Origin: Polyangium sp. 15x6
GTDB lineage: Bacteria > Myxococcota_A > Polyangia > Polyangiales > Polyangiaceae
Direction: 5' to 3'
Length of the DNA: 40,955 nucleotides
Assembly: GCF_029960785.1 (NCBI RefSeq)
Contig: NZ_JASBQE010000105.1
Location: forward strand, 1-40,955
Positions 1 through 40,955 of the stretch are shown one piece after another. The translations under genes and the position numbers were made by a program. The notes below the pieces were generated by a model that was not told where the DNA came from, did no database searches, and saw nothing but the letters and a program-made list of their open reading frames with translations. Numbering within the stretch: the first letter of the stretch is position 1; the number at the start of each line of letters is the position of its first letter.

Positions 1-26
1 CCGCTCGTGGTCTTGCCACGGCCTGT

Positions 27-135
27 TCGATGAACTGCGCATCGCGCAGTTCATCGACCCCGGGTCCAGCGCTTGCGCTGGTCCGGGGTGCAGGGGGCGG
101 ACAGCCCCCTGCTGGGGTGCGGGGCAAAGCCCCGC
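27..135. repeat. Cluster of four consecutive hairpins
   Basis: Four back-to-back inverted repeats fill the space just past the 3' end of the minus-strand LysM gene. Hairpin 1 has a perfect 14-bp stem (27-40 with 44-57, loop ATC). Hairpin 2 has a 7-bp core, CCAGCGC/GCGCTGG (66-72 with 75-81), and an imperfect extension to 58-88. Hairpin 3 has a 9-bp stem (90-98 with 104-112). Hairpin 4 has a 7-bp stem (119-125 with 129-135, loop AAA). No T-run follows. They may act as a transcript-end structure, or they may be an intergenic repeat family dispersed in this genome. The window alone cannot decide. Confidence 0.75.
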
Positions 136-142
136 GCGCGCC

Positions 143-1459
143 CTAGTACCCCTTGCGTGCCGTCACGAACGAGCCGCGTTCGATCTCGTGGGACGAGGCT
201 GTCACCAGCGCTGTTGCCGTGTGTTCGCGGACCTTGACCACGCGCAGCTCGGCGTAGGTTTCGTCCGGGAAGAGGTTTTCGTCGCCGGGCGGCGCGAAGT
301 CTTCTGTTTTTGCGGGGCGATCGTCCTCGATGACGGGGCGCACGGTTGCGAACTTACCTGCGCCGCGCAGCGTGTGGCGCCAGCGATCGCCGCGGCGCAA
401 CGCGAAGAAGCGCATGCCTGGCTTCACGCCTTCCTTCTCGCCCTTGTCGAGGAACACGATCTGGTTCTGCCCGTAGAACGCGTGTGGGTAGAGCGCTGCC
501 ACGATCTTCGCCTCGATGTCATCCACGCTCGTCACGGGCGGGATAACCACGAAACTTCGGTCGACGGGGCCGACCTTTGCGCCTCGCTCCACCGTGTCGA
601 GTGACTCGACCACGCGACCGCGGATCATGCGCGTCTGCGTGTTGACCCGGTCGACCCGCAGCGTGCCGCGGATCGAGACGAGCTGACCCTTCTGCGCGGC
701 GTCGCCGCTCGTCACGAGGGGGCGGAAGATCGTGAGAAGCTGACCGACGGCGACCTCGTGGTTCTCGTCGAGCTTGACGTACACGTCGTCGCCTGCGCTG
801 AGCAGCATCTTGTCTGCGGGGCTGCCGTTGATCTCGCCCCAGACATCGTCCTTCTTGTCGTCGAGCCAGCCCGTGTCGCGCAGGAAGATCGTCTGCGGTG
901 CGACCTTGCGCCGACCGGCGGCGATGCGCTGCATGGCCGGCAGGCCCACGTCGCTGGCGTCGCGCAGGCGCACCTGATCGCCGGGGTAGATCCAGTGCGG
1001 GTTCTGGATCTGCGGGTTCTGCGCCCAGAGACGCGGCCAGCTGTACGGGTTCTTGTAGTAGCGGCTCGAGATGTCCCAGAGCGTGTCGCCGTTGCGCACG
1101 CTGTGGATCTCCGGCACGTGCTGCCCTTCGAGCACGAAACCTCCGTTCGCCGTGCCGCGCACGGTCTCGCTCGACGCCGGATCGGGGAGCAGATCGAAGC
1201 CGTCCGCGGAGCGCGACGTGTCGGACGACGAGCGCGAGCTCGAAGGCAGATGCGCGTCGGGATTGAAGCCTGGCTGCGGGTAGCCCGGCACGATGACCTG
1301 CGTCTGCGGCGGCGCCGCTTGCGGCACCTGCACGACCGTGACCTGCGCGCCGGTCGCCGGCGCGGGGGCGCCTTCGGAGCCTTCCTGCGCGCCGGCGTGG
1401 CCCGCGGCCGCGAAGGAGAGGAGGACGATGGCGGGGGCGAGGGCGCGTGTGTCCTTCAT
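143..1459 (-). CDS. Secreted LysM-domain protein
   Basis: This is a 438-aa exported protein. An N-terminal signal peptide ends near residue 24 (AGAQ). A Pro/Ala/Ser-rich linker runs to about residue 110. A LysM domain follows at about 119-166, with the typical HSVRNGDTLWDIS start and a YPGDQVRL end. LysM modules bind the N-acetylglucosamine of peptidoglycan, so the protein probably sits in the periplasm against the wall. The C-terminal ~270 residues are beta-rich (repeated short Val/Arg strands) and I recognise no enzymatic motif there, so it may be a scaffold rather than a hydrolase. Its ATG overlaps the stop of the upstream coiled-coil lipoprotein gene by 4 bp (ATGA), so the two are translationally coupled and probably work together at the envelope. 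Gene boundaries are firm; the role is inferred. Confidence 0.88.
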   Translation of the reverse strand: MKDTRALAPAIVLLSFAAAGHAGAQEGSEGAPAPATGAQVTVVQVPQAAPPQTQVIVPGYPQPGFNPDAHLPSSSRSSSDTSRSADGFDLLPDPASSETVRGTANGGFVLEGQHVPEIHSVRNGDTLWDISSRYYKNPYSWPRLWAQNPQIQNPHWIYPGDQVRLRDASDVGLPAMQRIAAGRRKVAPQTIFLRDTGWLDDKKDDVWGEINGSPADKMLLSAGDDVYVKLDENHEVAVGQLLTIFRPLVTSGDAAQKGQLVSIRGTLRVDRVNTQTRMIRGRVVESLDTVERGAKVGPVDRSFVVIPPVTSVDDIEAKIVAALYPHAFYGQNQIVFLDKGEKEGVKPGMRFFALRRGDRWRHTLRGAGKFATVRPVIEDDRPAKTEDFAPPGDENLFPDETYAELRVVKVREHTATALVTASSHEIERGSFVTARKGY

Positions 1460-1932
1460 GGTGCCGTTCTCGGGGTGCTCGGGAGGGGGCGCTTGACCTT
1501 CGCGGGGCTCGCGGGCGCGGCTGCCGCGGGTTGGCTGATCACCTCGCCCCGGGCCGTGGAGCGGAGGATCGGACGAGGTGCGTCGTCGGGCTCGCTCGAT
1601 GCGCCCGGGTCGTCATCGTTTTGTGCTGCAGCGATCGGCGCGAGCGACGCCGCCGTCCCGCCTTCGGGCGTCGGCGCGAGGTGCACGACGTCGAGCGCGG
1701 GTCGATCGTCCTCGGCGCTCTTCGGAGCGCTCGCGGGTGCTTGATTTCGCGTGGAAAGCTTGGCGTTCGTGAGCTCGAGCGTCTCGACCCGGGCCGTCAG
1801 CAGGTTGTTGTCTGCACGGACGCGCCCCACCTCCTGGCGCAGCGCCTCGATCTCCTTGCGGAGGGCGTCTTGCCCCCCGCCGGCGCAGCCGGATGCGAGG
1901 AGGACGAAGGCGAGGGCGCAGAGGGACCGCAT
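1456..1932 (-). CDS. Small coiled-coil lipoprotein
   Basis: This is a 158-aa predicted lipoprotein. The signal sequence MRSLCALAFVLLASGC ends in a lipobox (LASGC, Cys16). Residues 21-60 carry regularly spaced Leu/Val and charged residues (ALRKEIEALRQEVGRV...), consistent with a short coiled coil. The rest is an Ala/Pro/Asp-rich, probably disordered tail. An open frame continues upstream to 2313, but the extra residues are Arg-rich shadow sequence and the signal peptide fixes the start at 1932. It overlaps the downstream LysM gene by ATGA. The pairing of a lipid-anchored coiled coil with a LysM protein suggests an outer-membrane-to-peptidoglycan tether. This is inference, because the protein family is not one I recognise. 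Confidence 0.8.
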   Translation of the reverse strand: MRSLCALAFVLLASGCAGGGQDALRKEIEALRQEVGRVRADNNLLTARVETLELTNAKLSTRNQAPASAPKSAEDDRPALDVVHLAPTPEGGTAASLAPIAAAQNDDDPGASSEPDDAPRPILRSTARGEVISQPAAAAPASPAKVKRPLPSTPRTAP

Positions 1933-2030
1933 GCCGCAGCGATGGTAGTGCCCAAGGCGTGCGTGGGCCAAGCGATGAGCGGCCCATCTCCCTGGCTGTC
2001 CCCGCGTGGAATTCTGGTAGGGTCGGGGCC

Positions 2031-2573
2031 ATGTCGAAGCGCTCGAACAAACTCGTATCCTTGACGATTGCTGCTCTTGCCTCTCTCGCTGCGTTGGCGT
2101 TCGGCGTGGCGGGTTGTTCCGATGAAGGAAATGGGGACGATACTTGTTACGACTACGGGTCGTTCGACAAGGCGGCCCCCGCGGTGACGTTCTCCGGTGA
2201 CGTGCTCCCGATCTTCCGCAACTCCTGCGGCATCGGCGGCGCGGCGTGCCACGGCGCCGTCTCCGGCCAGCCCGGTCAGCCTTACCTCGGCCCGGCGAAC
2301 AGCCCGACGGCACCGACGCAGGCGGAGATCGACGCGATCTTCTCGCAGAACGTCGGCGTCGCCGCCACGAAGGCGACGGGCATGAAGATCGTCGAGCCGA
2401 ACAGCCCCGAGACGAGCTTCCTCATGCACAAGATGGACGGCACGCTCACGTGCAGCGCGGTCGTGTGCGACGCGGCGTGCGGCGGCACGATGCCGCTCAC
2501 GGGCGATCTCCTCCCGCAGGCGACGCGCGACACGGTTCGCCGCTGGATCGCGCAGGGAGCGAAGAAGGATTGA
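2031..2573 (+). CDS. Cytochrome-c-like lipoprotein with non-canonical haem motif
   Basis: This is a 180-aa predicted lipoprotein with the signal peptide ending at VAGC (Cys29). The body resembles the single-domain cytochrome c-like lipoproteins common in myxobacteria and planctomycetes: a FSGDVLPIFRNSC start, a CHG box, and a C-terminal MPLTGD...WIAQGA end that normally closes the fold. The expected CxxCH is replaced by Cys66-x6-Cys73-His74, so covalent haem attachment is uncertain. Several further Cys (CSAVVCDAAC) could form disulfides. Starts at 1893 and elsewhere upstream are in shadow sequence; ATG 2031 opens a proper signal peptide. The stop overlaps the TTG of ruvA. Electron transfer or haem binding is possible but unproven. 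Confidence 0.8.
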   Translation: MSKRSNKLVSLTIAALASLAALAFGVAGCSDEGNGDDTCYDYGSFDKAAPAVTFSGDVLPIFRNSCGIGGAACHGAVSGQPGQPYLGPANSPTAPTQAEIDAIFSQNVGVAATKATGMKIVEPNSPETSFLMHKMDGTLTCSAVVCDAACGGTMPLTGDLLPQATRDTVRRWIAQGAKKD

Positions 2574-3181
2574 TCGGCAGGCTTACGGGCCGCATCGTCG
2601 AGGACTCGGCCGAGGGCGTCGTCGTCATCGACGTCGCGGGCGTCGGCTACGAGGTCACGGTGCCGCTCGGCGCGCTCGGACGTGCGTCGCGGGAGGGTGA
2701 CGACGTGGTCACCCTGTACGTGCACACGCACGTCCGGGAAGACACCTTCGCCCTCTACGGCTTCCCGACGCGTGACGATCGCGCGGCGTTCCGCTCGCTG
2801 ATCGGCGTCTCCAGCATCGGGCCGAAGATCGCGATGTCGATCCTCGGAGCGCTGCCGGCGGGTGAGCTCGCGGCGGCGATCGCGCGCGGCGAGGCGTCGC
2901 GGCTCGTGGCCGTGCCCGGGGTCGGCAAGAAGACCGCGGAGCGGCTCATCCTGGAGCTCAAGGGCAAGCTCGCGGCGGCGCCGGTCGTCGCGAAGGGCGC
3001 CGAGGCGAAGGCGGCCATCGCGCCCGAGGGCAAAGCCGAGCTCCTGCACGGCGCCCTCACGCGGATGGGCTTCCGACCGGCCGAGGCCGAGCGCGCGGTG
3101 ACGGCGCTCGGAGCGCGCGTGCAGACCGAGCCGCTCGGCGACCTCGTGCGCGATGCGCTCGCGCTCCTTTCCTCCAAGTAA
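2570..3181 (+). CDS. ruvA: Holliday junction branch migration protein RuvA
   Basis: RuvA is 203 aa here, the usual family length. It binds four-way DNA junctions as a tetramer and loads the RuvB helicase for branch migration in recombination and repair. The N-terminal OB fold is visible (MIGRLTGRIVE..., VGYEV at about 25-29, LYVHTHVREDTFALYGF at about 49-65). Two helix-hairpin-helix motifs follow at about 76-95 (SLIGVSSIGPKIA) and 111-133 (RLVAVPGVGKKTAERL). The C-terminal ~50 residues match domain III, which contacts RuvB. The start is TTG at 2570, overlapping the TGA of the preceding gene, with a GGGAG about 10 nt upstream. The MIGR start matches RuvA proteins in general. ruvB and ruvC are not adjacent. 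A 13-bp hairpin lies 30 nt downstream. Confidence 0.95.
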   Translation: MIGRLTGRIVEDSAEGVVVIDVAGVGYEVTVPLGALGRASREGDDVVTLYVHTHVREDTFALYGFPTRDDRAAFRSLIGVSSIGPKIAMSILGALPAGELAAAIARGEASRLVAVPGVGKKTAERLILELKGKLAAAPVVAKGAEAKAAIAPEGKAELLHGALTRMGFRPAEAERAVTALGARVQTEPLGDLVRDALALLSSK

Positions 3182-3211
3182 ATCGTTCTCCGGGACGAAC
3201 GACGACGTATC

Positions 3212-3243
3212 CCCCGGCGCGACGTACGAGCGTCGCGCCGGGG
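3212..3243 (+). terminator. Hairpin after ruvA
   Basis: A perfect 13-bp inverted repeat, CCCCGGCGCGACG/CGTCGCGCCGGGG, with a 6-nt loop lies between ruvA and the FHA gene. No U-tract follows directly, so it would be a weak intrinsic terminator, an RNA-end stabiliser or a pause site. An A8 run sits 20 nt further on. Confidence 0.55.
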
Positions 3244-3338
3244 CGCCGCGTGAGAAGCCTCGACAAAAAAAATCGGCCCGAATATGCTCGCCGCCGCGGT
3301 CCGGTTGGGCCGGTGTCGTCAATGCCCGAGGAGGCGGC

Positions 3339-4379
<1,041 letters not shown>

Positions 4380-4431
4380 GACGGTTCACCGGGCGAGCGG
4401 CTTCTGGCGCCGCGCGTCCCGGCGGGGGAGA

Positions 4432-4839
4432 ATGTCGGCCATGGAACCGCCGCGCACGATTCGCGTCGTTGCTGCCGTCATCGAGCACGAGGGGCGTTAC
4501 CTCATCACGCAGCGCCGTCCGACGGCCTTGTTGCCCCTGCTGTGGGAGTTCCCCGGCGGGCGCGTGGAGGACTCGGAGACGGATGCAGAGGCGCTCAAGC
4601 GTGAGGTCTTTCATCGGCTCGGGGTCGGGGTCGAGCCGGGGCAGCTCATCTCCTTCGTGAGCCATCCGTACGAGCGGTACGTCGTGGACCTCTACCTCTA
4701 CGAGTGCCGCATCACCTCGGGCGAGCCCTCGCCGCTCGCGGTGAACGCGTTCAAGTGGGTCACGAGCGCGGAGTTCGATCAGCACCCGTTCACGCCCGCC
4801 GACGAAGCGAGCATGAACAAGCTGCTCGGCATGGGCTGA
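4432..4839 (+). CDS. Nudix-fold protein with degenerate Nudix box
   Basis: This 135-aa protein has the MutT/8-oxo-dGTPase layout: RVVAAVIEHEGRYLITQRRP, then LPLLWEFPGGRVEDSE, then a C-terminal EFDQHPFTPAD. The Nudix signature Gx5Ex7REUxEExGU is present except for the key Glu pair. Here G43, E49, R57-E58, V59 and G64 are kept, but the two metal-binding Glu are His61-Arg62. Family knowledge says these Glu are needed for Mg2+-dependent pyrophosphohydrolysis, so the protein may be inactive as a hydrolase or act as a ligand sensor. The start is ATG 4432 or ATG 4441 (MEPP); GGGGGAG at 4424-4430 sits closer than usual to the first. It follows the FHA gene by 52 bp and precedes a terminator. Confidence 0.85.
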   Translation: MSAMEPPRTIRVVAAVIEHEGRYLITQRRPTALLPLLWEFPGGRVEDSETDAEALKREVFHRLGVGVEPGQLISFVSHPYERYVVDLYLYECRITSGEPSPLAVNAFKWVTSAEFDQHPFTPADEASMNKLLGMG

Positions 4840-4952
4840 GGGTGTCCCCCAGGCTGCTGCGCGGCTCGATGCGTCAGTGTACGCCTCGCTCGGCCTTCCT
4901 AGCCTCGAGCCGCTCGCGACGCCTGGGGAACACCCTCTGCGCAGTTTTTTTT
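4840..4952 (+). terminator. Large imperfect hairpin with T8 run
   Basis: Immediately after the Nudix-fold stop, GGGTGTCCCCCAGG (about 4840-4853) pairs imperfectly with CCTGGGGAACACCC (about 4922-4935). Inside it CGGCTCGA (4862-4869) pairs with TCGAGCCG (4915-4922 region). A T8 run at 4945-4952 follows. This is the clearest rho-independent-type terminator in the window and closes the plus-strand block 2031-4839. The rest of the gap to 5108 shows no gene. Confidence 0.65.
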
Positions 4953-5108
4953 CGCGATGCATAAATCGATCGGCGGGGCCGCTCGTCCATAGGTCCTTCC
5001 GCGGGCGCCGGCGTCCGGCTGGGAATGCAAACGTATCCCGCGGAGGTTGGGGGGTGGGGCAGAGGGCGCCGCAGGCGATCCGGAGCCCTACACGTAGAGG
5101 AAGGCGCC

Positions 5109-7082
5109 ATGCGAAAGAGCGTTGCGGTCATCGGTCTGGTTGCTGCGGCGACGGCGGGTCTCGCGGCGGGGTGTGGGAGCACGGGACGAGGAGGCGCCGA
5201 AGCAAAGGCGCCGGGTGTCGGGGAGAGGAGCTGCGGGCGCGTGCACCCGGGCGTGGGCGCGAAGCCGCTCGCCGGGGCGCGGCAGGGCGGCGTGGTCGCG
5301 CTGGCGAAGGCCGGGGACAAGACGATCGCGTACGTCGCGGACGAGGACGACGGAAACATCCACACGGTCGACGTCGCGACGGGCAAGGAGCTCGGGACGA
5401 CGCAGCTCGGAGGGACGCCGTCGCAGGTTCTCGTTTCGGCCGATGGTCGCGTCGTGGTGGCGCTCCGTGACAAGGCGGCGATCGAGGTGCTCGAGCCGGC
5501 GGCGGATCCGTCGCAGCCGCTCGCGTCCTTGTGCACGGTGCCCACGCCGGTCGAGCCGGTCGCGCTCGCGACGACGCCCGACGACGGCACGCTGCTCGTG
5601 ACGAGCGCCTGGGGCGCGGCGCTCACGGCGTACGACGTGACAAGCATGGGACGAGCGTACGAGGTGCCGCTGCCGCGCGAGCCTCGGTCGCTGGTCGTCT
5701 CGGACGACGGCAAGAAGGCGTTCGTCGCGCATGTCGTGGGCTCGCGGATGAGCGTGGTCGATCTCGCGGCGAAGCGCGCGCGACCGGTGGACGTGGGCGG
5801 GATCGAGGAGAGCGGCGGGTTCCGGCGGAAGGTCAACCTCTTCGGCGGCGGCGAGGAGATCGAGCGGCGCGCGTGTCAGGGCTTCGCGCTCGCGAAGTCG
5901 ACGGATCTCTCGGGCCGCATCTTCGCGCCGCAGGTGCTCGTGGATCCGGGGCGCGCCGAGGAGCGCTCGGAGGGATACGGCAGCGGCGGCATGAACCCGC
6001 CGGAGGTCGCGGCGGTCGCGGTCGTCGACGAGGACACCGAGCAGCCGCTCGGCGAGTCGGTGAACGTGAAGCCGGACGTGCGGCAGATGGTGGGCGTGGC
6101 GCGGCCGCGTCCCGCGTGCTTGCTCCCGCGTGCCGCGGCGATCGATCCGGCGTCGCGCTCGCTCTTCGTCTCGTGCCTCGGCATCGACACGGTCATCGAG
6201 TACGACGCGGCGGCGGCCGATCCGCAGCGGGCCGAGCGGCGTCGCTTCGCGGTCACCGCCGGGCCGACGGGGCTCGCGGTGGATGCGGAGGGTCGGCGGC
6301 TCGTCGTGTGGTCGCAGTTCGATCGCACGCTCCAGATCGCGCCGCTCGGCGCGAAGGATGCGGCAAGCGAGGCGGACGCGCCTGCGATCGTGCGCGTCGG
6401 GCTCTCGCGCAAAGCGCAGACGGCGGCGACGGCCGATCTCGAGCTCGGCCGGAAGCTCTTTCACGTGAGCGGCGACGCGCGCATCTCGAACGACGGTCGC
6501 GCCTGCGCGAGCTGCCATCCCGATGGGCGCGACGACGCGCTGACGTGGGCGACGCCGGAGGGCCCGCGACAAACGCCGATGCTCGCGGGACGGCTCGCGA
6601 AGACGGCGCCATACGGATGGACGGGCCGCGGCGACAGCGTCGAGGCGCACCTCTCGGAGACGTTCGGTCGGCTCGGCGGCGCGGGTCTCGCGCGGCGCGA
6701 GATCGACGCGCTGATCGCGTTCGCCACGAGCCTGCGGCCTCCGCAGGCCGAGACGCGGAACGACTCGAACGACGTGCTCGTCCAGCGCGGCAAGGCGATC
6801 TTCCACTCGGCGCAGACGGGCTGCGGGACGTGCCACCGCGAGGACGGCGCGTGGACCGATCACACGGCGCACGACGTTTCGAGCCGCGCCGATGCCGACG
6901 TCGCGGCCACGTTCGACACGCCCTCGCTGCGCTTCGTCGGCGGCACGGCGCCGTACTTCCACGACGGCCGCTACGCGACCTTGCGTTCGCTCCTGATCGA
7001 TGCGGACGGCAAGATGGGCAACACGAAGCACCTCTCGAAGGATGAGCTCGACGCGCTCGAGGCCTACATGAGGAGCCTGTGA
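5109..7082 (+). CDS. Beta-propeller / di-haem cytochrome c lipoprotein
   Basis: This is a 657-aa predicted lipoprotein with signal MRKSVAVIGLVAAATAGLAAGC. Residues ~50-440 read as YncE-like beta-propeller blades (AYVADEDDGNIHTVDVATGKELG, LVTSAWGAALTAYDV, VVSDDGKKAFVAH, LFVSCLGIDTVIEYD). The C-terminal ~200 residues are a di-haem cytochrome c module, with Cys466-Ala-Ser-Cys469-His470 and Cys572-Gly-Thr-Cys575-His576 plus a candidate Met636 ligand, in the style of MauG/cytochrome c peroxidase relatives. It probably carries out periplasmic or outer-membrane electron transfer, with the propeller as a binding platform; the substrate is unknown. ATG 5109 is chosen because it opens the signal peptide and has AGAGGAAGG upstream. 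It is coupled to the next gene by TGATG. Confidence 0.88.
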   Translation: MRKSVAVIGLVAAATAGLAAGCGSTGRGGAEAKAPGVGERSCGRVHPGVGAKPLAGARQGGVVALAKAGDKTIAYVADEDDGNIHTVDVATGKELGTTQLGGTPSQVLVSADGRVVVALRDKAAIEVLEPAADPSQPLASLCTVPTPVEPVALATTPDDGTLLVTSAWGAALTAYDVTSMGRAYEVPLPREPRSLVVSDDGKKAFVAHVVGSRMSVVDLAAKRARPVDVGGIEESGGFRRKVNLFGGGEEIERRACQGFALAKSTDLSGRIFAPQVLVDPGRAEERSEGYGSGGMNPPEVAAVAVVDEDTEQPLGESVNVKPDVRQMVGVARPRPACLLPRAAAIDPASRSLFVSCLGIDTVIEYDAAAADPQRAERRRFAVTAGPTGLAVDAEGRRLVVWSQFDRTLQIAPLGAKDAASEADAPAIVRVGLSRKAQTAATADLELGRKLFHVSGDARISNDGRACASCHPDGRDDALTWATPEGPRQTPMLAGRLAKTAPYGWTGRGDSVEAHLSETFGRLGGAGLARREIDALIAFATSLRPPQAETRNDSNDVLVQRGKAIFHSAQTGCGTCHREDGAWTDHTAHDVSSRADADVAATFDTPSLRFVGGTAPYFHDGRYATLRSLLIDADGKMGNTKHLSKDELDALEAYMRSL

Positions 7083-8017
7083 TGCGCGGCCTCGCAAAGA
7101 GCTCGTGTGTGGCGATCGCGGCGGCGTCGCTCGCGCTCGTGGCGGGCACGCCGGCCGAGGCCGCGGGGGCGCCGAGCTTCTCGTCGGTGCCCGAGGCGCG
7201 CGTGCCGGAGATGTTGCATCCGAAGGACGCACCCGACGCGATTCCCTCGGGCGAGCGCGTCGAGGGCGTGCGCGTCGACGAGAACGCGATGAGGGTGCAG
7301 CAGTCGTTCGCGACCGTGGTCGCCGAAGGCGGCCGTTGCGTGGCGGTGGGCGCGATCCCGCCGGGCGTGGCGCCCTCGGGCGTGGCGCAGACGAGCATCC
7401 GCGTGGGCGGCGTGCTGCCGATGCGTGTCGAGCACCTCGTCGAGCGCAAGCCAGGCGAGGCGGAGCTCGTGATCGTCGATGCTTGGCTCGACGCGCGAAC
7501 GTCGAGCATCCGGCCGGTGGTGACGACACGCGTGCCGCTCACCACGCTCGCGAAGGGGCCGGCGAAGTACGTGGTGTACGGGTTTCGCAAGGGCAGCGAG
7601 CTCCAGGTCGTGATGCCTTCGCAGGAGAGGATCGGGTACGTGGATCCGCGCGGGCAGATCGGGTTCACGCAGTGCGGGCACCTTCGCATCGGGCTCGACG
7701 GGGCCGCGAAGAACGGCGCCATGATCGTCGCCGCCGGGCGCATCCGGACGAATCGCGCGCCCTCGCCGAGCAGGCCCGCGCCGTCGTTCCATCCGCAAGT
7801 CGTCACGCCGCAGAGCCAGGCGCTCCCGCCCGACATGGTGATGCGCGCGGTCCAGGTGAGCGTGAGCATGAGCCGCACGAAGCGCGACCGTGAGCCACTC
7901 CTCAGCGTATCCGTGGGCTGGGCCGAGGACGACGATGGCGTCACGGCGAGCAGTAGCACCCACGACATGGCCGAGGACTTCGAGGTGCCCATCGCCGAGC
8001 CCGCCGAAGAGCAATAA
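7082..8017 (+). CDS. Secreted protein of unknown function, partner of the cytochrome
   Basis: This is a 311-aa exported protein with a signal peptide ending near AEA (residue ~26). I do not recognise the family. The body is beta-rich, with Val-dense strands (MRVEHLVERKPGEAELVIVDAWLD) and only three cysteines, one in the signal and two in the mature part (GGRC, TQCG). The C-terminus is a Pro/Ser linker followed by an acidic stretch, and there is no lipobox or haem motif. ATG 7082 shares its A with the TGA of the cytochrome gene (TGATG), so the two are translationally coupled and probably form one envelope module. An alternative GTG at 7079 would add one residue. Confidence 0.78.
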   Translation: MRGLAKSSCVAIAAASLALVAGTPAEAAGAPSFSSVPEARVPEMLHPKDAPDAIPSGERVEGVRVDENAMRVQQSFATVVAEGGRCVAVGAIPPGVAPSGVAQTSIRVGGVLPMRVEHLVERKPGEAELVIVDAWLDARTSSIRPVVTTRVPLTTLAKGPAKYVVYGFRKGSELQVVMPSQERIGYVDPRGQIGFTQCGHLRIGLDGAAKNGAMIVAAGRIRTNRAPSPSRPAPSFHPQVVTPQSQALPPDMVMRAVQVSVSMSRTKRDREPLLSVSVGWAEDDDGVTASSSTHDMAEDFEVPIAEPAEEQ

Positions 8018-8133
8018 CCCCTCGGCAAACGCCTCTCCACGAGCCTTCCCGAACCCCCTTGCCGCGCGCGGGCACGTCGGACACGCTCGGCCGCGGCGGC
8101 GCCACGCGCGCCCAGGGAGGAAGGTCGATCGCG

Positions 8134-8751
8134 ATGGATCTCAAGTTCTATTACGCGCCCATGACGAGCGCGTCGCGGGTGCACTGGGCGCTCGAGGAGC
8201 TCGGCATTCCGTACGAGAAGGTCAAGCTCGACCTCGCGGCCGGTGATCAGAAGAAGCCCGAGTACCTCGCGCTCAACCCGAACGGCAAGGTGCCGCTGCT
8301 CGTCGCCGAGGGCCGGCCGATCTTCGAAGGGCTCGCGATCCTGCTTTATCTCGGCGAGCGCTTCGGCACGGACAAGGGGCTCTTCCCGCCGCCGAACCCC
8401 GATCGCGCCGAGGCCTTCAAGTGGATGGCGTGGGGCGCGGTGACGTTCGGCGAGGCGCTGCAGCGATACCTCCGCAACAGCCTCGATCGTTTCCCCGAGG
8501 ACGAGCGGAGCCCGAAGGCCGCCGAGGCCGCGAAGAACGATCTCGCGTCGCATCTCGCGATCCTGAACGAGGCGCTCGAGGGCAAGGAGTACCTCGTGGG
8601 CAACACGTTCTCGTTCGTCGACATCTCCATCGCGCCGGCGATCCCCTTCCTGGGGCGCTTCGGCATCGACGTGAGCCCGTTCCCGAACGTGAACGCGTGG
8701 GTCGCGCGGTGTATCGCGCGGCCAGCGTTCGCGCGGGTGATGCAGGGTTAG
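8134..8751 (+). CDS. Glutathione S-transferase family protein
   Basis: This 205-aa protein has the length and two-domain layout of cytosolic GSTs. The N-terminal thioredoxin-like domain starts with MDLKFYYAPMTSASRVHWAL and contains the cis-Pro segment NGKVPLL and IFEGLAILLYLGE (the usual Glu-Ser of the glutathione site is Glu-Gly here). The C-terminal helical domain contains the GST cap motif SFVDISIAPAIPFLGRFGID. It would conjugate or reduce electrophiles with glutathione or a related thiol; substrates cannot be predicted. ATG 8134 has AGGGAGGAAGG at 8114-8124. Its TAG overlaps the TAA of the convergent permease gene by two bases (TTAG at 8748-8751). Confidence 0.92.
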   Translation: MDLKFYYAPMTSASRVHWALEELGIPYEKVKLDLAAGDQKKPEYLALNPNGKVPLLVAEGRPIFEGLAILLYLGERFGTDKGLFPPPNPDRAEAFKWMAWGAVTFGEALQRYLRNSLDRFPEDERSPKAAEAAKNDLASHLAILNEALEGKEYLVGNTFSFVDISIAPAIPFLGRFGIDVSPFPNVNAWVARCIARPAFARVMQG

Positions 8752-9731
8752 CCGCCCGAGCGGCGCAGGAGCACGAGGAACGCTGGGCCGCCGATCAGCG
8801 CCGTCACCGCGCCGACCGGCGGCTCGGTGCCGAGCGAGCGGAACGCGAGGCGCGCGACGAGGTCGCAGCCGATGAGCATCGTCGCGCCCGAGAGGAACGA
8901 GACGGGCAGCACGCGGCGCTGATCGGGGCCGATGAGCCGGCGCACGGCGTGCGGGACGACGAGGCCCACGAAGCCGATGAGGCCTGTCAAGCTGACGATC
9001 GCGCCGACGACACACGAGGACGCGATGAACGTGCGTCGCTCGAGCGCGCGCACGTCGACGCCGAGCGTGCCGGCCGTCTCGTCGCCGAGCACGAGGATGT
9101 TGAGGCGCCCCGCGTCGAGCAGGAGCACCATGCATCCGACGCCCACGTACACGAGGGCCGCGAGCAGCGACGAGACGTGCGGCAGATCCACGAAGCCGAC
9201 GAGCCAGCGCAAGAGCTGCTGCGCGCGTGACGGCGGGACGAGGGCCTTCAGGAACGTGATGAGCGCGGCGGCCATGGAGTTGACCATCACGCCGGCGAGC
9301 AGGATCGCCGTGCCCGAGGCGCCGCCGCGCATGCCACGCGCGACGGCGTAGACGAGCGACGTGGCGACGAGGCCGCCGAGGAGCGAGGCGGCGGGGATCA
9401 GCGCGGCGCCGAGGAGCGTGGTCGCGCCGAGGCCGAGCGCGATGGCCGTCGTCGCGCCGAGCGCGGCGCCACCCGAGACGCCGAGCACGTACGGCTCGGC
9501 GAGCGGGTTTCGCAGGAGCGCCTGGAACGCGGCGCCGACGACGCCGAGGCCGGCGCCGGCCATGGCGGCGAGCGCGACGCGCGGCAGGCGTACGTCGAGC
9601 AAGATCGTGCGCGCGAGGCCGGGCTCGGCGAGGGCGTTCGAGAGGGAGATCGGCTCGGTGCCGAAGGCGAGCGCGAGGGCGGTGACGAGGACGAGGAGCG
9701 CTGTGGCCGGCAGGATCGGACGGCGGATCAA
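8748..9731 (-). CDS. FecCD-family (iron-siderophore/B12 type) ABC permease
   Basis: This is a 327-aa membrane protein with about 9-10 hydrophobic segments. It matches the FecCD/BtuC permease family: RNPLAEPYVLGVSGGAALGA in the middle and GLIGFVGLVVPHAVRRLIGP towards the C-terminus, which forms the coupling region for the ATPase. These permeases move Fe3+-siderophores, haem or cobalamin across the inner membrane with an ATPase and a binding protein, neither of which is in this window. TTG 9731 is chosen as the start because it overlaps the coaX TGA (TTGA) and gives MIRRPILPATALL at the first membrane segment; upstream in frame is coaX shadow. Same-strand coupling to coaX is odd for a transporter. 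Confidence 0.88.
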   Translation of the reverse strand: MIRRPILPATALLVLVTALALAFGTEPISLSNALAEPGLARTILLDVRLPRVALAAMAGAGLGVVGAAFQALLRNPLAEPYVLGVSGGAALGATTAIALGLGATTLLGAALIPAASLLGGLVATSLVYAVARGMRGGASGTAILLAGVMVNSMAAALITFLKALVPPSRAQQLLRWLVGFVDLPHVSSLLAALVYVGVGCMVLLLDAGRLNILVLGDETAGTLGVDVRALERRTFIASSCVVGAIVSLTGLIGFVGLVVPHAVRRLIGPDQRRVLPVSFLSGATMLIGCDLVARLAFRSLGTEPPVGAVTALIGGPAFLVLLRRSGG

Positions 9732-10528
9732 GCGCCTTCGGCCCTCGCGGACGCGCGTGGCTCCTGCGCGTTGCGCTCGTAGAGCAGGCGCAGGCCCGTG
9801 AGCGTGAGGTTGTCGTCGACCTCCTCGATGGACTCGGTGAGCGGTGCGATGAGCCGCGCGAGGCCGCCCGTGGCGACGATGCGGCACGCGTAGCCGAGCT
9901 CGGCCACGAGGCGCTTGCACAGGCCGTCCACGAGGCCCGCGTAGCCGTACACGATGCCCGATTGCATGCTGTGCACCGGGTTTCGCCCGACGACCTTGGG
10001 GGGCAAGGTGATCTCCACGCGGGAGAGGCGCGCGGCGCGGGAGAAGAGCGCCTCGGCGCTGATGTGCACGCCGGGCGTGATCACGCCGCCGAGGTACTCG
10101 CCCTTGGGCGTCACGCAGTCGAACGTCGTGGCCGTACCGAAGTCGACGACGATGACGGGGCCCTTCGCCCACTCGTAGGCGGCGACGGCGTTCACGATGC
10201 GATCGGCGCCGACCTCGCGCGGGTTCTCGTACAGGATGGCCATGCCCGTCTTGATGCCCGGGCCGACGACGAGCGGCTCGCGGCGGAAGGCGCGGCGCAC
10301 GAGCTCGATCATCGTGTCGGTCAGGGTCGGGACGACGCTCGCGATGATGGCGTGATCGATGAGGTCCGGATCGACGCCGCGCAGCGCGAGCATCTGTCGG
10401 ACGAGCACCGCGTACTCGTCGGCCGTGCGGCTGCGCGCGCTCTCGGAGCGCACGTGGTGAAGGAGCTTCGTTCCTTCGAACACGCCAAACGAGATGTTCG
10501 TGTTGCCCACATCGACGACGAGCAGCAT
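9728..10528 (-). CDS. coaX: Type III pantothenate kinase
   Basis: This 266-aa enzyme phosphorylates pantothenate, the first step of coenzyme A synthesis. Family motifs are clear: MLLVVDVGNTNISFG (phosphate 1) at the start, GADRIVNAVAAYEW and VVDFGTATTFD (phosphate 2) in the middle, GGVITPGV, and IVATGGLA near the C-terminus. The length matches CoaX from other bacteria. It lies 31 bp downstream of the O-methyltransferase gene and overlaps the TTG of the FecCD permease gene by 3 bp. The C-terminal ~15 residues (RNAQEPRASARAEGA) are poorly conserved in appearance. Confidence 0.95.
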   Translation of the reverse strand: MLLVVDVGNTNISFGVFEGTKLLHHVRSESARSRTADEYAVLVRQMLALRGVDPDLIDHAIIASVVPTLTDTMIELVRRAFRREPLVVGPGIKTGMAILYENPREVGADRIVNAVAAYEWAKGPVIVVDFGTATTFDCVTPKGEYLGGVITPGVHISAEALFSRAARLSRVEITLPPKVVGRNPVHSMQSGIVYGYAGLVDGLCKRLVAELGYACRIVATGGLARLIAPLTESIEEVDDNLTLTGLRLLYERNAQEPRASARAEGA

Positions 10529-10559
10529 GGGAGAACCTTTACCACTTCCGCGGGGTGGG

Positions 10560-11201
10560 TCAGAGCTTCCGCGCGAGCATCATGCCGTCGCGGATCGAGA
10601 GCAGGACGTTTTCGACGCGGGGATCGGCGTTGACCACGTCGTTGAAGCGGCAGATGCCGTGGTCGGAGGGCTCCTTTGGCGAAAGGACGTTGCCGTTCCA
10701 GAGCGTGTTGTCTCCGACGATGAGGCCTCCGGTTCGGACGAGCGGTAGTACGGCCTCGTAGTAATCGACGTAGCGCTCCTTGTCGGCGTCGATGAAGACG
10801 AGATCGAAGGGGCCGCCCGGCGGCAAGGCGCGCAGGGTCTCGAGGGCGTTGCCGAGCAGGATGCGGATCTTTTTTCCGTGCGGGCTGCGATCGAAGAACG
10901 AGCGGGCGATCCGCGTCGCCTCGGGGTCGATGTCGAGCGTGAGCAGCTCGCCGTCGTCGGGCAGCGCCTCGGCCATGCAGAGCGCGGAGAAGCCGGTGAA
11001 CGTGCCGATCTCGAGGACGCGACGCGCCGAGACGAGCGCGCAGAGCGTCTTCAAGAACGTGCCCTCGACGCGGCCGACCTGCATCTGCGGCGACTTCGTC
11101 GAGGCGTACGTGACCTCGCGAAGCTCGTCGAAGAGCGCCGGACGGGGGCGGGTATGCGATTCGATGTAATCGTCCAGCTCGGGCGAAATGATGGGCGTCA
11201 T
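10560..11201 (-). CDS. Class I SAM-dependent O-methyltransferase
   Basis: This 213-aa protein belongs to the CCoAOMT-like/catechol O-methyltransferase family. Motif I is RVLEIGTFTGFSALCMA, followed by LLTLDIDPEATRIAR (acidic residue binding SAM ribose). The metal-binding region is FIDADKERYVDYYEAVLPL with GGLIVGDNTLWNG, so a divalent metal-dependent mechanism is expected. The length fits the single-domain bacterial group. It transfers a methyl group from S-adenosylmethionine to a hydroxyl on a small molecule; the substrate is not predictable. It begins the minus-strand block with coaX and the permease, and diverges from the lipoprotein gene at 11331. Confidence 0.93.
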   Translation of the reverse strand: MTPIISPELDDYIESHTRPRPALFDELREVTYASTKSPQMQVGRVEGTFLKTLCALVSARRVLEIGTFTGFSALCMAEALPDDGELLTLDIDPEATRIARSFFDRSPHGKKIRILLGNALETLRALPPGGPFDLVFIDADKERYVDYYEAVLPLVRTGGLIVGDNTLWNGNVLSPKEPSDHGICRFNDVVNADPRVENVLLSIRDGMMLARKL

Positions 11202-11330
11202 GGGTCCTCCACCGCCGTCGCATCGACGTGCGCGGCGGGATTCGTCCTACCACGGCGTACCACGACGTCATGGTCGGGGAAGCTTCCACTTGCGGGAAAA
11301 ACGGGTGAACATCGCACGCGGAGGTTCGTC

Positions 11331-11948
11331 GTGAGCACGAAGCGGCTTGGCTTGGTTGTGATGGCGCTGGGGTTCGGGGCGTGGCTCGGCGGCGGCTGCG
11401 CGACCGCGACCCAGCCAGGGTTCGGCGATGGCGGCGAAGGCGGCGAAGGCGGCTCGAGCGGTCCCAGCGGCATGGGCGGCGCGTCGAGCAGCAGCGCGTC
11501 GAGCAGCAGCGCATCGAGCAGCAGCGCATCGAGCAGCAGCTCGTCGAGCAGCAGCTCGTCGAGCAGCACGGGCGGGCAGATGTGCGGGCCGATGGAGCAT
11601 GCCTGCGCCGGCGTTTGCGCAGGCAACACGCCCGCGACGGGGTGCTTCACGTCGACCACGTGCACGCCGTGCCCGGCGGTGCAGAACGGCGCCGCGACTT
11701 GCAACTCGACGGGGCTCTGCGACGTGAGCTGCAACTCGGGGTACGTGAAGAACGGCTTCGCGTGCGTCTGCCAGTCGCAGTGTTGCTCGGACGCGGATTG
11801 CGCGGCCGGTCAGACTTGCATGGGCGGCACGTGCTCTGGCGGCAGCACGGGCGACGGCGGCGTCGCGTGCAACCCGTTCGCGTGCGTCTTCGACTGCGCG
11901 TTCCAGAACCTCGAGTGCATCGATCCCTTCACCTGCACGTGCGGCTAG
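11331..11948 (+). CDS. Ser-repeat, Cys-rich lipoprotein
   Basis: This is a 205-aa predicted lipoprotein with signal MSTKRLGLVVMALGFGAWLGGGC (Cys23). A Gly/Asp-rich stretch and a low-complexity Ser/Ala run (about residues 48-83) follow, encoded largely by six 15-bp repeats. The mature C-terminal half has about 24 cysteines in short loops (CGPMEHACAGVCAG, CVCQSQCCSDADC, CTCG), resembling EGF-like or knottin-type disulfide-rich modules seen on myxobacterial surface proteins. The start is GTG 11331 with GAGG at 11321-11324; a longer frame upstream is antisense to the methyltransferase. It is probably an outer-membrane surface protein with a flexible stalk. Related lipoproteins occur at 38509-40955. 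Confidence 0.82.
   Translation: MSTKRLGLVVMALGFGAWLGGGCATATQPGFGDGGEGGEGGSSGPSGMGGASSSSASSSSASSSSASSSSSSSSSSSSSTGGQMCGPMEHACAGVCAGNTPATGCFTSTTCTPCPAVQNGAATCNSTGLCDVSCNSGYVKNGFACVCQSQCCSDADCAAGQTCMGGTCSGGSTGDGGVACNPFACVFDCAFQNLECIDPFTCTCG
11481..11570 (+). repeat. Six tandem 15-bp repeats
   Basis: The unit is (G/T)C(G/A)TCGAGCAGCAGC, repeated six times, with the last unit ending in ACG. It encodes Ala/Ser-Ser-Ser-Ser-Ser and keeps frame with any change in copy number, so the stalk of the lipoprotein can lengthen or shorten without inactivating it. Confidence 0.9.
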
Positions 11949-11953
11949 AGCAC

Positions 11954-11989
11954 CGGCGCGGGAGGTTCTAGAAAGAAAAACCCGCGCCG
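11954..11989. terminator. Possible hairpin between convergent genes
   Basis: CGGCGCGGG (11954-11962) and CCCGCGCCG (11981-11989) form a 9-bp inverted repeat with an A-rich 18-nt loop between the convergent lipoprotein and beta-barrel genes. One arm lies in the C-terminal codons of the minus-strand gene. It has no T-run, so function is uncertain. Confidence 0.35.
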
Positions 11990-12771
11990 CTCGTCACGCT
12001 CCGCTCGCCGAGCGGGATGATTTCCGCGAAGACGTCGAGGCCGATCGGCAACGTGGCCACGAGGCCGAGGCCGAGCTGGAACTTGTAGCGATCGGTCCCC
12101 TGTCGATCCTCGCCGTCGACCTGCCAGAAGATCGGTCCGCCGAAGCCCCGCGCGACGACGTAGGGGCTGAGCACATCGTAAAAGGTCTTTCCCGCGACCG
12201 CGCTGATGCGGAGGTCGCCGGCGTAGTACGGCACGGCGGGCGCGTCGGAGCGCGCCTCGCGTGTCTCCGCGCCCGCGAAGGCGAGCGAGGCGCCGAGGAT
12301 CACGAAAGGCCAGCGATCGCGGCCGTCGAGCAGGCGGTAGGACGTGGCGATGGACGCGGACCAGCCGGGGCCGAAGTCGTAACGTCGCGCGCCCTCGCGC
12401 AGGCTGCCCCAGAGGATGCCGCCCGCGCCGAGCTGCAGCGTCCACTTGGCGCCGAGCCTGCGCTCGAACGTGGCGACGGCCGCGCGCCGATCGATGGAGA
12501 CGTCGTACTTCCCCGCGAAGACGAGGTTTGTCCACGCGTAACCCACCGTCGCGCCGACGCGGTAGAGCCGCGGGCGTGGCTTGACGACGGGCGCGCCCGG
12601 CTTGCTCGGGGGCAGGAGCGCGCCTTCGTCTTCGCTGCAGGAGGGGATGCCCGTCGGACCGACGGCCGGCGCGACGCCTCAGGCCCGCGCGTCGCGCGTC
12701 ACGCCGAGGATCGAGGCCAGGGTCGCGGCGGCCGCGAAGGCCACGCCGAGCACGTTTTCGATGGGTCGCAT
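11968..12771 (-). pseudogene. Outer-membrane beta-barrel-like gene interrupted by in-frame TGA
   Basis: Reading from ATG 12771 (GAGGA just upstream), the frame encodes a 30-residue signal peptide, MRPIENVLGVAFAAAATLAS followed by ILGVTRDARA, then TGA at 12681-12679. It then continues open and in the same frame for 236 codons to TAG 11968. Codons on both sides end in G or C almost throughout, so both parts look like real coding sequence. The mature part alternates hydrophobic and polar residues, is rich in aromatics and Gly (GYAWTNLVFAGKYDVSIDRR), and ends in Phe (GAGFSF), as outer-membrane barrels do. The only other starts lie at GTG 12546 or later, which would lose the signal. A nonsense mutation, a sequencing error or readthrough would each explain it. 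Confidence 0.65.
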
Positions 12772-12867
12772 GAGTCCTCGCGAAGGGCGTGAAGGCGCCA
12801 TTTCGGCAGGCGGACCCTACCACGGAAGGCAAGCTCACCGTCCGAAAACGGTTTATGCTGGAGGGCG

Positions 12868-13620
12868 ATGATCGAGCTCGAGACGCCGTATCACCTCGTG
12901 GAGACGGATGGCTCGGGGCACATCCTCATCATGCGCAGGACGCCGCGGGATTACCCCGACACCTGGATGATGGAGCAGGACCTCGAGGCGGTGATCGCTA
13001 CGTTCGACGAGGTCGGGCGCGATCGGAAGAAGCTGCTCATCGATCTCCGCGAGGGGCCGCGGCGCAACGATCCGCTGTTCGAGGAGACCATGCGGCGCTT
13101 TCGGCCCCGGCTCTTTCGAGGGTTTCGCGGCGCCGCGATCGTCGTGAAGACGGCGGTCGGCGCGCTGCAGGTCAAGCGCCACCTGCGCGAGGACGGCGCG
13201 GGCGCCGAGGTTTTTCACGACGAAGCCGAGGCGCTCGAGTACCTGCGCGGCCAGAGCGTGCGCGGCGAAGCGCCGCCCGTGAGCCTCGCGCCGCGCAGGC
13301 CGCAGGCGCTCGAGTCGCACCGGAGCGATCGCATCTCGTCCTTGCCGACGGGCTCGCATGTCCGGGCGTCGCAGGAGCTTCCGCGCAGGCCCTCGGAGGT
13401 CGGTGATCCGCCGCGCAGGCCTTCGGAGGTCGGTGATCCGCCGCGCAGGCCCTCGGAGGTCGGTGATCCGCCGCGCAGGCCCTCGGAGGTCGGTGATCCG
13501 CCGCGCAGGCCTTCAGAGGTCGGTGATCCGCCGCGTAGGCCTTCCGAAGTGGGCGAGCCCCCGCGCACCGACCGGTCGTCGAACGTGCCCGCTCCGACGA
13601 CGCGTCCGTCGCGGCACTAG
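12868..13620 (+). CDS. STAS/SpoIIAA-like protein with repeated C-terminal tail
   Basis: This is a 250-aa cytoplasmic protein. Residues ~1-130 look like a SpoIIAA/STAS-like fold: alternating strands and helices, with LLIDLREGPRRNDPLFEETM at the position where such domains carry the central strand and helix, then AAIVVKTAVGALQVKRHL. The tail (about 170-235) is six copies of a 10-residue unit, PPRRPSEVGD, from 30-bp DNA repeats; the last copy has drifted. The unit is Pro/Arg-rich and probably disordered, and each copy offers a Ser that could be phosphorylated. The start ATG 12868 is preceded by GGAGGG. The gene stands alone, divergent from the interrupted barrel gene. Function is unknown. Confidence 0.8.
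   Translation: MIELETPYHLVETDGSGHILIMRRTPRDYPDTWMMEQDLEAVIATFDEVGRDRKKLLIDLREGPRRNDPLFEETMRRFRPRLFRGFRGAAIVVKTAVGALQVKRHLREDGAGAEVFHDEAEALEYLRGQSVRGEAPPVSLAPRRPQALESHRSDRISSLPTGSHVRASQELPRRPSEVGDPPRRPSEVGDPPRRPSEVGDPPRRPSEVGDPPRRPSEVGDPPRRPSEVGEPPRTDRSSNVPAPTTRPSRH
13381..13560 (+). repeat. Six tandem 30-bp repeats
   Basis: There are six head-to-tail 30-bp units inside the STAS-like gene. The first five differ at only one or two bases and the sixth is diverged. Because 30 is a multiple of 3, gain or loss of copies stays in frame. The opposite strand is also open across the array, as an artefact of the repeat. Confidence 0.95.
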
Positions 13621-13668
13621 CCGCGCTGCGGCTGGAAGGTCGCGGAGACGCGTGCCACCCTCGGCGCC

Positions 13669-14718
13669 ATGAAGATCGCGGCGACGGGCGTCACGAGCGG
13701 CGTGGGGCGAAGGCTCTGCGAGATCGCCCGGGAAGCAGGGCACGAGGTGACGGGGCTCGTGCGGGATCCGGAGCGGCTCGACGCGCGCGCGCTGTCGCGG
13801 ATCGGCGTGCGCATCGTGGGCGGCGACATCGCGGATCGCCCCGCGCTCGCGGACGTGCTGCGCGGCGCGGACGTGGTCGTGCACGCGGCGGCCATGGTCG
13901 GCGAGCCGACGGACGCGGCCGAGATGGAGCGCGTGAACGTGGGCGGGACACGCGCGGTGATCGAGGCCGCCGCGGAGGCGCGCGTGCCGCACGTGGTGCA
14001 TGTCTCGTCGGTGGCCGTGTACGGCAGGCCCGACCGCGGGCGCGTGACCGAGGCGTGGCCGACGCGCACGAGCGGTTTGCCCTACGAGGACACGAAGACG
14101 CACGCCGAGCGGCTCGCGCACGAGCGGGGGCGCGCGCTCGGGCTCTCGGTGATCGCGGTGCGCCCGCCCATGATCTACGGCCCTCACGATCGGAACTTCC
14201 TGCCACGCGCGCTCGCGACGTTACGCAAGCGGATGATGCTCCTCGTCGACGGCGGGCGCACGCCGCTGAACGTCGTGTGGGTCGATCACGTGGTCGACGT
14301 CGTCCTGCGGGCCGCGGAGCGGCGGGATCTCGGAGGCGAGGCGTTCAACGTGATGGACGAGGTCGACGCGCGGCCGCCGAGCGTGCGCGAGGTGTTCGAG
14401 GCGATCGCGCGCGCGGCCGAGCTGCCTGCGCCGCGCCTCTCGCTCCCGTATCCGGCCGCGATGGCGGCGGCGAAGTCGCTCGCGGCGGTCTTCTCGCTGG
14501 CAGGACGGAAAGAGACGCCGCCGCTCACGCCCTTCGTGGTGAAGCTCCTCTCGCGCGACGTCGTGTACGACGCGTCGAAGGCGGTGCGCGAGCTCGGCTG
14601 GACGCCACGCATGCGCGCGCTCGAAGGGATCTCGCGGTACGCCGCGGAGCTCGCGGGCAAGGCGCCCGCGTATCAACAAGCCTCCCGCGCGGCTTCCCCG
14701 GGCAGCGCTGTGGAGTAG
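13669..14718 (+). CDS. NAD(P)-dependent epimerase/dehydratase (extended SDR)
   Basis: This 349-aa enzyme is of the extended short-chain dehydrogenase type. The Rossmann motif is TGVTSGVG (6-13), followed by GGDIADRPAL (Asp-Ile cofactor contact) and VVHAAA. Catalytic residues are Ser114 (HVSSVAVYG) and Tyr139-x3-Lys143 (YEDTK). RPPMIYGPHDRNF and the C-terminal LGWTPRMRALEGI are typical of sugar-nucleotide epimerases and 3-beta-HSD-like members, so the substrate may be a nucleotide sugar or a steroid/hopanoid alcohol. It opens a plus-strand block with a glycosyltransferase fusion 48 bp downstream and a DUF362 protein, which favours a glycan or glycolipid precursor. No clear Shine-Dalgarno sequence is seen. 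Confidence 0.9.
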   Translation: MKIAATGVTSGVGRRLCEIAREAGHEVTGLVRDPERLDARALSRIGVRIVGGDIADRPALADVLRGADVVVHAAAMVGEPTDAAEMERVNVGGTRAVIEAAAEARVPHVVHVSSVAVYGRPDRGRVTEAWPTRTSGLPYEDTKTHAERLAHERGRALGLSVIAVRPPMIYGPHDRNFLPRALATLRKRMMLLVDGGRTPLNVVWVDHVVDVVLRAAERRDLGGEAFNVMDEVDARPPSVREVFEAIARAAELPAPRLSLPYPAAMAAAKSLAAVFSLAGRKETPPLTPFVVKLLSRDVVYDASKAVRELGWTPRMRALEGISRYAAELAGKAPAYQQASRAASPGSAVE

Positions 14719-14766
14719 ACTGCGCGGCGCGTTTCGCGTTGCCAAAGGCCGAGGATCCGCTCTCCG

Positions 14767-17007
14767 ATGACCGAACAAGCGCACCACGTTCCCGAATCGC
14801 CGATCGAGCTCAGCGTCATCGTCCCGTGCCTGAACGAGGAGCTCAACCTGCGCGAGCTCGCGGCGCGCGTGCTCGGCGTCTTCGAGGTTGGCGGGCTCGT
14901 CGGGGAGCTCGTGCTCGTCGACGACGGCTCGAAGGACGGCACGGCGGCGGTGATCCGCGAGCTCTCGGCCGCGTCCGAGGGCCGGATCGTGGGCAGCTTT
15001 CACCCGGAGAACCGGGGCATCGCGGCGGCGTGGCGGACCGGCGTGGGCGCGTCGCGGGGCAAGCTCGTCGCGACGATCGACGCGGATTTGCAGTACCAGC
15101 CGGAGGATCTCTTGCGGCTCCGGCGCGCGCTCTACGACCACAGCGTCGACGTGGTGCAGGGCTTCCGCAGCGCGGTCGGGCGGCGCAAGGACCAGCGATA
15201 TCACCTGAGCCGCGGGCTCAATCACCTGCTGAACGGCGTGTTCGGCATGGACCTCGCGGACAACAAGAGCGGGTTCGTCATCTGCGCCCGCGAGGTGATG
15301 CTCGACCTGCTCACGTACCGCGGCACCTATTTTTACTGGCAATCGTTCATCATGGTCGCCGCGCACGCGAAGGGGTACTCGTACAAGGAGATCGAGACGA
15401 TCTTCGAGCAGCGGCGGCAGGGGGAGAGCTTCCTCCAAAAGACGGCCGTGCGGGCGAGCGTGCTCTCGCTCCTCGATATCGGGAAGGCGGCGTGGGAGTA
15501 CCGCGTGAGCCGCCCGCCGCAGGACGTCGCGCACCAGTTCTTGCGGCGCCACCCGGTGGCGGATCGCACGCCGCCGCGCACGCCCGTGCAGGAGATGCGC
15601 TGGCGCGCGTATCTCGCGGCGTTCGACAGCACGCACTGGATGATCACGCGGGACGTCGAGCATTACTACGAGACGCTCTGCAAGACGCAATGGCTCGGGA
15701 TCGCGGAGACGCGCGAGCTGCAGGACGAGAAGCTCCGGCGCCTCGTCCGGCACGCGTATCGGAACGTGCCGTATTACCGCGCCCGGATGCAGGAGCACGG
15801 GCTCCGGCCCGAGGATGTGCGGGGGCAGGCGGATTTGCACAAATTGCCGCTCCTCACGAAGGCCGACATCCGCAAGCACCTCTACTTCGACATCATGTCG
15901 GAGAACCACGACAAATCGCAGGTCTTGCGCGTCGCGACGAGCGGATCCACGGGCGAGCCGTTCATCTGTTACGCCGACCGCGTGCAGCTCGAATTGCGCT
16001 GGGCGGCGACGCTCCGGGCCCAGGAATGGACGGGGTATCGGTTCGGCGATCCTTGCGTGCGGCTCTGGCACCAGACGATCGGCATGTCGAAGAGCCAGAT
16101 CCGGAAGGAGCGCGCGGACGCGATTCTCTCGAATCGGACGTTCGTGCCGATCTTCGAGATGAGCGAGAAGAACCTCGCGGCGATGGTCCGTACCATCGCG
16201 GAGGCGGAGCCCGTCCTGCTCGACGGTTATGCCGAGGCGCTCGATTTCCTGGCGCGGTACGTGCGGGCGCACGGCAATCTCTCGGTGCGTCCGCGGGCCG
16301 TGATGTCGAGCGCGCAGACGCTCCCGCTCCCGAGCCGGCGCGTGATCGAGCAGGCGTTCGGGTGCGCGGTGTTCGACAAATACGGGAGCCGCGAGTTCTC
16401 GGGGATCGCTTACGAATGCGAGGCGCACGCGGGGCACCACGTGGTCGCCGAGGGATACATCGTGGAGATCCTGAAGGGCGGCGAGCCGGCGAAGCCCGGG
16501 GAGGTCGGCGAGGTCGTGATCACCGATCTCACGAACATGTGCATGCCGTTCATCCGGTATCGCATCGGGGATCTGGCGGAGGCCATGGATCCGCTCGCGC
16601 CGTGCACGTGCGGCCGGGGCGCGCCGCGGATCGGGGCGATCGAGGGGCGCGTGCAATCGATCATTCAGGGCACGGACGGGCGGTTCGTGCCGGGGGCGTT
16701 CTTCTCGCATTACCTCAAGGATTACGACCACGCGATCAAGCAGTTCCAGGTGGTGCAGGAGGAGCTCGGGGCGATCACGTTCCGCGTCGTGAAGGGCGGG
16801 CGTTATTCGGACGACGTGCTCGACGAGGTGCTGGCGAAGTTCCGCGAAGTGCTCGGCGACGACCTGCGGATCGCGGTCGAATTCGTGGACGAGGTGGCGA
16901 TGGTGCGCACGGGCAAGCGCGTCGCGGCCGTCTCCAAGCTCGGGATCGATTTCCAGCGTAGCTCGGCCTCGGTGCGGCCGAGCGTGGACCGCGGGGATCG
17001 CGCATGA
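14767..17007 (+). CDS. Family-2 glycosyltransferase fused to PaaK/CapK-like adenylate-forming domain
   Basis: This is a 746-aa fusion. Residues ~15-245 are a GT-A, DPM1-like glycosyltransferase: SVIVPCLNEELNL, LVLVDDGSKDGT, ATIDADLQYQPEDL with the DxD-type Asp105-Ala-Asp107, and KSGFVICAREV. Residues ~300-725 are a phenylacetate-CoA-ligase/CapK-like domain: ATSGSTGEP (391-398, P-loop), MSSAQTLPLP, FDKYGSREFSGIAYECE, RYRIGDLAE and a C-terminal subdomain ending near VAAVSKLGI. GT2 domains add a sugar to a lipid or glycan; CapK-like proteins adenylate a carboxylate. One chain might glycosylate and acylate the same product. No membrane segment is obvious. It overlaps the DUF362 gene by ATGA. The fusion is a single uninterrupted frame. 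Confidence 0.9.
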   Translation: MTEQAHHVPESPIELSVIVPCLNEELNLRELAARVLGVFEVGGLVGELVLVDDGSKDGTAAVIRELSAASEGRIVGSFHPENRGIAAAWRTGVGASRGKLVATIDADLQYQPEDLLRLRRALYDHSVDVVQGFRSAVGRRKDQRYHLSRGLNHLLNGVFGMDLADNKSGFVICAREVMLDLLTYRGTYFYWQSFIMVAAHAKGYSYKEIETIFEQRRQGESFLQKTAVRASVLSLLDIGKAAWEYRVSRPPQDVAHQFLRRHPVADRTPPRTPVQEMRWRAYLAAFDSTHWMITRDVEHYYETLCKTQWLGIAETRELQDEKLRRLVRHAYRNVPYYRARMQEHGLRPEDVRGQADLHKLPLLTKADIRKHLYFDIMSENHDKSQVLRVATSGSTGEPFICYADRVQLELRWAATLRAQEWTGYRFGDPCVRLWHQTIGMSKSQIRKERADAILSNRTFVPIFEMSEKNLAAMVRTIAEAEPVLLDGYAEALDFLARYVRAHGNLSVRPRAVMSSAQTLPLPSRRVIEQAFGCAVFDKYGSREFSGIAYECEAHAGHHVVAEGYIVEILKGGEPAKPGEVGEVVITDLTNMCMPFIRYRIGDLAEAMDPLAPCTCGRGAPRIGAIEGRVQSIIQGTDGRFVPGAFFSHYLKDYDHAIKQFQVVQEELGAITFRVVKGGRYSDDVLDEVLAKFREVLGDDLRIAVEFVDEVAMVRTGKRVAAVSKLGIDFQRSSASVRPSVDRGDRA

Positions 17008-18392
17008 CGCAGGCGTCCTCGGTCGCGATCGTCTCCCGCCCGGGGACGACGTACGCCGCGGGCGGCGTGCCGCCGTTCGATCCGCCGAACCCGGTCTATG
17101 CGATGGTGGAGGCGCTCTTCCGGGAGCTCTCGCTCGACGCGGCGAGGGCCGGGACGCCCGAATGGAATCCGCTCGGCGATCTGATCCGGCCGGGCGATCG
17201 GGTGATCGTCAAGCCAAACCTGGTCTCTTCGAAAAACCTGCACGAAAAAATCACGGGCGAAAAGCTGTGGGCCTCGAGCACGCACGGCGCGCTTTTGCGG
17301 CCCGTCCTCGATTATGCGCTCCGGGCCGCAGGGCCGACGGGGACTGTGCGGGTCGTGGATTCGCCCGTGGAGGGCTGCGAGATCGAGAAGGTCGCGGGGC
17401 CGCTCGGGATCTTCGCGGTGATCGATCATCTGCGTCGGGGCGGCGCGGACGTCGATTTCATGGACCTGCGGTATTTCCGGGTGGCGCCGTATTTCGCGCT
17501 CGACGACGTCCGGCGCGGGGGCGTCTCGTACAACCTCGGCCTGCTCGTCCGCACGAAGCTCCCGGGGGATCCGCGCGGGTATCGGGTCGTGGATCTCGGG
17601 GATCGGAGCGCGTTCGCGCTTCGCTCTGCACCGCCCGGCGATCGGCTCCGGTTCCACCGCAGCCATTACGAGACGCCGGTCCCGCACCACACGGGCGGGA
17701 AACACGAATACAGCCTGCCGCGTACGGTGCTCGACGCGGACGTGGTGATCAACCTGCCGAAGATGAAGACGCACAAGAAGACCGGCGTGACGCTGGCCTT
17801 GAAGAGCGTCATCGGAATCACGAACGAGAAATACTGGCTCCCCCATTTCACGGCCGGGGACCCTTCCGTGGGCGGTGACGAGCTCGACCGGCCGCGGAGC
17901 TTGGCCGAGCGGATCGAGGACAAACTCTCGCGTCTCCCGCTGCCCGGCGACCATTCGCTGGTCGCGCGCCTCGCTCGCCTCGGCGCGCCGCCGAAGGTGA
18001 TCGACGGGGGCTGGGAGGGCAACGATACGCTCTGGCGAACCATTCTGGATCTGAACCGCATCCTCTTTTTCGCGGATCGCGACGGAGTTTTGCGGGACGA
18101 ACCCGTGCGGCGTTACCTCGCGCTCGTGGACGGGATCGTGGCGGGGGAGGGGGAAGGGCCGCTCGGGGCGACGCCGGTGTTCGCCGGGACGCTCGTGGGC
18201 GGATTCGATCCGGCGCTCGTGGACGCGACGGCCGCGGAGGAAATGGGGTTCGAGCCGGCGCGGATGGCGATGATCCGGGAGGCTTTGGGAATGGTGTCGC
18301 GGGCCGATCTAGCCGCGAGGATCGTCCGGCGCGACGGGCCGCCCTTCGGGAAGAAGTTCCGGCCGCCCAGGAGCTGGCCCAGCCTCGGATAG
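17004..18392 (+). CDS. DUF362 family protein
   Basis: This 462-aa protein carries the DUF362 hallmarks: GDRVIVKPNLV near residue 70, WASSTHGALLRPVLDYAL, and the signature INLPKMKTHKKTGVTLALKS near 250. The domain is of unknown biochemical role, and in some members it is joined to 4Fe-4S ferredoxin modules. No CxxCxxC cluster is visible here. Its ATG overlaps the stop of the glycosyltransferase/CapK fusion (ATGA), so it is probably made with that enzyme and acts in the same pathway. Its last 84 bp overlap the convergent flippase-like gene on the other strand. Confidence 0.9.
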   Translation: MTQASSVAIVSRPGTTYAAGGVPPFDPPNPVYAMVEALFRELSLDAARAGTPEWNPLGDLIRPGDRVIVKPNLVSSKNLHEKITGEKLWASSTHGALLRPVLDYALRAAGPTGTVRVVDSPVEGCEIEKVAGPLGIFAVIDHLRRGGADVDFMDLRYFRVAPYFALDDVRRGGVSYNLGLLVRTKLPGDPRGYRVVDLGDRSAFALRSAPPGDRLRFHRSHYETPVPHHTGGKHEYSLPRTVLDADVVINLPKMKTHKKTGVTLALKSVIGITNEKYWLPHFTAGDPSVGGDELDRPRSLAERIEDKLSRLPLPGDHSLVARLARLGAPPKVIDGGWEGNDTLWRTILDLNRILFFADRDGVLRDEPVRRYLALVDGIVAGEGEGPLGATPVFAGTLVGGFDPALVDATAAEEMGFEPARMAMIREALGMVSRADLAARIVRRDGPPFGKKFRPPRSWPSLG

Positions 18393-19334
18393 CGGAGCGC
18401 TCGTCGTCGTCGGGACCGGCGTCACGAAGCGGAGCAGCAAAAGCGCGAAGACGATTTCAATGAGCGTGATGGCGACGCCCCACGCGGTGGTCGAGGCCGC
18501 GATGGCTGCGCGGCGCTCTTCCAGGGTGGGAAATGGTGCAAAGGGTTCGAGCAGCGTGGCCGCGAGGGCGTCGCGCGTGCCAAACCCCTGGGGCGTGATG
18601 GGCAAGGTGACCGCGACCATCAGGACGGGAATGAATGCAAACGCGGGCGCCGGGGGAATGCGGACGTCGAAGAACCAGAACGGAATCCACGTTCCGGCGA
18701 AAAGCACGACGAGGTGCGGGAGGCGCGCGAAGAGGGCCCAGAGGTGACCTCGTACGCCAGCCTCGAAGAGAGGCGCGAGGACCCGATGGGAGGAAAGGCG
18801 CGCCGGGCGAATCGCGAGGAGCGCGAGGTAAAGAGAGCCCGCGCCGAGGGGCACGGCGAGCCAAACGAGGGGCTTGTCGCCGAGGACGATGGCGACACAC
18901 GAGAGGCCCAGGATCGAGCCCATCCAGGAGGCGTACACGAGCAGCGTGGCGCCGGCGACGCGGGCGAGGGGGACGCCGTGAATGCGGGAAAGGGCGACGG
19001 TGAGGAAGGCCTGGCCGACGTGGTGGTTCAGGAGGGAAGGCAGGTAGGAGGCGCCGCGGAGGATGAAAAAATCACGAAATCGAATGGGCGCGACGGACCG
19101 GCGATAGACGAGCACGGTCGCCAGGCTGTCGGCGGCGCAAAGCGAGACCACGAAGACGGCCGCGAACGCGAGGAACGAGGGCGCCGAGACGCGCGCGAGG
19201 TGAGCCTGGAAGGCCTCGAGATCGAGGCGGGCGAGGACGAACGCGACGAGGGCGATGGAGACGACGAACGGCAAGACGACGCGGACGAGAGAGCGAGGGC
19301 GCTCGCCTTCGGGGCGGGGAGGCGCTTCGGCCAT
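18309..19334 (-). CDS. Flippase-like / lysylphosphatidylglycerol synthase TM-family membrane protein
   Basis: This is a 341-aa integral membrane protein with about eight hydrophobic segments, starting VLPFVVSIALVAFVLARLD. The layout and motifs (SYLPSLLNHHVGQAFLTVAL, TLPITPQGFGTRDALAA) match the UPF0104/LPG-synthase transmembrane family, whose members include MprF flippase domains and glycosyltransferase-linked lipid handlers. The soluble LPG synthase domain is absent. The C-terminal ~30 residues are Pro-rich and are encoded antisense to the DUF362 3' end. It starts 40 bp after the PAS histidine kinase gene on the same strand, so it may be co-transcribed with it. Facing the glycosyltransferase operon, it could move the lipid product across the membrane. 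Confidence 0.85.
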   Translation of the reverse strand: MAEAPPRPEGERPRSLVRVVLPFVVSIALVAFVLARLDLEAFQAHLARVSAPSFLAFAAVFVVSLCAADSLATVLVYRRSVAPIRFRDFFILRGASYLPSLLNHHVGQAFLTVALSRIHGVPLARVAGATLLVYASWMGSILGLSCVAIVLGDKPLVWLAVPLGAGSLYLALLAIRPARLSSHRVLAPLFEAGVRGHLWALFARLPHLVVLFAGTWIPFWFFDVRIPPAPAFAFIPVLMVAVTLPITPQGFGTRDALAATLLEPFAPFPTLEERRAAIAASTTAWGVAITLIEIVFALLLLRFVTPVPTTTSAPLSEAGPAPGRPELLPEGRPVAPDDPRG

Positions 19335-19374
19335 CGACGCGACGTTACCAGATATCGGCAGGGGAGCAGGTCGA

Positions 19375-21345
19375 TCAGCCGGCGCGCCGCATGAGCTCGG
19401 GGGAGGCGTGGCGAGCGGCCGTCACGCGGCCGTCGGTGGCGAGCGGGAGCTCCACGGTGAAGGTCGCGCCGCGGCCTGGGCCCGCGCTCTCGGCGACCAC
19501 GCGGCCGCCATGGAGGTCGGCGATGTGCTTGACGATGGAGAGGCCGAGGCCGAGGCCGCCGTAACGCCGGGACGAAGAGGCATCCTCCTGGCGGAAGCGC
19601 TCGAAGAGGTGCGGCAAGAACTCGGGCGCGATGCCCTGGCCGGAGTCACGGACGACGATGACGGCGCGGCCCCGCTGCGGGCGCACCACGACCTCGACGC
19701 GGCCGCCCGGAGGCGAGAACTTGATCGCGTTCGAGAGGAGGTTCCAGAGGAGCTGCTCGATGCGGGCATCGTCGCCGAGGAGGGGCTCGCCGATCGGCGT
19801 GACGCTGACGTCGAGCGCGACGCCCTTCTGCTCGGCGGAGGGGCGCACGGTCTCGGCGGCGGAGGCGACGACGGCGCCGAGATCGAAGGGCGCGACGTCG
19901 AGGTGGATCTTGCCGGTGACGATGCGGCTGACGTCGAGGAGATCGGAGACGATCTGCGAGAGGACGCGGGCGTTGCGCTCGATGACCTCGAGGCCCCGGT
20001 CGAGTTTTTCGCCGCCGTGGGGTGAGCGCGCGAGGACCTGGGCCCAGCCGAGGATGGAGGTGAGCGGCGTGCGGAGCTCGTGCGAGAGCGTCGCGACGAA
20101 CTCGTCCTTGAGGTGGCTCACGCGCTCGGCCTCCGCGCGCGCGGCGCGCTCGCTCTCCTCGATGTTGCGGCGTTCGGTGATGTCGAGGGTCAAACCCGCG
20201 GCGCGCACGACGTTTCCGCGTTGGTCGCGGTGGACCTGGCCGAGGACGGCGATCCAGCGGACCCCGGGCGCGGCGTTGGCGACGCGGAGCTCGAGACGGA
20301 AGTGCTCGGCGCCGCTCGCGAGCATGCGCTCGGACTCGGAAAGGATGCGCGCGCGGTCGTCCGGATGGATGGCTTCGACCCATCGTTCGACGGTCGCGAC
20401 GCACCTCGGATCGACGCTGTAGAGCTCGTAGTTGCGCTCGGACCAGATGAGGTGGTTCGTCGGCACGTCCCAGGCCCACGAGCCCGCGCGGGCCGCGTCG
20501 AGCGCGAGCCGGAGGCGGGCCTCGCTCTCGCGCAGGGCCTGCTCGGCGCGGCGGAGGCGCGAGAGATCGATGACGTAAAACATGCCGGTGAGCTCGCGCC
20601 CGTCGCGGCCGAGGACGACGGCGCCGCCGATCAAGGCCGGGACGCGGCTTCCGTCTTTCCGGAAGAACTCCTTCTCGTAAGGCGCGCAATACCCCACCAT
20701 CCGGAGTTGCCGGCCGGCGAGGTCGTCCGCGGCGCGGTGCTCGGAGGGCGTGAGCTCGCGCCACGTGAGCTTGCCGTCGAGCGCGGCGAATTCGTGTGAT
20801 CTCAAACCAATGAGGTCGAGGAAGGCGGGGTTCGCCTCGACGATCGCGTCGCCGCGGAAGGTGGCGACGCCGAGGGTGCGGGAGGCGACGAGGGCGCGGA
20901 AATGCTGGGCGTTCGTCGCGCTCGCCTGGGCGCGCTCTGCGAGGATGCGCTCGGCCTCGCGGCTGCGCTCGACCTCGCGGTGCATGCGGCCGCTCACGGC
21001 GCTGATGGCGACGCCGATGCAGGTGAAGAGGACGACCCGGACGAGGTCGGCGGGGCCCGTCAGCGTGAGCGCGTGGAGGGGCTCGATGAAGAAGAAGTAG
21101 CCGGCGCCGAGGGCGAAGATCGTGGCGAAGATGCCGAGCCAGAAGCCACCCACCGCGGCGCAGATGGTCACCGGCAGGACGAACGCGAGCATGGGCGAGG
21201 ACGCGCCGAGGATCGGAGCGAGGCTCTCGCGCAGCAAGACCGTGCCACCCACCGTGCCGAGCACCAGGACGAGGCCAGCGGGTGTGTTCGTCCAGTGCCG
21301 CGGGCCTTTCCATGCTCCCGCGAGGAAGTCGACACGAGACGGCAT
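19375..21345 (-). CDS. Membrane PAS sensor histidine kinase (DUF4118-like)
   Basis: This is a 656-aa kinase. Residues ~20-120 form a four-segment KdpD-like DUF4118 membrane domain (FVLPVTICAAVGGFWLGIFA, GYFFFIEPLHALTL). PAS1 spans about 150-265 (RALVASRTLGVATFRGDAIV) and PAS2 about 280-395 (GSWAWDVPTNHLIWSERNYE, ending LDITERR). HisKA carries His422 in LSHELRTPL. HATPase has the N box QLLWNLLSNAIKF, G1 DSGQGI, F box FERFRQ and G2 YGGLGLGLSIV. It autophosphorylates His422 and passes phosphate to a response regulator, which is not encoded alongside. It lies 91 bp after the hybrid kinase gene and 40 bp before the flippase-like gene. Confidence 0.93.
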   Translation of the reverse strand: MPSRVDFLAGAWKGPRHWTNTPAGLVLVLGTVGGTVLLRESLAPILGASSPMLAFVLPVTICAAVGGFWLGIFATIFALGAGYFFFIEPLHALTLTGPADLVRVVLFTCIGVAISAVSGRMHREVERSREAERILAERAQASATNAQHFRALVASRTLGVATFRGDAIVEANPAFLDLIGLRSHEFAALDGKLTWRELTPSEHRAADDLAGRQLRMVGYCAPYEKEFFRKDGSRVPALIGGAVVLGRDGRELTGMFYVIDLSRLRRAEQALRESEARLRLALDAARAGSWAWDVPTNHLIWSERNYELYSVDPRCVATVERWVEAIHPDDRARILSESERMLASGAEHFRLELRVANAAPGVRWIAVLGQVHRDQRGNVVRAAGLTLDITERRNIEESERAARAEAERVSHLKDEFVATLSHELRTPLTSILGWAQVLARSPHGGEKLDRGLEVIERNARVLSQIVSDLLDVSRIVTGKIHLDVAPFDLGAVVASAAETVRPSAEQKGVALDVSVTPIGEPLLGDDARIEQLLWNLLSNAIKFSPPGGRVEVVVRPQRGRAVIVVRDSGQGIAPEFLPHLFERFRQEDASSSRRYGGLGLGLSIVKHIADLHGGRVVAESAGPGRGATFTVELPLATDGRVTAARHASPELMRRAG

Positions 21346-21436
21346 CCGTGCCGCTCCATAAAACCTCGGCCGGCATGGCGGGAGCCTGCGGACGAGGAGC
21401 GACGCAGGAGCGAGCGTCGTTCTTCCCGCAGCGCTC

Positions 21437-24400
21437 CTAGCCCACCCTCCTCGGAGGCATGCTGCCCGAGGCGAGCGCGGAGACCAGCGCGCGAAAGCTT
21501 TCAGCCTCGAACGGTTTGAAGAGGAGCCGATCGCCGACGTCGCCCACGAACGATCGGACCTCGTCGGTGCACGCGCCGCCCGTCAAGAAGCCCACGCGGC
21601 GCTCGAGCGCCGGATCGAGCTCGAGCAGGGAGGCGTAGAGCGCGGCGCCGCTCGTGCCGGGCATCATGAGATCACAGAGGACGACGTCGAAGCGTTCGCC
21701 CGCGCGGACGAGCTCGAGCGCTTCCTCGGGGCCGTAGGCGCAGACGAGATCCATGTCGCGGCCGAGCATGCGGCGCACGGCGGTGCAGACGTAGGGTTCG
21801 TCGTCGACGAAGAGGACACGGGGACGGTCGCCGCGCCCCGCGGGGCGGAGGCCCCCGCGCAAGCTCGGCGTGGGCTCGGCGGCCCGGAGGATCACGCGGA
21901 AGGTCGAGCCCGTGCCGGGCGTGCTCTCGACGAGGAGCTCGCCGCCGAAGGACGAGACGATGCTGTGACAAACCGAGAGGCCGAGGCCCATGCCCTCGCC
22001 GACGGGCTTCGTCGTGAAGAACGGATCGAAGATGCGCGTGAGGCGGTCGGGCGGGATGCCGACGCCGTTGTCGATGACCTCGACGGCGACGCGGTCGTCG
22101 ATCGAGCGCGTGACGAGGCGGATCTCGTTCTCCGACTCGGGGCGATCGGGCATGGCCTGCGCGGCGTTGGCGAGGAGGTTGAGGAAGACCTGGCCGAGCC
22201 GCGGCTCGTTGCCGATGATCCTGGGCACGTCGCCGAACGCGCGCGTGACGCGGGTGCGGTGGCGCAGGGCGTGGTGGGTCATGCGGATGGACTTGTCGAG
22301 GACGGCATGCACGTCGATGGGTCCGCTCTCGGCGGCATCGCCGTCGGCGCGGGAGAACGTGCCCATGTCGCGCACGATGCCGCGCATGCGCTTCGCGCCT
22401 TCGAGGGCCTCGTCGAGGGCCTGGGTCGCGGCCTCGTAGGTCTCGGCGTCGGGAGGCGCGGCGCGCAGGGCCTCCGCGACGAACTCCAGGTTCGCGAGGA
22501 CGAACGAGAGGGGGTTGTTGATCTCGTGGGCCACGCCGGCGGCCATGGTGCCGAGGGAGGTGAGCCGATCCGTGAGGAGCAGGCGCGCCTCGGCGTGCCT
22601 GCGCTCGGTGACGTCGCGGCAGAAGGCGACGACGGCGCGGGTCTCGGCGCCGTCGCGGATGGGGAAGAGGATGGTGTCGAAGACGAGGCGCGCGCGCGAG
22701 CTGCTCCAGCTGTTGCCGATGATGTCGAGGTTCACGTCCTGGCCGTGGATCTCGACGACCTCGCCCGCGTAGGCGCGCGCGAAGCACTGGTCCATGCCGG
22801 TGTCCACGTGGAGAGGATCGGTGAGCGCGTTGAAGAAGCCGACGCCGTAGGTCCTGCTGGGAAGGCCGAGCTGCTTGCGTTGCGCCTCGTTCATCCGCAC
22901 GGAGGTGCCGTCGGGGCCGAAGATCTGGATGCCGACGGGGGCGTTCTCGAAGACGCCCTGCGCGAGCCGCTCGCTCTCGCGCAGCGCGAGCTCGACGCGG
23001 CGACGCTCGGTGATGTCGGTGGAGACGCCGAGCGCGCCCGTCACTTCGCCTGATGCGTCGCGGAGGGGCCAGGAGACGTGCTCGAACCAGACACGGCCGA
23101 TCGCGACCTCGCCCATGTAGGCCCGTCCCGCGAGGGGCTCGTGTACCTGCGGCAAACTACTGCCGGGAACCGTGGGGAGGTCGAAGGCCGATGTGCCGAT
23201 GAGCTCGCCCGGCCGGAAGCCCAGGTGCGCGAGACCCTTGCCTTCGGCGAACGTGATGATGCCCTCGCGATCGACGGCCCAGAGGACCACGGGGGCGTTG
23301 TCGAGCAGAGCGCGGAGGCGTGTCTCGTTCTCGCGGAGGAGGGCCTCCGAGTGGCGGAGCTCCGTCACGTCGCGGCTCAGGATCAGCGCCTCGCCGCGGG
23401 GCAGAGCGGCGACGCGGACTTCACGAAACATGGGGTCTCCGTCGGTGCCCCGCGTCTCGTATTCGAGCGAGACGACGTCGGTCGTCCCCTGGACCTTCTT
23501 GATGGCGTCGAGGATCTCCGGCGCCCGCAACGGCTGGAGGATCTCGGCGAGGTTCTTGCCGACGAGCGCGGGGAGCGACTCGACGCTGCGGCGCCGCTGT
23601 CGCTGGCCGAACTGCGCTTCGAGCATGGTGCCGTCCTCGGCGACGCGGAAGAGGTTGTCGGGGAACGCGGCGAGCAGGGTGTGGAGCTCGTCGTTGGCCC
23701 GCGCGAGGGCCCGCTCGACCTCGCGGACCTCGCTCAAGTCGGTCGAGACGGCGAAGGTGCGGAGGAGTTTGCCCGCGGCGTCGCGCTCGACGAGCACGGT
23801 CATCACCACCTCGAGGAGGCTGCCGTCCTTGCGCACGAACTCGTACCGGCTGCCGCGGGCGACGCCGTGCCGGAAGAGATCGGGGATCCGCGCGAGGGCG
23901 AGCTCTCGGGAGGCCTCGGTCATGAAGTCGACGGAGCGGCGGCCGAGGACCTCGGCGCGCTCGTAGCCGAGCGCGTCGAGCCATCCGTCGCTGACGCTCA
24001 CGAGGCGGCCTTCGGCGTCGATCGAGTGCAGGATGATCGGCGCGTGCTCGTAGAGGTGCTCGTGGCGGCGCTCGATGTCGCGCTTGTCGTCGAGGATGCG
24101 TCGGGTCGTCTCGACGCGGCGCCCGATCGCGACGAGGCGCGGGCCGAGGCGCGGCGCGTCGTGCGGGAGGACGAAGAGCTCGTCGGCGCCGGCGTCGACG
24201 AGCGCGCGGAGGTGCGTGTCGTCGTCGTGCTCGGTCGCGACGGCGAGGGCAACGGCGTCGAGGCGCGCGCGGGTCGCGCGGCAAGCGTCGAGGGAGGCTT
24301 GGGGGGCGTCGCCTTCGAGGTCGAGGACGACGACGAGGGACGGGTCGCCGAGCGTGCCGGGATCCTCGTCCGGGAGCACGTCGAAGCCGGCGGCGCGGAG

Positions 24401-24469
24401 CTCGGCTTCGAGCAAAGCGCGCACGGCAGAGGTGCGTCCGAGGATCGAGGCGGGGAGAAGGCTCGGCAA
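21437..24469 (-). CDS. Multi-PAS hybrid histidine kinase with receiver domain
   Basis: This is a 1010-aa soluble hybrid kinase. Residues ~5-120 look like a degenerate receiver (SILGRTSAVRALLE..., VDAGADELFVLPHDAP) without a clear phospho-acceptor pocket. Four PAS domains follow at about 135-250, 260-370, 380-490 and 500-625, three of them ending in a (V/I)T/S-D/E-x-R type linker. HisKA has His648 in GVAHEINNPLSF. HATPase has NLLANAAQAM, DNGVGI, FDPFFTTK and GMGLGLS. The C-terminal receiver has Asp888-Asp889, the acceptor Asp933 (LCDLMMPG) and Lys985 (LFKPF). No membrane segment is present, so it senses a cytoplasmic signal. It starts 8 bp after the DUF4132 gene, suggesting co-expression with the MoxR/VWA module. 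Confidence 0.93.
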   Translation of the reverse strand: MPSLLPASILGRTSAVRALLEAELRAAGFDVLPDEDPGTLGDPSLVVVLDLEGDAPQASLDACRATRARLDAVALAVATEHDDDTHLRALVDAGADELFVLPHDAPRLGPRLVAIGRRVETTRRILDDKRDIERRHEHLYEHAPIILHSIDAEGRLVSVSDGWLDALGYERAEVLGRRSVDFMTEASRELALARIPDLFRHGVARGSRYEFVRKDGSLLEVVMTVLVERDAAGKLLRTFAVSTDLSEVREVERALARANDELHTLLAAFPDNLFRVAEDGTMLEAQFGQRQRRRSVESLPALVGKNLAEILQPLRAPEILDAIKKVQGTTDVVSLEYETRGTDGDPMFREVRVAALPRGEALILSRDVTELRHSEALLRENETRLRALLDNAPVVLWAVDREGIITFAEGKGLAHLGFRPGELIGTSAFDLPTVPGSSLPQVHEPLAGRAYMGEVAIGRVWFEHVSWPLRDASGEVTGALGVSTDITERRRVELALRESERLAQGVFENAPVGIQIFGPDGTSVRMNEAQRKQLGLPSRTYGVGFFNALTDPLHVDTGMDQCFARAYAGEVVEIHGQDVNLDIIGNSWSSSRARLVFDTILFPIRDGAETRAVVAFCRDVTERRHAEARLLLTDRLTSLGTMAAGVAHEINNPLSFVLANLEFVAEALRAAPPDAETYEAATQALDEALEGAKRMRGIVRDMGTFSRADGDAAESGPIDVHAVLDKSIRMTHHALRHRTRVTRAFGDVPRIIGNEPRLGQVFLNLLANAAQAMPDRPESENEIRLVTRSIDDRVAVEVIDNGVGIPPDRLTRIFDPFFTTKPVGEGMGLGLSVCHSIVSSFGGELLVESTPGTGSTFRVILRAAEPTPSLRGGLRPAGRGDRPRVLFVDDEPYVCTAVRRMLGRDMDLVCAYGPEEALELVRAGERFDVVLCDLMMPGTSGAALYASLLELDPALERRVGFLTGGACTDEVRSFVGDVGDRLLFKPFEAESFRALVSALASGSMPPRRVG

Positions 24470-24477
24470 GGCCGAGA

Positions 24478-27400
24478 CTATCTCGCGCGTGGCGCGGCGC
24501 GCGCAAGGGCGCGGTCGATGCTGGCCCGCGCCTCACAAACGAGCGGCCTGGGGATCGCGGTAAAAGGCAGAGGAACGCCCCTCGGATCGCAAAACCCGAA
24601 CGCGCCGGAGAACGTGGCGTCGCGCGGCCAGGGGGGGCTCCCCGGATCGAACCAGGCCGTGAAGGTCGAGCTCCATGGTTGGTGGACGAACGTTCGCGTG
24701 GCGAGCCCGGATCCCGTGGAAAATCCCTCGTCCACGAGCGCGCGCCGGAGGGCGGCCGCAGAGGCGAGGCGGCGCGCGAGGGCGTGGCTCTCGGTGCGGT
24801 CGAGCTCGTCGTCGGGGACGCCGCGGAGATCTCGGAAGAGCTGGGGGAGCTCTTGCTTGACGCCGAGATCACCCGTGAGCGCGCGCCACACCGCGACGTC
24901 GGGCAAGCGGGCCGGATGGACGAGCTCGACGTCGGTCCAGCCGATCCAGCGTGCGTCGTAGTCGAGCGGGACGACGCCGAGGCCACGCGTGGGGTCCCAG
25001 GTCCAGAGGAGCGCGAGATCACGGGGAGGCCCGGGATCTCGGGGGCGTATCGCGAGGACGAGGTGCCGGAGGAGCGAGGCGTGGAGTGGATCGTCGAGGA
25101 GCCACGCGAGCTCGTCGGCCGTGAGGGGCGCGGCGCGGATCATGCGGTCTTCGAGGAGCCGTACAGCCTCGTGTCTGCGAGCGCGTTCGGCGCGGCGGCC
25201 GCGGACGAGCGCGCGGTAGCGTTCGTCTTTGCGCACGGCCGAAGGGACGCGGCGGAGCGGGGAGGATGCGCCCCCGGCGGTGACGATGATCTCGCCGCGA
25301 GGTCCGAGCGAGACGACGTGGCCGGCGATCACGGGCGAGAGCGGCAGGGCGGGATCACGCGTGGGGACGGGCGCGGGAGCGAGCGAGGTTCGTCGCGGGA
25401 CGAGGGCGGCGAGCGGGCGCGCGGGATCGTCGTCGGGGAGGGGGAGATCCCGTGGGACGAGGGGCAGGGGTGGATCGAGGTACGTCGGGACGACCGGCGG
25501 TGGTTCGGCGAGGAGGCGCGGGGAGACGCCGACGTCGCGGGCGAACGCTTCGGCGAGTTCACGCGGGGAGCAGAGGAGGACGACGTCGCGGAGGGAGGGT
25601 TCGTCCGCGGTGGGGATGCGGAGGAGGTTCGTCGCGGCGAGGCGCGTGAGTGAGGGAGAAACACCGCGCAAGGCGAGGGGCGAGGGCAAGAGGCGGCCGG
25701 CGCCCGTGCGCACGAGGGGCGTCGCGTCGGCGACGCGCGCGAAGGCGAGGTGGTGTGTTCCGGCCTCGTGTGCGTCGAGCGAGGAGAGCGCCCACGCGAG
25801 GAAGACGAACCGTGCGTCGCGTGGATCCGAGAGGCCAGGCAGGGCGGGCGCGGGCCAGCGCTCGGGGCGAAGGACGCCGCGATCGGCGAGGGAAGCGCGC
25901 GAGAGCGCGACGCCGCGGAGGAGCGCGGCGGGGTCGGGGTGCGCGAGCTGGAGGCTCGGATCGGCGGCGGCGACCGTGGTTGTCGTGACGAGGCGGGGGT
26001 CGATGTGCTGCGCGAGGACCTCGGCGAGAGAGAGCGCGTCTTCGGCGAGATCGAGGGAGGTGCGTTCGTCCTCTGCGAGGCCGACGAGGCGGAGGGCCCA
26101 GACGAAGGCGAGCGCGGGGGATGCGGCCACGGCTGCGGATGCGGCAGCCTCGGACGATGCGGCGAGCGCGGCGAGCGTCGCGGTGACGAGGGGTGCGGGC
26201 AGCCATCGCGCGAGGGAACGGACGCGGCGCGTGCGTGTGCCCGAGCGTGGGGGCGGGGTTGTCTCGGCCGGACCGAGCCGGGCGTCTGCGGCTAGATCGA
26301 GCGTCTCGGAGAGCGCGCGGCGCGTCGAGGCATCGAGATCGGCGAGCAGCGCGGCGAGCAGCGGGCGTGAGGTGGGTTTGTCGAATGCGTCCGCGAGGGC
26401 AGGGCCAAGACCGTCCGCGTGCGAGAAGAGGTTCGTCGGGGTGATCTCGGCGAGGTGCAGGAGGGCCCGGATGCAGGTGTCCTCGGCAGGTGGGTTCGTC
26501 GCACGTGCAAGTGCGCCGAGCAGGCGAACCGTGACGGCGAGCAGGAGCGAAGTGTCGTCGCTCGGGCTCGCAGGGAGGAGTGTGTCGAGCACGGCGGCGA
26601 GGCGCGCGGTGTCGAGGTCGCCCCACGTGGCACGGAGCGCGGAAGCGAGGCCGCTGCGCACGTGAGAGCCATGGTCGCCCGACGCGTGCGAGAGCGCCCA
26701 GAGCGCCTGGAGACGCGCGCGCACGAGCGAGGCTTCCCCCGCGGGCGCCCACGTGCCTGGAAGGCCGAAACAACCGAGGAGGGCCGCGTCGATACGGGAC
26801 GCGGCCGCAGCAAGATCGCCCGAGGTCTGCGCCGCGTTCGTCAGGGCCGCGATCGTCCCCGGCGGCACGTCGCTGCCGGCTTCGAGGAGACGTCGCAACA
26901 CGTCGAGGCGCAACGACAAACCCGCGTCGGGCCCTGCATGCTCGGCCGCGACGTCCACGAGCTCTCCGGGCAGGATTTTCCCGTGGCGGGGCGAGGACAC
27001 CACAGCGACGAGGAGCGCCGCGGAGACGGGCGCCCGTCGCGCGAGCCGGGCGAGGCGGCGGAGCGAGCGCGTCGCGTGCTCCTCGTCGCCGAGCGCGAGG
27101 AAGGTGCGCGCAGCTTCGAGCCACATCGAGGCCGCCGCGTCGGGGCCGATCTCCTCGAAGAAGGCTTCGAGCGCCTGGAACGCCTGCTCCGCGCGGCGAG
27201 GGCGCGCCTCCGCGAGCGCCGTGGCGCGCAGGAACACGCGGCTCGCGCGGCGCACGCGTTCGTGATGGGTAGCGTCCTCGGGGCGCTCGCCGTGCAGGCG
27301 AAGCGGGAAGGGGACTTCCTCGCGTGGCTCGAACCGCAGGAAAAGGGCGTCCTCGGCGAAGTACCCCTCGTGCTGCTCGACGACGCGGCGCGCAGGCCAG

Positions 27401-27501
27401 GTATCCGCGCGGACCTCGAGGACGCGCACGGCGGAGACGAGCGAGCGGAGGCGCACGAGGAAAACGGCCTCGTGATCGGGGGCAGGCGCAGGATCGTTCA
27501 C
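24478..27501 (-). CDS. DUF4132 family protein (MolR/YehI-like)
   Basis: This is a 1007-aa cytoplasmic protein. Residues ~80-480 are Ala/Leu-rich helical-repeat-like sequence (RAEQAFQALEAFFEEIGPDA and similar). The C-terminal ~300 residues fit DUF4132: RLLEDRMIRAAPLTADELAW, LLDDPLHASLLRHLVLAI, a DVELVHPARLPD box, then VWRALTGDLGVKQELPQLFRD, where the family has a conserved trypto­phan-rich segment ending in QPFxQLxRE. E. coli YehI/MolR belongs here; its biochemical role is unknown. The GTG start overlaps the stop of the 110-aa gene (GTGA), placing it in the VWA-SWIM operon. Assignment rests on motif memory; the helical part has no assigned function. Confidence 0.8.
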   Translation of the reverse strand: MNDPAPAPDHEAVFLVRLRSLVSAVRVLEVRADTWPARRVVEQHEGYFAEDALFLRFEPREEVPFPLRLHGERPEDATHHERVRRASRVFLRATALAEARPRRAEQAFQALEAFFEEIGPDAAASMWLEAARTFLALGDEEHATRSLRRLARLARRAPVSAALLVAVVSSPRHGKILPGELVDVAAEHAGPDAGLSLRLDVLRRLLEAGSDVPPGTIAALTNAAQTSGDLAAAASRIDAALLGCFGLPGTWAPAGEASLVRARLQALWALSHASGDHGSHVRSGLASALRATWGDLDTARLAAVLDTLLPASPSDDTSLLLAVTVRLLGALARATNPPAEDTCIRALLHLAEITPTNLFSHADGLGPALADAFDKPTSRPLLAALLADLDASTRRALSETLDLAADARLGPAETTPPPRSGTRTRRVRSLARWLPAPLVTATLAALAASSEAAASAAVAASPALAFVWALRLVGLAEDERTSLDLAEDALSLAEVLAQHIDPRLVTTTTVAAADPSLQLAHPDPAALLRGVALSRASLADRGVLRPERWPAPALPGLSDPRDARFVFLAWALSSLDAHEAGTHHLAFARVADATPLVRTGAGRLLPSPLALRGVSPSLTRLAATNLLRIPTADEPSLRDVVLLCSPRELAEAFARDVGVSPRLLAEPPPVVPTYLDPPLPLVPRDLPLPDDDPARPLAALVPRRTSLAPAPVPTRDPALPLSPVIAGHVVSLGPRGEIIVTAGGASSPLRRVPSAVRKDERYRALVRGRRAERARRHEAVRLLEDRMIRAAPLTADELAWLLDDPLHASLLRHLVLAIRPRDPGPPRDLALLWTWDPTRGLGVVPLDYDARWIGWTDVELVHPARLPDVAVWRALTGDLGVKQELPQLFRDLRGVPDDELDRTESHALARRLASAAALRRALVDEGFSTGSGLATRTFVHQPWSSTFTAWFDPGSPPWPRDATFSGAFGFCDPRGVPLPFTAIPRPLVCEARASIDRALARAAPRAR

Positions 27502-27830
27502 GGCGCCTCCGGGTCGTCGTCTTCGGCCCCGAACGCGGAGAGCAGCGCACCGCGCGCGAGCCGGGCGGAGAGCGCCTCGATGCGGTCGTAGGACGCGAGC
27601 AGCGCCTCGGCGAGCGTCACGCTCGGCTGCGGACCGCGCCCCGCTTGCGCTTCGAGCGCCGCGGCCACGGCTTCGAGGCGCGTCGCGAGGTCGAACAGGC
27701 CGATCGAGCGCGCGTCCGCCGAGAGCCGCCGGAACGAGATCGCGCGGTGCTCGGTGCGTTCGAGCGCGCCGGCCGCGGCGAGCTCCTCGATCGCCGCGCG
27801 CGCTTGCCTCGCGAGGCGATCGGGGATCAT
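27498..27830 (-). CDS. Unrecognised 110-aa helical protein between SWIM and DUF4132
   Basis: This is a 110-aa, probably all-helical, soluble protein (MIPDRLARQARAAIEELAA, then ISFRRLSADARSIGLFDLAT, then a Leu/Ala-rich helix and an acidic tail DDDPEAP). I do not recognise it. The start ATG 27830 overlaps the SWIM gene stop (ATGA), and its own stop overlaps the GTG of DUF4132 (GTGA). That tight coupling on both sides supports a real gene and a stoichiometric role with its neighbours, perhaps as an adaptor. Open frame upstream to 29099 is shadow of the SWIM gene. Confidence 0.75.
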   Translation of the reverse strand: MIPDRLARQARAAIEELAAAGALERTEHRAISFRRLSADARSIGLFDLATRLEAVAAALEAQAGRGPQPSVTLAEALLASYDRIEALSARLARGALLSAFGAEDDDPEAP

Positions 27831-29239
27831 CGCGTCACCTCGAGCGCAGGATCCACGACGTCGAGCGTGAGATCGATCGTCGAGCCGTCCGCGAGCATCG
27901 CCGTGATCGGCTCGATCACGAGCGAGCCTCCTTCGCGGGCGAGGCGGACGCAGAGAAAGCGCGGCGGCCTCGCGGCGCGGCTCAGCACTTCGAGGTTGTC
28001 GAACAGGAGCGCGCGCTCCTCCCGGAACGAGAGCGAGGTGCGGAGCTCCACGCCTGCGCCGATGCGCATGCGTACCGAGAGCTGCTGCGTCGCGTGATCG
28101 AAGTCGCTCGGGGACAACCCCTGCACCGGCAGGAGCACGATCGGCGACGAGCGCGGGGGGCGGCCGAGCGCGTCGAAGTCGAGGCTCCGGCCGAGCCGCG
28201 ACGCGTCCTCGGGGCCCGCGAGGACGTGGAGCGCGAGGCGGTCGTCGCCCCAGGGGAGCGCCGGCCGCAGGGCCACGCTCGTCGCGCGGCTGCCCGAGAG
28301 GCGCCCGTGCGAGGGCGCGATCCGCGCGCCGGAGAGCGTGAACCGACCCCGCGCGAAGTCCCGCATCGTGAGGCCACTCCGCGCGAACGCGGGCCCGGCC
28401 GCGAGCCCCTCCGCCCACGTCCGCGGATCCGCGGGCCGCGCGGGTTTTCCCTTCGTGAGCAGCGTCCGCGCGAGGACGCGATCCTCGCCGAGCACGGCCA
28501 CGTACGCCGTGACGCCCGCGACGCCTCCCGCTGCGACCCATGCTTCGAGCCCGAGCCCCTGCACCTCGATCGGCGGGACCTCGACGTACGCGCGTTGCGA
28601 CGCGCCCGCGATGTCCTCGAGCGGCAGCGCGCCCGTGTTCGCGCGGAGCGCGCGCCCGAGGTTTCGCGTGACGGCGAGCTCTCGGAGCGCGTCCGCCTCG
28701 GCCGCGCCCGCGTCCGGGCCGCCTTGGGCCGGCAAGAGCGCCGCGAGCCGATCGAGGGATCGCGCGAGCCTGCCGAGGCCCGCGTCGCGTGGTCCACGCG
28801 CTCGCGGACGCATCGCAGCCGCGCGCGCGGCGAGCTCGCGCACCCGATCCCCCGAGACACGCGCCGCCCGCCCTAGGCCGAGCGTCACGATCTCCGCCAC
28901 GAGCGTGTCCACCTCGGCCAGGATCGGCGCGAACCGCGCGGCGTCCTCCGCGGGCAGCGGCTCCGCCTTCGAGGGCTCGGGGAACACGAGGGCCGGCGGC
29001 GGTTCCGTGGGGCCCGCGCGTCCGCCGAGATCCCGCGCCCGTTCGTCGCCGCGCGCGACCAGCCGATGCAGACACGTCGGCGCGTCCCCCATCGGGCAAT
29101 CACACCCGACGCGGCCGTCGCGCCACGTGACCGTCGCGTCCCCTACCCGCGCGCGGCCTTCGCCCATCGGCACCGCCACGAGCTCGGTCCGCGCCGCCGC
29201 GCGACGCATCCCGGCCGGCGCATCCCGGCGGCTCGTCAC
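27827..29239 (-). CDS. SWIM zinc-finger protein (YehQ-like)
   Basis: This is a 470-aa protein. The N-terminal SWIM finger is Cys46-x-Cys48-x7-Cys56-x-His58 (CDCPMGDAPTCLH), a zinc-binding module linked to DNA or protein contact. The rest, to about residue 460, is a mix of helices and beta strands with no motif I recognise. The start GTG 29239 overlaps the VWA stop (GTGA) and gives VTSRRDAPAGMRR; longer frames are shadows of the VWA gene. SWIM proteins next to VWA and MoxR genes are a known neighbourhood (E. coli yehP-yehQ, from memory). This one may recruit the complex to a target. The 110-aa gene follows with a 4-bp overlap. Confidence 0.85.
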   Translation of the reverse strand: MTSRRDAPAGMRRAAARTELVAVPMGEGRARVGDATVTWRDGRVGCDCPMGDAPTCLHRLVARGDERARDLGGRAGPTEPPPALVFPEPSKAEPLPAEDAARFAPILAEVDTLVAEIVTLGLGRAARVSGDRVRELAARAAAMRPRARGPRDAGLGRLARSLDRLAALLPAQGGPDAGAAEADALRELAVTRNLGRALRANTGALPLEDIAGASQRAYVEVPPIEVQGLGLEAWVAAGGVAGVTAYVAVLGEDRVLARTLLTKGKPARPADPRTWAEGLAAGPAFARSGLTMRDFARGRFTLSGARIAPSHGRLSGSRATSVALRPALPWGDDRLALHVLAGPEDASRLGRSLDFDALGRPPRSSPIVLLPVQGLSPSDFDHATQQLSVRMRIGAGVELRTSLSFREERALLFDNLEVLSRAARPPRFLCVRLAREGGSLVIEPITAMLADGSTIDLTLDVVDPALEVTR

Positions 29240-30393
29240 GCCTCGCCCCCGCGCACGTGACGCCCGACCCAGGCCGCGAGCTCCCGCGGCGTCATGGCGG
29301 CGATCGGCATGCCGAGCGTCGCGAGCGCTCCGGTGACGCGGCGATCGAAGCCGCCCGCGCCCTTGTCGCCGAGGGCCACGAGCCCGAGCACCGTCACCCC
29401 GGCGTCGAGCAGATCCTTCACCCGCGTGACGAGCGCGCCGAGCGCGCCTCCCTCGCGGAAATCCGAGATCAAGACGACGAGCGTGCGCCGCGGCTCCGCG
29501 ACCAGGCTCGCGGCGTACCCCACGGCCCGCGAGAGCAACGTCCCGCCCCCGAGCTGCAGCGAGAACAAGACTTCCACCGGATCTCCGGCGATCTCCGTCA
29601 TGTCCACCACGTGCGTGTCGAACACGACGAGGCGAAGATCGAGCGACGGGACCGACGCGAAGATCGCCGCGAGGATCGCCGCCTGCACGACGCTGTCCAC
29701 CATCGATCCGCTCTGATCGAGCAGGACGATGAGCCTGTGGCGCGTCTGCCTGGCGAGCCGCCGCCGGAACACGAGCCGCTCGACGCCGAGCACGCCGCGC
29801 GCGCGGTCGTAGTGCCGGAGGTTTTCCCGTACGGTGCGCCGCGCGTCGAGGTTCGCGAGCACGCGCAGGTTCGTCCGGCCGCGTGGCCCGGACGGACCCG
29901 TGAGCGAAGGAGCGAGCTCCTTGGCGAGCGCGCGCGAAAGGTCGCGCACGGCCTCCTCGATGAGCCGCCTGGCCGCGGGGAGCGAGGCTTCGGGGATCTG
30001 CCCGCGCAGCCGCACGAGGAGCGCGAGGATCGCGGGTGAAGGCGTCACCGAGGCGAGGGCCGCCGGATCTTCGAGCAGCGCCGCGAGCCCGTGCCGCGCC
30101 GCCGCGTCCTCCTCCATCACCACGCGCGCCTCGGGCGGGAAGAGCTCTTCCACGCTCGCGAGCCACGTCGAAGGCCGGAGCACGCTCGGCCCGAGGCCGG
30201 CGCCGCGCGCGCCCTCGTGTGACGGGCCGCGCCGGAACGCGCGGTCGTAGAGGAACGAGAGATCCTCGTCGATCCGCAGGAGCACCTCGTCCCCTTCGAG
30301 GGGGCTGCCGAGCGAGCTGTCGGCGAAGCGCCCGAAGAGGAGCCGCAGCCGCCGCGCCGCCTCGCGCTTCTTGTCGTCCGCGCCCGCCGTCAT
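29236..30393 (-). CDS. VWA-domain protein (YehP-like)
   Basis: This is a 385-aa protein, close to the size of E. coli YehP. The N-terminal ~200 residues are helical. The VWA domain begins at about residue 220 with an intact MIDAS motif, Asp226-x-Ser228-x-Ser230 (LLDQSGSMVDS), and continues through VVFDTHVVDMT and LVVLISDFREGG. The metal site binds Mg2+ and partner acidic residues, and VWA proteins are the usual partners of MoxR AAA+ ATPases, here encoded at 37016-38191. The start ATG 30393 overlaps the TGA of the upstream membrane glycosyltransferase (ATGA), and the stop overlaps the SWIM GTG. Confidence 0.92.
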   Translation of the reverse strand: MTAGADDKKREAARRLRLLFGRFADSSLGSPLEGDEVLLRIDEDLSFLYDRAFRRGPSHEGARGAGLGPSVLRPSTWLASVEELFPPEARVVMEEDAAARHGLAALLEDPAALASVTPSPAILALLVRLRGQIPEASLPAARRLIEEAVRDLSRALAKELAPSLTGPSGPRGRTNLRVLANLDARRTVRENLRHYDRARGVLGVERLVFRRRLARQTRHRLIVLLDQSGSMVDSVVQAAILAAIFASVPSLDLRLVVFDTHVVDMTEIAGDPVEVLFSLQLGGGTLLSRAVGYAASLVAEPRRTLVVLISDFREGGALGALVTRVKDLLDAGVTVLGLVALGDKGAGGFDRRVTGALATLGMPIAAMTPRELAAWVGRHVRGGEA

Positions 30394-32444
30394 CGCGCCT
30401 CTCCGCTGCACGCGACGAGCCGCGCCGTGGGCGCTTCCATCAGCACCTCGCACCGCGCGAGCGCGTCGTGCACCGGCGCGAGGATGAACGCGTCCCGCTC
30501 GATGACGAGCGTCGGTCCTTCGGCGATCGCGGCGAGGAGGTTGTCCCTGGCTGCTTCGGCCGATCGCTCGTCCATCCGATGCACCTGCACGAGTGGCAGG
30601 ATACGGCGTCCCGCGTCTTCCAGGACGAACTCCCCCGAGACCTCGGTCCCGGGCCAGGCAGCGGGCGCGTTCGTGGCGCGCTGGAGGTAATACGCGAGCA
30701 GGGTCGCGTCGTAATGCGCCACCGTGACGATGCGCTTCTCCGAGCGGCTCGCGGCGAGCGCGGCGAAGCGCGGCATGAACGCGTCCACGTCGGGCAAGTA
30801 GGTGAGGTGCGGGCGAGGCGCGTCGAGGACCATCAGCATCGACAGCGCAGCGCCGCCGAGCGCCGACCAGACCCACGCCGGGACATGTCGGTGCGGCGCG
30901 ACCGCGAGCGCGAACACGAGCGCCGGCGCCACGGCTGCGAAGTAATAGGTCTGCACGCGCGCCACCTTCGCGGCGAGCGTGATGCCGATCGCGGTCACGA
31001 GCGCCGCGCCCACGGCCAGCACGGGCCCCGCGCATCGCGGCGCCCCGAGCCCGAGCATCGCGGCGGCGCCCGCGAGAAGCACGACCCCCGGGCCCACGCA
31101 CTTCATCGTCTCGCCGAGCAGCCCGAGCAGCATCGGAATCGGCGCGTGGCTCCCCCACGCGAGATCCGGAAATCGCTCCGCGACCTCACGCGCGCCGTGA
31201 TCCCGCACGGCCGTCACCCCGAGCAAGACGAACGCCGGCGCCCCCAGCGCCGCCCCCACGCCGATCGGAAGCGCCACGTTCCGCAGCGGTGTGCGCGCCG
31301 CGACGAGCCCGAGAAGCACGCCCGCGATCACGAGCGGCGCGAGGTAGTACGTCCACGCGAGCAGCGCCGTCGACGCGGCGAGGCCGATCCGCGCCGCGCG
31401 TGAGGGCGCGTTCGCGAGCCGCGCCGCGAACGCGCACGTGACCACCACGAGCAGCCCGAACAGCGGGATTTCGCTCACCTCGCGGGAGCGCGCCACGAGC
31501 TCCGGGCTCACGGCCACCACGACCGCCGCGATCGCCCCGAGCGGACCCGCGCGTCCTCGCACGAGCCGCGCGCCCCACACGATCGCCGGCGCCAAGAGCG
31601 CCCCCGCGATCGCCGCCGGCGCGCGCATCACCGCCTCGGAACCCCCGAACGTTCCGGCCGCGTGCAGCACGACGAACCACAGCGGTGGGTGCCGATCCTC
31701 GAGCCCCTTGCCCGTCAGGATCTCGCCGAGCGGCAGCGTCCCCGTGAAGAGCCGCTGCACGTCCTGGTCGTGCACGAACGGCAGATCGAGGTGCAACATC
31801 CGCAGCACGAGCCCGAGCCCGAAGAGCGCGGCTGCAACGATCGCATCCCCTCTCCGGAGCGAGCCGAGGAGCCCCATCGCGACCGCGAGCAGCGCCGGCA
31901 CCACGATCGCGCGCGTCCCGACGAGCCGCGCGAGCACACGCGCCACGAGCGGCGGCTCCGGCTCGGCCGCGAGCGGGATCAACGGGACGGGATCGAGCCC
32001 CGTGTCGTTCCGGTCGATCGCGTCGCGGAGCGCCTGCGTCACCGCTTCCAGATCCTCGATGGGTGCCTGCGATCGCGGCGTCTCGTAGGCGACACCAAAA
32101 CGCTTCGTCTCGCGCACGCCGGGCCATCGCCCCCGATCCACGACGTGCAATTCGATCCGACCCGCGGGCCCGTCCGGGCCGGCCTCGCGCCGCGCCGTGA
32201 AGATCACGTCCTGCTCCTCGCCCCGCCGCGGTGGAGACAGGTGATAGCCACGCGCGACGACCGCTCCCGGAGCGAGCGGGAGGACGAGATCCTCCCACGT
32301 CGCCTTCCTCGGCGCTTTCGTTTCAGGCCAAAGCAAGAGCGAGGCCGCGAGGAGCGACGTCACGGCGAGGAGCGCGCGGATCCAGGGGCTCACCGCGATC
32401 GCCCTCGCCCTCCGGAGGGCACCGCGCCATTCTCGCTCTGCCAT
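30390..32444 (-). CDS. GT-C / family-39-like membrane glycosyltransferase
   Basis: This is a 684-aa polytopic membrane protein. One N-terminal membrane segment (ALLAVTSLLAASLLLW) is followed by a ~150-aa soluble insert and then about ten hydrophobic segments. RMLHLDLPFVHDQDVQRLF supplies the acidic pair expected in the first periplasmic loop of GT-C enzymes, and EDRHPPLWFVVLH matches the DRHPPL-type motif of GT39/ArnT-like transferases. A C-terminal ~150-aa soluble domain follows. Such enzymes transfer a sugar from a polyprenyl-phosphate donor to protein or lipid. Its stop overlaps the VWA ATG, which is unexpected for this family in a MoxR/VWA operon. It is divergent from the phosphoesterase gene. 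Confidence 0.85.
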   Translation of the reverse strand: MAEREWRGALRRARAIAVSPWIRALLAVTSLLAASLLLWPETKAPRKATWEDLVLPLAPGAVVARGYHLSPPRRGEEQDVIFTARREAGPDGPAGRIELHVVDRGRWPGVRETKRFGVAYETPRSQAPIEDLEAVTQALRDAIDRNDTGLDPVPLIPLAAEPEPPLVARVLARLVGTRAIVVPALLAVAMGLLGSLRRGDAIVAAALFGLGLVLRMLHLDLPFVHDQDVQRLFTGTLPLGEILTGKGLEDRHPPLWFVVLHAAGTFGGSEAVMRAPAAIAGALLAPAIVWGARLVRGRAGPLGAIAAVVVAVSPELVARSREVSEIPLFGLLVVVTCAFAARLANAPSRAARIGLAASTALLAWTYYLAPLVIAGVLLGLVAARTPLRNVALPIGVGAALGAPAFVLLGVTAVRDHGAREVAERFPDLAWGSHAPIPMLLGLLGETMKCVGPGVVLLAGAAAMLGLGAPRCAGPVLAVGAALVTAIGITLAAKVARVQTYYFAAVAPALVFALAVAPHRHVPAWVWSALGGAALSMLMVLDAPRPHLTYLPDVDAFMPRFAALAASRSEKRIVTVAHYDATLLAYYLQRATNAPAAWPGTEVSGEFVLEDAGRRILPLVQVHRMDERSAEAARDNLLAAIAEGPTLVIERDAFILAPVHDALARCEVLMEAPTARLVACSGEAR

Positions 32445-32581
32445 CCGCCGGCTCGGACGCTAGACGACGGGTTCACGCGGGTAAAGTGGACAGCACGGGA
32501 AGGCCTGGAGCCCTCGGGATCCTCGCGCGAGCGAGCGGCGAATCCCGGGCAAAAGCCATAGCTTGTGTGCCCCCGCGCCTT

Positions 32582-32587
32582 ATACTG
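32582..32587 (+). promoter_or_regulatory. Candidate -10 box giving a leaderless phosphoesterase mRNA
   Basis: TATACT lies 8 nt before the GTG start at 32595, and no Shine-Dalgarno sequence precedes that start (CTGATCCCTC). A transcript beginning about 7 nt after the box would be leaderless or nearly so. A convincing -35 is not visible. Confidence 0.35.
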
Positions 32588-32594
32588 ATCCCTC

Positions 32595-33596
32595 GTGCCG
32601 AGCACCCCTCCTCCTGAAGGCTTGCTCCTCGAGCAGTTCCGCGGTCGTCTCCCCGGCGACGAGACCGTCACATCGCCCACGACGATCGAACGCGCGAAGA
32701 CGCGCATCCAGGTCCGGCGCTTCGCCGGCCCCGCGCATTACACCGAGCACCTCTCCCACCTGCGTATCGCGCACCTGACCGACCTCCACGTCGGCCGCGT
32801 GACCCCGTGGGCGGTGCAGCTCGCGGCGGTCGAGCTGACCAACGCGGAGAAGCCCGACCTCGTCCTGCTCACGGGCGATTTCGTGTGCCACAGCCAGCAA
32901 TACCTCGACCGCCTCGAGGCCCTCGTGCGGCGCTTCGAGGCGCCCGTGATGGCGGTGCTCGGCAACCACGATTACTGGTCCGGCGCGGACGAGGTCCGTC
33001 ACGCCCTGCGCCGCGGCGGCGTCGAGATCCTCGACAATCGCCACACCATCATCGGCCTGCGCCACCAGATGCTCCAGGTCGTCGGCCTGGACGACGCGTA
33101 CACCGGCCACGCCCGCAGGGACGAAGCCTTGAAGGGTCTGCGCCGTGATCTGCCGACGATCGCCATGTCCCACATCGCCGAGGAGGCCGACGGGCTCTGG
33201 GCCCAGGGCGACATCCCGCTCGTCTTGTCCGGCCACACCCACGCCGGCCAGGTCACGCTCGCCCGCCTGCACGAGCTCGCGATCGGCAAGCTCGCGGGGC
33301 ATCGCTACGTGCACGGCCTCTACGGCAGCCGCAGGAGCGGCGGCGCGCATCCCGGCGCGGTGTACGTCGGCGCGGGCATCGGCGCGTCCGTCATGCCGAT
33401 TCGCCTCGGCGAACGAGGTCAGCGCGAGGTCGCGATCTTCGAGCTCGGCTACGAGCCCGGCGCGATCGAAGAGCACCACGACGAGCAGGACCCGCTGCCC
33501 GGCCGCCCGCCCACGCCCGAGATCATGGCCAAGCGCGCCGCCGCCGTGGTCGCCAAGCGCGAGAAGCGCGAGCGCAAGAAGCCCCGAACGAGCTAG
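32595..33596 (+). CDS. Calcineurin-like metallophosphoesterase
   Basis: This is a 333-aa enzyme with all metal-site motifs of the family: TDLHVG (Asp63, His65), TGDFV (Asp95), LGNHDYW (Asn124, His125), SHI (His193) and GHTHAGQ (His214, His216). It would hydrolyse phosphomonoesters or phosphodiesters using two metals; YkuE/YaeI-like members act on lipid-linked substrates such as UDP-diacylglucosamine, but no membrane anchor is obvious here. The C-terminus is Lys/Arg/Glu-rich (REKRERKKPR). The start GTG 32595 has no ribosome site, consistent with a leaderless message. It is the only plus-strand gene inside the MoxR/VWA region. Confidence 0.92.
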   Translation: MPSTPPPEGLLLEQFRGRLPGDETVTSPTTIERAKTRIQVRRFAGPAHYTEHLSHLRIAHLTDLHVGRVTPWAVQLAAVELTNAEKPDLVLLTGDFVCHSQQYLDRLEALVRRFEAPVMAVLGNHDYWSGADEVRHALRRGGVEILDNRHTIIGLRHQMLQVVGLDDAYTGHARRDEALKGLRRDLPTIAMSHIAEEADGLWAQGDIPLVLSGHTHAGQVTLARLHELAIGKLAGHRYVHGLYGSRRSGGAHPGAVYVGAGIGASVMPIRLGERGQREVAIFELGYEPGAIEEHHDEQDPLPGRPPTPEIMAKRAAAVVAKREKRERKKPRTS

Positions 33597-33978
33597 CAGA
33601 GCTCCGCACGCCCGGAGACGCCCTTGGCGCCGCGCCAAGAGGAGATCGGCGCGTCCGGAGGTGGCTTTGGCGCTGCGCCAAGAGAAGGTCGGCGCTTCCG
33701 GAGGTGGCTTTGGCGCTGCGCCAAGAGAAGGTCGGCGCGTCCGGAGGTGGCTTTGGCGCTGCGACAAGAGGAGGTCGGCGCGTCCGGAGATGGCTTTGGC
33801 GCCGCGCCAAGAGGAGGTCGGCGCGTCCGGAGATGGCTTTGGCGCTGTGCCAAGAGAAGGTCGGCGCGTCCGGAGATGGCTTTGGCGCCGCGCCAAGACG
33901 AGGTCGGCGCGGCCGGAGGTAGCTTTGGCGCTGCCCCAAGAGAAGGTCGGGATGTCCGGACCTCTCTTCGGCGCAGTG
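33592..33978. repeat. Array of 43-bp tandem repeats with embedded palindromes
   Basis: Eight 43-bp direct repeats run from 33635 to 33978, and a more diverged partial copy begins near 33592. They fill the space between the convergent phosphoesterase and peroxiredoxin genes. Most copies contain TTGGCGC-N-GCGCCAA across the unit junction, a 7-bp stem with a one-base centre, and a conserved GGCGCGTCCGGAG block. A few copies carry single changes in one palindrome arm. Because 43 is not a multiple of three, all frames stay open and produce long repetitive shadow ORFs that I do not call genes. There are no variable spacers, so it is not a CRISPR array. Function is unknown. Confidence 0.9.
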
Positions 33979-33990
33979 GATGTGAGGTCG

Positions 33991-34470
33991 CTAGCTGACT
34001 CGGGGCCGCTGCGCCTCGAACTTCCCGTGCACGAAGCGCAGGACGTCGTCGCGGTGCTTCTCCGCGCTGAGCTCGTGGTGGAAGATCGCCTCGATGCGCA
34101 TCTCGGGGCTCACCACGAACGTGTACCGCTGCGCCACGCCCACGACCGGCCAGAGGACGTCGTAGGCCCGCGCGATCCGCTTGTCCGCGTCCGCGATGAG
34201 GGAGAACGGCAGGTGGAGATCGCCGGCGAACTTGCACTGCGTGTCGCTGTCGTCCGTGCTCACCCCGACGAGGTTCGCGCCGGCCAGCAAGAGCTCGTTG
34301 TAGTTGTCCCGGAACAGGCGCGTCTCGCCCGTGCAGACCGGCGTGAACGCCTTCGGATAGAAGTACACGACGGTGCAAAGCCCCTCTTGCTTGGAGAGGA
34401 CGAACCGGTCGCCGGCGCTCGTCTGCGCGTCGATCTCCGGCGCGTGATCCCCGACCTTGAGCGAGCTCAT
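33991..34470 (-). CDS. Peroxiredoxin (AhpC/TSA, Bcp-like)
   Basis: This 159-aa thiol peroxidase has the thioredoxin-like start MSSLKVGDHAPEID, the peroxidatic Cys46 in FYPKAFTPVCTGE, the conserved Arg in the SFRD-like LFRDNY, and RYTFVVSPEMRIEAIF near the end. It reduces hydrogen peroxide and organic peroxides in the cytoplasm. The resolving Cys that classical Bcp carries five residues after the active Cys is absent (Arg here); Cys32 or Cys79 could serve, or it is a 1-Cys type. It lies 50 bp downstream of the DUF5682 gene on the same strand and so is probably read with the MoxR block. Confidence 0.92.
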   Translation of the reverse strand: MSSLKVGDHAPEIDAQTSAGDRFVLSKQEGLCTVVYFYPKAFTPVCTGETRLFRDNYNELLLAGANLVGVSTDDSDTQCKFAGDLHLPFSLIADADKRIARAYDVLWPVVGVAQRYTFVVSPEMRIEAIFHHELSAEKHRDDVLRFVHGKFEAQRPRVS

Positions 34471-34520
34471 CGAAAACAGGGGTAGCAAAGCGAGCGCGGC
34501 GCGTCGAGAGGCGCAGAAAG

Positions 34521-37019
34521 TCAGCGATTCGCGTCGGAAGACGGGCCCGCCCACGCGGCCTCGGCTTCGAGCCATCGAAGCTCCCAGGCCGAGAGACGCG
34601 CGACCTCCTCGGGATGCAAGGGCGATACGAGCAGCGCCTCGGAGGCGCCGAGGCCGATCCGTTCCGCGGCGCGTGAAGAAATCTCTTCCAGCTCGCGAGG
34701 GCCGAGCCGACCGAGGGCGCGGCGCAAGGACGGGAGCGAGGCGAGGAAGCCGTCGAAGCTGCCCGAGGTGACGTGCGCGACGAGCGCTTCGAGCAGCGAC
34801 GGCTCGTCGAGCAGCGCGCGCGGCGAGAGCGCGAGCAGGCCTTCGAGGTACGCGCCCTTCGCCTCGGGACGCCCCCGCGCCGCCTCGAAGTGCGCACCGA
34901 GCTCCGAGCCTCGTCCCTCGCCGAGGCTCACGAGCAGCCCGTCGAGGGCACCCAGCACGAGCGGCGAGGTCGCCCGCGCGATCTCCCGCGCCGCCCGCGC
35001 CTTCGCCAGCAAGAGCTCCCGCGAAGGGCCCATTCCGTCGGCCGCGAGCGTCGCTCCGCCGAGATCCGCGAGCAGCACCGGAACGTCCGCGGCGCGCGCC
35101 CCCGAGGTCTGCGCGAGCCGCGGGAGCCCGCGCGTCCCCTCCTCGTACGCCGCGAGCCCGAGCGCGTCGAGCCACGCCGCCTTCGGAAGGCCGAGCCGCG
35201 CGCGGAGCGCCCGCACCCGCCGGAGCTTTCGCGCCGCTCCGAGGAGCGAGCGCGGGTCCTCGTCCGCGCGGATCGCCGCCTCGAGGGCCGGCGCGAGCCG
35301 CAGGCAGACGTCCTCGAGCCCCATCCGCACGCCTCGCCCCACGCACGCCGCGATCTCCCCCGCGCGGCCTTCGCCTTCCCGCGCCGCGCGCACGAGCAGC
35401 CGCGCCGACGCCTCCTCCACGCTCGCCCCCTCCGCCGCGAGCTCCAGGAGCCGCGCGTCCACCTCCGGCGCGTACGCCACGGTCCAGCGCTCCGTCGCCG
35501 CCCCGAACTCCGTCGCCGCTTGGGGCTTCGGGTCGCCTTCGGCGCCCTTCGCCCCAAACCCCTCCACGTCGCCCACCCCGACCTGCGTCGCGAACCCGAG
35601 CCCGAGCCACGCCGTGCGATGCAAGAACGACGAGCACCGCCGCGCCTTCTTCGACGCCGCGAGCGAGAGCTCGATCGCGCGCGGCGGCCCTCCGGAAGGC
35701 GCGAGCCCGAGCGCCTCGGCCGTCTCCCGGAAATCTCGCAGGATCGGGCTCGGGCCCGCCGTCGGCCCGAGCTTGCCCACCCGGCTGCCGCGCAGCGCCT
35801 CGCCGAGCGCCGCGACGACCCGCCGCCCCGAGACGCGCAGCTCGCCTTTCACGAAGCAGCTCGTCGCGGCCTCGATCACCTCGGCCCGCCCGAGCTTCGG
35901 CCGCCCCCGGATCGACGCGAGCTCCCGCGCGAACGCGAGCGCCGCGATCGCGTCCGCCGGCCCGAGCGCGTCGCCCTCGGCCCGCGCACGCCGGATCGTC
36001 TCGAGCAGCACCCGCTCCGCCGCGCGCGCGAACGGATCCGCCTCGGCCCGCGCCTCCCACACGTGCTGGTAAAACGCCGGCCCGCTCATCCCCGGCGCAT
36101 ACCCGAGCAGCGCGTCGAGCCTCGGGAACGTGTACGGCACGAGCCGCACCTCCGCTTCCGCGTCGTCCTTCGGCGCGCGCTGGAGCGCGGGCAGCATCTC
36201 CCGCGCGCCGCCGAGCGCGACCACGTGCAGCGCCCCGGCGACGACGAGCGCGCGTTTCCTCTTCTGCGCTGCGGCCTCCGCGATCTTCGCCGCCATGAAC
36301 CGCTCGCGCGAGAACGTCCCGTCCGCTTCGAGCTCGTCCTGCCCGAACGTCCGCCGCGTCGCGAGCGCGTACGCGCCCACCGCGAGCGCCCAGCCCTCGG
36401 GGCTCTCGTCCCAGCCTCCTTGCTCGAACAGCGCCTCCCACAGCTCGTCGAAATCTCGCGCGCCCGCCCGCGCGCAGAGCGCCGCCGTGAACCGGCTCCG
36501 CCCGAAGAGCCCGCCCGCGTCCTGCCCGAGCCGCTCGCCGAGCGCGTGCTCCGCCGAGGGGAGGTCGTCCTCGCCGAGATCCGCCTCGTCCTCGGGCAGC
36601 GGCGAAAACCGGTCGATGAAGCGCACCTCGGCGCCGCTCGCCTTCGCGTACCGCAGCGCCACGAGCTCGGGCGAGTAGTCGCAGAACGGGTAATACGCCC
36701 GGGATCGTGGCGCCTCCGCGGCGCGGCTCCCGTCCCGCCGCGCCACGAAGCGCGGGCGCTTGTCTTCGGTGATCGCGCAGATCGCGAACGGCGTGCGGCT
36801 CTCCGGATCGAGGAGCGCTTCGAGGTGCTCCTCGAACCGCGCGGGCAGCTCGACGAGGATCACGTCGGGCGCGAAGGCCGGCAGGAACGCTTCGAGCTTC
36901 GCCGCGCACGTCGGGCTCTGGTGCCGCACGGGGAAGAAGGCGAGCGCGCTCGACAGGCCGAGCCGCTTCGCGACCTCGGCGCGCGTCTCCTCCGGCGCTC
37001 CGAGGTCTCCGAGGTTCAT
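34521..37019 (-). CDS. DUF5682 family protein (YehM-like)
   Basis: This is an 832-aa cytoplasmic protein. The N-terminus carries the family mark, FFPVRHQSPTCAAKLEAFL then APDVILVELPARFEEHLEAL, and later KRALVVAGALHVVAL. The C-terminal two-thirds is Ala/Leu/Arg-rich and helical. The biochemical role of DUF5682 is unknown; in the genomes I recall it sits between MoxR and VWA genes (E. coli yehM). ATG 37019 overlaps the MoxR stop (ATGA); an open frame to 37646 is MoxR shadow. It is the second gene of block 1 of the split system, while its VWA partner lies 4.1 kb downstream on the same strand. Confidence 0.85.
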   Translation of the reverse strand: MNLGDLGAPEETRAEVAKRLGLSSALAFFPVRHQSPTCAAKLEAFLPAFAPDVILVELPARFEEHLEALLDPESRTPFAICAITEDKRPRFVARRDGSRAAEAPRSRAYYPFCDYSPELVALRYAKASGAEVRFIDRFSPLPEDEADLGEDDLPSAEHALGERLGQDAGGLFGRSRFTAALCARAGARDFDELWEALFEQGGWDESPEGWALAVGAYALATRRTFGQDELEADGTFSRERFMAAKIAEAAAQKRKRALVVAGALHVVALGGAREMLPALQRAPKDDAEAEVRLVPYTFPRLDALLGYAPGMSGPAFYQHVWEARAEADPFARAAERVLLETIRRARAEGDALGPADAIAALAFARELASIRGRPKLGRAEVIEAATSCFVKGELRVSGRRVVAALGEALRGSRVGKLGPTAGPSPILRDFRETAEALGLAPSGGPPRAIELSLAASKKARRCSSFLHRTAWLGLGFATQVGVGDVEGFGAKGAEGDPKPQAATEFGAATERWTVAYAPEVDARLLELAAEGASVEEASARLLVRAAREGEGRAGEIAACVGRGVRMGLEDVCLRLAPALEAAIRADEDPRSLLGAARKLRRVRALRARLGLPKAAWLDALGLAAYEEGTRGLPRLAQTSGARAADVPVLLADLGGATLAADGMGPSRELLLAKARAAREIARATSPLVLGALDGLLVSLGEGRGSELGAHFEAARGRPEAKGAYLEGLLALSPRALLDEPSLLEALVAHVTSGSFDGFLASLPSLRRALGRLGPRELEEISSRAAERIGLGASEALLVSPLHPEEVARLSAWELRWLEAEAAWAGPSSDANR

Positions 37020-38191
37020 CGCTCGCGGCCGATCTTGCGCCACGCCTCGAGCAGCGCGCCCCACGGCCCGCCGTGCCGCGCGGCCCGATCCCGCACCACC
37101 GTCTCCACGTACCGTTCGAGCTTCGACGTGTCCTCGGCCGCGTCGAGGGTCGCCGCGCCTGCGAGGTGCGAGGCCACCTCCTCGGCGCCGAGCCTGCCCG
37201 TGCCGTAGTAATGCGCGTGCAGCGCGGCGGCGTGCAGCGTCGCGATCGCCTCGGCCGTCGAGAGCGGCGCCTCCGGTCGGTCGAGGTGCACGCCCTCGCG
37301 GCTCCGGCCCGAGCGCAGCTCCTGGAACGTCGTCACCACGAGCTCCACCGCGTCCCGCGGCACGGGCACGCTCGCCCCCGCCGCCGCGAGCTGCTTTTGC
37401 ACCTCGCGCTCGACGAGCGCCATCTCCACGAACGGATCCCGGATCGGCCGCACCGACTCGAAGTTGAAGCGCCGCCGGAGCGCCGCGCTCATCTCGTTCA
37501 CCCCGCGATCCCGCGCGTTCGCCGTGGCGATCAAGTTGAAACCCTCCCGCGCGAACAGGATCCCGTCCTCGCCTTCGAGCTCCGGCACCCGGAGCACCTT
37601 GTCGGACAGGATGCCCACGAGGCTGTCCTGCACCTCCACGGGGCAACGCGTCAGCTCCTCGAAGCGCGCGATCCGGCCCTCGCGCATCGCGGCGAACAGC
37701 GGCGACGGCACGAGCGCCTCTCGCACCGGGCCCTTTGCCAGGAGCAACGCGTAGTTCCAGGTGTACTTGATCTGATCCTCGGTCGTGGCCGCGCTGCCTT
37801 GCACCGTGAGCAGGCTCGTCCCGGTCGCGGCCGCGGCGAGGAGCTCGGACAGCATCGACTTCGCGGTCCCCGGCTCGCCGACGAGCAGGAGCGCGCGGGG
37901 CGAGGCCAGCGTCACGATCGCGCGCTCGACCAGCGCGTCGTCGCCGAAGAACTTCTGGGTCACGGCGAGCTCGCCTTCGCCGCCAGGACGGGGCAGCTTC
38001 GCCTCGCCCGAGCCCAGGATGAACGTGCGGATCATCCGGGGCGACAGCCGGAAGCCGCGCGGCTTCGGGTGCGTGTCGGCGGCGGCGAGGGCGTCGAGCT
38101 CCTCGCGGAAGAGCACCTCTGCGGCGGGACGGAGGACGGATTCGGGCACGCGGATCGCTTCTCGCCGCCCGGCGCGGTGCGGCCTTGGCAA
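37016..38191 (-). CDS. MoxR-type AAA+ ATPase (YehL-like)
   Basis: This is a 391-aa AAA+ ATPase. Walker A is GEPGTAKS (105-112). The Walker B segment reads GRIARFEEL (172-180), with Glu in place of the usual Asp, apparently normal in this subgroup. Sensor 1 is LIATANARDRG, and the arginine finger region ALRRRFNFE follows. MoxR ATPases act as chaperones that remodel or load metals into partner proteins through VWA proteins. TTG 38191 gives 391 aa; an in-frame GTG at 38149 would give 377 aa with a better purine-rich stretch (GAGAAG) upstream and a size closer to E. coli YehL, so the start is unsettled. It is translationally coupled to DUF5682. Confidence 0.9.
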   Translation of the reverse strand: MPRPHRAGRREAIRVPESVLRPAAEVLFREELDALAAADTHPKPRGFRLSPRMIRTFILGSGEAKLPRPGGEGELAVTQKFFGDDALVERAIVTLASPRALLLVGEPGTAKSMLSELLAAAATGTSLLTVQGSAATTEDQIKYTWNYALLLAKGPVREALVPSPLFAAMREGRIARFEELTRCPVEVQDSLVGILSDKVLRVPELEGEDGILFAREGFNLIATANARDRGVNEMSAALRRRFNFESVRPIRDPFVEMALVEREVQKQLAAAGASVPVPRDAVELVVTTFQELRSGRSREGVHLDRPEAPLSTAEAIATLHAAALHAHYYGTGRLGAEEVASHLAGAATLDAAEDTSKLERYVETVVRDRAARHGGPWGALLEAWRKIGRER

Positions 38192-38508
38192 GGGCTACCT
38201 GCGCGCATTCTCCGCGTCAATCCGGCCCGTCCGTGCGTCCTGCCCGCGACGCGGTGAAACCCGGTGGTCGCGTGGCCCTCGCCGCCTCCGCGCCGGATCC
38301 CGGCTGGAACTTCGCCGGAGGCTCGCTCTTCTGGAGCCGATTCGCTACCATCGTCACCGACGTGTCCCGACGAACTGCCCGGGCAAGCCTACTGCGTGAG
38401 GGCCGACCTTCGGCCCTCACGCCTTCGGCGGGGCACCTTCCTAACGAACTGCCCGGGCCGGCCTGCCGAGCGCCTGCGGGCGCCGGGCGGGGCAGGGAGA
38501 AGCCATCG
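38192..38508. other. Divergent intergenic region with hairpin and direct repeat
   Basis: This is a 317-bp non-coding region between the divergent MoxR and lipoprotein genes. It contains a strong inverted repeat (38394-38422) and a 15-bp exact direct repeat, ACGAACTGCCCGGGC, at 38370-38384 and 38444-38458, each containing the palindrome GCCCGGGC. The two copies flank the hairpin. I see no gene. This layout suits an operator or attenuator controlling the lipoprotein genes, the MoxR gene, or both. Promoter boxes are not evident. Confidence 0.6.
38394..38422. promoter_or_regulatory. 13-bp-stem hairpin upstream of lipoprotein operon
   Basis: GCGTGAGGGCCGA (38394-38406) pairs perfectly with TCGGCCCTCACGC (38410-38422) across a CCT loop, 87 nt before the lipoprotein ATG. 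No T-run follows, so it is more likely an RNA structure or protein site than an intrinsic terminator. Confidence 0.6.
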
Positions 38509-39399
38509 ATGAACCGAATGTCTTGGCTCTTGGTCGTTCCGCTCGCTCTCGTATCCGCTCTCTCCGTACCTGCGGGGTGCGTCGAGTTCGACACTTATTT
38601 CTTCGACGAATCGCTCAACGTTGGCGGCGCCGGGGGAGACGGCGGGGTGGGCGGTGGCACCGGCGGTGTGGGAGGCACGGGCGGGGTGATGGCGTGCACG
38701 ACGCAGACCGACTGCCCGAACAATGAATGCCGGATCGGCGGCATGTGCAACGCCGGGACGTGCGAATGGGCGACCGAGGTTGCGGCCGGCACGCCCGTCG
38801 GCGCCCAGGTCTATGGCGATTGCAAGCAGCAGCAGTGCGATGCGTCGGGCTCCGTCACGCTGGTCGAGGACCTTGCCGACGTATACGATTGGGGAAATCC
38901 CTGCTTCAAGGACGCTTGCTCGGCGTGGGCGAACGAGGAGTCCGATCCCACCGGGGTCTGCACGACCGACTGGAAGGTGATCGGTTTGTGCAGCGGCTTC
39001 AAATGCATCGAATGCACGAAGGACTCCGAGTGCAACGGGAAGACGTGCGCGATATCGATCGGGAAGTGCGTTCCGTCGCATTGCACGAATGGAAACCCGG
39101 ATACCGTCAGCGGCGAGACAGGGGTGGATTGTGGTGGTCCCTGCGTGCCTTGCGCGGTCGGTATGGGTTGCAAGATGCGCGACGATTGCGAAGGGGAGGG
39201 CGTATGCATAGGCCAGGTATGCCAGGCGCCGACCTGCGGCGATACGGTCCGGAACGGCGACGAGACCGGCCCGGATTGCGGCGGTACCTGCGCCGCGGAC
39301 ATGTCGAACCCGAAGAAGTGCGGCAAGAGCATCGGTTGTCACGTCCCCGAGGATTGTCAGGCCGGTTTGTCGTGCAAATCCGGCAAGTGCGAGGAATAG
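38509..39399 (+). CDS. Cys-rich Gly-linker lipoprotein 1
   Basis: This is a 296-aa predicted lipoprotein. The signal MNRMSWLLVVPLALVSALSV is followed by PAGC (Cys24). A Gly-rich spacer (about 37-58) precedes a Cys-rich body with roughly 30 cysteines. Two copies of a motif of the form ETGxDCGGxC (ETGVDCGGPC, ETGPDCGGTC) are visible, plus a CHVPEDC segment that is not a haem site. Such motifs occur in myxobacterial surface lipoproteins, often near the C-terminus. The start ATG 38509 has GGGAG 10 nt upstream; the long upstream open frame is intergenic. It is the first of three tandem paralogs. Function is unknown; a disulfide-stabilised surface adhesin or sensor is plausible. Confidence 0.82.
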   Translation: MNRMSWLLVVPLALVSALSVPAGCVEFDTYFFDESLNVGGAGGDGGVGGGTGGVGGTGGVMACTTQTDCPNNECRIGGMCNAGTCEWATEVAAGTPVGAQVYGDCKQQQCDASGSVTLVEDLADVYDWGNPCFKDACSAWANEESDPTGVCTTDWKVIGLCSGFKCIECTKDSECNGKTCAISIGKCVPSHCTNGNPDTVSGETGVDCGGPCVPCAVGMGCKMRDDCEGEGVCIGQVCQAPTCGDTVRNGDETGPDCGGTCAADMSNPKKCGKSIGCHVPEDCQAGLSCKSGKCEE

Positions 39400-39510
39400 T
39401 GAACTCGTCTTGCGTGGAGGCCCCGCCGTCCGGGAGGGCGTAGGCGTGGGGCTTCTCGCTCCCAGGTGAAGGATTGAGGACGCCGTGTTCGGCGTGGAGG
39501 AGCTTCGAAC

Positions 39511-40545
39511 ATGCAAATCGGACGAGCTTGGATTTGGCCCCTCGTGATCGCGGGGCTCTCTTCTTTCGTGGTGGCTTGCGGGACCAGCCCGAACCCGGGG
39601 AACCCGACGGGCACGGGCACGGGCGCGGGCGGCGCGGGTGGCGTCGGCGGCGGTGAGGGCGGCGTCGGCGGCGGCACGGGCGGCGCGGGCGGCGTCGGGG
39701 GAGGGACGGGCGGCGGCAGCACGGACACCTGCAAGCGCAGCGAGTGCCCCGGCGTCGACTCCCCGTGTGGCGTCCGCACCTGCGACGGGGGCGCCTGTGG
39801 AATGATCGTCCTTCTGCAGGAAGGCACGGTCCTCGAGAGCCAGACGTACGGCGACTGCAAGCGCTCCGTGTGCGACGCGAATGGCGGCATCATGGAGGTC
39901 GAGGACACGAACGACCGGTTCGACGACGGCAACCCCTGCACGCTCGACACGTGCATGAACGGGGACACGCTGCACATCAACCAGGAGGCAGGCTTCTCCT
40001 GCGGCATGAACGTCAAGTGCGACGACGCCGGCCAGTGCGTGCGCTGCAACGTCGGCGGCCCCGCCAACGAATGCCAGAACGGCACCGTCTGCGTCGCGTC
40101 GAAGAACTACAAGGACATCGAGACGCTCGAGATCGCCGTCAACAAGTGCGTGCCCACGATGTGCAAGGACGGCACGAAGAACGGCAGCGAGACCGACATC
40201 GACTGCGGGGGCACCTCCTGCGCTCCCTGTGACGTCGGCAAGGCTTGCAACGGGCCGCTCGACTGCCTCGAGGCGGTCTGCGACGCCGCCACGAAGACGT
40301 GCGCCGCGCCCACGTGCACCGACGGCTCCTTGAACGGCACCGAGACCTTCCCCGACTTCGGTGGCCCAATGTGCCCGCCGAGCAACGTCGTCGGATCCGT
40401 GTGCCACGTCCCCGAGGACTGCGCCGAAGGTGTCTGCCAGGCCGCGAAGTGCGCGGCGGCCACCTGCGCCGACGCCACCCAGAACGGCGGCGAGACCGGC
40501 GTCGACTGCGGCGGAAGCTGCGCGGCGACCTGCATCGAGCCCTGA
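39511..40545 (+). CDS. Cys-rich Gly-linker lipoprotein 2
   Basis: This is a 344-aa predicted lipoprotein, with a signal ending at VVAC (Cys23). A long Gly/Thr spacer (about 32-72, GGAGGVGGGEGGVGG...) is followed by a Cys-rich body. The repeated module reads C(K/T/A)DG/A...NG(S/T/G)ET...(D)CGG, seen as NGSETDIDCGGTSC, NGTETFPDFGG (Cys lost in this copy) and NGGETGVDCGGSC. CHVPEDCAEGVC matches CHVPEDCQAGLSC in paralog 1, confirming descent from a common ancestor. GGAGGAG lies about 9 nt before ATG 39511. It ends before a terminator-like hairpin at 40636. It is probably an outer-membrane surface protein. Confidence 0.83.
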   Translation: MQIGRAWIWPLVIAGLSSFVVACGTSPNPGNPTGTGTGAGGAGGVGGGEGGVGGGTGGAGGVGGGTGGGSTDTCKRSECPGVDSPCGVRTCDGGACGMIVLLQEGTVLESQTYGDCKRSVCDANGGIMEVEDTNDRFDDGNPCTLDTCMNGDTLHINQEAGFSCGMNVKCDDAGQCVRCNVGGPANECQNGTVCVASKNYKDIETLEIAVNKCVPTMCKDGTKNGSETDIDCGGTSCAPCDVGKACNGPLDCLEAVCDAATKTCAAPTCTDGSLNGTETFPDFGGPMCPPSNVVGSVCHVPEDCAEGVCQAAKCAAATCADATQNGGETGVDCGGSCAATCIEP

Positions 40546-40635
40546 GCCGCGCGCGAATCTCCACCCCGCGCGCCGGCCTCTTGCGCTATCGTGCAGGCGT
40601 TCACCTGTCACGGACGTAAAAGGCCCGAGTCCTCA

Positions 40636-40680
40636 CGCCCTCGCAGGCGGCCCCCCGCCGGCGAGGGCGCGCGTTCTTTT
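40636..40680 (+). terminator. Intrinsic terminator after lipoprotein 2
   Basis: CGCCCTCGC (40636-40644) pairs with GCGAGGGCG (40661-40669), with an inner GGCGG/CCGCC stem, followed by CGCGTTCTTTT. This is a GC-rich hairpin with a T-rich tail about 90 nt after the stop of lipoprotein 2. Confidence 0.65.
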
Positions 40681-40760
40681 CCGGAAGGCGCGTGCGCGGG
40701 GGCTCGGGCCTCGGCGTCGAGAGAGCCGCGGGCGACGCGGCCCGGGAGGAGAGCTTTGCC

Positions 40761-40955
40761 ATGAGAATCGAACGAGCTTGGATGATCGCTGGTATCCTCG
40801 GCGCGACGATTGCGGCGTCCGCGGTCGGCTGTGGGGATGGATCCAGCTCCAACAACCCGACGTCGAGCTCGTCGAGCGGCGGCGGGACGGCCGGCACGGG
40901 CGGCACGGGCGGCGACGGCGGCGCGGGCGGCGGCACGGGCGGCGGCGGCGGCGTG
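40761..40955 (+). CDS. Cys-rich Gly-linker lipoprotein 3 (cut by window edge)
   Basis: This is a partial gene; the first 65 codons are seen. The start MRIERAWMIAGILGATIAAS with lipobox AVGC (Cys24) is close to MQIGRAWIWPL of lipoprotein 2. A Ser then Gly/Thr-rich spacer runs to the window end. ATG 40761 has GGGAGGAGAG at about 40744-40753. By analogy with its two neighbours, a Cys-rich body should follow beyond the edge, but this is not seen. A separate terminator upstream suggests it has its own promoter. Confidence 0.78.
   Translation, partial: MRIERAWMIAGILGATIAASAVGCGDGSSSNNPTSSSSSGGGTAGTGGTGGDGGAGGGTGGGGGV

Follow-up and report, generated by a model that had tools for sequence, protein, structure and literature searches.

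Gene content of the locus

The window, a 40,955-nucleotide stretch of the Polyangium sp. 15x6 genome, contains genes for a MoxR ATPase, a DUF5682 protein, a VWA protein, a SWIM-type zinc-finger protein and a DUF4132 protein. A first-pass annotation had grouped these into one system, and all five are real genes that belong together. As originally described, they fall into two blocks, MoxR-DUF5682 and VWA-SWIM-DUF4132, which lie 4.1 kb apart with three other genes between them. The annotation had also placed a 4-bp overlap at every junction within the blocks. As listed, the SWIM and DUF4132 genes are 325 nt apart, and the description holds once a sixth gene, absent from the earlier list, is counted: an ORF of 110 amino acids (27498..27830, reverse strand) that overlaps the SWIM and DUF4132 genes by 4 bp each, filling the gap. 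Among the nine proteins scanned against NCBIfam (one of them out of frame), none gave a match above the curated cut-off.

The MoxR gene (37016..38149, reverse strand) encodes an AAA+ ATPase of the YehL type, identified by its match to AAA_5 (PF07728, 2e-36), its 45-57% identity to 16 family members and its GEPGTAKS and RRRF motifs. The start first assigned to it, at 38191, probably lies 14 codons too far upstream, and translation likely begins at GTG 38149: this codon is kept in all six genomes of the genus, two of which have a start codon at 38191. YehL, which gives its name to a subfamily of MoxR ATPases, shares E. coli K-12 with just one other MoxR ATPase (PMC3893208). The adjacent DUF5682 gene (34521..37019, reverse strand; PF18934, 4e-92) encodes a protein with a predicted N-terminal TraB/TIKI-like domain and a C-terminal helical region, as delineated from structural models.

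Two of the three genes between the blocks, encoding an AhpC/TSA peroxiredoxin (33991..34470, reverse strand; PF00578, 5e-31) and, on the opposite strand, a calcineurin-like metallophosphoesterase (32595..33596, forward strand; PF00149, 8e-15), are regarded as non-core; the peroxiredoxin gene lies beside DUF5682 in all six genus genomes. The third (30390..32444, reverse strand) encodes a 684-residue protein without a Pfam match that is probably a polytopic membrane protein, judging by its hydrophobicity. This gene overlaps the VWA gene by 4 bp on the upstream side, and its product shows amino acid identities of 0.72-0.91 within the genus. It lies 2.8 kb from the VWA gene in genome G191 and was not seen near it in G190.

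The VWA protein (29236..30393, reverse strand) is CoxE-like (PF05762, 2e-47) and, as first noted, has an intact MIDAS, with DQSGS at residue 226 and the T and D present. The SWIM assignment (27827..29239, reverse strand) is without a Pfam SWIM match, and it stands on a CxC-x7-CxH motif at residues 46-58 and on the alignment of the protein with family members; 14 of the 19 rows of the SWIM alignment, the window row included, match PF04434 at E-values of up to 1. A single finger, as in the window, occurs in 40 of 90 SWIM ORFs, with two fingers in roughly half of the relatives. Divergent SWIM proteins may escape the strict profile, which has 13 rows and matched 13 ORFs where a looser one matched 24. 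The DUF4132 protein (24478..27501, reverse strand) matches PF13569 at residues 749-923 (1e-13), in agreement with its original label. No WGR domain was detected in it; one is present with the copy designated C111.

The 110-residue protein appears from its sequence to be a free copy of the helical domain found within SWIM proteins. Its profile, built up iteratively from four ORFs of Bacillota, took in the SWIM helical domain on the way, and the E-values therefore depend on which sequences had been included before; the ORF of the window matched at 3.7e-5 before it entered the profile. The ORF is present in all six genus genomes, with amino acid identities of 0.80-0.92 and a median dN/dS of 0.32.

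Distribution of the system

The first-pass annotation expected these genes to co-occur elsewhere, and a neighbourhood survey of 80 loci, the best-scoring among at least 584 relatives and spanning nine phylum-level groups, bears this out. DUF5682 is found at 80 of these 80 MoxR-anchored loci, VWA at 73, SWIM at 71 and DUF4132 at 64, counts that lean towards close MoxR kin because the loci are the best-scoring ones. Within this best-scoring set, the proximity of DUF5682 to MoxR exceeds chance (80/80). The usual contiguous order, MoxR-DUF5682-VWA-SWIM, occurs at 63 of the 80 best loci. It is broken in the window, so we call the window set a variant of the system rather than a typical member. In other lineages, too, the same genes are separated by insertions or permuted, so the split is not unique to the window and contiguity is treated as variable rather than defining. 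The window has a YehL-like MoxR beside DUF5682, a CoxE-like VWA protein and a SWIM protein after VWA, and we regard its set as a divergent form, in two parts, of an uncharacterised but widespread bacterial machine that includes E. coli YehL, YehM, YehP and YehQ.

A single ORF encodes both DUF5682 and VWA at 15 of 40 loci in the phylum of the window, hand-picked from a larger match list, and at two of the 80 best-scoring loci. The two locus sets overlap slightly: L127, one of those two fusion loci, has a MoxR identical to that of L058 in the first set, and L139 and L063 likewise share identical MoxR rows; alignment A4 excludes L141. Clustering of neighbouring genes at the 80 best loci, made with a crude ORF picker, gave only four clusters present in at least four loci. 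These were read as response regulators (10 loci), a MATE-like transporter (7), a small helical ORF (4) and ABC ATPases (4), with no clear extra partner among them.

The window copy belongs to a lineage of the YehL-type MoxR/VWA system that is split and restricted to the genus. The two-block order is found in five of six genus genomes, the sixth having the blocks on separate contigs, and each of the six genomes carries three copies of the system.

Relation to the E. coli yeh locus

The E. coli counterpart is, as proposed, yehI together with yehL-M-P-Q. In the yehF-H-I-K-L-M-P-Q region, MoxR, DUF5682, VWA and SWIM genes follow the same order as in the window and a DUF4132 gene is nearby in both, while YehM and the window DUF5682 share the same invariant residues. 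The window differs in several respects. Its MoxR-DUF5682 and VWA-SWIM pairs are 4.1 kb apart, its DUF4132 gene follows SWIM instead of preceding MoxR, and it encodes the free helical protein in addition. It has one SWIM finger, whereas Pfam finds two stretches in YehQ, and its DUF4132 protein, unlike the E. coli locus, has no detectable WGR domain. A locus in Deinococcus taeanensis, ordered SWIM-DUF5691-AAA-hypothetical-DUF5682-VWA, shares the SWIM, AAA ATPase, DUF5682 and VWA genes with the window; it differs in containing DUF5691, in its upstream SWIM gene and in showing no DUF4132 gene in the stretch displayed.

We take molR to be the yehF-yehI region. In PMC3978071, PMC11039860 and PMC4576408, molR is listed as LexA-regulated. 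A LexA-like sequence, CTGGATAAAATTACAG, ends 9 bp before yehF; the pattern is degenerate, giving 18 matches against 6.7 expected in the examined stretch, and three stricter LexA patterns gave none. Since the LexA-regulated molR unit lies directly upstream in E. coli, a DNA-damage or general stress role seems likeliest for the system. A molybdate role, as the old name molR would imply, was set aside; PMC8533742 reports that moeA and moeB were not differentially expressed in its Deinococcus experiment.

A predicted TraB/TIKI-like domain in DUF5682

New here is the predicted TraB/TIKI-like domain of DUF5682. The N-terminal domain, approximately residues 1-322, probably belongs to the TraB/TIKI hydrolase superfamily. 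AlphaFold2 models had pLDDT values of 86.7 and 87.1. With the full DUF5682 model, the Foldseek list was filled by helical-repeat proteins, and the N-domain was therefore folded by itself. Rows 1-12 of the structural list for this model are all members of the TIKI superfamily (Z 9.8 to 6.3, the next row being at 5.3), the top three are annotated as TraB family proteins, and ChaN is among the relatives at Z 7.9; no more than three rows lie above Z 8, and models that lack a clear match typically reach a best Z of 7 to 8. Foldseek with the N-domain alone gave no match at E <= 0.001, the best being 0.082.

Profile comparison points the same way. For single profile pairs, hhalign gave 96.9% for the DUF5682 N-domain against TraB, 0.1% for a MoxR control and 20.7% against ChaN (the TraB profile dropped one of 13 candidates; the ChaN profile came from 17 of 30 loci examined, with one dropped). 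Apart from its own family, the window N-domain matches only TraB, ChaN and DUF5694 in Pfam at E-values up to 10. The TraB match (0.029), like all TIKI-family Pfam matches, is under the cut-off, and in one or two members unrelated families do better by single E-value (NESP55, 5e-6; PI3_PI4_kinase, 3e-5). A PDB sequence search with DUF5682 profiles returned no TIKI protein.

Nine residues, including RE..M and G..H motifs, are invariant in 53 of 53 DUF5682 sequences: H33, E57, E118, D136, R238, E239, M242, G262 and H265, corresponding to H11, E35, E83, D101, R175, E176, M179, G199 and H202 of E. coli YehM (alignment A3 comprises 52 of 73 usable DUF5682 rows). The hallmark of the TraB/TIKI superfamily is a pair of GxxH motifs. 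The second is kept in all 53 DUF5682 sequences; in the first, the H is present in all 53 and the G in 10, the other 43, including the window, having P. Active TIKI members have a 2His/2Glu set plus a basic residue (PMC6254334). In DUF5682, H33, E57, H265 and R238 of this set are invariant, and the Glu two positions before the first His is replaced by V, I or L. The H-E spacing of 24 and the R-H spacing of 27 resemble the 28 and 29 deduced from the residue numbers given for the TIKI endopeptidase RRSP in that paper. DUF5682 shares its predicted fold and motif order with the superfamily (TraB/PrgY, ChaN, erythromycin esterase, RRSP), and differs in being fused to a long helical half, in its tie to a MoxR/VWA pair and in a first GxxH that reads PVRH in 43 of 53 sequences. 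By sequence and model, it is a candidate hydrolase.

Proposed function and alternatives

The system was originally said to have an undescribed function, and indeed no function was found in the literature searched for DUF5682 or the yeh set; nor do the yeh gene names appear together in the titles and abstracts of that literature. We propose that the window encodes a split, genus-specific YehL-type machine in which MoxR and VWA are coupled to a TraB/TIKI-type hydrolase in a stress setting, a reading to which we give a roughly even chance. The MoxR AAA+ ring would work with VWA to capture and remodel a target. DUF5682, perhaps by way of its helical half, would couple to VWA, and its N-terminal TraB/TIKI-type domain, most likely a peptidase, would act on the captured target. 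The SWIM, small helical and DUF4132 proteins may serve as recruiting or adaptor subunits, and the likeliest setting is DNA damage or general stress. The observed basis is gene content, conservation, the DUF5682-VWA fusion elsewhere, the predicted fold and the invariant active-site-like residues; we infer complex formation, hydrolysis, the peptide substrate and the stress setting.

MoxR-VWA pairs had been described as usually acting as chaperones. The word "chaperone" alone may be too narrow for the window set, given the probable TraB/TIKI hydrolase domain of DUF5682. A metallo-chaperone resembling NorQ/NorD, whose task would be to insert a cofactor, take one out or remodel an enzyme while the TIKI-like domain only binds a ligand (haem or metal, as in ChaN), would agree with the roles of MoxR/VWA pairs of known function (PMC9976466, PMC7159879) and with ChaN as a structural relative (Z 7.9). 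No dedicated metalloenzyme partner, however, recurs near the 80 loci, the best-scoring of at least 584 relatives, as seen with a crude ORF picker, and all polar residues of the TraB set, beyond the two histidines, are invariant in 53 of 53 sequences; we consider this explanation rather unlikely. It is less likely still that the window set is decaying or neofunctionalised and no longer a YehL machine, with the other two genome copies doing the job. Such a loss would fit the splitting of the set, its lone SWIM finger and its lack of WGR, as well as an isolated long branch (1.22) in the MoxR tree, built by a quick method with a midpoint root, and a DUF4132 match that, at 52 bits, is weak beside the 162 of YehI and the 181 of the C111 copy. 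Against it, each core ORF is one open frame in the six genus genomes, with median dN/dS of 0.10-0.34, and the window DUF5682 keeps all of the active-site-like residues.

The suggestion that related sets act as conflict modules, here against phage, is not supported. Like the MoxR-vWA-VMAP ternary conflict systems (PMC7159879), the window combines MoxR and VWA with further components; type I restriction genes adjoin one plasmid copy, and at family level the presence of the system is patchy, in 16 of 41 genomes. Even so, PADLOC matched none of six proteins, no VMAP-type Pfam family was found among the window proteins scanned, and the window MoxR scores 20.7 bits against bpMoxR, below the Pfam cut-off of 27 and thus outside that group. 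SWIM, DUF5682, DUF4132 and Yeh are absent from the main text of PMC7159879. Matches to yehLM are near-universal in E. coli, occurring in 5285 of 5426 genomes (5164 with at least 80% cover), and are chromosomal at 5292 of 5294 places. Among 50,697 phage records a single one has a DUF5682 relative; among 72,556 plasmid records the counts are 18 and 31, and some of these plasmid records are as large as chromosomes. The three copies in all six genus genomes and dN/dS values of 0.10-0.11 for MoxR and VWA further argue against a conflict role, which we judge improbable. A mobile island was likewise set aside, given the chromosomal location of yehLM in E. coli and the rarity of DUF5682 among phage and plasmid records.

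Within the stress-linked hydrolase reading, an ATP-driven MoxR/VWA machine would be coupled to a TIKI-type hydrolase, probably a peptidase with a part in responses to stress or DNA damage. More tentatively, and with doubts outweighing confidence, YehLMPQ-type systems, present in nine phylum-level groups, may form a class of ATP-driven hydrolase machine that has so far gone unrecognised, in which a MoxR ring and VWA feed or gate the TraB/TIKI peptidase DUF5682 under LexA control in E. coli; in the window, its halves would be encoded apart, with an extra helical adaptor. A TraB/TIKI-like DUF5682 gives the system its first testable activity, and a catalytic-site hypothesis with named residues makes a large orphan family testable by point mutation. 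If true, MoxR/VWA pairs would power a TIKI-type hydrolase as well as chaperones.

A neighbouring histidine kinase

Eight base pairs downstream of the DUF4132 gene lies a gene for a PAS-rich hybrid histidine kinase (21437..24469, reverse strand), with PAS, HisKA, HATPase_c and receiver domains, which we treat as non-core. A promoter scan gave no sites, and five terminator-like sites were observed against 3.6 expected. The kinase is possibly a co-transcribed neighbour of DUF4132. A matching kinase is present in the examined stretch of four of the five other genus genomes, that of G191 ending too early, and in G189 it lies 2.5 kb away.

Gene organisation

The window encodes its YehL-type set on the minus strand in two blocks. 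Block 1 contains the genes for the MoxR ATPase (37016 to probably 38149) and the DUF5682 protein (34521-37019), which overlap by 4 bp. Block 2 contains genes for a 684-aa protein without a Pfam match, probably a polytopic membrane protein (30390-32444), a VWA protein (29236-30393), a SWIM-type protein (27827-29239), a 110-aa protein (27498-27830), and a DUF4132 protein (24478-27501), each junction again being a 4-bp overlap. The first-pass annotation described such overlaps throughout both blocks, which is correct once the 110-aa gene, absent from its list, is counted. Its MoxR, DUF5682, VWA, and DUF4132 assignments are borne out by Pfam; of its SWIM finger, the motif CxC-x7-CxH is present in the sequence, but a Pfam scan of the protein gave no match.

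Between the blocks lie genes for an AhpC/TSA peroxiredoxin and, on the strand opposite to the blocks, a calcineurin-like phosphoesterase. These flank a 43-bp tandem repeat (33624-33950; 7.6 copies), each copy of which contains the near-palindrome TTGGCGC-N-GCGCCAA. With up to two mismatches allowed, one other genome of the genus (G191) has a related array flanked by the same two genes, G189 has two single matches, the window's own genome has one elsewhere, and G188, G190, and G192 have none. Downstream of the DUF4132 gene are two consecutive PAS-type histidine kinases (19375-24469); the nearer one is a hybrid kinase whose start lies 8 bp beyond that gene.

Conservation across bacteria

The YehL subfamily has already been named (PMC3893208), and its system and genes count as known orphans; what is new is the form of the window set, a variant of this known system. 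In E. coli MG1655, yehI (DUF4132), yehK, yehL (MoxR), yehM (DUF5682), yehP (VWA), and yehQ (SWIM) are consecutive, confirming the counterpart cited at first pass. With MoxR as the sole anchor, a search yielded at least 584 loci; of the best 80, all 80 have DUF5682, 73 VWA, 71 SWIM, and 64 DUF4132, part of the absences being truncations at contig ends. At most 400 bp separate MoxR from DUF5682 in 77 of these 80 loci, and the four core genes are all in order in 63. The genes thus co-occur, as had been anticipated, and form a conserved system. Rows of the MoxR tree fall into nine groups: Bacillota, Pseudomonadota, Actinomycetota, Verrucomicrobiota, Planctomycetota, Myxococcota, Spirochaetota, Bacteroidota, and Melainabacteria.

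In the window's phylum, a DUF5682 match is found in 42 of 188 genomes and exceeds the cut-off in 37. Forty loci that we picked from these matches contain MoxR in 36 cases, VWA in 37, SWIM in 15, and DUF4132 in 13. DUF5682 and VWA share a single ORF in 15 of these 40 loci, a fusion that suggests direct physical coupling of the two proteins.

Three loci (L071, L072, and L073) have the distinct order VWA-MoxR-DUF5682 and sit on a long branch of their own in the MoxR tree. A rare mobile copy, a complete DUF4132-AAA-DUF5682-VWA-SWIM set, adjoins type I restriction genes and IS elements on Iodobacter fluviatilis plasmid pl1, typed as mobilizable (L250). The sole phage-collection record with a DUF5682-like stretch, MT835988.1 (11208-12770), is an unannotated 14-kb faecal sequence, possibly a bacterial contig.

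Sister copies and the split

The window's genome has three DUF5682 copies above cut-off, and five other genomes of the genus have three matches apiece. In the MoxR tree the three copies occupy separate positions: that on contig C111 shares a clade with E. coli, that on C99 groups with other phylum members, and the window copy groups with its own genus only (branch length 1.22). The C111 set comprises WGR-DUF4132, MoxR, DUF5682, VWA, and SWIM; the C99 set comprises SWIM, a HEAT-repeat protein, MoxR, DUF5682, and VWA.

The two-block order noted at first pass is retained in five of six genus genomes, the blocks of G190 sitting on separate contigs. G191 has an extra 2.8 kb between the membrane gene and VWA, which means that not every genus genome has this overlap. 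Median dN/dS within the genus is 0.10 for MoxR, 0.11 for VWA, 0.29 for DUF5682, 0.32 for both SWIM and the 110-aa gene, 0.34 for DUF4132, and 0.38 for the membrane gene. A set from the same family but a different MoxR clade (G203, L235) is unsplit, with the order MoxR-DUF5682-VWA-SWIM and a helical-domain match after SWIM. Taken together, these data indicate that the split has persisted in the genus copy and that the parts of this copy are under purifying selection. Splits or permutations also occur in L042, L049, L069, L090, L108-L111, and L129.

The DUF5682 protein

Structure prediction suggests that the DUF5682 protein carries a TraB/TIKI-like N-terminal domain. AlphaFold2 models of the full protein (53 sequences; pLDDT 86.7, pTM 0.83) and of its N-terminal 322 residues (52 sequences; 87.1 and 0.87) were obtained. 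With the N-terminal model, VIA-align rows 1-12 are all TIKI superfamily proteins: three Tetrahymena complex IV subunits named "TraB family protein" (Z 9.8, 9.7, and 9.5; rmsd 4.7-5.2 over 200-209 residues), ChaN (7.9), HopBA1 (7.7), the Pasteurella toxin C-terminal region (7.3 and 7.2), EreC (7.0 and 6.5), and three Ere-like Bacillus structures (7.0, 6.5, and 6.3). The first row outside the superfamily, row 13, is a phosphatase (Z 5.3). Since best Z values of 7 to 8 are frequent without true kinship, what carries weight is the first three rows, together with the uniformity of the list. We take EreC, 2qgm, and 2rad to be TIKI members, partly on the basis of their titles. PMT, HopBA1, Bcr135, and ChaN are described as such (PMC6254334).

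Foldseek matches to the N-terminal model are weak (best E 0.082). By hhalign, the domain scores 96.9% with TraB (12 proteins from relatives), 20.7% with ChaN (16 proteins), and 0.1% with MoxR, the control; TraB against ChaN gives 90.2%. Besides DUF5682, its Pfam matches (TraB 0.029, ChaN 0.1, DUF5694 0.18) are all below cut-off. Across 52 DUF5682 members, ChaN is matched by 15, TraB by six, and DUF5694 by six, most other families shown being matched by one; some unrelated single matches outscore those to TIKI families. H33, E57, E118, D136, R238, E239, M242, G262, and H265 are invariant in 53/53 sequences, and likewise in the 21 of alignment A1, E. coli YehM among them. The PF18934 match begins at residue 42 of the window protein (profile position 1), so the first conserved histidine motif lies outside the Pfam model.

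For the C-terminal half, most structural matches of the full model are to all-helical proteins, helical-repeat ones among them, and have modest Z, so we label it only as predicted helical. A literature search with subscription journals mostly outside its reach found no paper naming DUF5682, and no MoxR-TIKI/TraB link among the matches listed. If true, the TraB/TIKI assignment would hold for the whole DUF5682 family, beyond the window copy.

Proposed mechanism and regulation

In known MoxR/VWA pairs, VWA binds peptide and ATP drives remodelling (PMC7159879). DUF5682, coupled or fused to VWA, would add a putative hydrolase site to such a pair. This site would most likely be a peptidase, because RRSP and Tiki are peptidases (PMC6254334); an esterase, or a domain for ligand binding alone, is a less likely possibility. 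The SWIM and DUF4132 proteins probably serve as adaptors.

We take E. coli molR to be the yehF-yehI region. A LexA-like sequence ends 9 bp upstream of yehF, which encodes a WGR protein, though the pattern behind this match is degenerate and occurs more often than expected in the E. coli stretch searched. molR appears in lists of LexA-regulated genes (PMC3978071, PMC11039860, PMC4576408), and in Deinococcus DdrO depletion raises an operon with a DUF4132 protein (PMC8533742). These LexA and DdrO links are evidence from relatives, not from the window organism.

The 110-aa gene and the SWIM protein

Four ORFs that stand alone near SWIM in Bacillota seeded a small-protein profile, which was then enlarged by iteration. 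The window 110-aa ORF matched it at E 3.7e-5 prior to its inclusion. Of 88 loci with a SWIM match, 85 have a helical domain within the SWIM ORF that the profile also matches; a free downstream copy was scored in 16 of the 88, including the window, with L066 doubtful. The SWIM protein of the window carries a single finger; among 90 SWIM ORFs, 46 have two, 40 have one, and four have none.
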